A DNA stretch of 64,000 bases, from assembly GCF_004341165.1 (NCBI RefSeq), contig NZ_SLZR01000004.1:1-64000 (forward strand), in the 5' to 3' direction. The position numbers were made by a program, and so were the translations under genes. This DNA is from Reinekea marinisedimentorum (lineage in GTDB: Bacteria; Pseudomonadota; Gammaproteobacteria; Pseudomonadales; Natronospirillaceae). Each line of letters opens with the position of its first letter. Position 1 is the first letter of the stretch. Positions 1 through 64,000 of this stretch are shown piece by piece. Under the pieces are notes generated by a model. That model made no database searches, had not been told where the DNA came from, and saw nothing but the letters and a program-made list of their open reading frames with translations.

Positions 1-62
1 GGAAGGCAGCGCTCAACCGGTTCATGATTGAATTTGAAGAGCGCTTGGAAGATTATTTATAA
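1..62 (+). CDS. C-terminal end of an unidentified protein (partial)
   Basis: One frame is open from the window edge to a TAA at 60-62, giving about 20 residues that end in an acidic tail (EFEERLEDYL). The piece is too short to identify. The sequence to its right is an IS21-like remnant and a broken recombinase, so it may be the end of an intact neighbouring gene or another fragment of mobile DNA. Coding status is uncertain; the only support is the open frame and the plausible composition. Confidence 0.25.
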   Translation, partial: KAALNRFMIEFEERLEDYL

Positions 63-95
63 ACCTTGCAGTTACACAGAATTAATTACAGGGTC

Positions 96-206
96 GGATC
101 GGACGGAGATGCCTGCCTTGGCGGCTGCGGTTTCCTGGGTGGCACCCTGTTGTCGATGCTGCATGTACAGCTCCTCTTGTCGGTTGGTGATGTGATGACC
201 TGGCAC
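96..206 (-). pseudogene. istA: istA transposase fragment (IS21 family)
   Basis: From a GTG at 206 the minus strand encodes a peptide containing ITNRQEELYMQHR and then TQETAAAKAGISVRS. The block 'AAAKAGIS.RS' after a Y-M-x-H-R helix is the characteristic N-terminal helix-turn-helix start of IstA-type transposases. After RS the sequence diverges and runs into a TAA at 72-74, so the catalytic DDE domain is absent. It is a dead remnant with no expected function. Confidence 0.55.
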
Positions 207-299
207 CTTGTACTCCGTAGTGGATAACAAGATGCCGATTGTCACACCAACCGGCCAAGATAGTTGTCGTCAACCGGTCACGCTAATTGTCGCCGAACA
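96..299 (-). mobile_element. IS21-like insertion sequence remnant, left end
   Basis: Read on the minus strand, a terminus-like stretch starting near 299 (TGTTCGGCGACAATTAGC) is followed by a second, related stretch (GACGACAACTATCTTGGCC) and then TGTGACAATC near 246. Multiple short terminal repeats ahead of istA are known from the IS21 family. The start of an IstA-like reading frame follows at 206. Homology stops near 96, so only the left end and the first 35 or so codons survive; no istB and no right end are visible. The element ends exactly where recombinase homology begins (300), so it probably inserted into or deleted part of that gene. The family call rests on the IstA N-terminal motif; the exact terminus is inferred. 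Confidence 0.5.
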
Positions 300-671
300 C
301 GATACACCGGATTTCAAGGTGACTATATCTTCCGAACTCCCGGCGGTACATCAATCCACTCATCAAACAGAAGCGTAAATATTGTTTGGAACCGAGCATT
401 AAAAGCCTGCGGTACTCGAGCGCGTGACATGCGGCAAACAAGACACACAGCAGCAACACAATGGATCATGGCAGGTCTCAATATTAAATTTGTTGCTATG
501 CAGCTTGATGACACAGTGGGTACCGTGCTGAAACACTATGCTAAGTGGATTGATGAGCAGGGCTCAAAAGCCGAGATGGATAAACTAAAGGCCAGACGAA
601 CAGGAAGCAAAATTCCAGAAACAAGGATCGTCAATAACGTAGTTGAGGTTAAAAATTATCCCTGCATGTAA
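300..671 (+). pseudogene. tyrosine recombinase (phage-type integrase), C-terminal fragment
   Basis: The frame encodes the last 120 or so residues of a tyrosine recombinase: a FRTPGG strand, an R-x-RDMRQTRHTAAT box corresponding to the 'YQTRHTFA' region of the catalytic fold, then VAMQLDD...HYAKWID, which contains the expected nucleophile tyrosine. The N-terminal and arm-binding domains and the first catalytic arginine region are missing. The LGH motif is changed to LDD and the residue before QTR is arginine rather than tyrosine, so the surviving part also looks decayed. Its left border coincides with the IS21-like end at 299. It lies beside a repeat carrying tRNA-Arg 3' sequence, which fits a degraded integrative element that used that tRNA as its target. 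Confidence 0.6.
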
Positions 672-690
672 TTTAGATTTCTCTAATTTG

Positions 691-843
691 CGGCCCTAGC
701 GGGTCGAACTCTTACGTTCGTGCGGGCATAAATGCCCTGGTTTTGCTACGCAAAACAATCTCTCCGCTTCAGAGAAATAACTGTCTAACGAGTGAAATAG
801 CACTATAAGGGCATAACAATGTGAAATGGCGCGCCCGAGAGAT
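691..843 (+). repeat. Distant copy of the tRNA-Arg-linked ~160-bp repeat
   Basis: This block is closely similar to the tandem units at 7416-7900. It has the same order of landmarks: GGCCCTAGCGGGTCGAAC, the palindrome GGGCAT-AA-ATGCCC, the palindrome TTTTGC-TAC-GCAAAA, AACGAGTGAAATAGCA, and finally TGGCGCGCCCGAGAGAT at 827-843. That last part matches the 3' end of tRNA-Arg except for one missing G. It is the outer boundary of the type VI cassette and a candidate old attachment site. Confidence 0.85.
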
Positions 844-1097
844 TAGATCAAAAATGAGGGAATTCCGAGGATTCGCTCTAATTTAACCTATTAATTTTAT
901 TGTATCTAAAATTCAATGGAGCAAAATTCTTCTGACCACCTTCGTTGTAAGCTTCATATAACCAAAAATACAATTCGACGATTAACAGGACTTCCATTGG
1001 TTGTATTACCTTCTAATGTTGATTCACCAAAAAATGCCTTTTTTTTGGGGGGGAGTAAAAGCGAACATTTTTTACCAACATTGTACCCTTGGACTTG
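844..1097. other. Non-coding AT-rich stretch with a T8G7 homopolymer junction
   Basis: No gene is supported between the repeat copy and the end of the last immunity-like gene. Short open frames here have no recognisable composition or start signals. A run of eight T followed by seven G lies at 1039-1053. It could be a slippage-prone tract or a read/assembly artefact, and no reading frame using it can be supported. Confidence 0.4.
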
Positions 1098-1610
1098 TTA
1101 ACCTAGCTTGCCATCATCATATAGCTTTTGAATATCTAAAAATGTTTCCAGCAAGCCACACTGATCAAAATAGATATCATAAATATCAATACTTTGCTCA
1201 ATATCTGGTGCAATATAGGATGCTCTTTTTCGATTCTCTAAGCTAAACATCATAAGCCCTTGATTTGCGTAATTAGCACCTCTGAATACATAGACTTCAT
1301 TATCTGGATCTAACTGAATAATGTCAGACATGGTTCCGGGCGGATAACCACCTTGATCCGGGCTCAATGCAAACCGAGCCTTAACGCCTAAAAACCATTT
1401 TAAATAAGGCAAGGGCATTTCCAATTGATCAACTAATAACTTACCTCTAGGATCTGGTACTATTGCGATATTGGTAATGCATAAATGGTCATTATAGGTT
1501 GAAACAACCATGTCATTGCTGGGAAAAACCACATCATTAAATCTGCTGTGAACGAGAAAGTCTGGATCAGTATCTGTATAAAGTTTTAATTGCTCTATTA
1601 GATTGACCAT
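1098..1610 (-). CDS. Putative type VI immunity-like protein 2
   Basis: A 170-residue soluble protein with no signal peptide or membrane segment. It is a diverged paralogue of the next upstream gene: DQLEMPLPYLKWFL here against DQLEIPLASLDFIL there. The C-terminal stretch also aligns, with NRK, a Q-S pair and a final Y-x-x-G. It lies 16 bases after that gene as the last gene of the cassette vgrG, effector, immunity 1, immunity 2. Its role is inferred from position: a cytosolic or periplasm-facing protein that neutralises the effector encoded upstream, or an orphan antidote to a related toxin. I do not recognise the family. Confidence 0.65.
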   Translation of the reverse strand: MVNLIEQLKLYTDTDPDFLVHSRFNDVVFPSNDMVVSTYNDHLCITNIAIVPDPRGKLLVDQLEMPLPYLKWFLGVKARFALSPDQGGYPPGTMSDIIQLDPDNEVYVFRGANYANQGLMMFSLENRKRASYIAPDIEQSIDIYDIYFDQCGLLETFLDIQKLYDDGKLG

Positions 1611-1625
1611 AAAATCATCAACCCA

Positions 1626-2105
1626 CTATGCATAAACACCGTTATGATAATTCTTATTTATTTCAATCAGCTTATCGAATAAACCACCATCCATTGTTTC
1701 CTTAAATATCTCTTTAGATTGGTTTAACACTGGATTTATATGTGACTTCCGGTTGAAGTTAGTAATTGAATAGGTCTCTATGCCATAATGAGGGTGAACT
1801 ACTCTGTCGAAAAATATCTTCTCACCATTAACAATAGTTTCATCTGAATTATCTAATCCGCCAAGCCCTCCAAGGCTTTTGGGCAGGTCATAACGTGGAA
1901 TTGTTGTAAGTATGAAATCTAGTGATGCTAATGGTATTTCTAGTTGGTCACTTAAAAATAACCCACCTTTAGTTGTTTCATAACTAAAAAAAACAAGATA
2001 TTCATCAATCACATACAGCGCTTCATAGTCATCAGGGAAGAATCTAACTTTAAATTCAAATATAGGAGACTGTGTTTTAAAATCGATCAGATTAATTTTT
2101 TTCAT
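1626..2105 (-). CDS. Putative type VI immunity-like protein 1
   Basis: A 159-residue, acidic, soluble protein beginning MKKINLIDFK. Its ATG overlaps the effector stop codon by four bases (ATGA), so its translation is probably coupled to the toxin, as is usual for cognate immunity genes. It is related to the following gene over most of its length (the DQLE.PL block and the NRK...QS block). No catalytic motif is visible. The proposed function, binding and inhibiting the C-terminal domain of the adjacent 845-residue protein, is inferred from the gene order. Confidence 0.7.
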   Translation of the reverse strand: MKKINLIDFKTQSPIFEFKVRFFPDDYEALYVIDEYLVFFSYETTKGGLFLSDQLEIPLASLDFILTTIPRYDLPKSLGGLGGLDNSDETIVNGEKIFFDRVVHPHYGIETYSITNFNRKSHINPVLNQSKEIFKETMDGGLFDKLIEINKNYHNGVYA

Positions 2106-4639
2106 GGAGCCTCCACTGGCTGTATAACATCATAGACTTTTATTGCACCCGCAGCTTCCAACTGTTCGATAGTCATAAGCTTATTTTCTACAACAAAAAT
2201 TTCTGCAATGCCTGGATCATTTGCTTTCGAATTGGGCAATAAGCTTTTTGTAAAGCCAGTTCCTAGAAAATGTTCATTTGCGCCTAACGTATTTTGAATT
2301 ACAAATCGGTCATTCCACGCCATCTGGGCATCGACATCACCACCAAATACTTTATTAAGCACTAACACCCGTTGTTTTTCTTTCCAAAGATCCAAACCTA
2401 AACCTTCAGCTTTTTTAAATACAGAAGCGTAGGTATTGACGTAATCATCATTCATTACAGCCTTGATGCGTGCTAGACGTTCAGGCTCCGTACCTTCAAT
2501 TTTCTTGGCAAATCTTGCTGAAAGATTAATCATATTCTCCCATGTAGGGCGGAACATTTCACTTTCAGTAAGTTCTATATACCTTTTACGATCAATAATA
2601 ACCATTGTCTGATCAATGGGTTTACCATCGCTGCCGACTGATTGGTTTACCCCAGCCATTTCAGCTTGCTGTTTAGGACACTTATCCCCTCTTTCTGTCT
2701 GATCAAACCCAGATGACCACATTTTACCACGTGATGGGATGAACACTTCCTTCCCTTTTTCATCTAAAACATGCTTTCCATCGGCGTCAAAAACTTGCTT
2801 CCATTCTAATGGCGCGCCTAAATACCCACCTCTCTTTTTACCTGACTGATAGTTATCCAAATAGCTTGTATTCATTATCCGAGTAACATAGTTATCCCTA
2901 ATTTCTGGGTCACTCACCAATTCAAGCATTTCATCAAGGTTATACTTATGGGTATATTCGCCTAGCTCAAGTAACTCCCTATTGGCTGTTAAAATTTCGT
3001 CCGCCTCATCAAACGTATCCGGATTCACAAATTTATTCTCAATACGTTTCGCGATCCGCATTGTAACTTTACTCGGACCTTCATCCAGCTGCCGAGTCTC
3101 GGGTTCAATTTTAGCCTTTGTTGTTACCTGCGTCTTACCTTCTGGTATCGGTACTGAATGTTCAATAGCTGCATCCAAGTCAATTTTTACACTGGGTGTT
3201 TCAACATCCACTGCACTCAATAGCGTTCTATTGTTATTCAGGTTATTAAGATCACCTGTGGAGCTCTTTATGGCGATATAGGTCATTGCACCCGATATGG
3301 CGGCGGACCGGAAAAGCTCCATCAGACGCTTTAAGCGCTCATCGGGTAAAAGATCTGGATTTTCCATTATTTGGTTGTAGCTATCCAGATGCTCATAGGC
3401 TAATAATGCGCCTTGTAATCCATCCGTGCTAATTTGGCCAATAAGCACTGCCTTGCTCATACCCGAGCCTAGCTTGCTTGCACTGGTTACAGTGGCACCA
3501 ACTTTCCATGCCATTCCGGCACCTGCAAAGAGGTTGCCGACTATGCTTAAGCCATCGAACGCGTCGTCTTTTAAATTACCAAAGCCTTCCTCATGACGCT
3601 GAGCAATATTGATGGTGGCCGCGCCTGTACTGGTGAATATACTGGCCCAAATTGCAGCAGATGCCACTCGGGAGCCGGGCACCGGTGCAATAAAAGTCGC
3701 TACCCCGGCGACAACAGCGGCCCCCAAAGCGGCATAATCCAGCCATTTTGATATTTCATCCCAGGTAGACATCCCATCCGTATCGAACCCACCTTCCAGG
3801 TTCACGCCATATTGGGGCACTCTAAAACTGTAACGAATTCGACCGTCAGGATAACGATTATTGTCATCCCAACTTTCAATGAGCTCTTCAATGGCTTCTT
3901 TATGGCTAACTCCGGATTCTTCATAACTCCCGGTTGTAGAGCGATTAGCTGGATTGGTCCAATCAATTAACCGCCAGGTTGGCTCACCTGCTTCTTCGCC
4001 ATCATCATTTTCTGGTGTGTTATTTATAAGCCAAAGCTTTAATACGGTGCGTGTAGAACGCTCTTCATCAAGGTGGATTGCGTCAACCTGAAACGCTTCT
4101 TTATGCTCTAGTCCCTTCAAATGATCATCGAGGTGAAAGATATAGGCATCCAGATTTTTTACCGTATTATCGTGCTTTTCCCGATCTTCCTCGGTTGCTG
4201 GTGGTTTTTCTTTAGCTATTGCTTTAAGAACTTCCAGATACTTCCTGGTGTTTATTAGCGTCTGAACTGGAGTAGGATCTTCATCATTTGCAGCAGGATC
4301 AAATTCAGACCTGAGAATATTCGTCGCATTATCAACTCGCTGATTTCGAAAATATTTTTGTCTGGAACCATCCGGAAAAGTAACCGTCAATACAATTGTA
4401 TGTAGCCCGGTAAAGCTCCATCGAGCTTTATTCCAATGTCGACCTGTTGGCCCAAGCACATTACTTGGCTGGTACCACCTTGTTGTTGCAGGATCGTTAT
4501 GACAGGCCCATTGAAACCGAGTACCTTCTGGAACAGTATCATCTTCATTCACCAATTCACTACGCATATTCACGAGTGCACCAGGTGCAACTGAATTAAA
4601 ATTAGGGTATGTAACAATTTTAAATTGAGGCTTACTCAC
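2102..4639 (-). CDS. Putative type VI cargo effector with unrecognised C-terminal toxin domain
   Basis: An 845-residue protein whose ATG overlaps the vgrG stop by 8 bases, a typical arrangement for a VgrG-delivered cargo effector. Residues 1-110 look like a beta-rich Ig/PKD-type domain, and 120-290 are mostly charged and helical. Residues 300-460 hold small-residue-rich hydrophobic segments (AALGAAVVAGVATF, then IVGNLFAGAGMAW), a layout common in secreted polymorphic toxins. Residues 500-845 are soluble and probably carry the toxic activity. Visible there are GYLGAPLEW, GKMWSSGFDQ, DKCPKQQAEM and, near the end, HFLGTGFTKSLLP. I recognise none of these as a named toxin family. No signal peptide or PAAR motif is seen. 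The effector call is inferred from context. Confidence 0.7.
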   Translation of the reverse strand: MSKPQFKIVTYPNFNSVAPGALVNMRSELVNEDDTVPEGTRFQWACHNDPATTRWYQPSNVLGPTGRHWNKARWSFTGLHTIVLTVTFPDGSRQKYFRNQRVDNATNILRSEFDPAANDEDPTPVQTLINTRKYLEVLKAIAKEKPPATEEDREKHDNTVKNLDAYIFHLDDHLKGLEHKEAFQVDAIHLDEERSTRTVLKLWLINNTPENDDGEEAGEPTWRLIDWTNPANRSTTGSYEESGVSHKEAIEELIESWDDNNRYPDGRIRYSFRVPQYGVNLEGGFDTDGMSTWDEISKWLDYAALGAAVVAGVATFIAPVPGSRVASAAIWASIFTSTGAATINIAQRHEEGFGNLKDDAFDGLSIVGNLFAGAGMAWKVGATVTSASKLGSGMSKAVLIGQISTDGLQGALLAYEHLDSYNQIMENPDLLPDERLKRLMELFRSAAISGAMTYIAIKSSTGDLNNLNNNRTLLSAVDVETPSVKIDLDAAIEHSVPIPEGKTQVTTKAKIEPETRQLDEGPSKVTMRIAKRIENKFVNPDTFDEADEILTANRELLELGEYTHKYNLDEMLELVSDPEIRDNYVTRIMNTSYLDNYQSGKKRGGYLGAPLEWKQVFDADGKHVLDEKGKEVFIPSRGKMWSSGFDQTERGDKCPKQQAEMAGVNQSVGSDGKPIDQTMVIIDRKRYIELTESEMFRPTWENMINLSARFAKKIEGTEPERLARIKAVMNDDYVNTYASVFKKAEGLGLDLWKEKQRVLVLNKVFGGDVDAQMAWNDRFVIQNTLGANEHFLGTGFTKSLLPNSKANDPGIAEIFVVENKLMTIEQLEAAGAIKVYDVIQPVEAP

Positions 4640-7181
4640 TATAGAACACCTCCGTGTTATCTAAGCTGTCTACCCAACCGCATTTAAGCAATAGCGTTTC
4701 AATAAAGTCTTGAGTATCAGGGTGTTTGAAATTGGCCTGAAAGTGTGAGTCGATGGATCCATATTTAGAATCAAAAATGCTTTTAAGCTCTTTGTAATCG
4801 ACACAGCGCTGTAAACATCGGGCAACTTGCCGTTGCTGCTTTTTCTCGAAGGCTCGATTTAGATCAGCTGCCAGAGACTTCATAAGAAGATCTTCTTCAT
4901 CAGAGTAAATCACTTTACCAGCTTCAAAATAAGGCACACCTTCGAATTCAATAAAGCCGTCATCATTCGAAATACCTTCTGCTTGAAAACCACTCTGACC
5001 TTCAAATCTGGCCTGAACATCCGGCACAGGCGCACCAGATTCGGATGTCACCTTAACTTTAACCGTTCTTACTTGATCTGGCTTATCTCGCTCATACTGT
5101 ATTGCTTCACCTTCGTGCTGAATATTTTCCAGCTCAAGAATTTCAATCTGCCCAACCCCTATCGGCTCAACCGCCGCCCCACTCACCGGTGCATTCGCCC
5201 CCGGCATCACATAACTCACATTCCCGGCAAAGCTGACACCACTCGGCCCACCTAAGGTCACTTTGTTGCCAAAGGCTTTGATGTTGCCGGCGGTATCTAT
5301 CTGGAAGCCACCGGTGCCATTACTGATGGTCATGGTGCCACTGCCGGTACCGGCAATGGTGATGTCGTTCGGTGCCTGTAACCTATAGTTACCACCGCTG
5401 GTTTTATTCAGCTGGCTACCCTGGCTTTTGATGGTGACAGCGCCTTCGGTACGTAGAGTAATGCCCTGGCTTTTGGTTTGCCAGTGCTGGTCGCCTTCGC
5501 TGCTGAAGGTCGTGTTGGCTTTACTGCGCGCAATCTGCTGCTTAGCGGATTGTAAGTGGCGGTTGCCATCGATAGCGACGTTGCTGTTGGTTTTTACTTT
5601 TTCCAGGAACGCGCCACCGTGTTTCTGGATCAGGTTTCCCTGAACGATCCAGCGCTGGTATTGCCCGGCGGTGAGCTTAATGAGGCCGTATTGGGCGGCC
5701 AGCATGATATATTGGCCACTGGTGGCAGCGTTGAGCTCCAGCTTGGTTTGGCCGTCGAACGTTTGCAGCAGTATGTTGGGCAGTTCGTCGTCTAAGGTCA
5801 GTTCGTTCTGGCTGGGGGTAACAATGCGGCCCTGATGTTTGTTGTGGCTGGTGACGGGGCCATCTTGCCCAAACTCACTGGCAAAGCCCATGATGCAGGG
5901 TCGGTTCGGGTCGTTATTTAATAGTGTGACGAGTACCGTACTGCTATCCAGCAGCGGGAAGTGCCAACCGGTGCTGAGCTCCTGATTAGCATTGGCAAAC
6001 GGCACCATGCGTTCAACCGCCGGGCTGGCATTGGTGTGGTTCAGGTGCTCGGTATTGTTGTGGCTAAAGCCCATGCGCAGTTGGTATTGACCGCGATCAT
6101 CCAGATAGGCGTAGCGGTCGGCGGATTCAATTTTCGCCGGAAAGGCCAGTGGCAGCTCGGGCATTGCCGGGAATGTGGGTGCAAAGCCGCTGGCGCGTTT
6201 TAGCAGCGAGGCACGGTTGCTGTACTTTAAACCCAGTTCGGGGTTTTGGGCGTCGTACACCTGCCCTTCGTGCTCAATGGCAACACAGGTTAGGTCATCA
6301 CAGAAGCCATCGTTGCTCCAGTAAACCGGTATGGCACTGGAATGGCCTGTGGCGATAAGCGGGAAGCTGCCCTGAATAAAGAACTGTTCTGAGCTTGCCA
6401 GAGTGTGCTTTTGGTTTTGCCGCTCGGCCTGGGCTTTGGCGCCCTCATTCAACGCTAAGGGGCTTTGGTATGGGTCGTTTGAAGCCACCGCTTTTAAGGG
6501 TTGCGCTGGCCGGCCGTGGTTTTGGTACGAGGCTGCCGGCATTACCGTTTGCCAGGTGCGCGTGAGTGGGGAATCTTTACCGGCCATGGCTTCACGCTTG
6601 GTTTGCTCAATAGAAACGATGGCGGCAGTAAAAGGCGTATGGGCAAAATCGGCCGCGAAGTTAATTTGCTCTTCTTTGCCATCGCTATCGAACCAGAAGA
6701 AGCATCCCAACTCGGCGACTAAGCGCTTAAAAAATGCCAGCTGCGACTCATTAGCCTGCACAAACACCGCGGGTAAGACCGCTTCGCTAACATCGCTGTG
6801 CCAGTGGATTTGCCAGCGGCCATAGCCTAATTCGCTTAACAATTGTTCAATAATTTCGACACGGGAGCGATACATGAACACGCGGGATTGCTGTAAATCT
6901 TGACCTCGCGCCAGGCAAGGCCTTAACAACAATGAGACCTGAGCACCTTCCTGCTCGGCCTGCTGGATATCGCAGGTAAGAGAGCGCAGATTGCCGGTAT
7001 TATCGTGAAAACTTAACTGGGCGCGCTCGCCAATAAGGTTTTGCGCATATATCAGCCGATTTTGATCTTTCAGTGTCACACTAAATTCATAACAATCGCT
7101 GAGTGCTTCTTTGCCTTGAATATGGATAACTGAAAAATGACCAGATGCCAACTGACAACGTACAGACGTTGCTTGGTACAT
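4632..7181 (-). CDS. vgrG: VgrG spike protein of the type VI secretion system with C-terminal extension
   Basis: An 849-residue trimeric spike protein. The N-terminal half carries the gp27-like region (FFKRLVAELGCFFWFD, SQLAFFKR). It is followed by a gp5-like OB fold (RMGFSHNNTEHL, WHFPLLDSSTVLVTLLNNDP) and a repetitive beta-helix rich in G-N-x-T/I repeats to about residue 660. Residues 670-849 are an extra module: a transthyretin/Ig-like beta domain (VTSESGAPVPDVQARFEG) and then a helical tail. Such tails often bind a cargo effector, here the next gene. AAGGA lies 9 bases before the ATG. The 3' quarter is visibly more AT-rich than the core, suggesting module exchange. No other type VI structural genes are in the window, so this is an orphan vgrG cassette. 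Confidence 0.93.
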   Translation of the reverse strand: MYQATSVRCQLASGHFSVIHIQGKEALSDCYEFSVTLKDQNRLIYAQNLIGERAQLSFHDNTGNLRSLTCDIQQAEQEGAQVSLLLRPCLARGQDLQQSRVFMYRSRVEIIEQLLSELGYGRWQIHWHSDVSEAVLPAVFVQANESQLAFFKRLVAELGCFFWFDSDGKEEQINFAADFAHTPFTAAIVSIEQTKREAMAGKDSPLTRTWQTVMPAASYQNHGRPAQPLKAVASNDPYQSPLALNEGAKAQAERQNQKHTLASSEQFFIQGSFPLIATGHSSAIPVYWSNDGFCDDLTCVAIEHEGQVYDAQNPELGLKYSNRASLLKRASGFAPTFPAMPELPLAFPAKIESADRYAYLDDRGQYQLRMGFSHNNTEHLNHTNASPAVERMVPFANANQELSTGWHFPLLDSSTVLVTLLNNDPNRPCIMGFASEFGQDGPVTSHNKHQGRIVTPSQNELTLDDELPNILLQTFDGQTKLELNAATSGQYIMLAAQYGLIKLTAGQYQRWIVQGNLIQKHGGAFLEKVKTNSNVAIDGNRHLQSAKQQIARSKANTTFSSEGDQHWQTKSQGITLRTEGAVTIKSQGSQLNKTSGGNYRLQAPNDITIAGTGSGTMTISNGTGGFQIDTAGNIKAFGNKVTLGGPSGVSFAGNVSYVMPGANAPVSGAAVEPIGVGQIEILELENIQHEGEAIQYERDKPDQVRTVKVKVTSESGAPVPDVQARFEGQSGFQAEGISNDDGFIEFEGVPYFEAGKVIYSDEEDLLMKSLAADLNRAFEKKQQRQVARCLQRCVDYKELKSIFDSKYGSIDSHFQANFKHPDTQDFIETLLLKCGWVDSLDNTEVFYSE

Positions 7182-7208
7182 AAAGTATCCTTACTTTACT
7201 CATGCAAA

Positions 7209-7242
7209 TAGGTTTGATTTTTTAACGCGGGGATTAAACCTA
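7209..7242. promoter_or_regulatory. Inverted repeat upstream of vgrG
   Basis: TAGGTTTGAT at 7209-7218 and ATTAAACCTA at 7233-7242 are complementary at 9 of 10 positions around a 14-base centre. It lies 28-61 bases before the vgrG start, where a promoter or operator would be. There is no U-run, so it is not a clear terminator. The sequence from 7243 to 7415 holds nothing else I can assign. Confidence 0.3.
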
Positions 7243-7415
7243 ACCTCTCCGCCTATGTTCAATTGGCAGCTGTTAGAAATGAGAAGCTGGTCGCGAAATA
7301 TCGGTAGTCGCCTTACTAAAACAATAAGGAGTGGAATTACTCTTCCAGCCATTGAAAACGTTGAGTTTTTTAGAGTTTGGGGATTTAAAACACATTCACT
7401 TCCACACCCAAGGAG

Positions 7416-7900
7416 GCGCGGTTCGCGACCCTTCAGGTCGAATATCTACGTTCGTGCGGGCATGAATGCCCTGGTTTTGCTACGCAAAACAATCTCTCCG
7501 TTTCAGAGAAATAATAGTGTAACGAGTGAAATAGCATTATGCAGGTATAAAAATATGAAATGGCGCGCCCGGAGAGATGCGCTTCGCGGCCCTGGCGGGT
7601 CGAACTTTTACGTTCGTGCGGGCATGAATGCCCTGGTTTTGCTACGCAAAACAATCTCAGCTTCAGAGAAATAACTGTCTAACGAGTGAAATAGCATTAT
7701 GCGGGTATGACAATGTGAAATGGCGCGCCCGGAGAGATGCGCTTCGCGGCCCTAGCGGGTCGAACTCTTACGTTCGTGCGGGCATGAATGCCCTGGTTTT
7801 GCTACGCAAAACAATCTCTCCGTTTCAGAGAAATAGCAGTGTAACGAGTGAAATAGCATTATGCGGGTATGACAATATAAAATGGCGCGCCCGGAGAGAT
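7416..7900 (-). repeat. Tandem array of three ~160-bp repeats derived from the tRNA-Arg 3' end
   Basis: Three head-to-tail units (about 7416-7578, 7579-7738, 7739-7900) lie directly downstream of tRNA-Arg in its direction of transcription. Each starts, on the minus strand, with the last 18 bases of the tRNA including CCA (plus-strand TGGCGCGCCCGGAGAGAT at 7561, 7721 and 7883). About 142 bases of spacer follow, with two perfect short palindromes (GGGCAT-GA-ATGCCC and TTTTGC-TAC-GCAAAA). Spacing of the tRNA-derived ends is 160 and 162 bases. The first-listed unit is the most diverged. A fourth copy lies at 691-843. The design matches what is known of the E. coli tyrT locus (rtT repeats), but at a different tRNA and with different spacer sequence. 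Small cysteine/arginine-containing frames run across the units by chance. Confidence 0.9.
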
Positions 7901-7959
7901 TCGAACTCCCGACCAAGTGGTTCGAAGCCACCTACTCTATCCAGCTGAGCTACGGGCGC
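7883..7959 (-). tRNA. tRNA-Arg (anticodon TCG)
   Basis: On the minus strand a 77-base cloverleaf can be folded. The acceptor GCGCCCG pairs with CGGGCGC. The D arm is GCTC-AGCTGGATA-GAGT, and the anticodon arm is GGTGG-CTTCGAA-CCACT with TCG at positions 34-36. The T arm is GGGAG-TTCGAAT-CTCTC, followed by G and an encoded CCA. TCG reads the arginine codon CGA. The 3' 18 bases recur in every unit of the flanking array, which marks this tRNA as a target of integration or duplication. Confidence 0.95.
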
Positions 7960-7987
7960 GTAAGGCCGTTCAGATAAGAACGCGGCC

Positions 7988-8016
7988 ATTGTAATAGCGA
8001 GCTTCGCTTTAGTCTA
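7988..8016 (-). promoter_or_regulatory. Promoter of tRNA-Arg
   Basis: On the minus strand TAGACT (8016-8011, 4 of 6 matches to TTGACA) and TACAAT (7993-7988) are spaced by exactly 17 bases. They are followed by a GC-rich discriminator (GGCCGCG) of the sort seen at stable-RNA promoters under stringent control. The tRNA begins 28 bases after the -10 element. Confidence 0.55.
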
Positions 8017-8074
8017 GCTTAAGCCCGCAATATTTACTGCAAATTACTGATTTTTCTACAGTTTTTAACACCCG

Positions 8075-11000
8075 CTAGCTGATCGCCTTGCTAATCAAAG
8101 CTTTCAACTGCAGCGGCCGTACCGGTTTCTTCAACAGGAAGAAGCCTTTTTCTTTGGTTGCATGGCGGACATCATCGGTGTAATCGGCGGTGATAACGAT
8201 GACCGGTGTATCACCCAGCCAGCTTTGCTGCCAGTTGCCGACGACATCGAGCCCGGTGATGTCGTTATCGAGATGATAATCAATAATGACCAGATCCGGC
8301 TTCTGCTGCTCGATGAGCTCATTGGCACCTTCTTCGTTCAGGGCCGTTACCACGGAGTAACCCCACTCCCCGATCAGGCTTTGCATGCCGTCGATAATTT
8401 GCTGCTCATTATCGACACACAATACGCGATAGTCTGTTTTTTCTTCTTCCAGCTGTTGCTTTTCAGCCTTAACTTTCGCCACCAGTTTGCCAGCGGGCAC
8501 AGTGACACTGAACCGGCTGCCTTTACCGACCTTAGAGTTAATCGTGACGGGGTGATCCAGCAGCCGTGACATGCGCTGCACAATGGCCAACCCCAGCCCT
8601 AATCCTCGTTCGTTGGTTGAGTATTCCGGCACCCGGTAAAACTCATCAAAAATGGCCTTAGCCTGAAACTCATTGAGGCCCGGCCCGGTATCAATAACAT
8701 CGATGCGAATATGATCTTTACCCCGCCGCACACCAACCAACACCCGCCCCATGGCACTGTACTTGATGGCGTTACTGATCAGATTTTGCAATATTCGGCG
8801 CAGCAGGCGCGCATCTGAAACGACGGCAGCGGAGCTGGGCAGCAGTTTAAAATCGACAGCGCGTTCTTCAGCAATAATGCTGAATTCATCCCGCAGGGAT
8901 TGCATCATATCTTTTAACGAGAACGTCGCCAGTGAAGGCTTGATGATGTCGGAATCCAGTTTGGAAATTTCCAGCAGTTCATTCAGCAGGTTTTCAGCTG
9001 AATGCAATGAGCGCTCAATTTGATCACTCAGTTTAATCAGGTCTTCATCCGCGCCCTGACGCTTCAGGCGAGATTGAATACTGGCGGTAAACAGTGCAGC
9101 CGAATTTAGCGGCTGAACCAGATCATGCCCGGCGGCAGCCAGGAAGCGGGTTTTATTCTTGTTGGCTTTTTCCAGCTCCAGGTTGGAAAGCTGCAAGGCC
9201 TCGGTGCGCTTGTTGACCGTCTCCTCCAAATCTTCATTACTACGTCTTAACTGCTCTTCAATCAGTCGGTGTTCAGTAATGTCTTTATAGACGGTGATAT
9301 AGCCGCCTTCAGCCATAGGCCGGCCCTGTATTTCCAGGTAGGTACCGTCTGTGCGCAGGCGTTCAAACTTATAAAACACCCCACGGTTCAGATGGTTGAT
9401 ACGCCGCTTAACCAGCTCTTCCAGGTCGCCGTCGCCGCACTCGCCACGGCTGGCGTTGTAGCGTATCAGGTCATCCACCGGCCTGCCGATTGAAAGCAGT
9501 TCATCCGGGTAATCAAACATCTCTTGATAGGTACGGTTCCAAGCCACCAGATTCAGGTTCTGATCGATAATGCTGATGCCCTGGTTAATCGATTGCAGCG
9601 CTGAATTTAACAGCTCACGGTTAAATTTAAGTACCTGCGAGGCTTCATTGACGATATTGCTGACATTGCGCCAATCCTGCCCGCTGGTTTTTTCAATCTG
9701 CTCAAACAGCAGCCGTGCAGCGGGGGCACCCAACACCGAGGCGAGCATACGCTCGGCTTTATGCACCAGCTCGTCATCTGCGGTGTCGTCTTTCAGCAGC
9801 CGGCCGTTCAGCGGGTTAACGTGCTCATCGAGCAACGACAGCAACTTTTCCTGAGTCAGGAACTTGCTGATCAGGGTATGTAAATCACCCACCGTGACAC
9901 CGCGGGATTGAGCGCCATGATTGTTCTGGCCATCGTGCACAAAACGCGAAGCCTGAATACGGTCTTTCAAGGAATCCTGATTGTAGGCAGAGCCCAGCAA
10001 CAGGCCCAACACGTTCAATGCCAGGCTCCAGGAAACCCCGTGCACGACTGGGTCCAAAGCATCGAGACCAAACAATGAATAGGGGTTCAGAACACTCAAG
10101 CTCATCAGCGTTTCGTAGAAGCCTTCCGGCAACAATCCTGAGCGGGCAATGAGCGGCAACAGCAATGTATAGAACCAAGCGAACAGCCCCAGCGAAAGCC
10201 CCCAGATAACACCCTTGCGATTGACGCCGGTCCAGAACAGACCCAAAAAGATTGCCGGCGCGAATTGCGCAACAGCAACAAATGAAATTAGGCCGATATC
10301 GATGAGCTGCTCAGCAGAGACCACCAGGCGATAATAGAAGAACGCCAATAGCACGATGAGCACAATACCAAAGCGGCGCAGATTCAGAATATTGCGCGTC
10401 ATATTTTTGGAGTCTGCACGCCAGAGGTTCATGCGAATCAGCACCGGCAGCAGAATTTCATTAGAGAGCATGGTACTGAGAGCAACCGTTGCCACAATTA
10501 CCATGGAAGTTGCCGCGGAAAGGCCACCAATGAATGCCATCGTGGCTAAATCGACCCGCCCTGCGGCCATTGGTAGCTTCAGAACCAGATACTCCAGCTG
10601 CGCGGCATCGGAATTGAAATACAGCAAACCGACGATGGCCAGTGGAGCAATCAGCAGGTTGAACAGAATCAGGTAGATCGGAAATACCCAGCGGGCTTTG
10701 CGTAAATCCTGATCAGACTGGTACTCCACGACCGAAACATGAAACTGCCTTGGTAGCGTGAAGATACCAACAATGCCCAGCAGCATTTGCGTGGTATAGA
10801 TGTAGGTATCGTCAAAACCACTGACCATCATCGCAGTGGAAGGCGAAGACACCGTTTCGCGCAGTACAGGCAGAAACCCGCCGCCAATGCTTTCAACGGC
10901 CCAGTAGCCAACCACCAGAAACACCACCAGTTTAACGATGGCTTCAAAGGCAATGGCCAACACCATTCCGGGGTGATGCTCCGAGGTATCGATATGGCGG

Positions 11001-11521
11001 GTGCCAAACAGAATGGCAAATACCGCCATCGCTATCGCGATGTACAAGGCGGTATCGTGATACCAGTGATCCGTTAAAACATTGGCATGGGAAACGATAC
11101 TAAAACTGACCGACACCGCCTTCAGCTGCAAAGCAACATAAGGGATCACACCAATCAGACAGATTAACGCGGCAATCACCGATACTTCACGGCTGTGCCC
11201 ATAGCGCGAAGCGATGAAATCAGAAATGGTGGTGACATTTTCCTGCTTGGCAACACGGATCATCTTCTGCCAGAAGGCAAAGCCGATGATAAACAGCAGA
11301 ATGGTGCCTAAGTGAACGGGTGAGAAAAACCAGCCGTTTTGCGCAAATTGCGCGGTAGAGCCGTAGAAGGTCCAGCTGGTGCAAAAAATAGTTAATGAAA
11401 GGCTATAGACCCATGGGTGCATGCGCCCCTTTACCGGCTTTTTGTCACCCCACAGAGCAATGGCAAATAGAATGGCAATGTAAATTAGGGATATGGCGAT
11501 ATAAAAAGAAAGGTTCAGCAT
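8075..11521 (-). CDS. SLC5-type hybrid sensor histidine kinase/response regulator (CbrA/NahK-like)
   Basis: A 1148-residue inner-membrane signalling protein. Residues 1-480 form about 13 membrane segments of a sodium:solute symporter-like domain, starting with an early GDKKPVKG turn. Residues 540-625 look like a STAC-type linker, and 640-755 are a PAS domain (SINQGISIIDQNLNLVAWN). A coiled linker leads to the H box AAGHDLVQPLN with His799. The ATPase domain has N box NLISNAIKY and G box DTGPGLN. A receiver domain covers 1031-1148 with phospho-acceptor Asp1081 in IIDYHL. The architecture joins transporter-like sensing to phosphorelay output, as in CbrA relatives that respond to carbon or nitrogen sources. 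No output partner gene is adjacent. ATG 11521 is the natural start. The ligand is unknown. Confidence 0.9.
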   Translation of the reverse strand: MLNLSFYIAISLIYIAILFAIALWGDKKPVKGRMHPWVYSLSLTIFCTSWTFYGSTAQFAQNGWFFSPVHLGTILLFIIGFAFWQKMIRVAKQENVTTISDFIASRYGHSREVSVIAALICLIGVIPYVALQLKAVSVSFSIVSHANVLTDHWYHDTALYIAIAMAVFAILFGTRHIDTSEHHPGMVLAIAFEAIVKLVVFLVVGYWAVESIGGGFLPVLRETVSSPSTAMMVSGFDDTYIYTTQMLLGIVGIFTLPRQFHVSVVEYQSDQDLRKARWVFPIYLILFNLLIAPLAIVGLLYFNSDAAQLEYLVLKLPMAAGRVDLATMAFIGGLSAATSMVIVATVALSTMLSNEILLPVLIRMNLWRADSKNMTRNILNLRRFGIVLIVLLAFFYYRLVVSAEQLIDIGLISFVAVAQFAPAIFLGLFWTGVNRKGVIWGLSLGLFAWFYTLLLPLIARSGLLPEGFYETLMSLSVLNPYSLFGLDALDPVVHGVSWSLALNVLGLLLGSAYNQDSLKDRIQASRFVHDGQNNHGAQSRGVTVGDLHTLISKFLTQEKLLSLLDEHVNPLNGRLLKDDTADDELVHKAERMLASVLGAPAARLLFEQIEKTSGQDWRNVSNIVNEASQVLKFNRELLNSALQSINQGISIIDQNLNLVAWNRTYQEMFDYPDELLSIGRPVDDLIRYNASRGECGDGDLEELVKRRINHLNRGVFYKFERLRTDGTYLEIQGRPMAEGGYITVYKDITEHRLIEEQLRRSNEDLEETVNKRTEALQLSNLELEKANKNKTRFLAAAGHDLVQPLNSAALFTASIQSRLKRQGADEDLIKLSDQIERSLHSAENLLNELLEISKLDSDIIKPSLATFSLKDMMQSLRDEFSIIAEERAVDFKLLPSSAAVVSDARLLRRILQNLISNAIKYSAMGRVLVGVRRGKDHIRIDVIDTGPGLNEFQAKAIFDEFYRVPEYSTNERGLGLGLAIVQRMSRLLDHPVTINSKVGKGSRFSVTVPAGKLVAKVKAEKQQLEEEKTDYRVLCVDNEQQIIDGMQSLIGEWGYSVVTALNEEGANELIEQQKPDLVIIDYHLDNDITGLDVVGNWQQSWLGDTPVIVITADYTDDVRHATKEKGFFLLKKPVRPLQLKALISKAIS

Positions 11522-11559
11522 CCGTTACCGTCGACGATTCACAACATAAATTGCAGATT

Positions 11560-13170
11560 TTATTTATGCAGTAGATAGTGTCGGTATTCGTTACGGACTT
11601 CAATTTTTTTTAGCTTCCCGGTACCGGAAACCGGCAATTCATCAACCACCAGAATGGCGTCTGGCATCCACCAGGAGTTCACCTGCTGCTGCAACACTTT
11701 GCGCAGCCGGTATTCACTGAACGCCATATTCGGCCGCAAAGTGAGCAACATAATGGGCCGTTCGTGCCATTTCTCATGCAGTGCACCGACAACACAGACT
11801 CGGTCGATCGCTTCGTATTGCATGGCTGCCTGCTCCAGCTCAACCGAAACGATCCACTCGCCCCCGGAGCGGATGACATCTTTGCTTCTGTCGAGCAAGG
11901 TAATGTACCCATGATCATCGATCATGCCGACATCGCCGCTTTCAAACCAGCCATCGACAAAATTCTCGGAAGGCTCTTCACTGAAATAGCCTTCTGCTAC
12001 CCAGGGGCCACGAATACGGATATTGCCCATGGTTTTGCCGTCATGCGGTAACGCACGGCCCAAGGCATCAAATATCTCGATCTCAATACCGAGCACAGCG
12101 CGCCCGGCCGAGGCCTGCTTTTGAAATCGCTCGTCTTCCGGTAACTGCTCAATATAAGGGCAACGGGATGCGGCACTGACCAGTGGCGAGGTTTCCACCA
12201 TCCCCCATAACCCCATCCAGTAGACGCCATACTTCTGAGCGTATGCCTTCACCAGCTCCAGCGGCGAAGGGTCGCCACCGGCACCAATGGTTTGCAGTGA
12301 ATCAATTGGCAAGTCACTCTTTTGAAGGTACTGATGCAACCGACGCCAAACATCCGGTACGGCATAGGCATGCGTCACCTCTTCTGTTTCGATCAACCCC
12401 TGAACATTTTCCGGCACAATCGCGCAACCGGGCAGAACCAGCTTGGCACCATAAAATACGGCGGCGTATGGCACGCCCCAGGCATTGATAAAGTAAAACG
12501 GCACCACCGGCATTACTACAGACCACTCGTCAAAGCCATGAAACTGCGAGCTGCCGGTAACCGAAGCATGCTGCGCCGTTGAGCCGTTTTCATAGATCAC
12601 CCCTTTCGGGTCACCGGTCGTGCCACTGGAATAACACAGACCACTGGGCGAATCCTGCGACAAGCTGGGCCATTCAAAGCACAGAGGCTCATAGGCAATC
12701 AGGGTTTCATAACAAAGCAAATCAAAAGCCGATTCAGCCGGCATTTGCTCCGCAGTACATAAAACGACGATGTGCTTCACCGATGGGATATTATCCGCCA
12801 GCAGCTCCAGTTGCGGCAGGTAGGCCAGATCTACAAACAGGCACACATTCTCTGCGTGATTAATGATGAACTGCAGTTGAGCTCTAACCAGGTGAGCATT
12901 GATGGGGTGATACACCGCCCCTACCCCACTGACTGCAAACATCACTTCCAGGTGGCGGTAGTGGTTGGCGGCTAAGGTACCGACATTGGCTTGCTTGCCA
13001 ATGCCCAGCTTTTTCAGCGCGATCGCCAGCTTGTTACAACGGGTGAAGGCATCTTTGTAGCGGTATCGATGAACAGACTCATCAGCAAGCGCGGAGACAA
13101 TCTCCTGATCAGGGTAACGCTGGGCAGCAGATTTAAGAATTTCAATTGTCGTTAACGAGGTGTTCTTCAT
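11560..13170 (-). CDS. AMP-dependent acyl-CoA synthetase (fatty-acid--CoA ligase family)
   Basis: A member of the ANL adenylating superfamily that activates a carboxylic acid to acyl-AMP and then acyl-CoA. The P-loop-like motif CYSSGTTGDPKGVIY is present, with GLWGMVETSPL (A5 region), GWFESGDVGMID with the ribose-binding aspartate, a DRSKDVIRSGGEW hinge and the C-terminal lysine motif PVSGTGKLKK. The length of 536 residues is normal. I start at ATG 13170 (MKNTSLTT); upstream in-frame ATG 13209 and TTG 13233 would add 13-21 residues without a good ribosome-binding site. The DPKGVIY form and the partner hydratase at 13779 suggest medium- or long-chain fatty acids; the substrate is not determined. 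Confidence 0.9.
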   Translation of the reverse strand: MKNTSLTTIEILKSAAQRYPDQEIVSALADESVHRYRYKDAFTRCNKLAIALKKLGIGKQANVGTLAANHYRHLEVMFAVSGVGAVYHPINAHLVRAQLQFIINHAENVCLFVDLAYLPQLELLADNIPSVKHIVVLCTAEQMPAESAFDLLCYETLIAYEPLCFEWPSLSQDSPSGLCYSSGTTGDPKGVIYENGSTAQHASVTGSSQFHGFDEWSVVMPVVPFYFINAWGVPYAAVFYGAKLVLPGCAIVPENVQGLIETEEVTHAYAVPDVWRRLHQYLQKSDLPIDSLQTIGAGGDPSPLELVKAYAQKYGVYWMGLWGMVETSPLVSAASRCPYIEQLPEDERFQKQASAGRAVLGIEIEIFDALGRALPHDGKTMGNIRIRGPWVAEGYFSEEPSENFVDGWFESGDVGMIDDHGYITLLDRSKDVIRSGGEWIVSVELEQAAMQYEAIDRVCVVGALHEKWHERPIMLLTLRPNMAFSEYRLRKVLQQQVNSWWMPDAILVVDELPVSGTGKLKKIEVRNEYRHYLLHK

Positions 13171-13241
13171 GTTGTTATTAGCCGGCTCCCAACGCTTTTC
13201 GATAAGCATTAGCAGTCTAGCCAGCAAGCACAACGCTCACA

Positions 13242-13275
13242 TCAGACGATAGAATGAGACTAGACTATCGTCTGA
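13242..13275. promoter_or_regulatory. Perfect 11-bp inverted repeat between trxC and the acyl-CoA synthetase
   Basis: TCAGACGATAG (13242-13252) and CTATCGTCTGA (13265-13275) are exact inverted copies separated by 12 bases. It lies just past the trxC stop and 72 bases before the synthetase start. No T-run follows on either strand, so a regulator-binding site or mRNA hairpin is more likely than a simple terminator. Confidence 0.45.
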
Positions 13276-13290
13276 TCACCCAGGTATTCG

Positions 13291-13737
13291 TTATACACCC
13301 AGATCGTTAGTCTGTTTTTCCAACCATTGGTCGAACAAACCACCCGGCATACTGCCCTGGCGCTGTTCAATAACCTTACCTTTATAGAAAAACAACAGGC
13401 TCGGAATACTGCGAATGCCAAACCTTTTGGAGAGTGCCGGCGTGGAATCGGCATCAACCTTCACAAAGCGCACACGGGGCTCCCATCCGGTGGCGGCCTG
13501 TTCAAATATGGGCGAGAAGGCAACACAGGGGGCACACCAGCTGGCCCAAAAATCGACCACAACGGGCAGGTCGGTCTTCAAAACATAGTTATCGAAATTG
13601 GATTCATTCACCGTTACCGCGCGATAGGCAATCACCGGGTTCTTACAACTACCGCAAATGGCTTTATCCATCAGCCGTTCACGGGGCACACGGTTTACCG
13701 TGCCACAGGTGGCACAGGTCACATTCAATGTCGTCAT
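13291..13737 (-). CDS. trxC: Thioredoxin 2
   Basis: A 148-residue cytosolic disulfide reductase. The N-terminal extension carries two CxxC pairs (CATC and CGSC) that bind zinc in thioredoxin 2. The thioredoxin fold follows, with active site WASWCAPC and the cis-proline loop RSIPSLLFF. Length and layout match TrxC rather than TrxA. It probably has its own promoter, since the next gene upstream ends 41 bases before its start, and its ATG has AAGAG at a suitable distance. In other bacteria trxC is oxidative-stress responsive; no OxyR site is evident here. Confidence 0.95.
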   Translation of the reverse strand: MTTLNVTCATCGTVNRVPRERLMDKAICGSCKNPVIAYRAVTVNESNFDNYVLKTDLPVVVDFWASWCAPCVAFSPIFEQAATGWEPRVRFVKVDADSTPALSKRFGIRSIPSLLFFYKGKVIEQRQGSMPGGLFDQWLEKQTNDLGV

Positions 13738-13778
13738 AGCTTTACTCTTCTTACTTAGAAAATTTGTTGCGCTGAAAT

Positions 13779-14807
13779 TTAACTGAGTTGATAGATCTTC
13801 TGTATTTCAGCTAAAGGAACTGATTCCACCTGCGGGTACTGCCATTCAGGCGCACGCGATTTATCAATCAGTTTTGCATCAATGCCTTCCATAAAATCGG
13901 GCTGACAAGCCAGGTTAGAGGCCGCGACCTTATCTATTTGCAGGATGTCGTCGCGCGACTTGCCGCGCATGTCTTTCATGTATTCCCAGATAAAGGCGAC
14001 GGACCAGGCAGAGCCGGCATCCCAGACTTTTTTAGCGCGACTGAAGGGTGAAATCTGCTGGTTGTCTTCAACCACATTAATCCAATCGGTCAGCGAGGCA
14101 TCATCCGGAAGCAGCTCCATGGCGGACATCCACGCCTTGTGAGTCTCATTAACGCTTTCCGCTGAGCTTTCGATATCCAATTCAGTAACATCAATTCCTT
14201 CCATCAGCTGCCGTTTGAGTATCTGGGCATATTCTTCGGTGATGATGTCATCGACATAACTTAATGCCATGGCCTCGGTTGCGCTCAGCGTAATACTGCT
14301 CATACCCACAAAGGTACCAGCCTTCCAGTAGTCTGCCTGAAGATAGGCGGCTGCGCCGACATCCGGATAATACCCGATTAACACTTCTGGCATGGCGAAG
14401 CTTGCCTGCTGACTACAGAGTTTAAGATTAGCGCCGGCAAAAAGGCCCCAGCCCCCACCAAAGGTAAACCCCTGCGAAAAAGCGACCACCGGCTTCGGGC
14501 TTTGCTCTATCAGCAGGTCGAGATCAAACTCATGCTCAAAATATGTATAGGCTTGCTCCTGACGATCAGCCTGAGGTGTATTCTGCAGTTCAATGGCCAG
14601 TGCTTTTACATCGCCTCCGGCGCAGAAGGCTTTTTCAGAGGTGCTTTCCAGCCAAATATGCTTAATGGCGGAATCCTCGAAGGCGTTCTCAAGGGCTAAT
14701 TTCAACTGAGTGATAAGGTCGTAACTGAGGGCGTTTAGGGCTTTCGGGCGGTCTATTTGAATCGTGCACAAATGACCGTTTTTCTGAACCTGGACGAGAG
14801 ATTCCAT
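13779..14807 (-). CDS. Enoyl-CoA hydratase/isomerase family protein, 3-hydroxyisobutyryl-CoA hydrolase-like
   Basis: A 342-residue crotonase-fold enzyme (from Met 14807; an in-frame ATG at 14828 would add seven residues). The oxyanion-hole segments are visible: KAFCAGGDVKAL, and FTFGGGWGLF with the second glycine pair. The later PEVLIGYYPDVGAA block is also present. The long C-terminal helical part is typical of the HIBYL-CoA hydrolase branch rather than plain 260-residue hydratases. It probably acts on acyl-CoA in valine or fatty-acid catabolism, which fits the acyl-CoA synthetase two genes away. The specific substrate cannot be read from the sequence. Confidence 0.85.
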   Translation of the reverse strand: MESLVQVQKNGHLCTIQIDRPKALNALSYDLITQLKLALENAFEDSAIKHIWLESTSEKAFCAGGDVKALAIELQNTPQADRQEQAYTYFEHEFDLDLLIEQSPKPVVAFSQGFTFGGGWGLFAGANLKLCSQQASFAMPEVLIGYYPDVGAAAYLQADYWKAGTFVGMSSITLSATEAMALSYVDDIITEEYAQILKRQLMEGIDVTELDIESSAESVNETHKAWMSAMELLPDDASLTDWINVVEDNQQISPFSRAKKVWDAGSAWSVAFIWEYMKDMRGKSRDDILQIDKVAASNLACQPDFMEGIDAKLIDKSRAPEWQYPQVESVPLAEIQKIYQLS

Positions 14808-14842
14808 GGGCAACAGCCTTATATTCAACTTCTGAAATATTC

Positions 14843-14867
14843 CGCTCAGGTTGGTTCACCCTGAGCG
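14843..14867 (-). terminator. Hairpin after proV, possible terminator
   Basis: CGCTCAGG and CCTGAGCG pair around a 9-base loop, and outer GAAAT/ATTTC bases (14834-14838, 14870-14874) can extend the stem. It sits 28 bases after the proV stop. The downstream T-tract on the minus strand is weak, so the terminator call is tentative. Confidence 0.45.
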
Positions 14868-14894
14868 AAATTTCAAGGCTACAACGGGTAAATA

Positions 14895-16118
14895 TTACCC
14901 GGTCTTCTCTGTTTCCTCGCCTTCACCGGCTTCAGGTTGCGGGCTTAGCACCTCGGCAATGGTATCCCGTGACAGCTCACCCTGAAGTTTACCCTCTTCA
15001 TCAACCACTGGAATCGGGTACTCCTGATCCAGTGTTTCCGGGATCACCTCTTCAATAACCGCATCCGGCTCAACGTTTACGTCAGAATCATAGTAGTGCT
15101 CGTCGGTAAGCAGCTCACCGTACTCTGATTTATCAAGTTCTTCTAACTGATCAAGAGCAAGCGCGCCCTGGTAACCATCGCCGGTAACGTTGTAAGCATA
15201 TTCATGCTTAGACGTACGCATTTCTTTCAAAGCCTCACCCACTGTTTCGGCCGAAATACGGAATTTGGCGGGCTTCATGACGGTATCGACAGACAAAGCC
15301 CGCGCGCGGTTTACATCACGCACAAACTTCTCGACATAGTCATCTGCCGGGTGCAGCAGAATATCTGCCGGAGCACCAACCTGTATCAGCTCACCATCAC
15401 GCAGAATGGCAATGCGATCACCAATGCGCAGTGCTTCGTCTAAATCGTGGGTAATGAAGATAATGGTCTTGTGCAGCTTTTCCTGCAGCTCAATAAGCTG
15501 ATCCTGCATTTCTGAGCGAATCAACGGGTCAAGTGCAGAGAAGGCTTCGTCCATCAGCAGAATTTCAGCATCGGTACACAGTGCACGCGCCAAACCTACC
15601 CGCTGTTGCTGACCACCGGAAAGCTGGCTCGGGTACTGATCTTCGTAACCCTTCAAACCAACATCTGCCAACCATTGTGTCGCCTTTTGCTGACGCTCTT
15701 CTTTGCCAATACCGCGCACTTTCAGACCGAAAGCGACGTTCTCAACCACAGTTTTATGTGGCAACAGGCCAAAGCGCTGAAACACCATCGACATTTTTTT
15801 ACGGCGGAACTCACGCAGCTCGGCATCGTTCAGGGTCATAATGTCCTGACCTTCAACAACCACCTTGCCTTCAGTCGGATCAATCAGGCGGTTAAAGTGA
15901 CGGATCAATGTGGATTTACCGGAGCCAGAAAGGCCCATAATCACATAGATTTCGCTGCGCTTAATATCAAGGTTAATATCTTTTAGGCCGAGCGTATGCC
16001 CGGTCTTTTTAAGAATTTCATCTTTTGAAAGCCCTTGTTTAACCAGGCCCATATGCTTGGCTGGCGTACGGCCGAAAAGCTTATACAGCCCTTCGATCTT
16101 AATAAGAGAATCAGTCAT
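14895..16118 (-). CDS. proV: Glycine betaine/proline ABC transporter ATP-binding protein
   Basis: A 407-residue ATPase that energises osmoprotectant uptake through ProW. Visible motifs are Walker A GLSGSGKST, signature LSGGQQQR, Walker B ILLMDEAFSALDP and the H-loop FITHDLDEA. The pre-Walker extension (GLSKDEILKKTG) is characteristic of ProV/OpuAA. A C-terminal CBS-type regulatory region (about residues 275-390) ends in a very acidic tail. I start at ATG 16118 (MTDSLIKIEG), which overlaps the proW stop by 8 bases; longer in-frame extensions would run deep into proW. CBS domains in this family sense ionic strength. It is the last gene of proXWV. Confidence 0.95.
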   Translation of the reverse strand: MTDSLIKIEGLYKLFGRTPAKHMGLVKQGLSKDEILKKTGHTLGLKDINLDIKRSEIYVIMGLSGSGKSTLIRHFNRLIDPTEGKVVVEGQDIMTLNDAELREFRRKKMSMVFQRFGLLPHKTVVENVAFGLKVRGIGKEERQQKATQWLADVGLKGYEDQYPSQLSGGQQQRVGLARALCTDAEILLMDEAFSALDPLIRSEMQDQLIELQEKLHKTIIFITHDLDEALRIGDRIAILRDGELIQVGAPADILLHPADDYVEKFVRDVNRARALSVDTVMKPAKFRISAETVGEALKEMRTSKHEYAYNVTGDGYQGALALDQLEELDKSEYGELLTDEHYYDSDVNVEPDAVIEEVIPETLDQEYPIPVVDEEGKLQGELSRDTIAEVLSPQPEAGEGEETEKTG

Positions 16119-16998
16119 GTCGGCCTCCCATATGACGTTGCGAACGCTTCGCATAAGCTTGTGAGACGCGATCAAAAATAATTGCCAATACGACAATGGC
16201 CGAACCGTTCAATAAACCCTGAGTAAAGTACTGGTTGGTAATGGACTGCAATACCGGCTGCCCCAGCCCTTTCACCCCGATCATGGACGCAATAACCACC
16301 ATGGCCAGCGCCATCATAATCGTCTGGTTGACACCTGCCATAATGTTTGGCATCGCAAGCGGTAACTGTACGTTCCACAACCGTTGCCAGGAAGTAACGC
16401 CATAGGCATCTGCTGCTTCGAGAACTTCTTTATCGACTAAACGAATGCCCAAATTAGTTAAACGGATCACCGGCGGAATGGCATAAATAACAACAGCAAT
16501 GACGCCGGGAATTTTACCGATGCCAAGCAACATAACGACCGGAATAAGGTATACGAAGGCCGGCATGGTCTGCATAACATCGAGAATAGGCGTAACAATG
16601 GCTTGTATACGGTTAGACTTAGCCATCGCAATACCAATCGGCACACCCAGTACAATTGAGAGAATGGTGCAAACCGTAATGATAGAAAGCGTACTCATGG
16701 TGTCTTCCCACATACCGAAGAAACCAATCAGAAACAGGGAGATACCCACACCGATCGTTAATTTAAGAGAGCGCGCTGCAAAGTGGGTAATGGCTAAGAT
16801 AATTGCAATCACCAACCACCAGGGTGTCGATATTAATAGATTTTCTATCCAAACCAGAAAAGCTAACAGGGGATCAAAAAAGTTTTCAATGGCTTCCCCA
16901 TGGGAACGCGAAAACTCACGGTAAGCCTCATCCAGAGTTTTGCGCACTGTCAGCAGCTCGCTTCGACTCAACTGAGGAAATTCTGTTATCCAGGACAT
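16111..16998 (-). CDS. proW: Glycine betaine/proline ABC transporter permease
   Basis: A 295-residue inner-membrane permease. An N-terminal amphipathic part is followed by about seven membrane segments. The conserved cytoplasmic loop is EAADAYGVTSWQRLWNVQLPLAMP, with the EAA motif that docks on ProV, and GVNQTIMMALAMVVIASMIG follows. Length fits the OpuAB/ProW family (E. coli ProW is longer at the N terminus). It lies 178 bases after proX, with a terminator hairpin in between, and overlaps proV by 8 bases. Confidence 0.95.
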   Translation of the reverse strand: MSWITEFPQLSRSELLTVRKTLDEAYREFSRSHGEAIENFFDPLLAFLVWIENLLISTPWWLVIAIILAITHFAARSLKLTIGVGISLFLIGFFGMWEDTMSTLSIITVCTILSIVLGVPIGIAMAKSNRIQAIVTPILDVMQTMPAFVYLIPVVMLLGIGKIPGVIAVVIYAIPPVIRLTNLGIRLVDKEVLEAADAYGVTSWQRLWNVQLPLAMPNIMAGVNQTIMMALAMVVIASMIGVKGLGQPVLQSITNQYFTQGLLNGSAIVVLAIIFDRVSQAYAKRSQRHMGGRHD

Positions 16999-17128
16999 AT
17001 TTTATACTTTCAAAAGTTATTGAAATTGTTCGATCAACTTACGTTCCAACCCCTGACAGCTATCTGGAAATGGAAAGTGATATTGCCGGAAGGCTAAAAA
17101 AGGTTGGAATGTAAATCGTCTAAACACC

Positions 17129-17161
17129 TAAAAAGGAGCAATGGCCTTCGCCATTACTCCT
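17129..17161 (-). terminator. Rho-independent terminator or attenuator between proX and proW
   Basis: On the minus strand AGGAGTAATGGC-GAAG-GCCATTGCTCCT folds into a 12-bp stem with one mismatch and a GNRA-like loop, followed at once by TTTTT. It begins 16 bases after the proX stop. It should end most transcripts after proX, giving more binding protein than permease and ATPase. Confidence 0.8.
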
Positions 17162-17176
17162 GATTAATAGAGCTAA

Positions 17177-18229
17177 TTATAATGCGCTTTTAATTTTTGA
17201 AGCTACATCATCAGAAACCCATGCAGTCCATACATCCTCGTAGTTCTCAAGGAAGTGATAAGCTGCAAATTCACCGTCAGCCTGATTGTCTTCCATCCAG
17301 GCCAGTAGTTCGTTCATTTGAGCATTCGGGAAAGAACGGCTGCTGATATAGCCGTATGCTTCAGGCACTTCATTGGCGAACGCTTCAGTAGTAACGGTCC
17401 AAACCGGCGAAGGCGGATACATGGTTGGCTGAGGGTTCTCACATTCCAACTGAGTGATGCAGCTTTGGAAGTGCTCCAGATCAACCCCGCTACCGAAATC
17501 GACCTTCACCATTTTGTATTTACCCAATACTGCGGTTGGCGCCCAGTAATAGCCAAACCAGCCTTCCTGACGCTCGTAAGCTTTAGCGATAGAACCAGAC
17601 AGACCGGCACCGGAACCCGGATCTACCAGCTCGAATCCAGCCTCTTCCATACCCAGTGCCTGGTGCAGATTACTGGTCGAAATCTGGCAGTTCCAACCCG
17701 CCGGGCAACCCATGAACATGGCTACATCTGAATTTTCAGGGTGTGGGAACAGCTGCGGATTTGCCAAAATACCTTCAATCGTTGCCAGCGCAGGGTTTTC
17801 GTCAACCATGTATTGTGGAACCCAGAAACCCTCTTCACCACCATCGGAAAGCGACTTACCCGCATAGCGCAAACGACCTTCTTCCACACCACGGTCTAAC
17901 GCATCCTTCATAGAGTTAGACCACAGTTCAGGGGCAATATCAGGCTCGCCCTTCTCAATCATGGATGTACCTGTCGGCATAGTATCGCCCGGCACCAGTT
18001 CAGCATTACAGCCGTAACCTTCAGTCAGAATTACCTTATCGATATTGGCGATCAGGCTGGCAGAACTCCAGTTCATATCAGCAATGGAGATATCGCCACA
18101 GGTTGCTGCAGCAACAGCTGCTGGTTCCGCAGCGGCAGAGGCTTGTTGAGCAGGTTCTTCATTTTGGGAGCAGGCAGTAATTGCCAGCATGGCTGAAAGG
18201 CCACACATAAGACCTAATTGAGTTTTCAT
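17177..18229 (-). CDS. proX: Glycine betaine-binding lipoprotein
   Basis: A 350-residue substrate-binding protein. The signal sequence ends in a lipobox (LAITACSQ), so it is a membrane-anchored lipoprotein rather than a free periplasmic protein like E. coli ProX. An Ala/Pro/Glu-rich linker follows. The OpuAC-type domain begins with CGDISIADMNWSSAS. Aromatic residues typical of the betaine cage are visible (ELWSN, EGFWVPQYM, GWFGYYWAP), and cysteine pairs (MGCPAGWNC) may form a disulfide. It is the first gene of the proXWV group, with AAGGA before the ATG. A 12-bp-stem terminator follows it, so its expression is partly separate from proWV. Confidence 0.95.
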   Translation of the reverse strand: MKTQLGLMCGLSAMLAITACSQNEEPAQQASAAAEPAAVAAATCGDISIADMNWSSASLIANIDKVILTEGYGCNAELVPGDTMPTGTSMIEKGEPDIAPELWSNSMKDALDRGVEEGRLRYAGKSLSDGGEEGFWVPQYMVDENPALATIEGILANPQLFPHPENSDVAMFMGCPAGWNCQISTSNLHQALGMEEAGFELVDPGSGAGLSGSIAKAYERQEGWFGYYWAPTAVLGKYKMVKVDFGSGVDLEHFQSCITQLECENPQPTMYPPSPVWTVTTEAFANEVPEAYGYISSRSFPNAQMNELLAWMEDNQADGEFAAYHFLENYEDVWTAWVSDDVASKIKSAL

Positions 18230-18651
18230 GAAATTATCCTTGTTTCGTTTATTCTAAGAGGCTGGCCAACGCACCAAAAGGCACCAACGCCCAGCTCAAT
18301 AAATGAAAAGATTGGAAATGAATTGAGACATACCTGGAAAGGTAAGTAACGCAGACAAAAACGCATAACAGATGCATTCTCATCTTGAAGCAGAATGAAT
18401 TCTTCGGTTATTTCGAAAGAATCAGAGGAAGAGTACATAACAAGGTTAGTTGCATTAAGGCCTATTCAAATAAAGATGAACAACACCGATTGTCGCTGAT
18501 TTTAGCTAACAAAATGCAATAATAACGCTTAACCCTCTTCCAGAATTCTGAAACACCATAGCAAACGAATTTACAAAGCTCAAATCAGGACTTTACTGAT
18601 TCATGAATAAAAGTAGGAAATTACGCACTGTTCACGCGCTTTTGAAGCGTT
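18230..18651. other. Intergenic region containing the proX promoter
   Basis: 421 bases between truC and proX, AT-rich. Osmotically controlled proX promoters are expected here, but I could not find a convincing -35/-10 pair. A 70-codon open frame at 18226-18438 on the minus strand has no supporting features and overlaps the proX start. A short stem (CGCTT-TTG-AAGCG) right after the truC stop lacks a T-run on the minus strand. Confidence 0.5.
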
Positions 18652-19407
18652 TTAAGCAATACTGGAAAGCCCCTGCCAACCCAGCCGTTCAAGAATACTC
18701 AGCCAATCTAAAGGCAAGTCTGCGGAAACCTTCAACCTCCTGTTTTCTACCGGGTGAAAAAACTCAATAGAAACAGCTCGCAGCGCCAGTGAGCTTAGAG
18801 CCAAACCTGCTTTGGCCAATTTATTATGGTGCCGGCAACCGTACCGGGTATCACCCAAAATGGGGTGCCGAATGTGCTTTAAATGCCGACGGATCTGATG
18901 TTTACGACCGGTTTCCGGAGTGCATTCAACCAGCGAGAAACGGCTTTTTGAATAGCGACTAACAGCAAGGCCAAGCTCAGCAATCGCCAAACGCCTGACA
19001 CGGGTAACCGCCTTTTGCGGCTCGCGCTCTTTACTGGCGTGTTTATCAGCTATTTTATCCAGCTCTTCAGTCAACTCGTAATCTATTAACTGACTTTCCG
19101 GACAAAATCCACGACATATCGCCCAATAGGTTTTTCTTACCTGCTCAGTGCGGAACTGCGTTGCAAGATTGCGCGCCACCTCATCATCCTTAGCGATGAG
19201 AACCACCCCACTGGTGGGTCTGTCGAGCCGGTGAACCGTGTGCACCTTTCCGGCATGACCCTGGGCCAGGAAATAGGACTTAACCCTTGAAGCCAACGTA
19301 TCGGTTTCATGCTTATCTAACCAGGACGGATGCAACAGCAACCCTGCCGGCTTATCTACAGCTAACAGGTACTCATCTTCATACAGAATGTTAAGAGGCG
19401 CGCTCAA
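18652..19407 (-). CDS. truC: tRNA pseudouridine synthase C (RluA family)
   Basis: A 251-residue enzyme that isomerises uridine 65 of certain tRNAs to pseudouridine. The RluA-family catalytic motif HRLDRPTSGVVL supplies the nucleophilic aspartate. Also visible are the early PAGLLLHPSW motif typical of TruC and the RNA-binding TPETGRKHQIRRHLKHI segment with LGDTRYG. There is no S4 domain, as expected for TruC. Length is close to E. coli TruC. The GTG/ATG region overlaps the stop of the small zinc-ribbon gene upstream by 4 bases, so the two are co-translated. Confidence 0.92.
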   Translation of the reverse strand: MSAPLNILYEDEYLLAVDKPAGLLLHPSWLDKHETDTLASRVKSYFLAQGHAGKVHTVHRLDRPTSGVVLIAKDDEVARNLATQFRTEQVRKTYWAICRGFCPESQLIDYELTEELDKIADKHASKEREPQKAVTRVRRLAIAELGLAVSRYSKSRFSLVECTPETGRKHQIRRHLKHIRHPILGDTRYGCRHHNKLAKAGLALSSLALRAVSIEFFHPVENRRLKVSADLPLDWLSILERLGWQGLSSIA

Positions 19408-19634
19408 TCGGTGCCTTCCTCGTCTTCGACTACCTCAGTAATAGATGGCTCACCACAGACATTGCATTTACCCTCGATAAATATACGGCCCATAAACTCA
19501 TATTCGATCGGGTCTTGCATGCCCAAATCCACCTGCTGACATTTGTTACACCAAGTGTTCTCCAGAAAGGCCTGCTGCTCTTCTGGGTCTCTTTGATAAA
19601 AATCTCTTGGAATACGTTCGTTTGTGTCTGACAT
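19404..19634 (-). CDS. Small zinc-ribbon-like conserved protein
   Basis: A 76-residue acidic protein with two CxxC pairs (WCNKCQQ and CNVCGEP) spaced by about 28 residues, so it probably binds one zinc ion. Its stop overlaps the truC start (ATGA), implying coupled translation. The role is unknown; position suggests a link with tRNA modification or just co-expression. It is not the E. coli truC neighbour YqcC, which is longer and lacks this cysteine pattern. Confidence 0.8.
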   Translation of the reverse strand: MSDTNERIPRDFYQRDPEEQQAFLENTWCNKCQQVDLGMQDPIEYEFMGRIFIEGKCNVCGEPSITEVVEDEEGTD

Positions 19635-19777
19635 AGATCCTCCGTTTGGGTGCGGAGTTTACCGAAAACGACAGGATTTGGCTCTAAAAGCAACCACGCT
19701 TTAGATAACGGTATAAACAATAGCAACAGCAATTACTCTGGATTACCGGCAACCTGCCGTGCGAAAATCTGCCCCAC

Positions 19778-20290
19778 ATGAAACACCGGCCATTAGTAGA
19801 GATGAACATCCCAACCTTTATTGCATTTGAAATGACGGATATTGAATCCGGTTACCCATACGCCATCGCCTGGTCGCTGCCAGACGGTCAATTCAAGTCT
19901 GTACTGGTGAGGCCAGAAGAAGAATGGCTGATAGACTTCGAAACCGGTCAGTTCAGCTCAGATATGCCCTCCCTGCAGGATTTACACGACAAAGGTGAAT
20001 CTGTCCTGGATATCCTGAAAGAATGGGATTTGGACTTTGAAGATGGCGAGCTCTACTGCCAGGACCCTATCGCAGCCCAGTACTGTCTCGATTTGATGTT
20101 TGAGGCTTACAACAAAGAGTGTGAGTACGACGTTATTTCTGAATACGATTGCTATGACAATGTAGACAATCTGGATTTAGACGATCAACGCAGATGGATT
20201 ATGGATACCGAGGGGTTGGATGCCACCAACTGCGAAGATATTGTGAAAGGTATGATTTTTTTGTTTGCGCGGGCAAATGAGGAAGTTTAA
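19778..20290 (+). CDS. Degenerate DEDD-exonuclease-like acidic protein
   Basis: A 170-residue, very acidic protein. The segment FIAFEMTDIESGYPYAIAWS, followed by LPDGQFKSVLVRP and EEEWLIDFE, resembles small 3'-5' exonuclease-like proteins whose first strand normally reads FIDFEASS. Here the first catalytic aspartate (D-x-E) is alanine, and the later YSDA...D motif is changed to YCQDPIAAQYCLD. If the relation holds, nuclease activity is probably lost. The start is uncertain: ATG 19778 has no clear ribosome-binding site and ATG 19802 is an alternative. It is transcribed convergently with manB and shares the terminator at 20313. The function is unknown. Confidence 0.7.
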   Translation: MKHRPLVEMNIPTFIAFEMTDIESGYPYAIAWSLPDGQFKSVLVRPEEEWLIDFETGQFSSDMPSLQDLHDKGESVLDILKEWDLDFEDGELYCQDPIAAQYCLDLMFEAYNKECEYDVISEYDCYDNVDNLDLDDQRRWIMDTEGLDATNCEDIVKGMIFLFARANEEV

Positions 20291-20312
20291 CCACACTACT
20301 TCTGCAAAACAT

Positions 20313-20341
20313 AAAAAAAGCTGGCATGGCCAGCTTTTTTG
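20313..20341. terminator. Bidirectional rho-independent terminator
   Basis: AAAAAAGCTGGC-ATG-GCCAGCTTTTTT is a perfect stem flanked by A- and T-runs, so it works in both directions. It lies between the convergent gene at 19778-20290 and manB. Confidence 0.92.
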
Positions 20342-20356
20342 CTTTAGAACAGTTTA

Positions 20357-21721
20357 TTACTGCCGAATTAACGCAAGCAGATCCTGAGTTTTCTCGTCCA
20401 TCAACGCCTTATCACCACGTGTTTCAACATTCAAACGGATAACCGGCTCGGTATTCGACTTACGCAGATTAAAGCGCCAGTTATCAAACTCAACAGAAAG
20501 ACCGTCCACACGGTCAATATTCTTCGCTTCTGCCTGATAGGCCTCCAGCACTCGCGCCATGGTTTCATCCGCATCGGCAACCTTGCTGTTGATTTCACCT
20601 GGGCTTGGGAACTTCGCCATACGGTCTTCTACCAAAGCTTTAAGTGTGGTGCCCTTACGGCTCAACAGGTCGACAACCAGCAGCCATGGGATCATACCCG
20701 AATCGGCATAGGCAAAATCTTTAAAATAATGGTGAGCAGACATTTCGCCACCGTAAACAGCATCTTCTGCACGCATTTTTTCTTTAATAAAGGCATGACC
20801 TGAAACCGACTGAATGGCCTGACCACCGGAAGCCTCAACGATTTCCAGCGTGTTCCACGTTAAACGCGGGTCATAAACAATTTTGGAGCCCGGGCGCTGC
20901 ACCAGGAATGCTTCAGCCAGCAAGCCTACAATGTAGTAGCCTTCGATAAAGTTAGCGTCTTCATCCCACAGGAAACAGCGGTCAAAATCGCCATCCCACG
21001 CTATCCCAAGGTCTGCACTATTTTCTTTTACGGCCTTTCCGGTAACCGGCTGCTGATCATGCAGCAGAGGGTTAGGAATACCGTTCGGGAAGGTGCCATC
21101 CGGCTCGTGGTTGATTTTCACAAATTCAATTGGCGCGCCGCGTTTTTTCAGCTCGGCTTCGATAGCATCCAGCGTTGGGCCAGCAGCACCGTTACCGGCA
21201 TTCACAACAACCTTCATTGGCTTCAGGTTTGGAATATCAACGTAAGACATCAGGTGGTCAACATAGGCTGAGCGGTTGTCCAGCTGGGTCAGAGTGCCCG
21301 GAACCTCTGCCTTTGGATCATAATTTTCATCTTCAGCCATTTTGCGAATGTCAGCCAGACCGGTATCGGCTGAAATAGGCTTCGCATCTTCACGAACCAT
21401 CTTCATACCGTTGTAATTAATGGGGTTATGGCTGGCTGTCACCATGCAACCGCCATCGGCTTCCAGGTACTTGGTACCGAAATAGACTTCTTCCGTGCCG
21501 CACAGCCCTAAATCGACGACATCTGCGCCAAAATCCAGAACACCCTTAGTAAACGCATCTTTCAGCTCTGGCGAGGTTTCGCGTACATCCCAACCAACGA
21601 CAACCTTCTTCGGCTTTAAGAATGTCGCAAAAGCGCGACCAATTCGGTAGGCGATATCAACATTCAGCTCCGTACCGAGTTCGCCACGGATGTCGTAAGC
21701 TTTAAAACAGGTCAACTTCAT
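20357..21721 (-). CDS. manB: Phosphomannomutase/phosphoglucomutase
   Basis: A 454-residue alpha-D-phosphohexomutase that interconverts hexose 6- and 1-phosphates. The four-domain layout is clear: [14 protein letters not shown] at the start and the phosphoserine loop [13 protein letters not shown]. Further on are the metal site [12 protein letters not shown], the sugar-recognition loop [10 protein letters not shown] and the phosphate-binding [12 protein letters not shown] near the end. Mannose-1-phosphate would feed GDP-mannose, used for the GDP-fucose made by gmd and fcl in this window; the guanylyltransferase itself is not present. It is transcribed alone. Confidence 0.93.
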
Positions 21722-21847
21722 TGTATTTCCTTAAAATTGTATTTGTTACGCTGGCTCAGCTATTAAGGTATAGCTTGATTCTACATTTTTGCCTCTCTAA
21801 AAAAAGGCGGATTTATCTTTGGTCTGGTTGGAATTGCTATAAATCAT

Positions 21848-22786
21848 TTAATCTCCACTGCTGCCTGCAGATTTAGCTGCGTCTGCAAGCAATGGGCAGT
21901 ATGGAAAGATATCGCGCGGAATAATCGAATCGTCGCTGCAATTGAAGATAGTCATTCCCTCTTGTTTGGCAACCTCAGATGCCAGAGTAAAAGCCGGCAA
22001 AATTCTAGATTGGTAGCTTCGTGCCAGCCCTGTCCAGGCGGCATTGGTGTCATTTTCATTGAAACGCGGCAAATTAAAGTTGGTCATATCAACACCTACC
22101 AGGTACACCTGCTTTGTGCGCCTGAGAAACCCAAGCTGAATACCTGCATAAGCCACGGTACCGCAACCAAAGTGGCCTAGTTCCAGATTTTTACTCAAAC
22201 AAGCGTCATCTGTAACTACAAGCTCACTAATGCCTGCCATTTCAGACCTGGAATAGCGCCCGGTATCGAAAGGCGATGCTGCTCCATCCATAAACCAAAT
22301 TCTAAAACGACTAGCGTTCTCTGCATCGATAAAACATAGCGCATATAAGGCCGAAAGAGACAAGATCAGACGGGTATCATTAGGCAGGTCACGCAAAATA
22401 TCATATTTTTTTAAGAGGAAGCGATCATCTTCAATGATAACTATGGCTTCTTCAGCGGGAACATCTGAGCCAATAAGAGCCGCAGCATCGTTCACTAGTG
22501 CATAGGTAACATTTGGCCCAAATAGCTTCAAGTGCTCTCGATGCCGCTTCAAAGAAGGCCCAGAGCCGACAACCACAAGTTTTTCGCTACTTATATATAA
22601 AGCATCCCAGCTTTCCAAGCCCAACACATCCTTGCCTTTCCAACGAACCTTACAAGACGATTTATCGAGCTTAAAAAAGGGTACGGACTTACGCAGGTGA
22701 TCCCACTCTTTCGAGAGAAACAGGCGGTACAAAATACGGTACAATCGAATGTATAGGTTAAAACTTCTGTAACGTTTTCTTTTCAT
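21848..22786 (-). CDS. WaaZ-like lipopolysaccharide core protein (possible Kdo transferase)
   Basis: A 312-residue basic cytosolic or peripheral membrane protein. The motif VVVGSGPSLKRHREHL resembles nucleotide-sugar-binding starts in WaaZ and MptE/DUF115-like proteins. Later ELGHFGCGTVAYAGIQLGF, YLVGVDMTNF and IFNCSDDSIIPRDIFPY follow the same order as segments I recall from E. coli WaaZ, a protein needed for an extra Kdo in the LPS core. It is divergent from an outer-membrane protein gene and close to lptF-lptG, which fits an LPS role. The reaction and acceptor are inferred. Confidence 0.6.
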   Translation of the reverse strand: MKRKRYRSFNLYIRLYRILYRLFLSKEWDHLRKSVPFFKLDKSSCKVRWKGKDVLGLESWDALYISSEKLVVVGSGPSLKRHREHLKLFGPNVTYALVNDAAALIGSDVPAEEAIVIIEDDRFLLKKYDILRDLPNDTRLILSLSALYALCFIDAENASRFRIWFMDGAASPFDTGRYSRSEMAGISELVVTDDACLSKNLELGHFGCGTVAYAGIQLGFLRRTKQVYLVGVDMTNFNLPRFNENDTNAAWTGLARSYQSRILPAFTLASEVAKQEGMTIFNCSDDSIIPRDIFPYCPLLADAAKSAGSSGD

Positions 22787-22862
22787 TAGAAATACACAGC
22801 ACTTTTCAGCATTAATCGGTTATCATTTTCGCATAATCTATCACTTAACCCGAAAGGCCGAT

Positions 22863-23636
22863 ATGCGCTCTGCTAACACCATTAAATTATTGACACTGAT
22901 GTTTTGTTTAACAACCAATGTCTTCGCTGACAACCTGCTAACCGATACCTTCCTACAACCCTCACAGGTGAAAACCGAAAAGACGGGCGTCAAGGTCATA
23001 TTTAAGCTTGGCATAAATGAAGGCTCTGGTGAAATCAGCAACGAAGATGGCTACCGGGTAGATCTACCACGAATTACACTGCAAAAAAATGTAGCAGATG
23101 AAATTCTGTTTCGCGCTTCGGTACCTTGGGTCTACCTGAATAGCGATAATGACGAAGACGACCGCTACACTTTGGGCGACCCATCATTCCTGACTACCGT
23201 ACAAATAAAAGAGCACAATACGTTTACTGTAGGTGTAACCGAACCGGCCGCCAACCGTCCACTAGAACCCGATGTTGTTCGTTTTTATGCATTCTATACC
23301 CATGGAATACCTACCCGGTTAGGCTATATTACCGGCCAATTTGGACCGGAAATACCCGATGTTTACGGAGGTGAAGGCCAAAACGACCTACTAAGCGCGG
23401 GTTTGTCTTTACGGCTCAACAACCAACCTATTGACTTCACTTTAATTAGAAAATTCGAAGTCACCAGTAAATGGTGGAATTTCACTAAAACTACGGAGTC
23501 TGAGCTAAACCGGACAAATTTTACTATGGGTGTGACCCAGGATATTCAAACGAAGTGGTTCAATCAGCTCAAGTGGTTTGCAGGCGTTCAGGAAAATGAC
23601 GGCATGCAGTATATTTTTGGCCTCCAGTTAGACTAA
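22863..23636 (+). CDS. Putative outer-membrane beta-barrel protein
   Basis: A 257-residue protein with a cleavable signal peptide (cut probably after NVFA-D). Alternating hydrophobic/polar strands follow and a C-terminal strand ends FGLQLD, suggesting a small outer-membrane barrel. A run of acidic residues (NSDNDEDD) could be an exposed loop. The ribosome-binding site GAAAGG precedes the ATG. It lies 22 bases before lptF and may be co-transcribed with lptF-lptG. I do not recognise the family. Confidence 0.65.
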   Translation: MRSANTIKLLTLMFCLTTNVFADNLLTDTFLQPSQVKTEKTGVKVIFKLGINEGSGEISNEDGYRVDLPRITLQKNVADEILFRASVPWVYLNSDNDEDDRYTLGDPSFLTTVQIKEHNTFTVGVTEPAANRPLEPDVVRFYAFYTHGIPTRLGYITGQFGPEIPDVYGGEGQNDLLSAGLSLRLNNQPIDFTLIRKFEVTSKWWNFTKTTESELNRTNFTMGVTQDIQTKWFNQLKWFAGVQENDGMQYIFGLQLD

Positions 23637-23658
23637 GACGCTAAGCAGAGCGCTCCAA

Positions 23659-24714
23659 ATGAAAATAAATCAATACCTTTACAAAGAAATTGCCCTCCCA
23701 TTTATTTTTATTACAGGGGTACTTCTAGCTCTATTAATCTCCACTGAACTGAGCGAAACGCTCACGAAAGTTCTCACCGGACAATATAGCAGCAATGCAA
23801 TTCTGGTCATTATTGGTTATCAATCTGTCCTATTACTGCCAGAGGTGATTCCCGCAGCCTATTTTTTAGCCTGCCTGACCACACTCAACCGATTCAGTCA
23901 GGATTCGGAGCGAGCTATCTATAACTCCATTGGAATCAGTGACGCTCAAATTTTAAAGGGACTGCTAATTGCGACAGCAACACCCATATTCCTAATAGTT
24001 ATTCTATTGCAGAATATAATCTGCCCCATAGCGAACAATGAGCTCAACAGCTTCGTAGACCAGCAAAGAAACCGGCCTATCACAGACATAGTGCAGCCCA
24101 AAACCTTTGCTAGTATAGGCAAAATGAATAGCACCCTTTTTGCTGGCTCAGCAGAAACAAACACTGGATTACTTAAAGACATTTTTACAGTCAATAAGGC
24201 TGGCGACAAACTGACGGTTATTATTGGTGAGAATGCTTCCACACAAAATACTGATAACGGACAAATTCTTATCATTGAAAACGGCCAGCAAACAGCCTTT
24301 TCATTCAGCCCAAACTCCTCTACCCGACAAGAGTCATTTGGTAGCCTTAGCTACCTAATTGAACCTTCAACCTCAAACAGTGCTTCACAAAAAGCACATT
24401 CAAAAACAAGTATCGAATTGGCACAAGAAAACAGCCGGGTAAACAATATTGAAATAGCAGATCGCATAAATTCTGCATTACTCATCCCTCTTTTTTGCCT
24501 CTGGGCAGTGGCGCTTACACGCTTTAAACCAAGATCCGCCAAAGCTGGCGCCATGGCCACAGGTATCTTCTTTTATATATTAACCAACTTCAGCTATCGA
24601 ACTATTGAGAGTGGCTTTTCCAAAACAAATTGGTCTATCTACCTATCTCCCTGGTGGTTCTTTTTAGCTCTTGCGTTTTTTGGCCTATTACTGATTCAAA
24701 GGAAAACCCGATGA
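23659..24714 (+). CDS. lptF: LPS export ABC transporter permease LptF
   Basis: A 351-residue inner-membrane permease of the LptB2FGC complex that extracts LPS and passes it to the periplasmic bridge. Three N-terminal membrane segments, a periplasmic beta-jellyroll (about 140-250) and three C-terminal segments follow the YjgP/YjgQ pattern. TLNRFSQDSERAIYNSIGIS contains the coupling helix facing LptB. The stop overlaps the lptG start (ATGA). lptB, lptA and lptC are not in the window. Confidence 0.92.
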   Translation: MKINQYLYKEIALPFIFITGVLLALLISTELSETLTKVLTGQYSSNAILVIIGYQSVLLLPEVIPAAYFLACLTTLNRFSQDSERAIYNSIGISDAQILKGLLIATATPIFLIVILLQNIICPIANNELNSFVDQQRNRPITDIVQPKTFASIGKMNSTLFAGSAETNTGLLKDIFTVNKAGDKLTVIIGENASTQNTDNGQILIIENGQQTAFSFSPNSSTRQESFGSLSYLIEPSTSNSASQKAHSKTSIELAQENSRVNNIEIADRINSALLIPLFCLWAVALTRFKPRSAKAGAMATGIFFYILTNFSYRTIESGFSKTNWSIYLSPWWFFLALAFFGLLLIQRKTR

Positions 24715-25772
24715 GTTTAATTAATAGATACTTGCTCATCGAATCATTAAAGACTACAGGCATCGTAATCCTATCAATTTGCGGCTTGCTATTGATAACT
24801 GGCTTTGCCGATGACGCTGCCAGAAGACTTGATGATTCTTATACCATCACTAAATCTATCGCGTATAACTTTAAAGTACTGCCTTCAATGCTGTATGAAT
24901 ACATTGATGTTGTAGTGATGCTTGGGACCCTGATAACAGTAGCCTCCTTGAATAAAAATCAGGAACTCACCACGATCCAGCTGGTGTCTTCCTCTTCCCG
25001 TCAACTTACACTCAGGTTACTGACACCTGCATTACTGCTTTTTCCGCTCATTTACTATATGGGTGAGTGGGTTGGGCCAAAACTAACCCAAGAAGCAAAG
25101 CTTGAGCGCTCACTGCTAACCGGTCGTAACGCACCAAGCCTTTCAGGCCAATGGTACCGTTCAGGCAATGAATTTATCAGCATTGACCTGATAACAACCG
25201 ATAACAGGCTGGTAGGCATTACCACCTTCACGGTTTCCGATGACAAGACTTTGGAGAAGGTTCAATACAGTCAATCTGGCAGCTTTATAAACGGTGGTTG
25301 GCGATTGCGCCATACAAAAATTATTGATTTTACAGGTGATAACCTTGAGTTCTCAGAGCTAAAATTAACCAAGTGGGTGACCAATTTTTTCACACCAAGC
25401 ATTGCCAACGATCTAAAGCAATATTCCGAACGATTAACAATACTTCAGCTGTACAATCGACTAGAGTTTAATAAACAGGCAAACACTCTGACACCAGACA
25501 TAGAACGCGATTTCTGGAACAGGGTTTGGTTTCCTCTTCGTTATTTAGCAGTATTATTCATGGCACTCAGCTTTTCATTTGGCTCTTTTAGACAAAAGAC
25601 CATAGGAGATGCAGCGTTTAAGGCTATTGTGATAGGAATCGCCGCTGGCTTGTTATTAGATACTATTGGTGCAGCGATCATGATACTAGGCAGTAACGCC
25701 ATGCTTGCAACATTGATGGCAAACACTGCCTATGCAGGGCTAGCTTTTAATTTCTTTCGTAAGCGGCATTGA
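24711..25772 (+). CDS. lptG: LPS export ABC transporter permease LptG
   Basis: A 353-residue partner of LptF, same 3+3 membrane topology with a central periplasmic domain. I start at ATG 24711 (MSLINRYLLIESL), which overlaps the lptF stop by 4 bases; an in-frame ATG at 24630 lies inside lptF and would add an unlikely extension. The start RYLLIESLKTTG and the coupling region SLNKNQELTTIQLVSSSSRQ are typical. Its 3' end overlaps the convergent gene at 25747 by 26 bases. Confidence 0.92.
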   Translation: MSLINRYLLIESLKTTGIVILSICGLLLITGFADDAARRLDDSYTITKSIAYNFKVLPSMLYEYIDVVVMLGTLITVASLNKNQELTTIQLVSSSSRQLTLRLLTPALLLFPLIYYMGEWVGPKLTQEAKLERSLLTGRNAPSLSGQWYRSGNEFISIDLITTDNRLVGITTFTVSDDKTLEKVQYSQSGSFINGGWRLRHTKIIDFTGDNLEFSELKLTKWVTNFFTPSIANDLKQYSERLTILQLYNRLEFNKQANTLTPDIERDFWNRVWFPLRYLAVLFMALSFSFGSFRQKTIGDAAFKAIVIGIAAGLLLDTIGAAIMILGSNAMLATLMANTAYAGLAFNFFRKRH

Positions 25773-26355
25773 TCTTCTTACTGAAATTAATTGCTGAAAG
25801 CGTAATAAATATATAACCAGTCAGCTCTGCCATTTCTTCAAAAAACTGGTACCTACTTACATGTAGCAGGTTGTTTTCGAATACATCACCAACAAGTACA
25901 AAAACAAAAGAACAAACAGCATAAAAGAATGATAACGAGCTCATGTAATTAATCAGACACTTCAGTCGGTTACTTACGCGAACAATCCAAAAAAACAAAA
26001 AGCCAATCAACAGAACTAAGGCGATTATTATGGATGCCAGTTCTATTAAATCTGCCACGCCAGAGTTGACACCAATCACTTTCAGCCATGTTAACTCACG
26101 ACCAAGCACTATATAAACAACCAATGCAAAAAACGCGGCAAATACGGGGCTATGTGGGGCATCAGCTAGCTTATTAGCTTTAATAGCTTCGCCCACCCAA
26201 CATACAAAAGCCGCTAAAAGCACACCAATTTGCACATTTTCAACGAAGCCGTTTTCTTCAGCTTTTATACCCAAGACATAAAAAGCAACCGTTACAGCAG
26301 CCATAATGGCTATAGTTAGAACGGTTTTTTTTGCATGAAAATATATAGCCATCAT
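25747..26355 (-). CDS. Integral membrane protein of unknown function
   Basis: A 202-residue, very hydrophobic protein with about six predicted membrane segments and short loops. The C terminus is charged (KKINAAYERN). No catalytic motif is seen. It is convergent with lptG and the 3' ends overlap by 26 bases. It lies downstream of the polysaccharide operon on the same strand and may be the last gene read from it. The function is unknown. Confidence 0.65.
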   Translation of the reverse strand: MMAIYFHAKKTVLTIAIMAAVTVAFYVLGIKAEENGFVENVQIGVLLAAFVCWVGEAIKANKLADAPHSPVFAAFFALVVYIVLGRELTWLKVIGVNSGVADLIELASIIIALVLLIGFLFFWIVRVSNRLKCLINYMSSLSFFYAVCSFVFVLVGDVFENNLLHVSRYQFFEEMAELTGYIFITLSAINFSKKINAAYERN

Positions 26356-26397
26356 CTTTTATTTAGCCTTTAATGAGACTCGCCAGTTAGAGCATAG

Positions 26398-27243
26398 TTA
26401 CTTGGTTAAAGACTCTGGACACGGCGTTTTAAAATTATAGTAGGCTCTCAGTGCATTCCATTGTTCGCGATTTTTATCTTGATTTACATTTGCACGGGAG
26501 AGAGTAACCTTTCTGGACCCAGCCACGGGTATAGCACGCTCACTAACAACTGCTGAACGTCTACATACAGTACCATTTAAAAACGACATTGCCTTAAACC
26601 ACAAATCATCGGCCTTAGGCGAAAGTTTCAAGTAGATGTCTGAAGAGTAAACCTCGGGTGTCAATAATGAACCCGGTGGATACAATACCCCACCATAACC
26701 AGCAGGCATAATAGCCAAAGAAGATGTTCCATAAGGGATATTATTACTCCATTGCACATAAGGGAGCGTATTGCCCTGTTCATCATACATTACGTAACGG
26801 CAGGTATTCGCAATAATTTGGTCTGGAAAAGCTTTATGCTCATTATAGAGTAACTCCAGCCAATCATTCGGGTATATTAGATCATCATCACAGGTAACAA
26901 TATTAGATTGCTGGAATTCAGCCAGAGTCTCTACTAATTTAAGGTGCGGACAATCGAGCTTAGAAAACCGAATTTCGAATATATCGCCTTCTAACTCTTT
27001 GAGCCTCTTGGGTATTTCATTACGCAAAGACTCATTAAGCCATAACAACATTTTTTCCGGACGGTAACTTTGGGTTAGTACACTGCGAATAGTATAGTGA
27101 ATGATCGGCAATCTGCTGGGTATTGATGTTAAAGAAATGACCACCGGCAATGCAGGCTTGGATACATCATTAAGAGATTCAAGGCTAACAGAGCGCAACT
27201 TAATTGCTGCCGGAATAAACTGAAAAAACTCTTTAAGCTTCAT
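26398..27243 (-). CDS. Glycosyltransferase-like protein, family 2 type
   Basis: A 281-residue cytosolic protein with a GT-A fold start (VVISLTSIPSRLPIIHYTIRSVL), a segment EKMLLWLNES and the metal-binding motif TCDDDLIYPNDWL. The C-terminal part has PKADDLWFKAMSFLNG, where a DDLW motif often contributes to acceptor or catalytic-base binding. It probably adds a sugar to the surface glycan assembled by the genes upstream. Donor and acceptor are unknown. Confidence 0.75.
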   Translation of the reverse strand: MKLKEFFQFIPAAIKLRSVSLESLNDVSKPALPVVISLTSIPSRLPIIHYTIRSVLTQSYRPEKMLLWLNESLRNEIPKRLKELEGDIFEIRFSKLDCPHLKLVETLAEFQQSNIVTCDDDLIYPNDWLELLYNEHKAFPDQIIANTCRYVMYDEQGNTLPYVQWSNNIPYGTSSLAIMPAGYGGVLYPPGSLLTPEVYSSDIYLKLSPKADDLWFKAMSFLNGTVCRRSAVVSERAIPVAGSRKVTLSRANVNQDKNREQWNALRAYYNFKTPCPESLTK

Positions 27244-27335
27244 TATTGGTTTTAACCGTACTTGTTTTCAGTGCGTTAAAATATCACAGGTAACTAGATC
27301 GTGACTAATTAAACGCCTAGTTAACATTTCACGAA

Positions 27336-28661
27336 CTAGTTCTTGAAATCCCGAAAGTAGATAGAGCTAAAATAGGTGCCTAGTATAATTGTAAGTAAAT
27401 AAGGCCCAACCCAAAAAAACATATAAGATTCAAAGCAAGACATCACCAGAAACAACGTTGAACTATATATAAATATCTTCTGCATGGGTGGTTCCGCGCG
27501 CTTCAGATTTGAAAAGCCTATAATAAATGGAGCAAACGCCAATAGAGTACCAAGCACTCCATAGCCCAGAGTCATTTCAATAAAGCTGTTATGGAGGTGC
27601 CCGAACCGCTCCTTCACCCACTCAGGATGATTAGGTGACTGACTTATAACGTCTTTACGAACTTTCCCACCATAGCCAATTATTGGCTTTTCTTTTATCC
27701 ACTCGATGGCTTCGATCCAGGTATTAATACGTATGCCAATACTGCTATAAGGTACATCGTCCCATTGCTGATGGACAATTGCATTTAAAGTTTCACTTTC
27801 AGGTGCAAAGCGCACCACTAACCTGTTGGCTGCTAATACTCCAAGTCCAATAACCGCGCACACAACCAGTGTAACAAAAGTTTTATTCCAGGTTTGTTTA
27901 CTAACTCCTTTGCTTTTACCCAAACCACATTTAAAAAGCCAACGGATAAACAACACCATGCCGGAGACCAACAAACCTAAAATTGCAGCCCTGGTTTGCG
28001 AACCCCAAATACTTATAAGGCTAATTATTACTAGAACACCCAAACTACCACTAAGCCATAAACGGGAGCGGATGCCCCAATAACTAAAGTAGCTCAAGCA
28101 GCCAATAAGAACCAACGAAAATAACAAACCAACATGCTGAGCATTTAATGGTTCCAAAGCATAGTCAACTCTTTTCCCTTGAGTTAACGTATGCAACTGA
28201 TCGATAAATTCCGGCTTTGTCACAATGGCAAATAGCAATCCTAATACAGCCACTAAAAATAAAAGACCAATAGAACGCTTATTTCCAGCTAGCCACCAAG
28301 CCATAGGGAAAAACAGATAAATTCTTGCTAGCTTCTCGAAATCAGCATATTTAACGGCCTGCTCGGGATTTAAAAGATAATTAATCCCAAAAAAGACAAA
28401 CGGCGCAACTATTGCCAACGCCCATAATTTCAGCAATATATTTTTCTTTAACTGTTGCCAATTAGTGACCAACGGGTATATAAATAACAGTGTAGAAATA
28501 GCCTCTGGCCAACGATTAAGCGAGGTTGGTGTCCATAATTTAATAAAGACAGCAACGAAACTAGCAATTAAGGCCACCCAAACCAATAGATTAGGGCCCC
28601 GGTTATAATTAGATGGAAACCAATGATTTACATTTGGCATTGTTAAAGCATAAATATTCAC
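27336..28661 (-). CDS. waaL: O-antigen ligase family protein
   Basis: A 441-residue polytopic membrane protein with about 11-12 segments. The large periplasmic loop near residues 285-370 contains GIRINTWIEAIEWI, PNHPEWVKERFGHLHNSFIE and then the GYGVLG turn typical of the WaaL/Wzy_C domain (H-N-S-F). Members transfer lipid-linked glycan to lipid A core, or polymerise it. A separate polymerase-like gene exists at 30991, so this one is more likely the ligase. An in-frame ATG seven codons later is an alternative start. Confidence 0.8.
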   Translation of the reverse strand: MNIYALTMPNVNHWFPSNYNRGPNLLVWVALIASFVAVFIKLWTPTSLNRWPEAISTLLFIYPLVTNWQQLKKNILLKLWALAIVAPFVFFGINYLLNPEQAVKYADFEKLARIYLFFPMAWWLAGNKRSIGLLFLVAVLGLLFAIVTKPEFIDQLHTLTQGKRVDYALEPLNAQHVGLLFSLVLIGCLSYFSYWGIRSRLWLSGSLGVLVIISLISIWGSQTRAAILGLLVSGMVLFIRWLFKCGLGKSKGVSKQTWNKTFVTLVVCAVIGLGVLAANRLVVRFAPESETLNAIVHQQWDDVPYSSIGIRINTWIEAIEWIKEKPIIGYGGKVRKDVISQSPNHPEWVKERFGHLHNSFIEMTLGYGVLGTLLAFAPFIIGFSNLKRAEPPMQKIFIYSSTLFLVMSCFESYMFFWVGPYLLTIILGTYFSSIYFRDFKN

Positions 28662-28834
28662 AAAATAAATTCTCTACAAGCAACTAGTAGCCATATTTAT
28701 TCACATGGGTAAATAATTAGGACTAGCTATTAATCAATTTCTAAGGGTGGCATCCAATAAATACCCCTCCCCTAAAATCTACATACTGCTGGCCAGTTTT
28801 CAAACAAAGCCTAAAAAAACAATCACTAATAAGC

Positions 28835-29926
28835 CTACTGCTCTGAACTTACTACCTGTGCAACCAACTCGCGAACACCATCTTTAAAGTGCTCTACCCC
28901 AAAAACCTCTGCATGAGAGCGAATCCCCTGGCTACTAAACACTCTACCTTCAAAACAATTAACAGCATCATTCAGTGATTCTACAGTTTGATCCCTAAAA
29001 AACACACCCGTCACACCTTCCACCACAGTTTCAAGAGCCCCGCCTTTAGCAAAGGCTATCACTGGCTTGCCACAAGCCATTGCCTCCAAAGGAACAATGC
29101 CAAAGTCTTCTACACCGGGAAAAACTAAAGCTTTACAGCCTGAAAGGAGCCGATTCAATTCGGCAAAAGAGCAACGACCCAGCAACTGAACATTTTTATT
29201 AGCAATCTTGTTAAGCTCATTAAACTGTTCACCCTCTCCCGCAATCTTTAATTCCTTGCCACTTTCATTAAATGCTTCGACAGCAAGATCGACTCTCTTA
29301 TATCCAACCAACTGCCCTATCATTAAGTAATAGCCTTCATTACTCTCTACGACAGAAAAGTCCTGAGTAGACACAGGTGGATTTATAACTGTAGATTCTC
29401 TGCCATAATAAGACTTTATGCGCTTGGCAACAAAACGACTATTTGCAATAAAATGAGTAACTTGTTGTGCAGATAGCTGATCCCACCGCCTCATATAATG
29501 CATCAAAAATGGCATTACCATTCGTTTTACTGCGCCGGCACTAGATTTATACTCCCCGTACATATCCCATGCATATCGCATAGGTGAATGACAATAGCAA
29601 ATATGAGGAACACCAGGTGGTGGAATAACACCCTTAGCAGGCCCGGATTCACTTGAAATAATCAGGTCATACCCAGAAAGATCCAGCTCTTCTAATGCCA
29701 ACGGCATTAACGGCAAGTACATCTGATACTTTTTTTTAGCAAAGGGCAAACGGGCTATAAAGGTCTCCACTACCTTGTGTTTACTTATTACACTATCTAC
29801 AAACGGCCGAGCATCATAAACATGCGTATAAATATCGGCATCTGGGAATAAATCACATAAAGCCTCAAGTACTCTTTCGCCACCTCTGAGGTTTACTAAC
29901 CAATAATGAATAATTGCTACTTTCAC
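28835..29926 (-). CDS. Glycosyltransferase family 4 (mannosyltransferase-like)
   Basis: A 363-residue retaining GT-B enzyme. The N-terminal domain starts KVAIIHYWLVNLRGGERVLE, has ICYCHSPMRYAWDMYGEY and continues with FIANSRFVAKRIK. The C-terminal domain has LMIGQLVGYKRVDLAV and the E-x7-E motif in EDFGIVPLEAMACGKPVIAF. This pattern is close to WbaZ/WbdA-like mannosyltransferases. It ends a run of overlapping genes from 34312 down; a 173-base gap separates it from the ligase gene. Confidence 0.88.
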   Translation of the reverse strand: MKVAIIHYWLVNLRGGERVLEALCDLFPDADIYTHVYDARPFVDSVISKHKVVETFIARLPFAKKKYQMYLPLMPLALEELDLSGYDLIISSESGPAKGVIPPPGVPHICYCHSPMRYAWDMYGEYKSSAGAVKRMVMPFLMHYMRRWDQLSAQQVTHFIANSRFVAKRIKSYYGRESTVINPPVSTQDFSVVESNEGYYLMIGQLVGYKRVDLAVEAFNESGKELKIAGEGEQFNELNKIANKNVQLLGRCSFAELNRLLSGCKALVFPGVEDFGIVPLEAMACGKPVIAFAKGGALETVVEGVTGVFFRDQTVESLNDAVNCFEGRVFSSQGIRSHAEVFGVEHFKDGVRELVAQVVSSEQ

Positions 29927-29939
29927 AGTGTCTCTCTAA

Positions 29940-31016
29940 TCACAACAACCGATATGTATTTAAAGTTTCTTTTACCATTAGGCCTTTAGAGTAGTTGCCT
30001 TCAACAACTACTTTTGCGTCATCAGACATTTTCTGCCAAGCCACACCTTCTAACTTCAAGGATGCCTTAATGAGACTTGATAATTCTCTAACATTACCCG
30101 ATTCATACAGCCAACCACCCTCTCCAGAACGAATGAGTTCTCTATTTCCGGTAACATTAGAGAGAATGCAAGGTACCCCTTCAGCCATAGCTTCCAAGGG
30201 CGCGAAGGGCAACCCTTCCCAGCGAGACGTATTTATAAAGACTTTAGCATCAGAATAGTTACTTCTTGGCGACTTAACATTACCTGCTAACCTAACATTA
30301 TCTAGACTATATTTTCGACATAAACCCTGAATTTCACATTTCCCTTCACCATCACCATAGATTACAACTTTAGGTGAAATGTGCTCTTCCTTAAGGATAT
30401 ACAATGCTTCAATTAACTCTTTAGTATTCTTCTGATAGTCATACCTTGAAACGACATATATAGCATGCCGCTCACAATCGACTTCGTTAGAAACGACCGT
30501 ACTATCAACACCGTTTACAACTACCGATGTTTTCTTATCAATCTTAATTGGCAAGTAGTCAGATATTTGCTGTAGCTCAGTATTTGATACACATATAAAT
30601 CGATCAGTAAGCAGAGAAAGCAGCGATTCGTAACACGCATACACTGCTTTTTTAAATTTTCCATACTCACCAACATGAAACCCATGGAAAGTATGCACAA
30701 TCTTCGATTTACAAAACAACCTTAACAACCGGGAATATACACCTGCCCCCTTCCCATGAGAGTGAACAATAGTAATGTTATTTTTTCTAACAAAACTCAC
30801 CAAACCCAATAGAGCTCTAACTTCAAACTTTCGATGGGGGATCTCAATAACATTAATTTTCCCAACCAAATCAGAAAACACCTGATAATAAGGTTTGTCA
30901 GGAGGGCATGCGATATAACAATCCACCCCATTGCTGATCAACCCTTCTACAAGATTCTTGACATGCTCCGGCCCGCCGCCCTGATCGGCCCTAGATGTTA
31001 TATGTATTACGGCCAT
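29940..31016 (-). CDS. Glycosyltransferase family 4
   Basis: A 358-residue GT-B enzyme. DQGGGPEHVKNLVEGL, IVHSHGKGAGVYSR and FHGFHVGEYGKFK mark the N-terminal acceptor domain; VSRYDYQKNTKELIEAL and SRWEGLPFAPLEAMAEGVPCI mark the C-terminal nucleotide-sugar domain. The start overlaps the upstream polymerase-like gene by 26 bases, so translation is coupled. The donor sugar is not predictable. Confidence 0.88.
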   Translation of the reverse strand: MAVIHITSRADQGGGPEHVKNLVEGLISNGVDCYIACPPDKPYYQVFSDLVGKINVIEIPHRKFEVRALLGLVSFVRKNNITIVHSHGKGAGVYSRLLRLFCKSKIVHTFHGFHVGEYGKFKKAVYACYESLLSLLTDRFICVSNTELQQISDYLPIKIDKKTSVVVNGVDSTVVSNEVDCERHAIYVVSRYDYQKNTKELIEALYILKEEHISPKVVIYGDGEGKCEIQGLCRKYSLDNVRLAGNVKSPRSNYSDAKVFINTSRWEGLPFAPLEAMAEGVPCILSNVTGNRELIRSGEGGWLYESGNVRELSSLIKASLKLEGVAWQKMSDDAKVVVEGNYSKGLMVKETLNTYRLL

Positions 31017-32076
31017 CAGATTCCCTAATAAACATACTCAATCCAATCCAAACACACCATTCACTTAACCCGTTTAAAGTAAGAAAACATACAGCCAAAA
31101 ATAAAAGCAGAATTAAGCCGGATGCACTTAAGCACTTTATCAACTTCAGAATCGCAAAATAGCAATATACAAAAGCGACAAATCCAAACTCAGATAATAT
31201 CTGCAAATAGATTGAATGTTGTTGATGAGTTATCCATGGCCGCATAGGTGTATACGTCATGTAATCACGAACGACGTTTGTTCCGTTAAAGTAGCCCACA
31301 CCAAGTAGCCAATTGTCAGCCCCCATTAAGCTATAAGCGACATGGTAAACATATCTATCAGATAGCAAAGTATTTATCACTTCCCAATAACTTGAACCAA
31401 AAAAATAATCAAAAGCAATGAGTACAGCCGGATATAAAAAACAACCTGTAATAAGTATCGACACGAGCAAGCGGTATAATGTTTTTGGTACAAAATACCA
31501 AACATATACGACAACAACCAATACCAGCAAAACAGCCCGACTAACAAACAAGAACTGAGTTAACACACATAAAAGACACAGCACATACCACTTTCTAAAT
31601 AAAGCGATCAGAGAAAAGGATGCAAACAGCAAAGCGGAAAAATTGGCGTCTCCACCAATGCCTACATAACGCCTAAAGCCCAATCCAAAAATCCTACGTA
31701 CAGAATCTCCAAGGTTCAGAGGTGCTGAATAGATAAGCTCAAATAAGACAGAAAGAACATTAATTAAGACTAAAAAAAGAATGATATGACGTAAGGACTC
31801 AAAAGATAGTGTTTTTCGCACCCAAAATGATAGAGAAAACAACAAAAACAATTGCATTAATCGAAGGGTGGTAACTATATCTAATTGCACAAACCAATAA
31901 GAAATTTGAACGACAAAAAGAAACAAAGCAAATAGTACGTATCTATTAACCTTAGCTTTCTCAACCATAGTTGGCAGCCCAAAACTTCCTACTATAGGTA
32001 AAACACCATTCGTGTATGTTAATAGTGATGAAAATGACTTAACTGCACCAATGGCATACAGCCATGAAAACCTCAT
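30991..32076 (-). CDS. Wzy-like polysaccharide polymerase
   Basis: A 361-residue membrane protein with about 10-11 segments. It has a longer periplasmic loop containing GLGFRRYVGIGGDANFSALL and a second one with RPWITHQQHSIYLQILSEFG. The paired loops and H-x-x-H-S motif fit O-antigen/EPS polymerases, which join repeat units on undecaprenyl diphosphate in the periplasm. It sits between the sulfotransferase and a GT4, in an operon with a Wzx flippase. Sequence is too variable in this family for a firm name. Confidence 0.7.
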   Translation of the reverse strand: MRFSWLYAIGAVKSFSSLLTYTNGVLPIVGSFGLPTMVEKAKVNRYVLFALFLFVVQISYWFVQLDIVTTLRLMQLFLLFSLSFWVRKTLSFESLRHIILFLVLINVLSVLFELIYSAPLNLGDSVRRIFGLGFRRYVGIGGDANFSALLFASFSLIALFRKWYVLCLLCVLTQFLFVSRAVLLVLVVVVYVWYFVPKTLYRLLVSILITGCFLYPAVLIAFDYFFGSSYWEVINTLLSDRYVYHVAYSLMGADNWLLGVGYFNGTNVVRDYMTYTPMRPWITHQQHSIYLQILSEFGFVAFVYCYFAILKLIKCLSASGLILLLFLAVCFLTLNGLSEWCVWIGLSMFIRESDGRNTYNI

Positions 32077-32987
32077 AACTTGTACCCGTGTGACTTCAAT
32101 AACGGGTACAATAAAACTCCAAAAATCACTCTCTTAAATTTGGAAGTGTTTTTTAACCAACGATCATCTCTTGAGACCTTTAAAATTTTATTGAACCTTA
32201 TTGGATTCCCTGATAAAGCATGACTAGGACTATTATGTTGCTCGTCTAAGTCTAAAGACATATCTGGCACACCTGTCATGAACTCAGACAAGCCTGAATA
32301 TGAGCCAACAGGATCTACACAGAAGTCTTCATACCTTATGGTTATCTTTTGATCACGAGAATAGAACAACTTAACAAATTTGCAGGACACATCTATTAAT
32401 GCCCACAACAAAGAACTGTACACAAAAGAATGCCTATCCATATAGACTTCTTCGTCTTTTATTTCAGGCCTCTTTTTTACGGTTGTCCAAGAGTACGCAA
32501 CAGCCCTTGGATCTCTAACCAAGTGAACTAGTCGAACATCCACATTACGAGCTAATAAAATTTTCGCTGCAAGCGCCCTGAAAGGAAATTTAGACGAGTC
32601 TACAATTACTGATTTTCCAGCCTTGGAAAAAATATAATCCAATAACATCATATTTACTGCCGTATATTCTTGAGATTCCTTTCTATAACATCCAAAATAC
32701 CTACTCAAAAGCAAACGATAAAAATTTCGAAGTCTCTCGAAGAAGTTAAAATACCCATAATCACTAGTTAGCTCTAACCGGGCAGTTTTTTTTGCTAACT
32801 CTGACCAAAACAAACAATCAAATACAGTATCGCCACAACTACACAGCTGATTTTTCCCTATAGATCGAGAGAAAAAATACCTCAACTCGCCAACAGCAAA
32901 ACAAAATTTGTTTCTTTCAAGCAACAAGTCAATCAATGTTGAGCCACTTCTACCTGCACCAACAAACACAACCAGCGTCTTCTTCAT
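32073..32987 (-). CDS. Sulfotransferase family protein (1)
   Basis: A 304-residue PAPS-dependent sulfotransferase-like enzyme. The 5'-phosphosulfate-binding loop VVFVGAGRSGSTLIDLLLE and the 3'-phosphate motif VRLVHLVRDPRAVAYSW are both clear, with a later KITIRYEDFCVDP strand that is also family-typical. CSCGDTVFDC may bind a metal or form disulfides. The stop overlaps the polymerase gene by 4 bases. It lies inside the Wzx/Wzy operon, so sulfation of the lipid-linked repeat unit before export is likely (inference). Confidence 0.85.
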   Translation of the reverse strand: MKKTLVVFVGAGRSGSTLIDLLLERNKFCFAVGELRYFFSRSIGKNQLCSCGDTVFDCLFWSELAKKTARLELTSDYGYFNFFERLRNFYRLLLSRYFGCYRKESQEYTAVNMMLLDYIFSKAGKSVIVDSSKFPFRALAAKILLARNVDVRLVHLVRDPRAVAYSWTTVKKRPEIKDEEVYMDRHSFVYSSLLWALIDVSCKFVKLFYSRDQKITIRYEDFCVDPVGSYSGLSEFMTGVPDMSLDLDEQHNSPSHALSGNPIRFNKILKVSRDDRWLKNTSKFKRVIFGVLLYPLLKSHGYKL

Positions 32988-33031
32988 ATATATCTCATGT
33001 ACTATTATTTAATAAAAAACCAGCTTCATCG

Positions 33032-34312
33032 TTAGGCCTTTACAATCCATTGCAAACCAGGAACAGTCACAAAACCAAGCCTTTTATAAACAAAATATGC
33101 TGCAAGGGAGTTGTTAATAACAACACCTAAAGAAAGCCCAACCGCAGCACCTTTAACACCGAAAAACAACACACCAAAAACAGTGAAAAGTAAATTTAAA
33201 ACACACCCCACAAGTACAATATTATGCATCACCTTTTCATTGTTAGTCATATTCAATATATACCCTACAGACCCCGTCATAACATTCACTATTTGCCCTG
33301 CCATAATAATAAGAAGCAATGGATATGCAGAGACATATTGAGGACCAAAAAAACCTAATAACAACGGACCATACACAATCAAAACAATAATCAATGGCAC
33401 TGTAACCACAGCCAACAGGTTTGCGGAAAATTTAGCCAAATATTGAAAATCAGATAGCTTATTCTGGGCGTATAGCTTCGCAAATCTAGGACCAACAACA
33501 CCATTAAATGACATCAAGAAAAACACGATAACCTGAGCAACCCTTTGAGCCACATTAATCTCTGCAACAGACTCTGGTTGCAAAAATAAACCAACTATAG
33601 GTATTGCAGCCCAAGAAGTAAGGTAAAATGCCAATTGCATTATTAAGAATTTATTAGCTAATCGAAGAACATCAGCTTTAGCAACCTTAAGCTCTTCTGC
33701 CCTATGGACAATTACCTCTTTAACGGCAAAAAACATAGAAAAAGACATAACTGCTAACGTTGATAATGAATAAATACCCGCAACCGTCAGCAAATTTAGA
33801 TCATTCCCCGCTGCACCCCACAAAAAACATAGCGCCACAGCGACACCAGAAAAACTCCCCTGTTCCAACAAGGATGATACATAAGCCTTATCTACCGAAC
33901 AGTACCATCCTAAAAGAAGAAACATGAACGTCTGAGCAATAAGATAAACAATGAAAAAGCATATAGCTGCGACGCTTTGCACCTTTCCCATGTAGAGAAG
34001 TAATAGGGCGATCGCACAAAATAAAATAATAGCAAAGAGAAGCCTTGGTATAATTATTCGAATACAGGCAGACCAGATCTGAAACGCACCGACCATATCC
34101 GTACGTTCTGAAATCAATTTGATCAGTGCATTCTGCATTCCCGACTGGCCGTATATAGCCAGTCCCATTGCAATAACTTGAAGCAATACAAACTGACCAT
34201 AATCACCAGAGTTAAGCCAAAGAGCAAACATAACATGCATGGCTAAAACCATGCAGACAGAAACGCCTTTTGCACCAATGTTCAAAATTACTTTGGAAAC
34301 TAAATCTCTCAC
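33032..34312 (-). CDS. wzx: Wzx-like polysaccharide flippase
   Basis: A 426-residue MATE/MOP-superfamily membrane protein with about 12-14 segments (start VILNIGAKGVSVCMVLAMHV, then the pattern of paired helices, and GPRFAKLYAQNKLSDF in a cytosolic loop). It should flip undecaprenyl-linked oligosaccharide across the inner membrane. It lies directly after the initiating transferase and before the sulfotransferase in one operon. Confidence 0.85.
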   Translation of the reverse strand: MRDLVSKVILNIGAKGVSVCMVLAMHVMFALWLNSGDYGQFVLLQVIAMGLAIYGQSGMQNALIKLISERTDMVGAFQIWSACIRIIIPRLLFAIILFCAIALLLLYMGKVQSVAAICFFIVYLIAQTFMFLLLGWYCSVDKAYVSSLLEQGSFSGVAVALCFLWGAAGNDLNLLTVAGIYSLSTLAVMSFSMFFAVKEVIVHRAEELKVAKADVLRLANKFLIMQLAFYLTSWAAIPIVGLFLQPESVAEINVAQRVAQVIVFFLMSFNGVVGPRFAKLYAQNKLSDFQYLAKFSANLLAVVTVPLIIVLIVYGPLLLGFFGPQYVSAYPLLLIIMAGQIVNVMTGSVGYILNMTNNEKVMHNIVLVGCVLNLLFTVFGVLFFGVKGAAVGLSLGVVINNSLAAYFVYKRLGFVTVPGLQWIVKA

Positions 34313-34374
34313 AATCTGCTCAACTTCTTAAGCTGACTAAATTAAAGCAAGCAGCAGACTCGTAACTTGAAAAC

Positions 34375-35763
34375 TTATTTAGCAGAGGAGTCATGAAACA
34401 CCTTGATCGCCGTTAACAATAAAATTTTAATATCCAGCCAAATACTCCAGCTCTCAATATAATATAGATCTGCCTCTATCCGGGCGTGAAGATCGGTATC
34501 GCCACGCAAGCCTATTACCTGTGCCCAGCCTGTAATGCCTCCCTTCACCATATGTTTTTGCATATAGCGCGGAATCTCAGACTTAAACTGCTCTACAAAC
34601 TCAGTACGCTCAGGTCTTGGACCAACAATAGACATATCGCCCTTCAGTACATTAATGAATTGAGGAAGCTCATCCAAACTTGTTTTACGTATAAACGAAC
34701 CAAAACGTGTGGTTGTTTTAGAACCTGCATCACCCCATTTAACACCGTTTTCTTCTATATCTACCGGCATACTACGAAACTTAAGCATATTAAAGCGCTT
34801 TCCATTCCACGAAACCCGCTCTTGCTTGTAAAAAACCGGCCCTGGCGAGGTTAACTTGACACCAATAGCCAGCACCAATAAAACAGGAGAAGACAAAATC
34901 AGAAATACTAGTGAAAGAACCTTGTCTTCGAGCCACTTAAGAACCTCTCCCCAGCCAAAAATAGGCGAAACAGATAGATTCACAACCGGCAAGCTGCCTA
35001 CTTCAGCAACAGAATGATTTATTAAGTCGAAGCCAAAAAAGTCTGGGATATAACGGATAGGACAAGGGGCAATAGAAAGTGTGTCTAAAAGGTTTTTAAG
35101 CGATTCAGCCTCAGAAATAGGTAAAGCGAGCCATATTTCGTCTAGCTCTCCACTCACGACTTGCTGAACTAGCCACTCAGCGGCTTCTGGGTTAATACCA
35201 TGTGTCTTCTTTTTATCTGTATCTGTGACATCAGTCACATAATAAAAGCTGGGCTTTAACCCAAGCCATGGAGACAACTCCAGCTCTTTTATGGCGCGGT
35301 ACAATGAGCTACCGTCTCCCAATAGAGCAATCTTTTTAACGTTGTACCCACGCTTTCTTAGCCTATCGAGTGTCTTCCGGACTAAATATCTATATATACA
35401 GATGAAAGCCAGAGAGCACAGATACCAAAGACCCAACCACATCCGGCTATAGTCGGCACTCACCTTCAAAGCAACAGAAATAAGGGCCAGCAAACCAAAA
35501 ATAGTGGTTACGGCGCCCAATGCCCTACCCACTTCACGCGTTTTAGTTGCACCACGCCATGCCCTGTACATTCCTGCAGATTGGAATATAAGAACTAGCA
35601 ATAACGTAGCAACAAACAGCGCTACTACAAACTTCATTTGAAGCACGACAAAACCATAAACCCAGATATAACCAATCCAGAAAGCTGCAAATAACAGCGC
35701 GACATCTGCCACTCTCATAAACAGAGACAGCAAGACATTCCTCTCCCTTTGAACAAACCTCAA
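34375..35763 (-). CDS. Polyprenyl glycosylphosphotransferase (WcaJ type)
   Basis: A 462-residue initiating enzyme that moves sugar-1-phosphate, usually glucose or galactose, to undecaprenyl phosphate. Four N-terminal membrane segments, a cytosolic Rossmann-like region (KIALLGDGSSLYRAIKEL) and then a re-entrant helix precede the catalytic core. The core has KLTSPGPVFYKQERVSWNG, the FKFRSM-like LKFRSM and SIVGPRPERTEFVEQF, and ends GITGWAQVIGLRGDTD. It is the first gene of the minus-strand Wzx/Wzy operon and divergent from the WecA-like gene. Confidence 0.9.
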   Translation of the reverse strand: MRFVQRERNVLLSLFMRVADVALLFAAFWIGYIWVYGFVVLQMKFVVALFVATLLLVLIFQSAGMYRAWRGATKTREVGRALGAVTTIFGLLALISVALKVSADYSRMWLGLWYLCSLAFICIYRYLVRKTLDRLRKRGYNVKKIALLGDGSSLYRAIKELELSPWLGLKPSFYYVTDVTDTDKKKTHGINPEAAEWLVQQVVSGELDEIWLALPISEAESLKNLLDTLSIAPCPIRYIPDFFGFDLINHSVAEVGSLPVVNLSVSPIFGWGEVLKWLEDKVLSLVFLILSSPVLLVLAIGVKLTSPGPVFYKQERVSWNGKRFNMLKFRSMPVDIEENGVKWGDAGSKTTTRFGSFIRKTSLDELPQFINVLKGDMSIVGPRPERTEFVEQFKSEIPRYMQKHMVKGGITGWAQVIGLRGDTDLHARIEADLYYIESWSIWLDIKILLLTAIKVFHDSSAK

Positions 35764-35885
35764 AAAAGGCCCCCTAACTAAATACTGATCACTCTGAATT
35801 TACGCAGATTATAAGCAAATCAAAGACTTATAGCACTTAAAAAAACGGACCGCATGGTAAACAAACAATACTTATTCAGACTTTT

Positions 35886-35936
35886 GTAAGGTAATCTTTC
35901 ACGTTTATGATTACCTTACCTATCACATGGGTGATA
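35886..35936. promoter_or_regulatory. Two inverted repeats in the divergent promoter region of the two initiating enzymes
   Basis: GTAAGGTAATC (35886-35896) and GATTACCTTAC (35909-35919) are exact inverted copies around 12 bases. A second palindrome, TATCAC-ATGG-GTGATA, follows at 35921-35936. They lie in the 215-base gap between two divergent operons and lack T-runs, so operator sites are more likely than terminators. The regulator is unknown and no JUMPstart/ops sequence was seen. Confidence 0.5.
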
Positions 35937-35978
35937 AACTGCCGGAAAATTTAGAGCGCATAATAGCTAATTATTAAA

Positions 35979-37046
35979 ATGATAGAGTTTCTTAGCGCTT
36001 TTATCGGCGTCTTCCTAATCACCACCTTACTCACGCCAATCTGCTCTAGAATCGGCCTGGTGGATAAGCCAGATAAGCGCAAAAGTCACAACGACGATGT
36101 GCCGCTTATTGGCGGCTTAGCGATGTTTGCCAGCTGCTCTCTGGCAGCGTTATTCTTTGTACCTCACAGCAGCGAAATGACTTACCTGCTTGCGGCTTGC
36201 GGCTTGCTGGTAATGACCGGCAGTATTGATGACCGCTTCAACCTCCACTATTACATTCGCCTAGTAATACAGGCATTAGCTGCCATCATGCTTATTTGGG
36301 GAGCACAAAATAAACTAGTCTCTTTCGGCTATGTATACGGCATTGGAGAGCTAACTCTTGGTTGGCTGGCCATACCAATAACAATTATCGGCATCATAGG
36401 CATAATTAATGCTTACAATATGATCGATGGGATTGATGGCCTAAGTGGTGGAATCACACTAATTTCAGTAATCGGGCTCTACTTATTGATAACCGACAGC
36501 ATCGCTGACGGCGCTAACAGCATTTTACTGCTGCTCATTGGCGCTTTAGCTGCCTACCTGATCATGAACCTGCACTTCCTACCCAAATGGACACCAAAGA
36601 TATTCATGGGCGATGCCGGCAGCATGGTTTTGGGCTTTATTATGGCATCATTCTTAATTCGCTATAGCCAAGGAACAAAGCAAATTATCATGCCAGTAAC
36701 GGCACTGTGGCTTACCGCCGTTCCATTAATGGATATATTTGTTACCACTATAAGAAGAATTCGTCATAAACGAAACCCTCTACACCCAGACAGAACCCAT
36801 GTTCACTACATATTTATGCGAGCTGGTTTCAAACAAGAAACGACCCTGTTGATTATCTTAACTTTTCAGACAATAGCGGTGGCTTGCGGCTTAGCACTAG
36901 AGGTTTATGGCTCCAGCACCCTTTCTTTCTTTGCGTTTGGCTTACTCTTTTTGGTGTATCTACAATTTATAAGCCACGCTTTTAAGGTTGCCAGGTTCAT
37001 TCGAAGATACAAAAAACGTAAAGCGACTACTCGTGAAGACTCCTAA
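35979..37046 (+). CDS. wecA: Undecaprenyl-phosphate N-acetylhexosamine-1-phosphate transferase (WecA-like)
   Basis: A 355-residue polytopic membrane enzyme of the MraY/WecA family that starts a glycan by moving GlcNAc-1-phosphate (or a related sugar phosphate) to undecaprenyl phosphate. About 11 segments are visible, with the cytosolic motifs DKPDKRKSHNDDVPLIGG, GSIDDRFNLH, NAYNMIDGIDGLSGG, FMGDAGSMVLG and RNPLHPDRTHVHYIFMRAGF. These contain the Mg-binding aspartates and the HxHH-like loop. It heads a short plus-strand operon with two GT2 genes. A second initiating enzyme of another family lies divergently at 34375. Confidence 0.9.
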   Translation: MIEFLSAFIGVFLITTLLTPICSRIGLVDKPDKRKSHNDDVPLIGGLAMFASCSLAALFFVPHSSEMTYLLAACGLLVMTGSIDDRFNLHYYIRLVIQALAAIMLIWGAQNKLVSFGYVYGIGELTLGWLAIPITIIGIIGIINAYNMIDGIDGLSGGITLISVIGLYLLITDSIADGANSILLLLIGALAAYLIMNLHFLPKWTPKIFMGDAGSMVLGFIMASFLIRYSQGTKQIIMPVTALWLTAVPLMDIFVTTIRRIRHKRNPLHPDRTHVHYIFMRAGFKQETTLLIILTFQTIAVACGLALEVYGSSTLSFFAFGLLFLVYLQFISHAFKVARFIRRYKKRKATTREDS

Positions 37047-37962
37047 CCCTGATCAGGCAGAAAGCAACCTCGGCATAGAAGTATTGGTACTCACCTACAA
37101 CGGCGAGGCCTATATAGAGCAACAATTAAGCAGCATCTTAAATCTGCTATCTATAAAGGATAAAGTCCTCATCAGTGATGACGGCTCAACTGACCGTACC
37201 CTCGATTTAATAACAAGGATCGGCCAAACTACCGATGTAGAAATTAAAATAACCCAAGGCCCTGGCCAGGGCGTTATAAACAACTTCTTTTCAGCCATTG
37301 CGCACACCACAGCCAACTATGTGCTGGTTTCTGACCAGGATGACATCTGGCTGTCAAACAAGGTTGAATTGTTCCGCCAGAAGATGAGAACCACCTCACA
37401 ACCCCATCTAATTTTTTCGGATGCCTACACCTGGAACCCGGAAGCAGACAAACGGACTTCTTTTTGGAAAGAGCAAGCGATAGACCCAAAGCACAGCCGC
37501 GAGCTGAAAAGGCTTCTCTTCAGGAACTGTGTTCAGGGCGCTTCCATGGCCATTAACAGACCACTGATAAAGAAACTAGCCCCCGCCCCCAAACAAGCTA
37601 TGATGCACGACTGGTGGTGCGCGTTAATCGCCTGCGGCATAGGCTTTATCGATTACATTGATCAACCAACCCTTCTATACCGGCAGCATGAACATAATCA
37701 GATAGGTTCCAACCTCAAACGGACACTCAGCCAAAGAAAAAAAGCATCCAGTCAGATGTTTCAGCAGGCGCTGGAGTTTAAAAGAATTTTTCATCCAGAA
37801 TTATCAAAAGCAAATAAAGAGCTGCTCTTAGTGTTTTCGACAGCCGTTACAGGAACCGCCATACAAAAATTAACATTCTTGCTTTACTTTAAGCCTTTAC
37901 GTTCTAATCTCTTAAAGACGCTTGCCCTCTGGGCCGCCATAATTGCCAACCAGCAAATTTAA
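37033..37962 (+). CDS. Glycosyltransferase family 2
   Basis: A GT-A enzyme of about 309 residues. EVLVLTYNGEAYIEQQL, LISDDGSTDRTLDL and VLVSDQDDIWLSNK are the nucleotide-sugar and metal-binding motifs, and HDWWCALIACG is near the acceptor side. I place the start at GTG 37033, overlapping wecA by 14 bases; a TTG at 36988 would add 15 residues inside wecA. A rhamnosyl- or galactosyltransferase is plausible; the donor is unknown. Confidence 0.85.
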   Translation: MKTPNPDQAESNLGIEVLVLTYNGEAYIEQQLSSILNLLSIKDKVLISDDGSTDRTLDLITRIGQTTDVEIKITQGPGQGVINNFFSAIAHTTANYVLVSDQDDIWLSNKVELFRQKMRTTSQPHLIFSDAYTWNPEADKRTSFWKEQAIDPKHSRELKRLLFRNCVQGASMAINRPLIKKLAPAPKQAMMHDWWCALIACGIGFIDYIDQPTLLYRQHEHNQIGSNLKRTLSQRKKASSQMFQQALEFKRIFHPELSKANKELLLVFSTAVTGTAIQKLTFLLYFKPLRSNLLKTLALWAAIIANQQI

Positions 37963-37979
37963 TACTTAAAAGGATCTTT

Positions 37980-38768
37980 GTGTCAGTTTTTATTGCGGTA
38001 ATTTCCCATAACCACACTCGTGATATCATCGATGGATTAAAGCCAGAACTAATAAACAGTGAACGCGGCGTAACGGTTGTGATAAAAGGAAACAAATATT
38101 GCGCCGAACTAGAACAACATTGCTTAAAACACAATATTGATTATCTGGTAAACAACGAACAGCAAGGATTTGGTCATAACAACAACGATATATTTCTATA
38201 TTGCCGACTTAAGCACAATATGAAAAATGATGACTTGTTTGTTGTTCTTAACCCAGACGTCATTGTAGAGCCGAAGGTTTTTCATCAGCTCAACCAAATA
38301 ATGTGTAAGCGTAATGTCCGCTTGGCCGCACCTAATTTATTTAAAGATGAGCAACTTAAAATCTTGGAAGGCTCTATACGACGATTCCCAATGCCATGGG
38401 ATTTTATTGGTAGCTTTATCCTAAAGTCTCAAAAAACGACAGTTAATCGCCGCAACATTCAAAAACCGGTAACTGTAGATTGGGCATCAGGTGCATTTCT
38501 GGCGTTTCGCGTGGCGCTATATAAAAAACTCAGTGGTTTTAGCCCGAAGTACTACTTATATTGTGAAGATATAGATATTTGCTGGCGCGCCAAAATCTTA
38601 TTTAATGAGCCAACATGGTACATACCGAATATTAAAGCGGTACATAAAGGCCATAGACACAGCCATTCTTTATTCAGTAAATACATCCGTTGGCACATTA
38701 GCAGTGCTTTTCAGTTTTCTAAACGCTATATTTCCTGGACTGTTTTTGGAATAAAACCCAAGCACTAG
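37980..38768 (+). CDS. Glycosyltransferase family 2 (rhamnosyltransferase-like)
   Basis: A 262-residue GT-A enzyme starting at a GTG with AAAGGAT ahead of it. FVVLNPDVIVEPKVFHQL, SIRRFPMPWDFIG, VDWASGAFLAFRVALYKK and YYLYCEDIDICWRAK follow the layout of WbbL/RfbN-type rhamnosyltransferases, where the final E-D-x-D block holds the catalytic base. It is last in the wecA operon; an imperfect palindrome of 67 bases follows. Confidence 0.85.
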   Translation: MSVFIAVISHNHTRDIIDGLKPELINSERGVTVVIKGNKYCAELEQHCLKHNIDYLVNNEQQGFGHNNNDIFLYCRLKHNMKNDDLFVVLNPDVIVEPKVFHQLNQIMCKRNVRLAAPNLFKDEQLKILEGSIRRFPMPWDFIGSFILKSQKTTVNRRNIQKPVTVDWASGAFLAFRVALYKKLSGFSPKYYLYCEDIDICWRAKILFNEPTWYIPNIKAVHKGHRHSHSLFSKYIRWHISSAFQFSKRYISWTVFGIKPKH

Positions 38769-38769
38769 T

Positions 38770-38836
38770 GGAATATGTGTAAATCCCGGTAACTTAGCCA
38801 GAAGTGGCGAACTGTAAGTCATTTTACACATACTCC
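38770..38836. repeat. Structured 67-bp imperfect palindrome between convergent glycan operons
   Basis: The outer arms GGAATATGTGTAAAT (38770-38784) and ATTTTACACATACTCC (38821-38836) pair except for one wobble and one extra T. Inside them ACTTA/TAAGT pairs, and within that GCCA-GAAG-TGGC forms an inner hairpin. No T-run follows. It could be a small mobile palindrome, a structured RNA end or an unusual terminator; it has no recognisable family. Confidence 0.5.
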
Positions 38837-38883
38837 GCAGGCTTTTCGACTGCGCCCCTGAGTGTAGAGCCTTATTAGCCAGC

Positions 38884-41121
38884 CTAATGAAGCCAGCTGC
38901 CTAACTTGCCTTCTATCCTTTTTCGTATATAAATACTCTTACACAGCACCGAGCACAGCCAACGGGGAGCCCTGTTAACTGCAGTGATAAGCTTTATCGC
39001 CTGAGTATAGGCTCTATTCTTATTTCTTAGGCCTTTAACATTACACTGACGCTTCTCTTCTAAAAACCGGGCGGCATCTTCCCGCAAATACAATGGCAAG
39101 TCGACCACTGCCCAACTAAATAGCTTTATGTTTTTAGCTGTCCAGGATACGCCTTGCTTACCAACCGAATCCTGAGATGAATAACGCATCCCATGATTAC
39201 AATTCAAATAGTTGATATCTGATTGTGATTTGTCTTCGATCTTCCTTTTAATTTCTTCAGGTAAAGAAAAAGGTTTTAACCCGGCAATATTAAACAGCGG
39301 TCTGGCATCATGAAACAGCTGCTGTTTTTTTTCAGATGAGGCATACCGAGCATTTATAAAGTTCAGGAATTCAAAGGTTTCACTAGACATGGACTGATTA
39401 CCTACACGCGAATAATTTTTCAAATAATTAAAATTCGCATCGGAGAAACGACCAGAGACCTCCTTAAGAAAACAATATGGCAACGAATATTCTTCTTTTA
39501 CTAAGGTATCAAAATCTAGAACTTTGATTTCATTCTTAAAAGTGACGGCAAGCTTTTGGATTGTATTTTTAAATATTGACTCCTCAGGAAACCCACTGCT
39601 GAATATATGTTCAAGCGAGTCTCGTTTTAAACGCTCCTGCAGAGTGCTTCTAAAGTAATCACAAGGATTTCTAACGACAAATACGCATTCAATTAAAGTC
39701 TCGTTAGAAAAGGCCCTCTTTACTGAACTGAAAAACCGTGAAAGCATTTCCTGTGTTAATGTAGAAATGCTTTCGCCAGATATAATCAATGTATGCCAGC
39801 TATCATCTTTTGCAATTGTATTAAGATAGCCAATAACCTTACATTCAAGATTATCAATATCGCTTTGACTCAGCGCCCTCACATTCCTTGGACTTGCAGC
39901 ACTACCCAAGAACGCATCATGCATTAATATAGATTGGTTGGATTTGCGATCATCAAACGTCGCGTAAACAACGCCTTCTGCCTTTAGTTTATTCCTAGAC
40001 TTAAACAGGCCGTGCTGAATTGATGTTGTTCCAGTCTTATGTGCGCCTGCGTGAACAACCACCTTTCTTTTATATTCGTTACCGCCTATAGATACTACTT
40101 TAACCGGACAGCCGAGTACTGCCGATATATCTTTATCTTTTACGTACTTTAATACACGACGAACCGCCTCAGGCTTTTGCTGTATCAACTCTCCAATAGA
40201 GTACTTAAGATTTTCGGCATTCTTCAGCACTACCTGTTCTGCAGATTCTATAGAACTTTTAAGATCACATTTAGCAACGAAACTATCATAGCTTTTACCC
40301 AGCTTCTGGTAATTTTCACGGTCAAACTCAATAGACTCTATAGATGGATCATTTGGGGCATAGCCAAAACCCAATCTATTTAGCTTTATGGGAAACTGCT
40401 GCTCTGGATTACCCCTGAATAAAGAGGAAAGATATTCCGGTTCCGACCTATGCATTCTATGTAAAACAAACGCCTTCTTTAAAGAGTTGATATCCTTGCT
40501 AACATGTTGAGGTAGTTTCTTTTCATCCTCGCACTTAAACTTAGTGCCATCGGCCAAAACAATTACAGAGTCAGGATTCATTTCTGATACATGTAACCGA
40601 ATATCTTTAATCTTTGAAGGCATTTTAATCAGGCTTTTACCTAATTGATGAAGCTTACCATATACAATTTTCTCAAATGCCTGAAACTCATCATTTACAC
40701 CGCCTTCATTAAACCATTCAAAAACCATGGCATCAAAATGCGATTGCTCCTCTATGAAATCAGATATTGACTGATCCAAACCAGGAGTCACCCAATACTC
40801 ATCAATATCCAGAAACATCACATAGTCTGAACCCCGACCACTCTTAAGCGCGTGCAAATAGGATTCATGCTGAAGTCGATTACTGTTAAATTCTGGCAAG
40901 CAATCGAACCGATCAGCATCTATGGCTTTTACCGCAGGGTAATTATTTGAAATCTTCTTGACGATTTCATGCGAATTATCGGAAGTCCTGTTGATATAGA
41001 TTTCTATTTCATTAAAACCAAAATAAAGGTGATGATGAATCCATCTAGCCAGATAGGCCCCTTCGTCTTTTGCAACACCAACAAGCTTTACTTTAATTGT
41101 GTGACTAGTAGACATATACAT
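38884..41121 (-). CDS. GT92/GT2-like glycosyltransferase fused to a sulfotransferase-like domain
   Basis: About 745 residues in two modules. Residues 1-300 are a GT-A domain: LVGVAKDEGAYLARWIHHHL, the DxD-like motif YVMFLDIDEYW and an R-M-H-R-S segment, as in family-92-like transferases. From about residue 345, KVVVHAGAHKTGTTSIQHGL starts a P-loop sulfotransferase-like domain, with CVFVVRNPCDYFRSTLQ as the 3'-phosphate motif. I start at ATG 41121 (ATG 41115 is equally possible); a longer frame reaches 41196 inside the upstream gene. It overlaps that gene, itself a sulfotransferase. A single protein that both adds and sulfates a sugar is suggested. The last 70 residues are basic. Confidence 0.8.
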   Translation of the reverse strand: MYMSTSHTIKVKLVGVAKDEGAYLARWIHHHLYFGFNEIEIYINRTSDNSHEIVKKISNNYPAVKAIDADRFDCLPEFNSNRLQHESYLHALKSGRGSDYVMFLDIDEYWVTPGLDQSISDFIEEQSHFDAMVFEWFNEGGVNDEFQAFEKIVYGKLHQLGKSLIKMPSKIKDIRLHVSEMNPDSVIVLADGTKFKCEDEKKLPQHVSKDINSLKKAFVLHRMHRSEPEYLSSLFRGNPEQQFPIKLNRLGFGYAPNDPSIESIEFDRENYQKLGKSYDSFVAKCDLKSSIESAEQVVLKNAENLKYSIGELIQQKPEAVRRVLKYVKDKDISAVLGCPVKVVSIGGNEYKRKVVVHAGAHKTGTTSIQHGLFKSRNKLKAEGVVYATFDDRKSNQSILMHDAFLGSAASPRNVRALSQSDIDNLECKVIGYLNTIAKDDSWHTLIISGESISTLTQEMLSRFFSSVKRAFSNETLIECVFVVRNPCDYFRSTLQERLKRDSLEHIFSSGFPEESIFKNTIQKLAVTFKNEIKVLDFDTLVKEEYSLPYCFLKEVSGRFSDANFNYLKNYSRVGNQSMSSETFEFLNFINARYASSEKKQQLFHDARPLFNIAGLKPFSLPEEIKRKIEDKSQSDINYLNCNHGMRYSSQDSVGKQGVSWTAKNIKLFSWAVVDLPLYLREDAARFLEEKRQCNVKGLRNKNRAYTQAIKLITAVNRAPRWLCSVLCKSIYIRKRIEGKLGSWLH

Positions 41122-41986
41122 CTTTATAATTCTTTTTAGAGAACAACACGTTTCGGTCCGTAAACCGATTAGCCAGAACGTTATTAGGGTACTCAAAAAA
41201 GTTATCTATTTCTCGTAGCTCCCCACTGGTTATATGAAGCTCACTTGGCTTTTCTGCACTATTTTTATAAGTATTAATAACCTGATCTCGATTATTCCTG
41301 TATAGCCCAGCATCAATCACATTTCGGTTTTGTAATTGAACCTGGCGCAATACGCTGTTAGGAAGTGATTCATTTACAACAACTTCACTGGCATTAGAAT
41401 CAACTGTCAAATCAAAATAGCTTAAAAACGAGTCAACAACACCATCCTCATAATTCACTATAACTATATTGTCATCGCCAACTTTATCCGCCCACCTTTG
41501 AAGGTGCGGGAAGAAATTAACCTTTGCGATATTAGAAAAGCATAATTGCAAGAAGGTCCCTTGAAAACGCACCTGGGGATCTTTAATTAACTGATTATAC
41601 AACGATAAAAGAAGCTCTGACTGACGCCGCACAGTGGCTATAACTTTAACCCGATCAAACTGACTCACCCAATCACAAAACAGTTTATTGTTATAATAAA
41701 AAGGCGACAGCTCACTAGATATTAAAGCACTGTTACAAGAGCTTCTTGCCATTTCGGCATCAACTTCTTTTAATGCCTCTGCCACTGAATACTTAGACTT
41801 ATAGCCAACAATACCGCCAAACGCCAACGCAAAATTATGGTGAGCATTATCATTCATCTGCATAGATTTAGAATACAGAATCCCTTTTGACCTTAGGGTT
41901 TCATATTGGCTATCTAACTGCTTTTGGATTGCCGATGTACCAGTTTTAGACCAGCCAATATGGAGATACAACGTTCTATTTTTCAT
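41105..41986 (-). CDS. Sulfotransferase-like P-loop protein (3)
   Basis: A 293-residue protein starting LYLHIGWSKTGTSAIQKQL, a P-loop closely like that of the following gene's C-terminal half. KVIATVRRQSELLLSLYNQL is the region equivalent to the 3'-phosphate motif, but with RRQSE in place of RNP. Family members include sulfotransferases and related P-loop transferases, so activity is likely but not certain. It lies 2 bases after the RgpF/HAD gene and overlaps the next gene. Confidence 0.75.
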   Translation of the reverse strand: MKNRTLYLHIGWSKTGTSAIQKQLDSQYETLRSKGILYSKSMQMNDNAHHNFALAFGGIVGYKSKYSVAEALKEVDAEMARSSCNSALISSELSPFYYNNKLFCDWVSQFDRVKVIATVRRQSELLLSLYNQLIKDPQVRFQGTFLQLCFSNIAKVNFFPHLQRWADKVGDDNIVIVNYEDGVVDSFLSYFDLTVDSNASEVVVNESLPNSVLRQVQLQNRNVIDAGLYRNNRDQVINTYKNSAEKPSELHITSGELREIDNFFEYPNNVLANRFTDRNVLFSKKNYKDVYVY

Positions 41987-41988
41987 TA

Positions 41989-44028
41989 CTACTCACCTAA
42001 ATAAGGGTACCTGCCAAACTGACTGATCAACGGCCCCCACTTTAAAATTAAATCTTCATCTAACTGGTCACTGCCCGCGAGCGGGTTGCTCCAACCAGCA
42101 GCCTGCCATTTATCAGCTGGGTTTAGAATGTGCAAATTAGCCAGGCCAAAATCACCCGGTATTTGCGCATCGGCGACTACGTTATCACCCACATGAACAA
42201 AAGCCCCCTTGCCAGAAACCTTGTCTTTAATGTACGACCACATAGTGCCGTTATCTTTACGCATGCCAAGTTCTGAAGAAACAAATAGCTTATAGCCGTT
42301 AGTGACACCCGCTTTTCGCAACATCAGTACAATTTGGTGCTCAGTGTAGTAGGTGTCAGAGATGATATAGATATCTTTGCCCTGCAATATCAGATTATTC
42401 AGGATATCTACCATCTCATCTTTGCTTTCTATCATTTCAAGATCGTAAGCAAACTCCAATTCGGAAAATTCCTTTGCCTCGGCATCGCTCAGGTTTAAAT
42501 CGGTGGCAAGCTGCTGATACACCTCGGTGATAGACACGTCACCCTGGAATTTTTTGCTTTTTCGTATATTGAACTCGGCTTCATTGCGCGCCGTAACAAA
42601 AACTTGCGGGGTATCAACAACCCCCTGCTTTGCCAGATGCTGACCAAGCTTTAGCTTCGCATAATCTGGTACATGGTAGCTACGGCGAACCAAAGTATCG
42701 AAAACATCGAACGAAATAATGTTAAAAGGCAGTAGCTTATAGAATACTTCTTCAGCACTGTTCACATAGTTTGAAAATATAAAGCTTTTATCTGCGGTAA
42801 ACCTGCCAAGCTCGGGGTAATAAAATAGCTGAGAATAGCCATTTGCTTCTGCTAGCAAGCCAATACAGCGCTCCAGGGCGTGGAGTTCGGAGCCATCGTT
42901 AGGCAATGGCTCTGAAGGAAAGTCTTCATAGCTGTACTTTTTTTGCAATAACTGATGAAGGGCTTTTGGCTTTGCCCAGAACATGCCGCCAACAGGATAG
43001 ATATCGAAATCTTTATCGCTTTGAATACCCCACTCCTGAAAGTACCGCTCTCGGAACGGCTTATTCTTTAACCAGTGGTTCACCCAATCGGGCATCATGC
43101 AAAAAGAAGATGGATAATAAACACCGCAATCTGGTTGGCTGGCCATATAGCAAATAGCTTCTGCCACTACTTGCTTATCGTTAAGAAGGTATTCACCTAA
43201 ATAATCCGCCCACTGTGTTTGTTGGCGGCCAGAGTATAGCGATTTTTTAGAATGAAGATGACAGAAGAGATCGTAGTTTAAAAGTTCCTGCCCAAACTCG
43301 ACCAGCATTGGCCCAAAATTACGCCCTCTGTTAGGCACCTCTTTAACTACAACAGAATTAACGGTAGGCAATGCGGCTAGCTTGCTAGTTATGCCAGCAT
43401 TAAAAGTGCCGTTACTGACACTTATAAACAGATCGACCGCAACCGGAAAAGATTCCAGACACGAAGCGTAATAATCTATGAAGTCTTCATAGAATATATG
43501 CAGGCATACCGCTATTTTCTGTTTACTTAGCAGGGCTTTATCGACCTGCGCCTGAATTTCATCGCTCGGGTGCCACTTACTGTTAAAGGACTGAACCACC
43601 CTGCCTTCATCCTTACCGGTAACCAAGTAATGTGCGAGCGGGCTTAAGCCCTGATGGTACACATCTAAATTTTGTTTCAGGTAATTTAGGTTATTAAATG
43701 CGGGGCTGGGGCTAACACCAGAAAATCGGCTTTTATTAAGATAATCCCTAAAGGCATGCTGCTCACCCTGAAACACCTTATTTTGATTTTGGCAGTACCA
43801 GTTGTAGTCAAAAAAGCCTGCTTCTTTGGCTTTCTTTAGCAACTCAGTTTCATGAATGTTAAGCGATGCACCAGTTTTATTTAAACCCAGCAATTTGTTT
43901 TGGCGTCGCATCTTTAATATAAGCAGTACTGACTCTGCTTTAAGAGCCAAACTCATTAATTTTGGGTGGCGTCGAAGCATACTACCTAGTGCAGGGAAGC
44001 GCCGCTTTATCATCACTCTATAGTTCAT
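41989..44028 (-). CDS. RgpF-like glycan synthesis protein fused to a HAD-type hydrolase
   Basis: A 679-residue, three-part protein. Residues 65-145 contain the repeated FDYNWYCQNQ / NNLNYLKQNLDVYHQGLSPLAHYL unit found at the front of many glycan-assembly proteins. Residues 165-415 are a rhamnan-synthesis F-type domain (VCLHIFYEDFIDYY, VPNRGRNFGPML, HLHSKKSLYSG, YPVGGMFWAKP). Residues 435-640 are a HAD domain with D441-x-F-D444-T in FDVFDTLV, ISDTYY, the lysine in GMRKDNG and HVGDNVVAD. All HAD catalytic residues seem present. It overlaps the preceding gene by 4 bases (ATGA). RgpF-type enzymes add rhamnose or related sugars; the HAD part may act on a phosphorylated intermediate (inference). 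Confidence 0.85.
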   Translation of the reverse strand: MNYRVMIKRRFPALGSMLRRHPKLMSLALKAESVLLILKMRRQNKLLGLNKTGASLNIHETELLKKAKEAGFFDYNWYCQNQNKVFQGEQHAFRDYLNKSRFSGVSPSPAFNNLNYLKQNLDVYHQGLSPLAHYLVTGKDEGRVVQSFNSKWHPSDEIQAQVDKALLSKQKIAVCLHIFYEDFIDYYASCLESFPVAVDLFISVSNGTFNAGITSKLAALPTVNSVVVKEVPNRGRNFGPMLVEFGQELLNYDLFCHLHSKKSLYSGRQQTQWADYLGEYLLNDKQVVAEAICYMASQPDCGVYYPSSFCMMPDWVNHWLKNKPFRERYFQEWGIQSDKDFDIYPVGGMFWAKPKALHQLLQKKYSYEDFPSEPLPNDGSELHALERCIGLLAEANGYSQLFYYPELGRFTADKSFIFSNYVNSAEEVFYKLLPFNIISFDVFDTLVRRSYHVPDYAKLKLGQHLAKQGVVDTPQVFVTARNEAEFNIRKSKKFQGDVSITEVYQQLATDLNLSDAEAKEFSELEFAYDLEMIESKDEMVDILNNLILQGKDIYIISDTYYTEHQIVLMLRKAGVTNGYKLFVSSELGMRKDNGTMWSYIKDKVSGKGAFVHVGDNVVADAQIPGDFGLANLHILNPADKWQAAGWSNPLAGSDQLDEDLILKWGPLISQFGRYPYLGE

Positions 44029-45068
44029 AAACTTAACCCAAAAAACTCAATGGCATTCACTGTACCTGTATTCGAAATATCATCATCAATTGAAAAAAGT
44101 GGCCAGGCATGCCGAGGGAACATTCCCTTTTTGCCAACGTAGGCCTGCAGAATGCTCTCTACCTCTTCAACAGTGAATTCTATGCCCTTCTTAGAATACT
44201 CTGTCATCTGTTCCAGGGCACCGTTACAGATTTGCTCTAGCATGTGGAAATTATGCTGCGAGGCCACCTTACGGCCAAAATAGAAATCGAATGTATGGTT
44301 ATTAAGTGCGCTGTAGCGAATATCCTGAAACTGCCCTTGCGGGGCAGTCAATAAAGATTCTAAGAACATCGATCGATCTAAAGGCAGGTAGCCTTCTTCC
44401 AGTTTGACACCCTCTTTGAGGTAACCATGCATGGAAACAGTATTACCGGCCACGGCTGTTTCACCCGGCTTAGAGGCTATCAAATAGTGCCCTTTGGTAC
44501 TTTTACCAAACAGAATAGTTAACAATTTTTGAATAGAACCGCTGTAACCAACATCTACAACGTTTACTGAAGACTCGAAATAACCCAAAGACTCCAAATA
44601 ACTGCGATAGGCATCGGCCGATTGACTAATAATAGGCGTGAGTTTATCCAGCTTACTTTCAAGCAACTGAGATACCGTTACCATATCATCTGGCAAGCAA
44701 ACATTCTGTTTTTGCTCTTTTGCCGTGAATATCTGATTAATACTGACATCACTTAAAATAAAACGCGTGCGCAATAACTGGTAGATGGTGCCGGTAAAAT
44801 TGAAGCCCAAGGAATAAGGGTATGAACTTGGCTTAAGCAGCCCAATTTTAAAAAGAAAGCCACGAGAAACCAGCATATAGCGGCTATCGGCAACCTGACC
44901 CTGAGCATTCATATAGGCATGGTACGATTTTTCCAGCCAGTAGCCCTCTCGGGCCAGAAAAAAAAGCCGGTCACCCTGTACAAGGTTTTTTTCCATTTGC
45001 TGATTAAAAAGCGTTAATACAGGTGATAAAAAAACGGCACCTAAGTGTTTTAACGATACCATTGTCAT
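44025..45068 (-). CDS. COG5610-type C-terminal domain protein (HAD-associated)
   Basis: A 347-residue protein with LGAVFLSPVLTLFNQQM, the signature FFLAREGYWLEKSYHAY and SVNVVDVGYSGSIQKLL. These match the C-terminal half of large 'predicted hydrolase' proteins (COG5610) in which a HAD domain comes first. Here the half stands alone, ahead of a gene that carries the HAD domain at its own C terminus. The biochemical role of this domain is not established. The 4-base overlap with the next gene supports a complex or a coupled function. Confidence 0.65.
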   Translation of the reverse strand: MTMVSLKHLGAVFLSPVLTLFNQQMEKNLVQGDRLFFLAREGYWLEKSYHAYMNAQGQVADSRYMLVSRGFLFKIGLLKPSSYPYSLGFNFTGTIYQLLRTRFILSDVSINQIFTAKEQKQNVCLPDDMVTVSQLLESKLDKLTPIISQSADAYRSYLESLGYFESSVNVVDVGYSGSIQKLLTILFGKSTKGHYLIASKPGETAVAGNTVSMHGYLKEGVKLEEGYLPLDRSMFLESLLTAPQGQFQDIRYSALNNHTFDFYFGRKVASQHNFHMLEQICNGALEQMTEYSKKGIEFTVEEVESILQAYVGKKGMFPRHAWPLFSIDDDISNTGTVNAIEFFGLSL

Positions 45069-45127
45069 AATTCTGTTTATTCCCTAAGCCTAATCTGTGA
45101 TCAATCCGATGAGTTCAGGCTGCTTGT

Positions 45128-46579
45128 TCATTTGTAATCGATACCAACAAAATTAAATACCGCACGCATTTGTTCCTGACCATGTTCAAATGAATAGTGT
45201 TCAGCGGCAAGAATCTGCGAATTGCCAGATAACCGATTCCATAGCGATTTATTGTGATACAGCTCCGATATAAAGTCTGCCCACTGGCTCGGGTTTTTGG
45301 CAACCATAGTACTAATACCGTGCGTTAAGCCAGTACCCTCTGCGGCAACCGGTGAGAGTACCGTTGGCAGGCCATAAGCCATAGATTCCAAAACCTTACC
45401 TTTTACACCCGCACCTGAAATGAGCGGTGCTACAAACACCCGATGATTTGCGTACACTTCATCGAGGCTTTCTACATAACCGACCGGCTCAATATTTTTG
45501 CTTCGCAGTGCGGCTATTTGCTCGGGCATGTGGCTACCATAGATATACAGCTTAAGGTTGGGCTGATTTTCTGTAAGTAGTGGCATAACCTGCTCTGCAA
45601 AAAAGATGAGCGCCTCTACATTCGGTAAATGCCGGAAGCCCGCCAAAAACGCAATCCCATTGCGCTGCTCAAACGGTGTTACTTCAGCTTTTATTTGCAG
45701 CACCCACGGGCATTTAAAAATTTTTTCCTGCTCATGTATGTGCGATGCAATGACAGCATGCTCTGCATCACTGTAGGAAAGAATGGCATCAACCTGCCTC
45801 ATAACCTCTAACTCGGCAGTTTTCGCATACATCACGCTCTGCATAGTGCCCGCCCCACTGGAAAGCAGGCCACGCAACTCTCTTAAAAAATGCAGATCAG
45901 CATTATTGAAAATAACCGGCAAGCCAGGCATTGCTTTTCGAATTAACGGCAGTACCTGCTGGGCAACATGAAAGCGGGTGATGTACACGCCTGCGATATT
46001 TTCCAGACCATCGAGCACGGCATGATTAACAGAGGTATAAAACGGCTGGTAGCACACCTGCACGCCCATGGCTTGCATGCTGCGCGTATATTTGAGTGAA
46101 AAGGCTAAGTCTAACGGCAAAAACTTAACGTTAAACCCTAAAGATTGAATGAGCTTAATCTCATTAATAGCCGCGTAGGAACCTGCGTCTTTATCGGGAG
46201 TGGGCGTTTGATGATCAATCATCAAAATAGTCGGCCGGGCCTGCTCACCCACGCTTGCGGTATAACTGGCAGGGTTTTGATAAACCGCGCAGGCCTTAGC
46301 ACCAGCCAGATATTGCGTTTTTACAAGCTGTACATCGCCCTGCCAAAGCCTTAACGGCTTTAGCCTACCCATATCTAAACAATAATGCTCACGGGCGTCT
46401 GTAACAAACAGCGGAGGGATAGTTAAAGTAAACCAGTTGTAGCCAGGCTGGTAGCGCACTTTTTTAGCGGCTACCTGGGCTGATGAGCTGTGCAGCACAA
46501 ATTCTGCTTCACCTTCGCTGGTGCATTCCAAGCGAAAAAACAACTGCGCTTTACCGATGCGCTCTAATGAAACCAACAT
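45128..46579 (-). CDS. Glycosyltransferase family 4 with N-terminal beta domain
   Basis: A 483-residue protein. Residues 1-110 are beta-rich and not part of a usual GT. From about residue 115 a GT-B enzyme follows: TILMIDHQTPTPDKDAGSYA, ILSYSDAEHAVIASH, FLAGFRHLPNVEALIFF and VFVAPLISGAGVKGKVLESM with the final glutamate region. The GAGVKGK form is typical of one GT4 branch that uses nucleotide sugars to build capsule or O-antigen. It is co-directional with 46604 and the HAD-associated gene. Confidence 0.85.
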   Translation of the reverse strand: MLVSLERIGKAQLFFRLECTSEGEAEFVLHSSSAQVAAKKVRYQPGYNWFTLTIPPLFVTDAREHYCLDMGRLKPLRLWQGDVQLVKTQYLAGAKACAVYQNPASYTASVGEQARPTILMIDHQTPTPDKDAGSYAAINEIKLIQSLGFNVKFLPLDLAFSLKYTRSMQAMGVQVCYQPFYTSVNHAVLDGLENIAGVYITRFHVAQQVLPLIRKAMPGLPVIFNNADLHFLRELRGLLSSGAGTMQSVMYAKTAELEVMRQVDAILSYSDAEHAVIASHIHEQEKIFKCPWVLQIKAEVTPFEQRNGIAFLAGFRHLPNVEALIFFAEQVMPLLTENQPNLKLYIYGSHMPEQIAALRSKNIEPVGYVESLDEVYANHRVFVAPLISGAGVKGKVLESMAYGLPTVLSPVAAEGTGLTHGISTMVAKNPSQWADFISELYHNKSLWNRLSGNSQILAAEHYSFEHGQEQMRAVFNFVGIDYK

Positions 46580-46603
46580 AAGGCCTTCCGTAGAGAACGC
46601 CGG

Positions 46604-47530
46604 TTATTCATTTTCAGAAAAATGCTTAACCAGTACTCGCTCCATTACGCTAACCCGGGCAGAAAGTTCTGCTATGCCCTGCAGGGCAACATTAACAGCA
46701 ACATTAAGGTTGGCACCCTGAGTCTCTTTTGTTTCTGACTCTACAGCCTGGTGCAATCTGTTCAGCTCTGCGCTAATCAGAGCGTTAAAATCGCCCAATT
46801 CAGACGCAAAATTGTGCTTATACTGTTCAACTTCCAGCGTGTTCTGATCCAGTTCAATTCTGATAGGCTGAGGGTTAACTTTTTGGCCATCTACCTGAAG
46901 GTCGCACTCAAAACTGGCAGAAGGAAACTTATGCACCGGTAAATTTAAGCGGAAGCTATGGCAACCATCTTGCGCTTCGCCCTTGTGCAAATCGCCACGG
47001 TATTGGTCGGCTACGGTTGCGGCCAACTCTTCACCATTATGCACCAGCACTACCTTTGCACGGATATTAGGGTTAGCATTTGCCATTACCCACCCTACTA
47101 TCAGGTTTTCGGTAATGGCATCTACATGCCCAGTGTAATGCTCGTGCGCCATAGCAAAGTGAGATGTTAAACAACCTTCATTCGGGCACTGCATAACCAG
47201 CGGATAAGGCTGCTCATTTACTTTATGGCCATCAATATGAATATCAACTTCGGTAATATCGCGCTTTAGCACGGCAGCAACTGGCTTCAGCTTAAACGCA
47301 AAGTCACCAATGCCGGCTTCGGTTAAATCTTCCCGGAAGCTTTCAGCCTTTACCTGCCATAAAACTTCACCATTGCTGCAAACATCTACAATGGGCTTAT
47401 GTTGTGTATTCTTTGTATTAGCAGCCCAGCCAGCTATGAGCTCGGGAGACACTACATCAATAAAAAACTGATAACCTTCTAAACCAGAGCCCTCTCGCCC
47501 CAGCACTTTACGCGCAATCTTCTTTAGCAT
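46604..47530 (-). CDS. Protein with two GW-type beta repeats and a C-terminal coiled coil
   Basis: A 308-residue protein of unknown function. Two related beta repeats are visible: VSPELIAGWAANTKN...KPIVDVCSNGE...AGIGDFAFKL and ITENLIVGWVMANAN...RAKVVLVHNGE...DGCHSFRLNL. Similar 'GW.a' modules occur fused to glycosyltransferases and are probably carbohydrate- or protein-binding. From about residue 240 a helical stretch follows, with heptad-like spacing and a highly polar end (VKHFSENE). No catalytic motif is visible. It may be an accessory or scaffold subunit for the adjoining GT4. Confidence 0.6.
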   Translation of the reverse strand: MLKKIARKVLGREGSGLEGYQFFIDVVSPELIAGWAANTKNTQHKPIVDVCSNGEVLWQVKAESFREDLTEAGIGDFAFKLKPVAAVLKRDITEVDIHIDGHKVNEQPYPLVMQCPNEGCLTSHFAMAHEHYTGHVDAITENLIVGWVMANANPNIRAKVVLVHNGEELAATVADQYRGDLHKGEAQDGCHSFRLNLPVHKFPSASFECDLQVDGQKVNPQPIRIELDQNTLEVEQYKHNFASELGDFNALISAELNRLHQAVESETKETQGANLNVAVNVALQGIAELSARVSVMERVLVKHFSENE

Positions 47531-47595
47531 GTCATTCTCGCTGTAAGCTTAATTTGGCACTTACAAACTGTAATTATTAAAAAAGTACAAGCAGC

Positions 47596-48045
47596 CTAAC
47601 GTACATACCACTTGGTATGTTTATGCACAGCATCACTGGCCAGCAGCTGGCCTGCACTAAACCATTGGTACTGGCCGTGCTGCTCGCGAGGTAGATGCAT
47701 AATATCGAAGTCCACCTGTAATTCATAACCCAGAGCAACGTAATGAGTGGAGGTTTGCTCACCAAACACACAATCGGTGTAAAAATGGTCAAAAGCGCCC
47801 AGGGGCTTTGCCACATCTATAGTAAGCGTACGGCCTAGCTCTTGCTGCGTTAGCCTGCTAAATGCCTGTACAATGGGCTCGTTCTTTTGAATGCGGCCAC
47901 CGGGCACAAACCAATAGCCCTGAGCCGGGCGATTTTGCCGCAAACCCAGCAGGTACTCACCCTGAGTGTTACGAACAATAAGATCAACTGAAACCAGCGG
48001 AACAGAACTGATCACTGATTCAAAGGCTTCATCCGATAAGTACAT
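47596..48045 (-). CDS. gmm: GDP-mannose mannosyl hydrolase (Nudix family)
   Basis: A 149-residue enzyme that releases mannose from GDP-mannose, adjusting the GDP-mannose/GDP-fucose supply. LVSVDLIVRNTQGEYLLGLR, AQGYWFVPGGRIQKNEPIVQ and AFSRLTQQELG follow the unusual Nudix motif of Gmm, in which the usual glutamates are altered. STHYVALGYEL is also typical. I start at ATG 48045; a longer frame to 48123 would run into fcl. The gene order fcl-gmm matches colanic-acid-type clusters. Confidence 0.88.
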   Translation of the reverse strand: MYLSDEAFESVISSVPLVSVDLIVRNTQGEYLLGLRQNRPAQGYWFVPGGRIQKNEPIVQAFSRLTQQELGRTLTIDVAKPLGAFDHFYTDCVFGEQTSTHYVALGYELQVDFDIMHLPREQHGQYQWFSAGQLLASDAVHKHTKWYVR

Positions 48046-48076
48046 AAATTTAACTTGCACCTTTAAGTTAAGCACA

Positions 48077-49036
48077 CTAACCGCGAAACTTATCCTGATT
48101 CTCAATAAACCACTGGTAAGCATCCTGCAGGCCTTCTTCCAGGCTATAGCTATACTGCCAGCCTAAGGCTTTTAAGCGGCTTACATCCATTAGCTTACGC
48201 GGGGTACCGTCTGGCTTGGTGGTATCCCATACAATATCGCCTTTAAAGCCAACTACTTTTGCGACGGTTTCGGTCAATTCTTTAATGGTACAATCGACCC
48301 CAGTGCCTACGTTAATGTGGCTAAGCATTGGTTGGGTATTCGCATCGTAAGCAGGCTTATCTAATTCCATAACATGCACCGAGGCTGCCGCCATATCGTC
48401 TACATGCAAAAACTCACGCATTGGGCTGCCTGTACCCCAAGCGGTTACGGTTGCATCGCCACGGAGTTTAGCCTCGTGAAAACGCCGTAACAGCGCAGGA
48501 ATAACGTGTGAGTTTTCCGGGTGGAAGTTATCGTGCGGGCCATACAAATTTGTTGGCATAACAGACCGGTAATCGACCCCGTACTGACGATTATAGCTTT
48601 CGCACAACTTAATGCCGGCAATTTTTGCAATGGCGTAGGGCTCGTTTGTAGGCTCTAACGTACCGGTAAGCAACGCCGCTTCCTGCATGGGTTGCTCAGC
48701 CAATTTTGGGTAAATACAGGAAGACCCCAAAAACAGCAATTTTTTAACACCGGCAGTAAAGGCCGAATGAATAACATTGCTTTCTATCATCAGATTTTGA
48801 TAGATGAATTCTGCAGGATAACTATTGTTGGCAACAATACCCCCTACTTTGGCCGCAGCCAGGTACACCTCATCAATTTGCTCAGACGCAAAAAAATCTG
48901 CAACGGCTTGCTGATTAACCAGATTTAACTCTGAAGATGTACGCAATACCAGCTCAACATCGCTGCGCTGCTGTAATTGACGACAGATTGCCGAGCCGAC
49001 CATTCCGCGGTGGCCAGCTATGAATACTTTTTTCAT
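48077..49036 (-). CDS. fcl: GDP-L-fucose synthase
   Basis: A 319-residue NADPH-dependent epimerase/reductase that converts GDP-4-keto-6-deoxy-D-mannose to GDP-L-fucose. Visible are the Rossmann motif [11 protein letters not shown], the catalytic region [11 protein letters not shown] with its serine, and [15 protein letters not shown] with the Y-x-x-x-K pair. [20 protein letters not shown] and [12 protein letters not shown] complete the family pattern. Length equals E. coli WcaG. Its partner gmd is 5.5 kb away, with a sulfotransferase and other genes between. Confidence 0.95.
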
Positions 49037-49181
49037 ACGATACTCCTAATTACGAGCGCCATACCTATTTGCCAAATAGTATCAAAACTTAACCCCACTT
49101 GGTTTAATAACTTATAGATGTTTTCCAAAAAAAATGGGTTAAAATCAAACTAAACCTTAATTCTGCAAAGTTCGATACACC

Positions 49182-51275
49182 ATGCCTAACCTTCCTGTAC
49201 TAATATTCACCGGCTTTCACAGAAGCGGCACCTCCGCTTGCGCAAACATGCTAAATAATGCTGGCCTTCCACTTGGCAAAGACCTGATCCAGCCACACAT
49301 TGCAAACCCGAGAGGCTACTTTGAGGACATGCCGGCTGTCCAAATGCATGAAAAATGGCTAAATGACCACGGCTCTAACTGGCAATTCCATGGGGAAGTT
49401 GAAATTCACCCTAAAAATTCTTATGGACCAGCCATTAAAGAATACATTGCACAACGAGACAGAGCCGGTACAGCATGGGGCTTGAAAGACCCGCGACTCT
49501 GCCTATTTTTACAAGCATGGAACGAAGCACTTAACGGAAGAGGCCGCTTTCTATTTATCATCAGATCATGGCAAAGCTGCATTGAATCACTATACAACCG
49601 GCACAGCCGGGAAATTACGTATTTAACAAACCGCTCTAAATCTGACTTAAACCTTACTTTTTGGAAAGAACCCTACAGAGCGGCTTCAATGTGGATAGAG
49701 TACAACAACCGAGTAATTGCATTTGTACGAAATAATCCTCATAAGTGCCTATTAGTAACACAGAAAGCATTATTTGAAGGCGCACCTATAATTCAACTTG
49801 TAAACAGCCTTACCAACCTTGATTTGAATGAAGCCACTCCCCACCCATTTGAAACCAAGCTAATTAATGAGACCGCCAGCTTAAACATCTGCCTTTCTTT
49901 AAGTAATGAGCTGAAGACCAAACTCGATCAAACATGGAATGCATTACTATCTTTAACAGCGCACAAGTCGACCAACGAGAGCATTGAATGGCAATCAAAC
50001 AACCCAACTTCAACCTCACTCTCTTTAATATCAAAAAACGGAACTAAGCAGAATATTAGCCATGAAAGCGAAGAAACAAAAACACATCAACTAAAAAGGC
50101 TCTATTTAAAAGGAGATGGTTCTGGAGAAAAAGAATACTACAAAATATACAGAGATAATCTTAACCGCCTCCCAACCAATAAGCTTTTATCTCACTACAG
50201 ATTTATACTTAGCCAATGCGCCAGCACCCGCATGCGCTTAGATTTAGCCTCAAGAATCATCAGACATTTAGAAAAAATTAATGGCATCTTTATAGAGTCT
50301 GGTGTAGATGTAGAGCTTTCGTTTGTTCCGACTCTAGAAAGCCAACAGACACGACTATTCCCTAAGAATAAAGGTGCTGACAAATATCGAATTACAGGCA
50401 TAGCAAGAAAATGCGATTGGGTTATCACCTCAGATACATTTGAGCCCAGAACATTCATAACTAAACTCAAACAAACCATCACTCCACAAACTATCTTTCT
50501 CTCTCTGAGAGATCCATTTATAGCCGTTAGTTTCTTTTATGAAGCAGTATTACCCCAACTAACATCACCTTTTATTCTAATAACAGGCTCAGAAGACGCA
50601 ACCATACCCAATCAAGTCGACAAGCGCTGGCGGTGCTTTAATGACAATGAAAAGAAAATAATTCAGAAGATCCTCAGCTCACCCAACTTAATCCACTGGT
50701 TTGCGGAGAATCTAGACGATAACAATGAGCCCAAGCTTTCACCCCTTCCTCTCGGAATGGTGTACCCAAATTACAAAGATAATTGCTCGATACCCATACA
50801 TTCAGTACCTGCATTAAGCAACAGATCACATATGGTACTATGCGCCCACAGGGAGCGAGACGGAGAGCAATGGATAACTCGCAAAAAAGTAACCCAGCTC
50901 GCTAAAAACCAATGGAATTCCTTTTGCACAATTTTAGAATCAGAAGTTTTGGAAGAAGTTTTTTTTAATTTATGCAAAACACACAAGTTTGTTTTATGTG
51001 TAGAAGGTGGTGGGCTAGATCCAGCCCCAAAAGCCTGGCACGCAATTATTAATGGGGCAATCCCCATTGTTAAATCAAGCGCTTTAGATTCTTGCTACAA
51101 AGAACTACCTATTGCTTTTATTGAAAACTGGAATGAAGATACATTATCTGAAAAACAATTAAATTTATGGATAGATAAATACACACCATTTTTCGAACAC
51201 GCAGATAAGCGAATAAATATATTAAATAAACTAGGCTTAGAATATTGGTGGAATAAAATAATATCCAAGTTATAA
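49182..51275 (+). CDS. Sulfotransferase domain fused to an exostosin-like glycosyltransferase domain
   Basis: A 697-residue protein. The N-terminal half begins LIFTGFHRSGTSACANML, a sulfotransferase P-loop, with GLKDPRLCLFLQAW and FLFIIRSWQSCIESLYNRH as the 3'-phosphate region. The C-terminal half (about 310-697) ends with HKFVLCVEGGGLDPAPKAW and then AIINGAIPIV, like the end of exostosin/GT47 domains (F-x-L-C-x-x-G-x-G...G-x-I-P-I-V). It is the only plus-strand gene in the 38884-64000 region and AT-rich at its 3' end, so it may be a separate acquisition. It could join glycan extension and sulfation in one chain. Confidence 0.75.
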   Translation: MPNLPVLIFTGFHRSGTSACANMLNNAGLPLGKDLIQPHIANPRGYFEDMPAVQMHEKWLNDHGSNWQFHGEVEIHPKNSYGPAIKEYIAQRDRAGTAWGLKDPRLCLFLQAWNEALNGRGRFLFIIRSWQSCIESLYNRHSREITYLTNRSKSDLNLTFWKEPYRAASMWIEYNNRVIAFVRNNPHKCLLVTQKALFEGAPIIQLVNSLTNLDLNEATPHPFETKLINETASLNICLSLSNELKTKLDQTWNALLSLTAHKSTNESIEWQSNNPTSTSLSLISKNGTKQNISHESEETKTHQLKRLYLKGDGSGEKEYYKIYRDNLNRLPTNKLLSHYRFILSQCASTRMRLDLASRIIRHLEKINGIFIESGVDVELSFVPTLESQQTRLFPKNKGADKYRITGIARKCDWVITSDTFEPRTFITKLKQTITPQTIFLSLRDPFIAVSFFYEAVLPQLTSPFILITGSEDATIPNQVDKRWRCFNDNEKKIIQKILSSPNLIHWFAENLDDNNEPKLSPLPLGMVYPNYKDNCSIPIHSVPALSNRSHMVLCAHRERDGEQWITRKKVTQLAKNQWNSFCTILESEVLEEVFFNLCKTHKFVLCVEGGGLDPAPKAWHAIINGAIPIVKSSALDSCYKELPIAFIENWNEDTLSEKQLNLWIDKYTPFFEHADKRINILNKLGLEYWWNKIISKL

Positions 51276-51386
51276 ATCGACACAGAAGTCCGCCTATATT
51301 CGGTCTACATACTACCGTAAGTATATCTTTAACTATTCAACAGCATAAACAGGTGTATCTAACTGAAAGATTGCAGATTAACCGCA

Positions 51387-52127
51387 TTAAAGATTAAGCC
51401 ATTGTTCACAGTCCCAGCCTAATAATTCTTCCAGCATTTTAATTTCATAATAAAAAATTTCTCGTAGTAAATTAAAGTCTTCCAGGCTAATTCCAGTCAC
51501 ATAATCAGTTGAATGCGTATCAATGTATTGGCTACTTTCAAATTCCCCTACATTCAGAAAACTTGCAATACCAGAGAGCGTGTTTTTTAAGTCGTATTTT
51601 AGATTTTCAAATTTCAAAATTAAAACCTGCTCTGCAGGAAAAAATTGCCACAGCCTACGTAGCTGAAACGAATAAAATCCTCGGTCACAGTATGAGAAAA
51701 CTCGATTTTGGTTTGGCAAAGAAACTCGACACCGAAGAGACTCCGCTTTTATCGCATCAGAGAACGACATGTCTTCTACTCCCCGATATCGTGCCATATT
51801 CCAATGAGAAAACGCTCTTTCTATCGGATTCCTTAATACAACAATCAGCTTAATTTCAGGATTGTACTGCCAAATTCTTTTAGGCGCGTCATTCCAATAC
51901 ATATAAATGGGTGTAGACTCACCCCTGATAGAAACAGTCGTATCTCCCGGAAAAGATTTATGGTATTTACTATAATCTACCTTACCGCCATTAAAGAGCT
52001 CATCAGTATCGAAGAAGTGCACTTCTTTTCTGGTAGCCATTTCAATTTCTGAATGAGTTCTCATGTACTTATCCAGAGCCGAAGTACCACTCTTCTGCGC
52101 CCCAACTATCAGAAAATCAACTTGCAC
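51387..52127 (-). CDS. Sulfotransferase (NDST/heparan-type) (5)
   Basis: A 246-residue PAPS-dependent enzyme. FLIVGAQKSGTSALDKYM is the 5'-phosphosulfate loop, RKEVHFFD contains the catalytic glutamate region, RGESTPIYMYW follows and IKLIVVLRNPIERAFSHW is the 3'-phosphate motif. This is the best preserved sulfotransferase of the set, close to the heparan N-/O-sulfotransferase pattern. It is convergent with the 49182 gene and co-directional with the ACP gene 127 bases upstream. Confidence 0.9.
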   Translation of the reverse strand: MQVDFLIVGAQKSGTSALDKYMRTHSEIEMATRKEVHFFDTDELFNGGKVDYSKYHKSFPGDTTVSIRGESTPIYMYWNDAPKRIWQYNPEIKLIVVLRNPIERAFSHWNMARYRGVEDMSFSDAIKAESLRCRVSLPNQNRVFSYCDRGFYSFQLRRLWQFFPAEQVLILKFENLKYDLKNTLSGIASFLNVGEFESSQYIDTHSTDYVTGISLEDFNLLREIFYYEIKMLEELLGWDCEQWLNL

Positions 52128-52254
52128 ATCGAATCCTCAATCATACTAAGAACATCAATCACACCATTTCGCTTTCTGCAGGCTCACGAGCTAGCGAACA
52201 CAGGCTTATGTTATATAAGTAAAGAAAAACCAATTCGAAGGCTAATCTAATTTA

Positions 52255-52515
52255 TCACTTACCGCACGCATCGATATATGCCAGAATATCATTCAAAGAC
52301 ATCAGCTTTTCGTAATCATCCTCGTCAATTTCTACACCAAATTCATCTTGAATACGCAGAAAAACTTCAATCATATCCAGGCTGTCCAAATCAAATTTTT
52401 GAGCTAAATTATCATCTAACGTCACAGTATTAAGTAACACATCACCTTCTTTTGACTGATGAACAATCTCAAAAGTCGAGTTGAATATCGCAAGCAACTT
52501 TTTATGAGCATTCAT
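52255..52515 (-). CDS. Acyl carrier protein
   Basis: An 86-residue acidic four-helix protein with FDLDSLDMIEVFLRIQDEFG, in which Ser45 of the D-S-L motif should carry 4'-phosphopantetheine. It ends CGK rather than in the usual acidic tail. It is not flanked by fab genes: its neighbours are a radical SAM gene (13 bases upstream) and a sulfotransferase. It is therefore a dedicated carrier, for acylation or for an aminoacyl/acyl intermediate of the glycan (inference). Confidence 0.9.
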   Translation of the reverse strand: MNAHKKLLAIFNSTFEIVHQSKEGDVLLNTVTLDDNLAQKFDLDSLDMIEVFLRIQDEFGVEIDEDDYEKLMSLNDILAYIDACGK

Positions 52516-52528
52516 TTATAACATCCTT

Positions 52529-53539
52529 TCATCTGTATAACTCAATATCTCTCTCATAATCATTAAGATACAAGCAAAGACACACATCTAAATAGTCCAG
52601 CCAGCCTCGAAAAAGATCTTCACTACTAACATGTAAATCCATCCGTGAAGGAACAATTAAACTACCGGCAGCATAAAGCCTACAATCAAAGCATTCTGTA
52701 TTTGGTGCGCAACAATCGCTTGAACTATGGTGTGTATGGTCGGCCCGATAGCTGCGGTATCTTTGGCCAATGCCTAACCCTTTTTTCCCATTGTCAGCAA
52801 CTCTAGGGCAAGGGCAGTCAAATTGCTTATATAAACTCTCACTTGCCGTGTGTACTTCAGCACTATAGCGAGAAAACAAAATGGAACTTCCATACTGTTC
52901 AATTAGGCTAACAACGGTATCGTACGCTCTTTTTCTAGAGCACTCGTCTAACTGAAGTGGTGAATGCTCACCGACAGGATTACTGAAAAAGTTGAATGTC
53001 ATCCTATGACCGCTACTTACAATTCTATGCGCAACACTGGGTAATTGATCAATATTGTTTTTATTAATGGTATATACAAAAACAGCGCGATTATCATCCT
53101 GATAGTTTTTAAGCTGCTTTGGTAAACAGTTTACACCCCTGTACTCTTTATCCCCTTTTTCATCCCCCCAAACGGAAATATGAATACGATAGTTAATCTC
53201 GCGATCAATCAATTTCAAGCCGTTCGTAAATATCGTACCAAAGGGCAAAACATTCCAGGCGGCAAATAGAAGATCAGGCACAAGCGCCGGCTCTGCCCCT
53301 GCCAAGTTAAAATAATTAATCCCTCTTTCTTGCTCAGTTATAAAAAAATGCCTCCATTTTTTTACATCGGTAGAATCTTCAACATGGCTCGACTCACCCG
53401 AGAAAAAATAGCAACCTTCACACTTAAGCTGGCATCTGGTGGTAAGATCATACGCCGAAGAGCGCAACTTAAAATAGGGCTTTACTTTATTATACCGAGC
53501 ATAGATTTCAGGATTTTCCAAGTACTTTGTAAAGCTCAA
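52529..53539 (-). CDS. Radical SAM protein
   Basis: A 336-residue iron-sulfur enzyme. DLTTRCQLKCEGCYFFSG holds the CX3CX2C cluster ligands (Cys36, 40, 43) that bind S-adenosylmethionine. NLAGAEPAL is the GGEP-type motif. The C-terminal part has six further cysteines (Cys242, 244, 276, 277, 283, 286), suggesting an auxiliary cluster of SPASM/Twitch type. Coupled to an ACP, it may modify a carrier-bound acyl or amino-acid group, or a sugar. No known glycan radical SAM family is recognised, so the reaction is open. Confidence 0.85.
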   Translation of the reverse strand: MSFTKYLENPEIYARYNKVKPYFKLRSSAYDLTTRCQLKCEGCYFFSGESSHVEDSTDVKKWRHFFITEQERGINYFNLAGAEPALVPDLLFAAWNVLPFGTIFTNGLKLIDREINYRIHISVWGDEKGDKEYRGVNCLPKQLKNYQDDNRAVFVYTINKNNIDQLPSVAHRIVSSGHRMTFNFFSNPVGEHSPLQLDECSRKRAYDTVVSLIEQYGSSILFSRYSAEVHTASESLYKQFDCPCPRVADNGKKGLGIGQRYRSYRADHTHHSSSDCCAPNTECFDCRLYAAGSLIVPSRMDLHVSSEDLFRGWLDYLDVCLCLYLNDYERDIELYR

Positions 53540-53684
53540 TCTACCTCCCTAATCTGAAGCCACTTAGCTTACAAATAGTCCAATTCAACAAAACAATGAT
53601 GTACTTCAGGTCTGTATTCACGAGAGTTAGTAATTGTAAGAAAAACAAAAACAGCACAGTCTATAAGTTTTACGCAAATTCTTA

Positions 53685-54368
53685 TCAGCTTAGCCCCTCG
53701 AAATGATCATCCAAGGCACTCTCAAGCAAACCTTCATCTCGCATCGGCACAGTTATATCATGCCGGTCTGTCCCCGCCACAGGATGATTAATCACTTGAG
53801 GAACAAGTGTTATATTTTTTGCATAACGGGCATCAACAATATTTTTCTCCCCATACCATAAGCTTATCTTTGCAATTGAACAATCTGGAGAAATCAAATT
53901 TGCAAGATTCAGCTTATAAGGGGATTCTAAATTTATGATGCGATTAAGAAGTGCAACCCCTCTCTTTTCAGCCAACAAGCTTTCGTTAGTCAAGTCTGTA
54001 ACCCCACCAAATAGAATTACACTTGTCGCACCTAGCTTTAACGCTGCATAAAGACCTGCAAAGCCTCCTCCAGAACTTCCTATACAATGAATCCTTTCAA
54101 CCCCGGAAGGTATGAGCTCTTTAAGATACCCAACCAAATCACCAAGATTACTGATCTTCAAAGATGACAGTCCATTTAGGTAAAGAAGTTTACTCTTATC
54201 CCTTAAATAAACTACGTTAGCGCCGTACTTCCTTAGGTATTGGTGCAACTCCCCCAAAGGTATTCCCGCTCGCTCGGCTGCACCTGAAAATACAAATATA
54301 ATATCTTTAGAGGCTGGCTCAACAAAGCTACATACTTCATCCTGCCTTCCTTCAAACACCTCTACCAT
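53685..54368 (-). CDS. Alpha/beta-hydrolase-fold protein
   Basis: A 227-residue protein with FVFSGAAERAG, a nucleophile elbow HCIGSSGGGFAGLYAAL (Ser99 in G-S-S-G-G), then SVILFGGVTDL and a late histidine region (INHPVAGTDRHD). No signal peptide. The family includes esterases, thioesterases and acyltransferases. Next to a radical SAM/ACP pair, a thioesterase or acyltransferase role is possible. It is 145 bases upstream of the radical SAM gene in the same direction. The substrate is unknown. Confidence 0.7.
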   Translation of the reverse strand: MVEVFEGRQDEVCSFVEPASKDIIFVFSGAAERAGIPLGELHQYLRKYGANVVYLRDKSKLLYLNGLSSLKISNLGDLVGYLKELIPSGVERIHCIGSSGGGFAGLYAALKLGATSVILFGGVTDLTNESLLAEKRGVALLNRIINLESPYKLNLANLISPDCSIAKISLWYGEKNIVDARYAKNITLVPQVINHPVAGTDRHDITVPMRDEGLLESALDDHFEGLS

Positions 54369-54549
54369 ACACTTTCAGTTCCTTTTTAAATAAAACCAGT
54401 TTCAATGCAACAAGGCGTGCCCTATACCTATATAAAGAACCTATAAATAGGAGGCACAACTAGTCTCGTCCAGCAACTGTTTCACTATATACATCATGTA
54501 TTAGCAGGTTATAGGTATTGGTAAATAACTTCCTATACAAACAACCTAA

Positions 54550-55665
54550 CTACTCTTTAGCTACGGTAACTTTATGACCATAGGCTTTAAGCAATGCATG
54601 TTGCTTTGCCTTATCCAAATCATTTGCAACCATCTCGGCACACATCTCTTCAACGGTAATCTCTGGTACCCAGCCAAGCTTTTCTTTTGCTTTAGTTGGG
54701 TCGCCCAGAAGCGTTTCGACTTCTGCAGGACGGAAGTAACGTGGGTCTACACGAACAATAACATCACCAACTTTAACACCCGGGGCATTATCACCCGTTA
54801 CAGAAACAACCGTTGCAACCTCATCTACACCTTCACCAGAAAACTCCAGCTCAATGCCTGCTTCTTTCGCAGACATACGCACAAACTCACGTACTGAAAT
54901 CTGTTTGCCGGTTGCAATAACGAAATCTTCTGCTTGCTCTTGTTGAAGCATCATCCATTGCATACGCACGTAATCTTTTGCATGGCCCCAATCGCGCAGA
55001 GCATCCATATTACCCAAGTACAAACATTGCTCTAACCCTTGAGCGATATTGGAAATTCCGCGGGTGATTTTACGGGTTACAAACGTTTCTCCACGGCGAG
55101 GGGATTCGTGGTTAAACAGTACGCCATTACAGGCATACATACCGTAAGATTCACGGTAATTAACAGTTATCCAATATGCGTACATTTTTGCAACAGCATA
55201 GGGGGAGCGCGGGTAGAATGGTGTTGATTCTTTTTGAGGAATCTCCTGGACTAATCCATACAGCTCTGATGTAGAGGCCTGGTAGAAGCGCGTTTTCTTT
55301 TCTAAACCTAAAAAGCGAATAGCTTCAAGAAGGCGAAGCGTACCAATTGCGTCGACATCAGCGGTGTATTCTGGCGCTTCGAAGGAAACAGCCACATGGG
55401 ACTGAGCGCCTAAGTTATAAACCTCATCAGGGTCAACTTCTTTTAAGATGCGAGTTAAATTAGAAGTATCTGTTAGGTCACCATAGTGCAGAAAGAAATT
55501 GGGCTTATCTGCATGAGGGTCTTGGTATATATGGTCAACACGCTCAGTATTGAACGAAGATGCTCGTCGTTTAATACCATGGACTTCATAACCTTTTACT
55601 AACAGAAACTCTGCTAAGTAGGAGCCATCTTGACCTGTCACACCAGTAATAAGAGCCTTTTTCAT
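54550..55665 (-). CDS. gmd: GDP-mannose 4,6-dehydratase
   Basis: A 371-residue short-chain dehydrogenase-type enzyme that makes GDP-4-keto-6-deoxy-D-mannose, the precursor of GDP-L-fucose and GDP-D-rhamnose. [15 protein letters not shown] binds [18 protein letters not shown] and [15 protein letters not shown] give the catalytic T/E/Y/K residues, and [15 protein letters not shown] follows. The C-terminal [20 protein letters not shown] matches E. coli Gmd, with the same length. It works with fcl at 48077. Confidence 0.96.
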
Positions 55666-55713
55666 AAAACAAAACCTATATCAAATAACAATAAAATAGA
55701 AATCAGCTATTGT

Positions 55714-56370
55714 TTATAAAGCACTTTCATATAAATCATAATCCACACTATACAATAGCTTAAGCTCCTGAACTTCATCACTACTCATATCACCTAATGA
55801 AAGCAACTCTAAATCACTCCCATTTTTTATTTTCTTCACTTCTGTAATATTTTTAATTTCAACATCTTCATTTAACGACGAGATAATTTCTAAATCAAAT
55901 AATGCTTTTTTATAATTTTCAAGCTTGTAAAGCTTTACATTCTCCGCCCCCCTCCCTAAGAATTCATATTGAAACATTTTGGAAGTGCCCCTTAAATACT
56001 CAAACAAACTGCTCTTTGTTACTCTAGCAGCCATGCTATAGCCCCTATGATTAGGGTTAATCCTCATATAATTCAGGTTTGAAATCGCCCGATCTAAAGG
56101 ATCTCTTACAACACTGAAGGCATTCCATTCATTTATATCAATAACTACCGCCAATTCATCATATGATATATGCCCAATAATTGCCGACACATCATTTGGA
56201 ATCCCATCACGAAAATTATCTTTAAATGTTTCAACTGTATAATAGTCTTTTTCTGGATTATCGTTATACAGTTTTATCACTCTCCCACTACCCTTATAAT
56301 TATTAATAATTTTATCCCGTATCGTACTACCACCGCATTTGGGAATATGAAGAAAAACCAATCCACGCAT
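55714..56370 (-). CDS. Sulfotransferase family 2-type protein (6)
   Basis: A 218-residue protein beginning LVFLHIPKCGGSTIRDKI, the P-loop of the Sulfotransfer_2 branch, with NAFSVVRDPLDRAISNLNYM as the 3'-phosphate motif. This branch covers carbohydrate 2-O- and related sulfotransferases. It differs in its P-loop (K-C-G-G-S) from the others here, so it is probably not a recent duplicate. It is AT-rich and lies between gmd and a family-1-type glycosyltransferase. Confidence 0.85.
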   Translation of the reverse strand: MRGLVFLHIPKCGGSTIRDKIINNYKGSGRVIKLYNDNPEKDYYTVETFKDNFRDGIPNDVSAIIGHISYDELAVVIDINEWNAFSVVRDPLDRAISNLNYMRINPNHRGYSMAARVTKSSLFEYLRGTSKMFQYEFLGRGAENVKLYKLENYKKALFDLEIISSLNEDVEIKNITEVKKIKNGSDLELLSLGDMSSDEVQELKLLYSVDYDLYESAL

Positions 56371-56438
56371 TGCATTACCTATAAATTAAAATTTAAACCT
56401 TAATCAACCTATTACTTAAGGCATATAAATAATTAAAA

Positions 56439-57404
56439 TCAACAAAAGATAGACTCAAAATCTGGCCGTTGAGATCTTCTGAGCTTATGAATAAAATTGT
56501 CCTTAAAATACTGATCAGCATCCAACTCATAATCCCCATGCTTTTCGAATAATTCTGCCAACTTCAATATAAAACGTTGTCTAAATATTCTAGCTTTAGA
56601 AATGTAAGCCTTCCTAATTCTTGTAGGACACCTAGGATTATTCACAAAGAACTCAACAGCCTCAGCCACTTGACTCTCCACCGGCTCACATACAATCGAA
56701 TTATAGGAATCATACCAAACTGATCTACCACCTCTTTCTTTTGTCGAAACCACAGGAATTCCACACAATAAATATTCGCTAGACGCAAAGCAGGCCCCCT
56801 CTTCTTCAGACAGTATCAAACCACAATGAGATTCATTGATTTTCATACAGACTTCTTCTGGAGCTAAAGGCGCTTGATTTAGGTAAGAATAATTTGGAAT
56901 ATTTTCTATAATTGCATTGCCATGATTATTCCCTGCGACCAAGGCCAAATTTCTAACCTTACCTGCCAGATAGTGGCGTTTAAAATTACTAAATCGACCG
57001 ACATAAATTGCGTCGTAAATTTTCTGAACGTTATCAATAGGCTTCATAACTAAGTTTTCATCAAGCCAAGCATTTTGATTAATAACCTGACCATTAAATC
57101 CCTCTTTCTCAAAATTTTTCTTCTCAGACTCTTCATTAAACATAAAAAAGAAATTTTCTCGATTAAGACCTAAAACATCAAATATCTTAACCGCCTCCTT
57201 AGCAAACCACTCGCTATGATACCAGCCACAATAGACAAAGAAGTAGTCTGTATCTTTAAACTTATTATAATAACTACTTAGCCATTCCCAATTATGCTGG
57301 ATATTTTCAATAATAAATATCCTCAAATTATCACTGGAGTAGTACACTCGAAAAGGGAATGCAGGGTTTGGCCAAACATAACTTGGCTCATACGCAAAGG
57401 CCAT
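56439..57404 (-). CDS. Glycosyltransferase, GT1/GT4-like
   Basis: A 321-residue protein. The C-terminal GT-B pattern is visible: YDAIYVGRFSNFKRHYLAG, then GLILSEEEGACFASSEYLLCGIPVVSTKERGG, where the E...E pair and the GIPVV strand match retaining GT-B enzymes. The N-terminal half is shorter than usual and starts MAFAYEPSYVWPNPAFPF. It is likely a nucleotide-sugar transferase of the second glycan cluster; the donor is unknown. Confidence 0.75.
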   Translation of the reverse strand: MAFAYEPSYVWPNPAFPFRVYYSSDNLRIFIIENIQHNWEWLSSYYNKFKDTDYFFVYCGWYHSEWFAKEAVKIFDVLGLNRENFFFMFNEESEKKNFEKEGFNGQVINQNAWLDENLVMKPIDNVQKIYDAIYVGRFSNFKRHYLAGKVRNLALVAGNNHGNAIIENIPNYSYLNQAPLAPEEVCMKINESHCGLILSEEEGACFASSEYLLCGIPVVSTKERGGRSVWYDSYNSIVCEPVESQVAEAVEFFVNNPRCPTRIRKAYISKARIFRQRFILKLAELFEKHGDYELDADQYFKDNFIHKLRRSQRPDFESIFC

Positions 57405-57424
57405 ATCAGACTCCTTAAAGAAAC

Positions 57425-58402
57425 TTAAGTTAACACAAAAAAACGATCTGCATTTATCGATATCTGTTCGATATACATTGCTCTATCTGCAGCATTCAAC
57501 ACAGCCCCTTCACCTACATCCCCTCTAAGCTGGATACCTTCAAGTGGGTCACCATCCAAATATGAAACCACTAAAGTATATTGGCCGCTAGACACTTGAA
57601 ACTTCCATGGGGGCAGTACCATAACCCTAGAATAGTAACACCAAGGATCAGCAGGTCTTACATCTAACTCCGCCAAACTCTTTCCTTCCTTAACTAACTG
57701 CACCTTAAGGTTACACATACTTGGCCCGATAGAAGAAAGAGCCAAAACCTCAAGAGCTCTTTCACTTAAGACCTCGAAAGAAAAAGAGAATGAATGGTCT
57801 AAAGAAACATAATCATCCACGCTTATTACTTTTGGCAACCTTGGGTAATTTTCCGATTCAGCATAAGCCCAACAATCTAAACTATCAAAATCTAATTCAT
57901 TTAGACGATGGTATAACACTTTCGCATACTCTCTAGCGCCAAATGAGTTTGTATGCACTACATCTCTAAGATACTTACTTGGTTCAACAACTATATCGCG
58001 AAGGTGTTCACACATATCTATAAAAGGGATAGCTAGTAAATTGCAACAATCAACAACCTGCTTATAGCACTCTCTCTGACCCTTTAAATCATCCGCCCTT
58101 GGAAAATGGACCCAAACTGGAAAAACGCCATTTTTTAGCAAATGCAAATTAAAACGCTTTATCTTCTCCTCACTAAAAACTTTCATGCTGGGAGTCAACC
58201 AATCAACAATACAAACGTCAGGCTTTGCCTTAACTAGACATTCGGCATATGCGTATCCTGCATAATCGAAGTGACTTGCTCCATATGAAAGTCTTTCAAT
58301 TTCTACTTCCTCACACGGGGCATACAGCCTTTCTAAGTGATAAAAATAACCGCCCTTATCTTTTTGTGCTGTAACACTAGCACCGTAACAAAGCAATTTC
58401 AT
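57425..58402 (-). CDS. SGNH-hydrolase-like protein with C-terminal beta domain
   Basis: A 325-residue protein from ATG 58402 (TAATG overlap with the gene upstream, GGAG ahead of it; an ATG at 58414 adds four residues). LLCYGASVTAQ is the block I region with Ser in G-A-S rather than G-D-S. CIVDWLTPSM and DVVHTNSFGAREYA supply the block V-like D-x-x-H. Residues 200-325 are a beta-sandwich-like part. SGNH proteins in glycan clusters usually remove or add acyl groups. It is cytosolic as read, with no signal peptide. Activity is inferred. Confidence 0.65.
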   Translation of the reverse strand: MKLLCYGASVTAQKDKGGYFYHLERLYAPCEEVEIERLSYGASHFDYAGYAYAECLVKAKPDVCIVDWLTPSMKVFSEEKIKRFNLHLLKNGVFPVWVHFPRADDLKGQRECYKQVVDCCNLLAIPFIDMCEHLRDIVVEPSKYLRDVVHTNSFGAREYAKVLYHRLNELDFDSLDCWAYAESENYPRLPKVISVDDYVSLDHSFSFSFEVLSERALEVLALSSIGPSMCNLKVQLVKEGKSLAELDVRPADPWCYYSRVMVLPPWKFQVSSGQYTLVVSYLDGDPLEGIQLRGDVGEGAVLNAADRAMYIEQISINADRFFVLT

Positions 58403-60444
58403 TAGCTCTCCCATGAAATGAGATTATCCATGGTTTTGAATAACTCAACTAAAGATGCACTACGACACTCAATTTCATCTTGAGTCATTCGCCCTAAATG
58501 CTCAAATAAAGCAGAGTCAATTTCACCAGTCCATAAGACACTTTGATTCAGTAACTCTCGACCCAGATTATTTTCCGAAAAAACAGACAAATCACCTAAG
58601 AAAACCACTGGAATAGAACCAACAGCGATAGACTCCCAAAAGCGTAAAGTATTAGGGCCCGCACCAATCGGGCATAATGAAAACTTAGAATCACTCAAAA
58701 TCAAATTATAGCGATATGTTCTTTCCTGATGTTGATCCAAATATGCTGACTCAACCTTCCTACTTAACACCTGCTCTTCATACACTACTTTATTGAAGTG
58801 CCACTCACTACCTAAATCGACAAACACATCATCTCGACCAGATTCCTTAGCAGCTTCAAACAACCTAATACGGCTATCATCTAAATAGTGAGGCATATGA
58901 GCGCCAATAAACGAAGCTAAAAGCTTCTTTTCAGCAACAGGCTTTCGCTCCATACCTTTGCTTCGTTCAGGAGTTACATAATTTACAGCTATAAGCATCC
59001 AGCCATGCAGACGCAGCTCAGTACCAACTTCTTGCTGCTTCAACTCACTCTTTGAGTCCTTATGGGAAAGATGCAAATCAGTTACCCCAAGCTCTTGAGC
59101 AACCTCTAAAATCCTCACCCAGTGAATATGCTGGCAAACAGAATGAACCCTTAATTCAAAGCCATTATCAGAAGCAATAGCATTATAATATGCGAGAAGC
59201 GACTTAATCCTTGAAAGATATTTATCAGGGAAAACTTTCTTATCTATATAAGTCGCCCATGGCAGAGGAAGGTATGTATTAATTACTTTAACCTGAGAGT
59301 CGATATGATCTCCTGCGCGTATACTCTTATGATTATTGTAAGCTTGGAATTCTGTCGCACATGGGTACTGCCAAAAATTAACGTCATCCGCACTTCTCGG
59401 CTTATCTGACACTTCGTCAATATAAGATTCAACTATTATTGGAATTAACCCATGCACATTGGCAAGCTGAGGATTCTTACTATAAATATCTATTGGTAAC
59501 GAGTTTCCCAATCCTCTTTCATAGCCATTTCTAAATAAAACAGCACCTTCATTTGAAGTCACTGTGAAGTTAGCATTAAATTTGTATAACATGTCACCCG
59601 ATTTAAACGCATTCAAAGCTAATTCGGCACTAACAGACTTAAACTGAGCAGACACATTTTCCGTAAACTTGTTTTTTTCTTGCTGTTCTTTAATGCTTTC
59701 TCCTATCCACTTCTCCATAGATTTATTAATTGCGACCTTGTTCAATTTATTACTACGCTTTGTCCATACATCAAAATCTAAACTCGCCTCATCCTCTAGG
59801 TTATCGCCAGGGTAAACATAGGCAACCCCACCTAACAGGCGATCGTCAAGCTTCTTATCGTATGTTCTCATTTGGGATTCATGCATATGAATGCTTCGTA
59901 AGTGTTTTACTGGGTTAAACACCTTCCAGCCATAAATAGAGAACAAATAAGCGATTTTATTGTCGCAACGGGGTACACCCATGGGAAAATGCAGCAATGA
60001 AAGCAAACTGGCTGGCACTTCATCTTCAACCCGAACAGCCCATGTATCTTGAGACCAATGCGGGTTTGGGTGCATCTGGGTAGTACCCTGCAAATACTCC
60101 CAGCGAGATAGAGCAAGAAAGCCATTAGGCTCTTGTAACACTTCGCGAATAAGAGGTAAGGTATCGTCAAAATAGATATCGGAATTACACAATATACTAA
60201 TTCCACTACTACACTTTTCTTGCGTTAGTTCCAGCCAACTTCGGTAGGTGAGACGTGAATTAATGTACAGCACCTGAATATTATCGGTTTCAACAGCGCA
60301 CTCGCACCCATCATCGATAATTACAAATAACTTATCTATACTCTCATTTGTTGCATTCTTAATTAAACAAGCGTCAATTTCTCGCTGTCGTGCAACATCA
60401 TTACATTGGTAATATGAAAAAAATACATTAATAGGCGGCTTCAT
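58402..60444 (-). CDS. Large glycosyltransferase with C-terminal exostosin-like domain
   Basis: A 680-residue protein. The first 230 residues look like a GT-A-like module (VFFSYYQCNDVARQREID, LCNSDIYFDDTLPLIREV, with D-I-Y-F as a possible metal site). The last 200 residues resemble exostosin/GT47: LLASFIGAHMPHYLDDSRIRL, then YRYNLILSDSKFSLCPIGAGPNTLRFWE and SIAVGSIPVVFLGD. The middle part is unassigned. A GT-A plus exostosin pair is the plan of polymerising enzymes in animal glycosaminoglycan synthesis, although the order and families are not the same. It is co-directional with the SGNH gene and overlaps it by one base. Confidence 0.7.
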   Translation of the reverse strand: MKPPINVFFSYYQCNDVARQREIDACLIKNATNESIDKLFVIIDDGCECAVETDNIQVLYINSRLTYRSWLELTQEKCSSGISILCNSDIYFDDTLPLIREVLQEPNGFLALSRWEYLQGTTQMHPNPHWSQDTWAVRVEDEVPASLLSLLHFPMGVPRCDNKIAYLFSIYGWKVFNPVKHLRSIHMHESQMRTYDKKLDDRLLGGVAYVYPGDNLEDEASLDFDVWTKRSNKLNKVAINKSMEKWIGESIKEQQEKNKFTENVSAQFKSVSAELALNAFKSGDMLYKFNANFTVTSNEGAVLFRNGYERGLGNSLPIDIYSKNPQLANVHGLIPIIVESYIDEVSDKPRSADDVNFWQYPCATEFQAYNNHKSIRAGDHIDSQVKVINTYLPLPWATYIDKKVFPDKYLSRIKSLLAYYNAIASDNGFELRVHSVCQHIHWVRILEVAQELGVTDLHLSHKDSKSELKQQEVGTELRLHGWMLIAVNYVTPERSKGMERKPVAEKKLLASFIGAHMPHYLDDSRIRLFEAAKESGRDDVFVDLGSEWHFNKVVYEEQVLSRKVESAYLDQHQERTYRYNLILSDSKFSLCPIGAGPNTLRFWESIAVGSIPVVFLGDLSVFSENNLGRELLNQSVLWTGEIDSALFEHLGRMTQDEIECRSASLVELFKTMDNLISWES

Positions 60445-60461
60445 GCTAAATATCTTACTTC

Positions 60462-61418
60462 CTAGTTAAATCCAAATTTTGCTGATATCTTTGGAAAAGA
60501 TTCAGACATTTTTATCTCATTTTGGTAAGCCTCATCTAATTGCCTACGACTACGAGGACCAATTATATTAGATGACCTTCCACTATCACCTGTTACTCTA
60601 AAAATAGGGTAAAGAATATCAAAGCTTTCATCATAAGGAAGGTTAAGCTTTTCTGTCATTTTCATCATTTCATTGTGCGGCTTGGCAGTGAAATCTTCAT
60701 ATAAGAAAATTTCATCATCTGAAAACTGAGAAACAAGCACCAAAAACCGGCGACAATATTCCTCAAAACTCTTTGGTGAAAAATGAACCCAGTTATTTTT
60801 TACTAATGAAGCATATGCATCTATTGGGTTTCGAATTGTGAGTATAGATTTAACGTCATACGACTCGGAGAGAATCTGAGATACCACACTCTTTTGCGGC
60901 AGCTTTTCTGAAACGTTGAAGTCTGAATGAGTATGATCTCTTAATACAAGATGGCCGCCACTCTCATGAACATGTTCGAATACTGCGTCAATACTCTGTT
61001 TGAATATTTTTTTTGCCAGCGTCTTCTGATTAGGGACAGATGCATATTTAGACAAAGAAACAATGTCACTGGGTGAATATTTTGGCTTTTCACGCCCCAA
61101 TGCAAGATCACTATAAGGATGAACTTCACTGAGTAAGAAAACGTTTGGCATTGCCGACATACATTTAGATATCAGGGTACCACCGCTGCAAGCCAAGTGA
61201 TGTATAATTCTAATAGTAGGCTTCCTGGATGAGTGCTTCTGGCAGGCCTGCTCGCACCGGACCAACAAGGAATTGGTATCAACTATAGTTTCAATGTTAT
61301 CTGGGACTCCAATATTCTCAGATTCATTTGGCTTTAATGAGGAAACAGAAGACGCCTCTATTAAGCCAACAGACTCATCAAGCAGCCTTTTAAACTCCTC
61401 AAAACTAGATGGCATCAC
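60462..61418 (-). CDS. Sulfotransferase family protein (7)
   Basis: A 318-residue protein. TIRIIHHLACSGGTLISKCM is a P-loop-like strand-loop with CSGGT. VKSILTIRNPIDAYASLVKN is the 3'-phosphate motif, and DEIFLYEDFTAKP is the family-typical E-D-F strand. RVTGDSGRSSNIIGPRSRR is also seen in sulfotransferases of this type. It starts one base after the stop of the FkbM/coiled-coil gene, so translation is probably coupled. Confidence 0.8.
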   Translation of the reverse strand: MMPSSFEEFKRLLDESVGLIEASSVSSLKPNESENIGVPDNIETIVDTNSLLVRCEQACQKHSSRKPTIRIIHHLACSGGTLISKCMSAMPNVFLLSEVHPYSDLALGREKPKYSPSDIVSLSKYASVPNQKTLAKKIFKQSIDAVFEHVHESGGHLVLRDHTHSDFNVSEKLPQKSVVSQILSESYDVKSILTIRNPIDAYASLVKNNWVHFSPKSFEEYCRRFLVLVSQFSDDEIFLYEDFTAKPHNEMMKMTEKLNLPYDESFDILYPIFRVTGDSGRSSNIIGPRSRRQLDEAYQNEIKMSESFPKISAKFGFN

Positions 61419-63611
61419 TCAACTTCCTTCATGGGTATTATTAGCTTCTAAAAGTTCTGGGTGCTCTTTTTGCAGCTGAAAGTAATACTTTGAAGCCAAT
61501 GTTAACTTTTCCTTTAACTCAGCTACTAAATCTACTAGACCCCTTTCTGATTCAACTTTCTCAGCATATAAGCTCCGTAGTTCGTCCAAATCTATTTGAG
61601 ACTTAGCAAGCATCTTCTGACCCAAGCTAACCGCTCTATCTTTTTCTTCCAGCTTAGCTCTTAGCTCTTCTAATTGTTCCTTCAATGAATGAGCCCAATT
61701 ATTATGCTCTTGGTACCTAGTATGCTCCTGATCACGCTGCTTTGTTACTTCTTCTAGTGAATTTTCTAAATTAACCTTCTCTTCACTTAATGAATTCAAG
61801 TTCTGCTGAAGCTTTCCAATTTTTACAGTAATTACTTCCGCCTCTTCCGTAAGCATTTGGTACTTTTCTTGGAAGCTACTAAGCTCATTGCTTAACGCTG
61901 AATTTTTATCAGTTTTTAGTTTAAGCTCCTGTTCAGTGTGAGCCAATAGCTCCTCTTTCGCACTTAAGGATTGCTCAATTACAGCTAAACGTTCATTAGC
62001 CTGTACGGCCTCAGCTCTCGCAGACTGAAGCTGCTCCGTGGCATCAACCAGCTCCACCTTTAAGGTATTTTTTTCTTCAGATTCTTTCTGGGAAAATAAT
62101 TGAAGTTTATTAATCTTATTTTCCAGCGATTGTTGCTCTTGCGCTGAAGCGAGCAATTTTTGTTCTTTCTCTGCCAAGATATTTTCTAAGCGTGTAACAC
62201 TAGACTTGTACTGAGAGTTTTCAGCTTTCAAACTATCCAGGCTTTGCTTTAGTTCCTTAGCTCCTTCTATCAGAGCTTCTTCACTGGATTTCAGTGTTTG
62301 AATTTGACTTTCAAGTTCGGAAGCTAACGCTTTGAAGGTATATTTTTCTTCGGTCTCTTTCTGGGAAACCGATTGAAGGTCACTAATCTGGTTTACTAGT
62401 GACTTTTGCTCTTGCTTTGAAGCGAGCAGCTTTTGCTCTTGCTCTGCCAGGGTACTTTCTAACCGTGCAACGTTAGACTTGTACTGAGACCTTTCAGCAT
62501 CCAAGCAATTCTGGTTTTGGCTTAGTTCCTTAGATATTTTTTTCAGAGCTTCTTCACTTGATTTCAGAGTTTGAACTTGGTTTTCAAGCTCGGCAACTAA
62601 CGTTTTACCGGCATCGCGTTCTAATTTTAAATTACTCAGCTCTGTTTTAAGAGAGTCGATTTGATCCTTCTGCGATACAAGTAATCCATTAAACTTAGCC
62701 TTTTCTGCTTCTAAGTTCTTGGCTATTTGGTTGGCGTTTTTATCTGCCTGAGTTTGCCTGGCTATAGCATTTTTCTTATCAATTTCAAAAGCAGCTGCTT
62801 TGTTGGTTATTTCCAGCAACTGAGCGCTAAGATTAGATTTATCGAGCTCTAGCTGGTTAATCATCTTTTGCAGTTTAACTTGCTCATCATCGCTTGCCTT
62901 TTTAAGCGCATTATTTTCAACCGCAAAACTTTCACACTTAAGCTGTAATGCCTTGTTTTTCTCTCGAAGTGCTTTTAACTCTAGCTTATTTGTATCTTTC
63001 ACAAAGGTATAGCTTGTAAAGATGGAGCTTTCTTTAGCTTCATGCGCTAGTGCAAAGGCAGCCTTTAACGGCTGAATGTCGTTAAAAGGTACTTCCGCAG
63101 AGGGCATTTCGGCATCATTTATTGAAACAGCCTGTACCACTATTACAGTAAATTTATTTAACCACTCTGCATTTATAGCCGCCAATATGGAATTTTCTGC
63201 ACCGTTCAGTTGCAATACAAGTATGTTTTGATTGCCTTCTTGTAGGCTTACACTTTGCAGTAAATCATTAATGCCTATGGCTTCTACTTCAGCATGCTCA
63301 ACCTTTAGGTTCTTAAACAGCTTTTTAAATGCCAGCGGCTCTACAATACTGCTGAATTGCTGTGGCACAGAATTGTAAAAGGTTACATTTTTGGTTTGCT
63401 CAGCCACAACCTTGTTCACAACGCTTACTGTGCCGGAACCGTTAGTTTTAAGCGATAACTGCTGAGCCACACTTGGGTTAGCTTCCACCAGGTGTATGCT
63501 CTTCGCATTCAGTTGATGGTAGCCTTCAAGTTCGGTACATTGGCCAGCACCTATGTGAATAATAGTGCCTACATTATTCAGCGGTATGTTTAAATTTTTC
63601 AAACTGTTCAT
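61419..63611 (-). CDS. FkbM-like methyltransferase domain with a long coiled coil
   Basis: A 730-residue protein. Residues 1-210 resemble an FkbM-type SAM-dependent methyltransferase: TIIHIGAGQCTELEGYHQL is the nucleotide loop, HLVEANPSVAQQL carries the acidic residue after strand 2, and LVLQLNGAENSILAAI is the later G-x-E motif. Residues 215-715 are an almost unbroken coiled coil rich in E, K, Q, L and A. Two exact-period tandem repeats of 91 residues (13 heptads) lie in it. A SAM domain on a long coiled coil recalls WbdD, the O-antigen chain terminator and ruler of E. coli O9a. A kinase domain is not seen here, so the comparison is by layout only. Confidence 0.75.
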   Translation of the reverse strand: MNSLKNLNIPLNNVGTIIHIGAGQCTELEGYHQLNAKSIHLVEANPSVAQQLSLKTNGSGTVSVVNKVVAEQTKNVTFYNSVPQQFSSIVEPLAFKKLFKNLKVEHAEVEAIGINDLLQSVSLQEGNQNILVLQLNGAENSILAAINAEWLNKFTVIVVQAVSINDAEMPSAEVPFNDIQPLKAAFALAHEAKESSIFTSYTFVKDTNKLELKALREKNKALQLKCESFAVENNALKKASDDEQVKLQKMINQLELDKSNLSAQLLEITNKAAAFEIDKKNAIARQTQADKNANQIAKNLEAEKAKFNGLLVSQKDQIDSLKTELSNLKLERDAGKTLVAELENQVQTLKSSEEALKKISKELSQNQNCLDAERSQYKSNVARLESTLAEQEQKLLASKQEQKSLVNQISDLQSVSQKETEEKYTFKALASELESQIQTLKSSEEALIEGAKELKQSLDSLKAENSQYKSSVTRLENILAEKEQKLLASAQEQQSLENKINKLQLFSQKESEEKNTLKVELVDATEQLQSARAEAVQANERLAVIEQSLSAKEELLAHTEQELKLKTDKNSALSNELSSFQEKYQMLTEEAEVITVKIGKLQQNLNSLSEEKVNLENSLEEVTKQRDQEHTRYQEHNNWAHSLKEQLEELRAKLEEKDRAVSLGQKMLAKSQIDLDELRSLYAEKVESERGLVDLVAELKEKLTLASKYYFQLQKEHPELLEANNTHEGS
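62046..62591 (-). repeat. 273-bp intragenic tandem duplication in the coiled-coil gene
   Basis: Copy one (62319-62591) encodes ELENQVQTLKSSEEALKK and onward; copy two (62046-62318) encodes ELESQIQTLKSSEEALIE and onward. Each is 91 codons, and the frame and heptad register are kept. The copies have diverged, so the duplication is not recent. Confidence 0.8.
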
Positions 63612-63622
63612 AGGCGGTTCAC

Positions 63623-64000
63623 TTATTTAATACAAACGTTAATGTTCATCTGGTTGTTAGCTGGCTTCTGGTAATTGGTAAAAAGCCAATCACCCAAATC
63701 CTGGAATAACGCTTCACTGTAGCCGTTGGTACCGTTGGGTTCGCTGTTTAAAACAGCGTTTACCTGCTGAAGCACCAACAATAACTGGCCATGCAAAGTT
63801 TGCTCATTGGCTTCATACAGTTTTAACCCTAACCTTTTCGCCTCTCGGTTTAGCCATACATTGCTCATACTAATAACCGTAAGTTTATGCTGAGCGGCTA
63901 GCCATAGTACGCCCGAGCTTTGGTTCTTATAGGCATGTTCGGCATAGTTAAACAGCACTGCATGTGAGCGACTAAATAGCTTGTGCAACTCATCATGACT
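63623..64000 (-). CDS. C-terminal part of an unidentified glycan-cluster protein (partial)
   Basis: The frame is open to the window edge and gives at least 126 residues ending NNQMNINVCIK. It contains YAEHAYKNQSSGVLWLAAQHKLTVISMSNVW and REAKRLGLKLYEANEQTL, a globular alpha/beta pattern. It lies 12 bases ahead of the FkbM/coiled-coil gene in the same operon. The C-terminal end of a glycosyltransferase is possible but there is no decisive motif. The true start is outside the window. Confidence 0.6.
   Translation of the reverse strand, partial: SHDELHKLFSRSHAVLFNYAEHAYKNQSSGVLWLAAQHKLTVISMSNVWLNREAKRLGLKLYEANEQTLHGQLLLVLQQVNAVLNSEPNGTNGYSEALFQDLGDWLFTNYQKPANNQMNINVCIK

Follow-up and report, generated by a model that had tools for sequence, protein, structure and literature searches.

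The tandem repeats that follow tRNA-Arg(TCG) in the window, by which we mean the whole 64,000-nt stretch of Reinekea marinisedimentorum DNA analyzed here, are probably a co-transcribed trailer array of the rtT type, amplified by recombination between tRNA tails. On balance, and with slightly less assurance, we also favor a wider view in which rtT-like arrays, that of Reinekea included, are one outcome of the entry of ~76-bp four-hairpin elements, spread across the Pseudomonadota, into the loops of structured-RNA genes (tRNA T- and D-loops, tmRNA, 5S rRNA), as a rule next to a copy that is still intact, with the end of the host RNA carried along when the cassette multiplies; the rtT of Escherichia coli would then be a fragment of tRNA-Tyr whose T-loop houses an element of this kind.

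The array lies downstream of the tRNA gene, on the same strand, and its units end with the 3' end of that tRNA. TRF describes positions 7418-7900 as a repeat of period 160 (3.0 copies, 90% matches, score 790), and Rfam reports the tRNA and nothing else. The parts are as follows, where R2 denotes a covariance model of the Reinekea unit core (32 pairs):

7988-8016, minus strand: sigma-70-like promoter candidate TAGACT-17-TACAAT upstream of the tRNA, of a kind whose count is no better than chance.
7883-7959, minus strand: intact tRNA-Arg(TCG) (ARAGORN; Rfam RF00005, 64.3 bits).
7883-7900, minus strand: the last 18 bases of tRNA-Arg(TCG), exactly ATCTCTCCGGGCGCGCCA, which form the repeated tail.
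7721-7882, minus strand: cassette 1, 162 bp, a 144-nt spacer and then a tail copy ATCTCTCCGGGCGCGCCA (7721-7738); R2 match 7730-7822.
7561-7720, minus strand: cassette 2, 160 bp, tail copy at 7561-7578; R2 match 7570-7662.
7418-7560, minus strand: cassette 3, truncated, its last hairpin and tail decayed; R2 match 7409-7500.
687-843, minus strand: a fourth, displaced copy, spacer and slightly decayed tail (826-843); R2 match 674-766, 68.1 bits.

The exact 18-base tail thus occurs at three sites, in the tRNA itself (7883-7900) and at 7721-7738 and 7561-7578, and cassette 3 carries the decayed form GCCTCCTTGGG. A sequence-only reading had proposed a tandem array generated from the 3' end of tRNA-Arg(TCG), which the period and the exact tails bear out; of the three units of 160-162 bp that it described, the tail positions leave one of 162 bp and one of 160 bp, the third being truncated, and it had missed the copy at 687-843. 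That copy lies ~6.6 kb downstream of the array, adjoined by a degenerate tyrosine-recombinase fragment on the plus strand (264-671; PF00589, 18.1 bits against a cut-off of 27.1), and the module at 844-7417, between the fourth copy and the array, holds a phage baseplate-hub (VgrG-like) gene and, besides it, an unassigned protein of 845 aa, an arrangement that looks like an array split by a cargo island. Elsewhere in the window, TRF finds a 273-bp tandem repeat of two copies, 79% alike, at 62058-62607.

Each Reinekea unit runs from GAGTTCGA through hairpins to ATCTCTCCGGGCGCGCCA. As GAGTTCGA is the 5' half of a T-loop and directly precedes a two-hairpin insert of 20-21 nt, beyond which the match to the tRNA resumes, the unit is a decayed 3' part of tRNA-Arg with its T-loop interrupted at TTCGA^ATC. 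The duplicated 18-base tail noticed earlier is therefore only half of the matter: the piece is the end of a tRNA split in the T-loop. The relevant parts of cassette 1 are these:

7814-7822, minus strand: 5' strand of the closing helix P0, CGGAGAGAT, complementary to the tail and pairing with ATCTCTCCG in cassette 1.
7796-7812, minus strand: hairpin P1, GTTTTGC GTA GCAAAAC, double changes at 2 of 7 pairs.
7780-7793, minus strand: hairpin P2, GGGCAT TC ATGCCC, double changes at 5 of 6 pairs.
7739-7759, minus strand: 21-nt insert with two hairpins, CCCGCTAGGGCCGCGAAGCGC, delimited by comparison with the tRNA and flanked by GAGTTCGA (7760-7767) and ATCTCTCC (7731-7738).

In Reinekea relatives the insert reads CCCGAAGGGC-CGCGAAGCGC, as against CCCGCTAGGGCCGCGAAGCGC in cassette 1 of the window. 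Scored on alignment A2, the proposed folds P0-P5 (the closing helix and five hairpins) comprise 92.9% standard pairs. The two palindromes singled out before (GGGCAT/ATGCCC and TTTTGC/GCAAAA) are present and prove to be stems that covary across the genus, with a signal that is destroyed on sliding the partners; P3-P5 lack such support because they hardly vary. In P0 the tail pairs with a strand ~90 nt upstream. Compared with shuffled upstream sequence, this pairing is clearly non-random in G001, in units 1 and 2 of G004, in unit 1 of G006 and in all four E. coli units; in the window it is marginal in cassette 1 (p=0.03) and degraded in cassettes 2 (0.88) and 3 (0.44). In G004 and G006 the helix consists of seven acceptor-side pairs and then a T-stem-like stretch, a mimic of the acceptor and T-stem ending in CCA; a helix of the P0 type could be an RNase P substrate.

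Units homologous to that of the window were found in six of seven Reinekea species, at tRNA-Arg(TCG) only: three in the window genome (G000), one in G001, three in G002, three in G004, one and a decayed second in G005 and two in G006; G003 is without any. The spacer, whose distribution the sequence-only reading had marked for checking, always follows this tRNA in Reinekea, save for the displaced copy at 687-843. Among 294 Pseudomonadales genomes R2 matches Reinekea alone and at the known places alone (E-values of our home-made models, R1 and R2, are rough), a DNA search of 58 relatives from 46 genera gave no matches outside Reinekea, and an exact-pattern scan for hairpin P3 over genome and viral contigs returned Reinekea and otherwise only tRNA-free contexts, judged to be chance. 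A second tandem array stands directly downstream of the Arg array in G006 (L005) and G004 (L007); its units start with GAAGCGCATCTCTCC, contain a long imperfect hairpin (GGTGATAGTAATTTGAATGG ... CCATTCAAATTTCTATCACC) and have in common with the Arg cassettes the junction sequence and not the tRNA tail.

The hairpin insert supplies a link to other genomes. The 17-nt motif CCCGAAGGGC N0-4 GAAGCGC is exact in four Reinekea relatives (L005-L008, from G006, G005, G004 and G002, respectively) and altered in the copies of the window (CCCGCTAGGG). Only 4 of 369 sampled Gammaproteobacteria genomes contain it, and the sole tRNA-adjacent case among the four, G199, has it behind tRNA-Arg(TCG) in a unit ending in the tail of that tRNA. 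In the unrelated gammaproteobacterial family to which this unit belongs (the G199 family; 21 species), units follow Arg(tcg), Arg(acg), Glu, Ser(gga), Ser(tga) and other tRNAs, with tails that match the resident tRNA: the tail is ATCCTTCCATGCGCGCCA after Arg(acg), for instance, and ATCCCCCTCTCTCCGCCA after Ser(gga). The resident tRNA beats the tail of every other tRNA in 24 of 44 downstream copies, the remainder being ties with same-tail tRNAs, tandem-internal copies or decayed tails. Other copies lie in partial 5' tRNA copies upstream of the intact gene, inside the T-loop of Lys and the D-loops of Ser and Arg, and still others adjoin tmRNA or 5S-like sequence. A candidate correlate on the left side, the flank TTCGA or TTCA tracking the T-loop of the resident tRNA, was not clean (31 agree, 8 disagree, 6 other), and for the G199 family we therefore claim tRNA derivation by identity for the 3' tail only.

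From 12 copies of this family, and from no E. coli sequence, we built R1, a covariance model of 76 positions and four hairpins (H1-H4) that shows double changes at 12 of 22 pairs and 97% pairing, a level of covariation reached in none of 500 shuffles. R1 matches 20 of the 21 genomes of the family. Of the 91 copies examined there, 67 have a tRNA or tmRNA no more than 500 bp away, and 61 of these 67 are on the strand of the tRNA. G-U pairs outnumber A-C mismatches in the stems by 87 to 22, a count taken over related copies in an alignment fitted to the model, and this excess favors selection on RNA over selection on DNA. GGA loops are frequent in H1 and H4 (L100, L104, L113 and other loci of the family), and rsmX also matches L100, at 39.6 bits and thus below its gathering threshold of 56; judging by these loops, binding of CsrA/RsmA is possible for R1 of the G199 family. 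A CsrA/RsmA-sponge reading was dropped for the Reinekea array, the loops of which are without GGA.

The reach of R1 is wide: in a sample of 369 Gammaproteobacteria species from 272 genera, it has matches at E<=0.001 in 164 species and 129 genera, and it also matches 63 of 249 Pseudomonadota, genomes outside the Gammaproteobacteria included, with up to at least 64 copies per genome. Outside the G199 family, an intact tRNA lies within 500 bp at 12 of the 27 best loci, at three further loci tRNA fragments can be made out by eye where the element joins the flank, the remaining loci are dispersed, and the junction is nearly always NGA^. The layout of rtT is found again at tRNAs for Arg, Glu, Ser, Lys, Leu, Pro, Gln, Gly and other amino acids and at tmRNA, the tail following the resident tRNA, so that the general process suspected from the similarity of the Reinekea and E. 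coli arrays is upheld and is wider than had been supposed. Four-hairpin elements stand beside tmRNA in two distant lineages (L162, L172, L216, L217), at the T-loop-like sites GGGTTCA^ATCCC and GGGTTCGA^ATTCCC. A near-full-length tRNA-Ser copy in G365 (L230, ~1430-1610) has a four-hairpin element in its T-loop and an acceptor stem that can still pair. Copies at GGTGGA^ATCCGG in G192 (L233) and G181 (L235) lie in an apparent reading frame of related genes, which indicates that the targets are not RNA genes alone. Within Reinekea, R1 elements proper occur in tandem downstream of tmRNA (G004, G006) and behind tRNA-Ser (G001), and the raw material is thus at hand in these genomes. We found no name or description of the element in Rfam or the open-access literature; an earlier name elsewhere is possible.

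R1 finds all four rtT units of E. coli K-12 (E 3e-8 to 7e-4), and its match ends there fall exactly at GTTCGA^ and at GAGTA^ATCC or GAATA^ATCC. These units run from AAGGTTCGA through hairpins that include CCCGAAGGGCGAAGCGC to ATCCTTCCCCCACCACCA and are the 3' part of tRNA-Tyr, split at the T-loop site that is also split in the Reinekea unit. Conversely, the Rfam RtT model gives weak matches, short of its threshold (E 0.08-0.4), to three units of the G199 family, and these matches fall at the correct positions. In the tyrT-tyrV spacer, strain SK1144 has exactly one unit fewer than K-12, and the difference is bounded by CCA tails, as expected for gain or loss by recombination between the tails. 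rtT is present in 4680 of 5426 E. coli genomes, at 1-9 places each among the matches listed, and the annotated rtT RNA, rttR, has its end at CCA. A viral scan for the motif yielded 54 contigs, nearly all without a tRNA-tail context and two with E. coli-type rtT sequence; a phage BLAST search retrieved one Salmonella record with an annotated RtT and nothing more.

We posit that the array began when an ancestral hairpin element became lodged in the T-loop of an incomplete copy of tRNA-Arg, and that the number of cassettes then rose and fell through recombination between identical tRNA tails. The array would be transcribed from the tRNA promoter, since no convincing terminator intervenes: between the tRNA and the array the minus-strand candidates are only 7814-7834 and 7492-7512, each with a weak T run. 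TACAAT, the downstream half of the promoter candidate, also occurs at the equivalent place upstream of the tRNA in Reinekea relatives. By analogy with rtT, the transcripts may be cut at the CCA tails like pre-tRNA to give structured RNAs of ~160 nt. Two observations weigh on the other side. The weak, terminator-like stem 7814-7834 could stop transcription and counts against co-transcription, and the loss of the closing helix in cassettes 2 and 3 of the window counts against the preferred explanation as a whole.

Confinement to one locus per genome, together with continued covariation, suggests selection on the fold of the RNA itself, and the array most likely serves as a small RNA or as a stable trailer of the tRNA and not as an actively moving element. 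The main rival to such a role is a selfish or neutral origin, which we consider rather unlikely: the hairpin cluster would be a non-autonomous mobile element with a preference for T-loop GA^ATC, possibly moved by an IS200/IS605-like single-strand transposase, and the array would consist of insertion remnants that slippage has multiplied and that do nothing for the cell. The habits of R1 lend this idea its appeal, for R1 is dispersed, with up to at least 64 copies per genome, has NGA before its insertion point in tRNA, tmRNA and 5S as well as at some coding sites, also occurs head to tail, and combines a lack of terminal inverted repeats with hairpins near both ends; the ends of IS200/IS605 elements likewise have hairpins close to both termini. 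Yet the Reinekea core covaries while sitting at a single locus, and the G-U excess in the R1 family favors selection at the level of RNA. A different origin of the tails, as att duplications from tyrosine-recombinase elements integrated at tRNA-Arg(TCG), seems very unlikely; the sub-cut-off integrase relic next to the fourth tail and the VgrG-like module between that copy and the array would fit it, but gene-free cassettes of 142-144 nt are too small for autonomous elements, and the tails always come with GTTCGA and hairpins, which att duplication does not predict.

The E. coli rtT repeats, hitherto an isolated curiosity, gain an anatomy as T-loop-split tRNA fragments. They also gain relatives, in 164 of the 369 Gammaproteobacteria species sampled, and a testable rule by which the targets would be GA^ATC sites in loops of genes for structured RNAs. 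If rtT-like arrays do arise from four-hairpin elements in the loops of RNA genes, they would belong to a widespread class of tRNA-associated hairpin elements, the mobility and RNA products of which are directly testable.

Among known systems, palindromic repeats of the REP/BIME class are short, non-coding, hairpin-rich and repeated, and the Reinekea unit resembles them in all four respects; it differs in having no GTAG-type REP signature by eye, and units of its type are located in genes for structured RNAs and carry copies of tRNA tails. The E. coli leuZ sponge, a tRNA 3' external transcribed spacer, illustrates how a processed tRNA trailer can act as RNA, a possible mode for the Reinekea array. 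With R1 the unit shares small GNA-type hairpin loops and an insert at TTCGA^ATC, which in both lies in an incomplete copy of a tRNA next to the intact one. In contrast to R1, it lacks the full H1-H4 order and the GAGTA end and is found at one tRNA only, whereas R1 copies are dispersed; R1 does not match it even with filters off, and its membership of the R1 family cannot be demonstrated. The closest parallel is RtT (RF00391), known for a processed ~170-nt RNA from a tRNA operon: in both, tandem units follow a tRNA and terminate in the 3' end of that tRNA with CCA, and the T-loop is split at TTCGA^ATC. The tail of rtT pairs with an upstream strand, as do the tails of G001, G004 and G006 and, marginally, that of cassette 1 of the window. 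The motif CCCGAAGGGC..GAAGCGC precedes the tail in rtT and, in exact form, in the Reinekea relatives, the copies of the window having it altered; the spacer, initially taken to be unrelated to that of rtT, is not entirely so. The Reinekea unit differs from RtT in its tRNA and genus, has the extra hairpins P1 and P2 before the T-loop site and is without H1 and H2 beyond that site. The Rfam RtT model gives no match to the array up to E=10 (E. coli controls, 133-138 bits), and since R1 misses it as well, common descent of its hairpins with those of rtT rests on position and the 17-nt motif. We class the Reinekea array, which is not a proven member of the R1 family, as probably rtT-like in its working and as a variant of the rtT kind.

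Follow-up and report, generated by a model that had tools for sequence, protein, structure and literature searches.

A carrier protein, a radical SAM protein and a serine hydrolase in a glycan cluster of Reinekea marinisedimentorum: a possible acyl-modifying unit with kin in fatty-acid-type clusters

The glycan cluster of Reinekea marinisedimentorum analysed here contains three consecutive genes, which encode an acyl carrier protein (ACP), a radical SAM (rSAM) protein and a serine hydrolase. Our results confirm the trio and support in part its first interpretation, radical modification of a carrier-bound group that then reaches the glycan: pairs of the genes are conserved elsewhere, and the whole trio is so far single. 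As a tentative reading, in which our confidence falls a little short of even, we propose that the trio, built around a carrier protein, produces a modified acyl group and passes it to the surface glycan as a substituent. If this is true, the radical modification of carrier-bound fatty acyl groups would be linked with the decoration of cell-surface glycans.

The trio consists of three minus-strand open reading frames spanning 52255–54368, which is where the first-pass annotation, made from the sequence letters, had placed them. The genes and their immediate neighbours are the following:

51387–52127, minus strand: sulfotransferase, directly downstream of the trio (Sulfotransfer_1, E 7.9e-15)
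52255–52515, minus strand: ACP, 86 aa, with the phosphopantetheine serine Ser45 at 52381–52383 (PF00550, E 4.9e-9)
52529–53539, minus strand: rSAM protein of the r1 lineage (see below), 336 aa, assigned by alignment, trees, AlphaFold and Foldseek
53685–54368, minus strand: serine hydrolase of the alpha/beta type, 227 aa, with the triad Ser99 (54072–54074), Asp179 and His203 from an alignment of 8 rows
54550–55665, minus strand: GDP-mannose 4,6-dehydratase, directly upstream of the trio (TIGR01472 gmd, E 2.2e-176)

Transcription runs from the hydrolase through the rSAM gene to the ACP gene, with gaps of 145 nt and 13 nt. The surroundings are those of a Wzx/Wzy-type glycan cluster, comprising a sugar transferase, a flippase-type protein, a Wzy/ligase-type protein, many glycosyltransferases and GDP-fucose genes. 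Several sulfotransferase-family proteins are encoded in the same cluster, part of these matches lying under the Pfam cut-off, and the glycan is probably sulfated. No KS, PKS or NRPS gene was recognised in the cluster, in line with the earlier claim that no fatty-acid or NRPS genes accompany the trio; likewise, neither an acyltransferase or exporter gene beside the trio nor an ATP-grasp or adenylation gene near it was recognised. One AMP-ligase gene tested in the window (i.e., the whole stretch of 64 kb that was analysed) is located at 11560–13233, 40 kb from the trio.

In the same window, a protein encoded at 57425–58414 is SGNH/GDSL-like as judged from its start, has no Pfam or NCBIfam match, and could be another glycan O-acyl enzyme. 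The 680-aa protein encoded at 58402–60444 gives weak matches to Exostosin GT47 and RXYLT1_C, families that are better known in animal glycan synthesis. Finally, the 730-aa protein encoded at 61419–63611, which has no Pfam match at E 0.001, shows by eye a methyltransferase-like start and then a long coiled-coil-like remainder.

The rSAM gene has a TTG start with AGGGAGG in front. Its product carries the CX3CX2C motif as Cys36, Cys40 and Cys43 (53411–53434), and these residues are invariant in 56 aligned rows; the structure alignment took in 40 r1 rows out of 80, together with 15 from r2 (both defined below). The match to the Pfam family Radical_SAM (PF04055; E 0.012) stays below threshold, with 16.3 bits against a cut-off of 29.5. 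In fact no Pfam or NCBIfam family cut-off is reached, the best NCBIfam match being ScmE with 26 bits against a cut-off of 400. Homologues and fold agree with the motif on which the rSAM assignment had first been based, and together they leave no doubt about membership of the superfamily. The AlphaFold model has a pLDDT of 83, with residues 244–260 and 274–281 under 50. Over the core, a partial TIM-barrel, the top Foldseek matches are rSAM structures, namely the SPASM/twitch enzymes SuiB and CteB, BlsE, and viperin, all with 11–20% identity to the trio protein; BlsE and viperin have nucleotide-like or sugar substrates. As for the C-terminal cysteines, six are found at residues 242–286, as had been counted, but two further ones are present at 320 and 322. 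Cys242, 276, 277, 283 and 286 are invariant in the 56 aligned rows, whereas 244, 320 and 322 are not.

A profile scan of genome contigs with the rSAM protein yielded 420 relatives, of which the best 80 (L025–L104), those nearest the query alignment, were kept and are referred to as r1; the other 340, weaker relatives are outside the locus counts given here. These 80 show 41–48% identity and by title belong nearly all to Desulfobacterota or Myxococcota. Their typical gene order is FabZ-ACP-r1-r2-KS, where r2 is a second rSAM paralogue. It comes after r1 in 79 of these best 80 loci, the exception being L068, where the contig ends. Within 1.5 kb upstream of r1, a script found an ACP motif in 73 of the 80 best loci (median gap 11 nt), which puts the ACP–rSAM neighbourhood beyond chance. 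Among the seven r1 loci without a scripted motif, L048 and L072 start at a contig end, and L096 does contain an ACP match, overlapping an ORF start that was set too early. L034, L053, L075 and L077 are r1-r2 loci truly lacking the upstream ACP motif, and are the sole clear exceptions among the 80.

Clustering of the neighbours at the same best 80 of 420 loci gave FabZ-like proteins at 72, KS at 71 and a B12-binding rSAM protein at 48. The clusters were named by reading, with a Pfam check on ten proteins of L090 and L093; this returned FabA-like, PP-binding, rSAM, two KS, 4HBT and B12-rSAM matches, and further LolA, a lipid A-type acyltransferase and MMPL. Judged by this predicted gene content, the r1 loci are fatty-acid-type clusters, and by the same content they would resemble ladderane-like clusters. 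They would likewise resemble aryl-polyene clusters in gene content, one of the matches being ApeI-like.

In a tree of 162 rows, the trio rSAM joins the 80 r1 rows with an SH-aLRT of 99, long branches, that of the trio rSAM included, being flagged. A more careful tree of 35 rows, built without the long-branched L022, joins the trio rSAM and r1 at 99/100 (bootstrap/SH-aLRT) and the 12 r1 rows alone at 100/99; L157 is absent from both trees. By these trees the trio rSAM is placed as sister to the r1 lineage. Across 40 r1 rows, 140 columns show no variation; the trio rSAM has the same residue at 96 of them and another one at 44, so that its substrate may not be the same. An ACP adjoins the rSAM in both cases, downstream in the trio and upstream in the r1 loci. 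The R. marinisedimentorum genome has a single member of the rSAM family and no r2, and no KS was found among the neighbours of the trio rSAM.

The carrier protein points in the same direction. Its PP-binding match is over the Pfam cut-off and its DSL serine is Ser45, as the claim of a DSL-serine ACP had it. The genome gives two PP-binding matches, which makes the trio ACP the only carrier protein besides a housekeeping-type one; a single AcpS is present. Among the r1-cluster ACPs, taken from the loci of the best 80 of 420 rSAM relatives, the best match to the trio ACP reaches 52 bits, and the genome's other ACP reaches 33 bits. Because it is nearer to the ACPs of the r1 clusters, ACP and rSAM can be read as an acyl-modifying cassette, and we conclude that they are a pair of common ancestry with fatty-acid-type lipid clusters.

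Outside r1, members of the rSAM family are rare in Pseudomonadota. Besides R. marinisedimentorum, 2 out of 293 genomes sampled across the order contain near-full-length relatives; in the class there are relatives in 4 of 369 genomes at E 1e-10, one of them partial, and in the phylum in 3 of 398. The class of G718 has them in 5 of 289 genomes at E 1e-20, three of which match over only about half, and none of 6 other genomes of the genus gives a match at E 1e-10. The ACP linkage of the rSAM, strong in the r1 lineage, is patchy elsewhere: an ACP lies beside the rSAM in 1 of 9 Pseudomonadota genomes tested, only G615, where a KS fragment, ACP, rSAM, GNAT-like protein and GT41-type proteins are found together. 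On a Methylomagnum plasmid, an ACP, a TauD dioxygenase, an rSAM protein and an NRPS are grouped, with glycosyltransferases further on.

Two other clades have partners of a different kind. In a distant one (L002, L003, L017 at 14174–16529 and L018 at 11243–13640), a gene for a diiron protein resembling PaaA stands directly in front of the rSAM gene. In L017 and L018 it bears the annotation 'Phenylacetic acid catabolic protein', and there the rSAM gene is followed by one for a MaoC protein or a thioesterase; the clade is present on both plasmids and chromosomes. Another (L139, L140, L141 and L157) adjoins cytochrome P450 genes and is partly beside MBOAT, SGNH or carbamoyltransferase genes, names given by reading. 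A constant association with an ACP was rejected for the broad rSAM family as a whole on the grounds of the PaaA-like clade, the P450 clade and the count of 1 in 9 Pseudomonadota genomes.

The hydrolase has a Ser-Asp-His triad with a G-x-S-x-G-type elbow. All 8 aligned rows keep Ser99, Asp179 and His203, in keeping with its initial assignment, and the relatives are 20–28% identical to it. The trio protein has no Pfam match even at E 1 and one NCBIfam match at chance level, while some relatives give weak matches to Hydrolase_4 and further Abhydrolase families; its structure model (pLDDT 44.6) is too poor for a structure search. Hydrolase relatives are present in 3 of 274 genomes besides R. marinisedimentorum and in 7 plasmid records (three queries), and the regions of 6 of these 7 plasmids, i.e., all but that of Sinorhizobium, were opened. 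In G595 and G718, a longer hydrolase relative, with TPR matches in G718, overlaps the start of a broad-family rSAM gene; these two rSAM proteins group with each other and not with the trio rSAM (98/97 in the 35-row tree), so that two rSAM lineages have come together with the hydrolase.

On two Azospirillum plasmids, the genes for an ATP-grasp protein, an ACP and the hydrolase are consecutive, for A. lipoferum by ORF similarity only. The Sphingobium RAC03 plasmid (L149, 8121–16735) combines a TPR-hydrolase relative with pyruvyltransferases, an ACP and a glycosyltransferase, as well as two PhyH dioxygenases, a fatty acyl-AMP ligase and a P450. In Novosphingobium, Tritonibacter and Marinovum, the relative lies among capsule or pseudaminic-acid genes; these three of the six opened regions show no annotated ACP, in plasmid gene tables that are incomplete. 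The relatives of G306 and G427 have no recognisable glycan context. The first-pass annotation had tied its proposal to a trio conserved in related clusters and to an rSAM protein without a housekeeping role: the second point holds, as does the conservation of the pairs, and a second complete ACP-rSAM-hydrolase trio was found in no other genome searched. As a separate observation, the glycan region of Sphingobium RAC03 looks like an oxygen-dependent counterpart of the trio.

If the trio indeed serves glycan acylation, the single AcpS of the genome would attach phosphopantetheine to Ser45 of the ACP, and an acyl group would then be put on the carrier, probably from host fatty-acid synthesis, since no loader is close to the trio. 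The rSAM protein would then use its [4Fe-4S]/SAM site to modify an unactivated C-H on the chain carried by the ACP, in what is most likely an oxidation; its five C-terminal cysteines would probably bind another iron-sulfur cluster. Oxidation is preferred because these five invariant cysteines resemble those of rSAM enzymes in which an electron passes to an auxiliary cluster; the chemistry is a guess, as the model is unsure precisely at these cysteines. Finally, the serine hydrolase would take the acyl group onto Ser99 and hand it to a sugar hydroxyl, transfer being preferred over hydrolysis in view of the glycan contexts of the hydrolase family and the precedent of Asp2 (see below). It is the gene neighbourhood that suggests the glycan as acceptor. 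The sequence proposed originally, radical modification of a carrier-bound group followed by its transfer to the glycan, thus gains from linkage, i.e., the rSAM–ACP association at 73 of the 80 r1 loci and the hydrolase family in glycan clusters. On the other hand, the companions of r1, namely r2, KS and a loading enzyme, are absent at the trio, which counts against glycan acylation. The same holds for the lack of a second complete trio, the 44 differing columns, the low-confidence modelling of the C-terminal cysteine region, the three opened plasmid regions without an annotated ACP, and the count of 1 in 9 for an adjoining ACP outside r1. In its most specific form the proposal is less likely than not: an r1-type rSAM without r2 or KS would make a C-H-modified acyl group on a dedicated ACP, and a serine acyltransferase would join this group as an ester to a sulfated, fucose-containing polysaccharide.

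Alternatively, the product of the trio could be a chain derived from a fatty acid and destined for a lipid anchor or for a free metabolite, with the hydrolase as a thioesterase releasing the chain from the ACP. We regard this as unlikely, although hydrolysis is common among serine hydrolases of this fold, the r1 relatives are found in fatty-acid-type clusters with 4HBT thioesterases, and wcb/rkp are known examples of capsule clusters that include acyl-building enzymes (mentioned in PMC3908369). The lack of a recognised KS, acyltransferase or exporter gene beside the trio speaks against it, as do the hydrolase relatives in pseudaminic-acid clusters without an annotated ACP.

It seems less likely again that the rSAM protein acts on a sugar or sugar nucleotide while ACP and hydrolase serve another acylation. 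The partner in the sister r1 lineage is an ACP in fatty-acid-type clusters and not a sugar gene, and this weighs against a reading that could otherwise appeal to the Foldseek matches with BlsE and viperin, to the position of the trio in a glycan cluster and to the relatives outside r1, most of which have no adjoining ACP.

Two further explanations are improbable, to about the same degree. In the first, the ACP would carry an amino-acid-type load, not a fatty acyl group, to be converted and transferred by rSAM and hydrolase, as the Azospirillum row of ATP-grasp protein, ACP and hydrolase and the Methylomagnum group with its TauD dioxygenase and NRPS could indicate; however, the surroundings of the trio showed no recognisable gene of the ATP-grasp, adenylation or NRPS kind, and its nearest kin are the fatty-acid-type clusters. 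In the second, the trio would be a horizontally acquired remnant without present function. In favour of this, a search of 6 other genomes of the genus gave no counterpart, neither r2 nor KS is present, and the ACP gene has a G+C content of 0.35 against 0.43 for the 64-kb window; yet several nearby glycan genes are as low, all three reading frames are uninterrupted, and both the triad and the cofactor-binding cysteines are preserved. A role as RiPP peptide maturase, considered for the SPASM-type fold matches, is unlikely. In the comparison with SPASM/twitch enzymes, no peptide partner was recognised, and the C-terminal cysteines were not matched to the SPASM spacing. A housekeeping rSAM was rejected because the NCBIfam models score far below cut-off and the 6 other genomes of the genus have no match, and a phage origin because 18 viral-contig loci gave weak partial matches only (best E 8e-9).

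For our preferred reading, a unit that acylates the surface glycan, parallels to single parts are known. Asp2 of the accessory Sec system, a streptococcal glycoprotein acetyltransferase, is described in PMC5578698 as an esterase-type Ser-Asp-His enzyme acylating a glycan, as is proposed here for the hydrolase. The trio hydrolase does not match the Asp2 model PF16929, and 1 of 8 hydrolase rows does so at E 0.16. The swf operon of sponge symbionts brings together a carrier-bound acyl chain, a sulfotransferase and a radical SAM enzyme (PMC3908369), like the region of the trio. Compared by description, it differs from the trio in relying on Type I PKS/FAS enzymes and on an rSAM that binds B12 and is fused to other logic, and in having neither a stand-alone ACP nor a hydrolase.

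In open PubMed Central papers, we found no description of an ACP-rSAM-hydrolase unit in a glycan cluster and no functional study of the r1-r2 rSAM pair. Nevertheless, the initial statement that no described pathway has this set has to be corrected, since the nearest rSAM lineage appears to belong to fatty-acid-type clusters of a kind described in 2009. Kuenenia stuttgartiensis and Desulfotalea psychrophila have FASII clusters that include rSAM enzymes, presented in that study (Rattray 2009; PMC2649909) as possible ladderane or polyunsaturated-lipid clusters; polyunsaturated hydrocarbons are described for Desulfotalea, and the rSAM step is left unproven. A 2023 survey (PMC9902471) still calls the ladderane pathway unknown, and lists ladderane-like clusters in Desulfobacterota and Myxococcota, among others. 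One scan gave 420 confirmed relatives of this unexplained rSAM lineage. The trio, a system of two or three genes in a genome with a single further ACP, would let one of its enzymes be assayed with the acyl-ACP that goes with it.

The ladderane-like clusters contain rSAM pairs in fatty-acid gene clusters with ACP and KS paralogues (PMC2649909), and the trio rSAM and ACP are kin to a comparable pair in related Desulfobacterota; the likeness to the clusters of Kuste3343/DP1855 and Kuste3342/DP1853 is one of gene content and taxa. Unlike these clusters, the trio has one rSAM protein, lacks r2 and KS, and includes a serine hydrolase, all inside a glycan cluster. If our reading is true, this stand-alone trio would show the action of a single r1 enzyme, a question that has been open in the ladderane-like clusters since 2009.

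Follow-up and report, generated by a model that had tools for sequence, protein, structure and literature searches.

The locus analysed here, in a window of 64,000 nucleotides of Reinekea marinisedimentorum DNA (the whole stretch under study), raises the question of whether a protein that joins a methyltransferase-like head to a long coiled coil is a ruler of glycan length, as the original prediction had proposed by analogy with WbdD, or has another role in the assembly of a surface glycan. Coiled-coil rulers of glycan length are known for a few O-antigens, where the coil bears an active capping enzyme. A kinase domain is a feature of the O9a and O7 types of terminator and is not found in the O8 WbdD, and in the characterised terminated systems a carbohydrate-binding module couples capping to export. 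This module of Wzt, which reads the cap, is present in all characterised capped O-polysaccharides (PMC11231755; PMC3482155). In our tentative reading, to which we give a little less than an even chance, the protein encoded by gene B is one of a pair of pseudoenzyme stalks that place a tailoring or terminating enzyme in the assembly of a sulfated glycan. The parts of gene B are as follows.

61419..63611, minus strand: gene B, 730 aa with an ATG start; methyltransferase-fold head and long coiled coil
62997..63611, minus strand: head of B (residues 1–205); predicted class I SAM-methyltransferase fold resembling FkbM, with loss of signature residues (AlphaFold2, 2py6 alignment, motif table)
61647..62996, minus strand: coiled coil of B (about residues 206–655), without proline, heptad period 3.50
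62332..62604, minus strand: duplication copy 1 (residues 336–426), 91 residues or 13 heptads
62059..62331, minus strand: duplication copy 2 (residues 427–517), 91 residues or 13 heptads
61422..61646, minus strand: C-terminal tip of B (residues 656–730), ASKYYxQLxxEHPELL, conserved

Coiled Coil of B and its Tandem Duplication

Residues 182–717 of B form a run of 536 residues without proline, in which hydrophobic periodicity peaks at 3.50 residues, bearing out the 500-residue coiled coil that had been claimed. Within it lies a 273-bp direct tandem repeat (62059–62331 and 62332–62604; 79% DNA identity, TRF score 706), whose copies are in exact frame and encode two 91-aa blocks of 13 heptads each. 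The match of B to itself at a lag of 91 scores 228.5, whereas none of 60 shuffles that preserve the heptad register exceeds 48, and the duplication is therefore not just coil self-similarity; the in-register duplication of 91 residues was thus correctly predicted. Because its two copies are only 79% identical, recent slippage is ruled out as their origin and strain-to-strain variation in repeat number is unlikely at the window locus; judged by this identity, the duplication is old. The coil, if continuous, would extend for about 70–80 nm (calculated arithmetically, not measured, at 0.1485 nm per residue). Matches of coil segments to SMC and Rad50 profiles were rejected as coil similarity, which is expected of any long coil.

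Distribution of B and Variation in Coil Length

Profile searches identified B in G001, G018 (a Saccharospirillum MAG), G092, G108 (Marinimicrobium alkaliphilum), G346, G677, and G639, and a scan with the sulfotransferase described below identified it also in Alteromonas portus, Rheinheimera maricola, and R. baltica. True members are present in about 1–2% of genomes in the order and class samples, and in 11 of 11 loci, from several gammaproteobacterial families, B lies in a glycan cluster together with a second coiled-coil protein, A. Coil-only matches (G102, G292, G321, and G326) were left out of the member count, and a match in G057 (L007) was spurious, since it falls in the region of an ABC substrate-binding gene. 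Pattern matches from a genome-contig scan with the full B protein encoded no relative, and a plasmid search recovered only an isolated Azospirillum FkbM protein, with neither A nor a glycan cluster around it.

The coils of these proteins span about 130–500 residues, with proline-free runs of about 105–536 residues. In G639, the coil contains 5.8 copies of a 126-bp (42-aa) unit that are 94% identical; other tandem units are found in R. maricola (75 bp and longer) and A. portus (75 bp), and weaker repeats are seen at the protein level in G092 and G346. At 91, 42, and 25 residues, the lengths of the repeat units are compatible with heptads or with a mix of heptads and hendecads. From these comparisons, coil length in B is strongly variable among relatives and grows via tandem duplication. 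The G639 homologue (L062:8146-10005) has about six near-identical 42-residue (6-heptad) repeats, which are possibly strain-variable, and the R. baltica homologue (L035:7664-9920) has an assembly gap (a run of N) in its coil, probably caused by internal repeats.

Methyltransferase-Like Head of B

The FkbM profile TIGR01444 matches residues 17–159 of B at 25.0 bits (E = 2.1e-5), under its cut-off of 37.7 bits, and the G346 relative scores 39.6 bits, over the cut-off. An AlphaFold2 model of the head (pLDDT 76, pTM 0.78), built on an alignment of six sequences, has a predicted class I SAM-methyltransferase fold. Nearly all of its best matches in Foldseek and VIA are SAM-dependent methyltransferases or close relatives, and the FkbM structure 2py6 aligns with it over 151 residues (Z 9.7). 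A head-profile sequence search of solved structures gave no significant match, so that the fold assignment rests on the model. The N-terminal domain thus has, as predicted by modelling, the SAM-binding fold on which the original prediction depended, and its resemblance to FkbM in sequence is weak (25 bits, under the cut-off).

We compared ten B heads with 12 canonical FkbM proteins at the FkbM signature (DxQG and a later E). Of these signature residues, invariant in 12/12 canonical proteins, the B heads keep the D in 3/10, the Q in 0/10, and the E in 0/10, and the active capping methyltransferase that had been envisaged is not borne out. The window head retains the GAG glycines and the post-motif (ribose-binding) acidic residue, whereas in the G092 head this acidic residue and the greater part of the SAM loop are gone as well. 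In phylogenetic terms, the B heads form one group apart from, and next to, the sampled canonical FkbM proteins (support 95/93), and B is, on this sequence evidence, a separate clade known from 11 loci. The pattern of losses suggests that catalysis by the head has been lost or changed; some members, including that of the window, may still bind SAM, and other residues of the head may serve in catalysis. No kinase domain was found in B with Pfam or NCBIfam, and past about residue 205 the protein consists of just the coil and the tip.

Partner Protein A

Protein A is encoded just upstream of B in 11/11 loci, either directly or with one glycosyltransferase-like gene in between, and it carries repeated coil modules of the LLLQLHQVQEELE / ENELLLLQLHQVQEELE type. 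Apart from general coiled-coil profiles, it matches no Pfam or NCBIfam family. Nearly all of the best 50 structure matches to a model of the A head from Marinimicrobium (pLDDT 66.6, best Z 8.0) are sulfotransferases, and a sulfotransferase fold is predicted for this head at modest model confidence. A is comparable in this predicted fold to the sulfotransferases (Sulfotransfer_3; PDB 4gbm and 4gox), to which the product of the gene after B also belongs, and differs from them in the addition of a coiled coil containing LLLQLHQVQEELE-type repeat modules and in its lack of a PAPS-binding loop, a loop of the RSGT type being absent from all A sequences examined. Since the A head is without the PAPS loop and the B head is without the FkbM signature, the heads of both stalk proteins seem to derive from enzymes and to be stripped of the signature motifs.

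Sulfotransferase Gene and C-Terminal Ends of B

The genes that surround B in the window are listed below.

63623..64000 (3' part; continuing to genome position 64885), minus strand: probable glycosyltransferase of 420 aa between A and B, assigned from context and sequence
60462..61418, minus strand: sulfotransferase (Sulfotransfer_3) directly after B, SGGTLISK loop kept; conserved partner
58402..60444, minus strand: exostosin/GT47-like glycosyltransferase, next in the operon (PF03016, E = 2.7e-7; 30.6 bits, just missing the cut-off of 33.4)
56439..57404, minus strand: GT4-type glycosyltransferase (PF00534, E = 9.8e-6)
55714..56370, minus strand: second sulfotransferase (Sulfotransfer_2, profile match)
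51387..52127, minus strand: third sulfotransferase (Sulfotransfer_1, E = 7.9e-15)
41989..44028, minus strand: RgpF-type protein with a HAD-like part (PF05045, E = 4.6e-46)

A sulfotransferase directly follows B in six loci (viz. the window, G018, G108, Alteromonas portus, Rheinheimera maricola, and R. baltica). Against a Sulfotransfer_3 cut-off of 27 bits, the window copy scores 21.2 bits and its A. portus homologue 28.9 bits. The SGGTL PAPS-binding loop is invariant in the three aligned copies (window, G018, and G108) and is present in A. portus and R. maricola. When an alignment of these three copies alone was used to scan 84,980 species genomes, six loci were found, all with A and B immediately upstream, the loci added being those of A. 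portus and the two Rheinheimera species; five of the six are independent, as the MAG contigs L032 and L033 are almost the same.

The six B proteins that precede a sulfotransferase share an EHPELL-type tip, with pairwise identities of 34–61%, compared with 20–27% for the heads of the same pairs, and the tip is the best conserved part of B among most members with a sulfotransferase next to them. No sulfotransferase directly follows B in G001, G092, G346, G677, or G639. In G346 and G677, a methyltransferase-like domain containing a DGPP motif is fused to the C-terminus of B in place of the tip (weak Pfam matches only), and B of G001, G092, and G639 has a different, AEAQIELIKDLLL-like tail. The gene order and the fusions at the C-terminus of B make the end of its coil look like an exchangeable enzyme site. 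Two further observations concern fused domains: the B homologues at L026:6940-8925 and L056:7213-9246 have a second, C-terminal methyltransferase-like domain after the coil (EFGSG and DGPP motifs), and L063:8100-9752 in G639 encodes a fusion of a sulfotransferase, bearing an RSGT loop, with a coiled coil whose AEAQIELxKDLL tail is also that of B in this genome.

Glycan Cluster, Export and PAPS Supply

The RgpF-type neighbours that had been noted are confirmed by the PF05045 match at 41989–44028 (E = 4.6e-46), and the 420-aa probable glycosyltransferase between A and B matches no Pfam or NCBIfam family. Beyond the window end, away from B, the operon continues with A, rmlB, rmlD, rmlC, rmlA, a wzt-like gene, and a wzm-like gene; cysD, cysQ, a transporter gene, cysN, and cysC lie further out on the same strand, and the window locus is, by these gene assignments, equipped with a full PAPS supply. 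The wzm/wzt pair that the original prediction had suggested seeking next to position 64000 is present as predicted genes at C4:69932-71439 (L002:9932-11439), 6–7.4 kb past the window end. Also in the glycan cluster, adjoining ORFs at 52255–54368 encode an acyl carrier protein, a radical SAM-like protein, and an alpha/beta-hydrolase-like protein; elsewhere in the window (2102–7181), judged from sequence only, a gene that probably encodes VgrG, the spike of type VI secretion, precedes an ORF of 845 aa whose product may be its cargo effector.

An ABC-2 permease is encoded 2 kb from B in G001, 7 kb in the window, 10 kb in G092 and R. baltica, 13 kb in R. maricola, 22 kb in G108, and 33 kb in G346. 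No such permease was detected in the vicinity of B in A. portus, G639, or G677, which indicates that the module is not coupled to ABC export; the contig of G018 does not extend far enough to tell. Judged from sequence, the neighbours in G092 and Rheinheimera resemble the Kps capsule exporter. The exporter ATPase of the window (246 aa) has only ABC-type ATPase matches, and a recognised Wzt carbohydrate-binding module is present in 0/7 ATPases (that of the window and six from related loci).

Comparison with Characterised Systems

WbdD of Escherichia coli O9a and Klebsiella pneumoniae O3 shares with B an N-terminal SAM-methyltransferase fold, a long coiled coil, and a locus for an ABC-exported glycan (PMC3482155, PMC5082667); a partner-binding C-terminal region is, for B, a proposal. 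Where WbdD-type terminators recruit the polymerase and contact the membrane through the C-terminus, what B has at this end is a conserved tip. B differs from WbdD in having no kinase, a degenerate FkbM-like head, and a much longer coil, and its locus differs in having a separate sulfotransferase, a second stalk protein, and a Wzt without the carbohydrate-binding module. The WbdD-type features of the B locus are thus the SAM-methyltransferase fold (predicted), the extended coiled coil, and the ABC exporter of the same locus, whereas an intact capping enzyme on the coil, a kinase, and a Wzt bearing the binding module are missing. Hence, the WbdD-style reading holds as far as a SAM fold on an in-register-duplicated coil in the locus of an ABC-exported glycan is concerned, and fails for active capping and for the coupling of capping to export (no kinase, and no Wzt module in the 7 ATPases). 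The architecture of B also resembles that of ORF6 of Klebsiella pneumoniae O7, a methyltransferase-kinase terminator (PMC11231755), but the conserved SAM residues, the kinase, the CBM-like domain, and the fused glycosyltransferases of ORF6 find no counterpart in B. The likeness of B to the FkbM methyltransferases (TIGR01444; 2py6) lies in its fold, its weak profile match, and its neighbouring group position, and B is set apart from them by the loss of the signature D, Q, and E, the fusion to a long coil, and the constant pairing with A. A limited literature search for FkbM in connection with a coiled coil and O-antigen, or with a sulfotransferase and exopolysaccharide, found none, which leaves absence unproven.

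Proposed Role of B and Alternative Explanations

The pairing of A with B and the adjacent sulfotransferase make a scaffold for a sulfated surface sugar likelier than a proven length ruler. Further grounds for reading B as a stalk scaffold are the tip shared by the B proteins that precede a sulfotransferase, the loss of its signature residues, the predicted sulfotransferase-like head of A without a PAPS loop, the fused domain at the place of the tip, and the PAPS, rml, wzm, and wzt genes that run in the same direction. B would serve as a stalk in a cytoplasmic complex that assembles the glycan, with its catalytic function reduced or absent, its 500-residue coil as a spacer, and its conserved C-terminal tip as a docking site. 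It would act jointly with A and with the sulfotransferase encoded directly after it, the A–B stalk pair positioning this enzyme with respect to the glycosyltransferases by which a glycan that is sulfated and contains rhamnose is lengthened, and the product would leave via the Wzm/Wzt-type ABC transporter of the same cluster. We infer that A, B, and the sulfotransferase are in contact, the tip binding the sulfotransferase and the coil spacing it; control of length by B is possible. Against this reading stand the GAG glycines and ribose-binding acidic residue kept by the window head, the five loci in which B is not directly followed by a sulfotransferase, the ABC-2 permease not detected near B in three loci, and the modest confidence of the A model.

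A WbdD-like ruler is somewhat unlikely. Its coil would keep a chain-ending enzyme, either the docked sulfotransferase or, in G346 and G677, the fused methyltransferase, at a fixed distance from the polymerase, and coil length would thereby determine glycan length. Such a ruler would account for coils that are very unequal among relatives (proline-free runs of about 105–536 residues) with head and tip kept, and that have been expanded in the window, G639, Rheinheimera maricola, and Alteromonas portus by tandem duplication of different units, and an enzyme at the coil end agrees with the layout of known terminators (PMC11231755). However, the Wzt module of all characterised terminated O-polysaccharides (PMC11231755) is found in 0/7 of the ATPases, the window duplication is old (79% identical), and the action of the sulfotransferase at the chain end is a supposition. 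We regard as distinctly unlikely the joint claim that B and A, as a two-stalk pseudoenzyme system, hold the real capping enzyme (the docked sulfotransferase or, in some lineages, the fused methyltransferase) at a distance from the polymerase that is fixed by the coil, with a sulfate cap ending the chain and repeat number setting its length.

It is quite improbable that the head of B is an active FkbM-type O-methyltransferase, just anchored by the coil, that modifies the glycan, for although its predicted class I SAM fold, the GAG motif and post-motif acidic residue of the window protein, and the score of G346 above the TIGR01444 cut-off (39.6 bits) agree with activity, the residues invariant in 12/12 FkbM proteins are lost in the clade (D 3/10, Q 0/10, E 0/10), and in G092 the acidic residue and the greater part of the SAM loop are missing too. 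The match of coil segments to SMC-like profiles, shared with any long coil, would fit a cytoplasmic protein with a general role in scaffolding or in envelope shape whose gene lies in a glycan cluster by chance, and the pairing with A and glycan-cluster setting in 11/11 loci from several gammaproteobacterial families render this explanation very improbable indeed.

Significance

Our analyses bring to light in A a partner family that lies outside the known Pfam and NCBIfam families except for general coiled-coil profiles. Unlike known rulers, the heads of the two stalks look dead, and the likely enzyme is separate and exchangeable (a sulfotransferase or a methyltransferase). The coil of B expands by tandem repeats in several lineages, and G639, with about six 42-residue repeats of 94% identity, offers a natural test bed for relating repeat number to glycan length.
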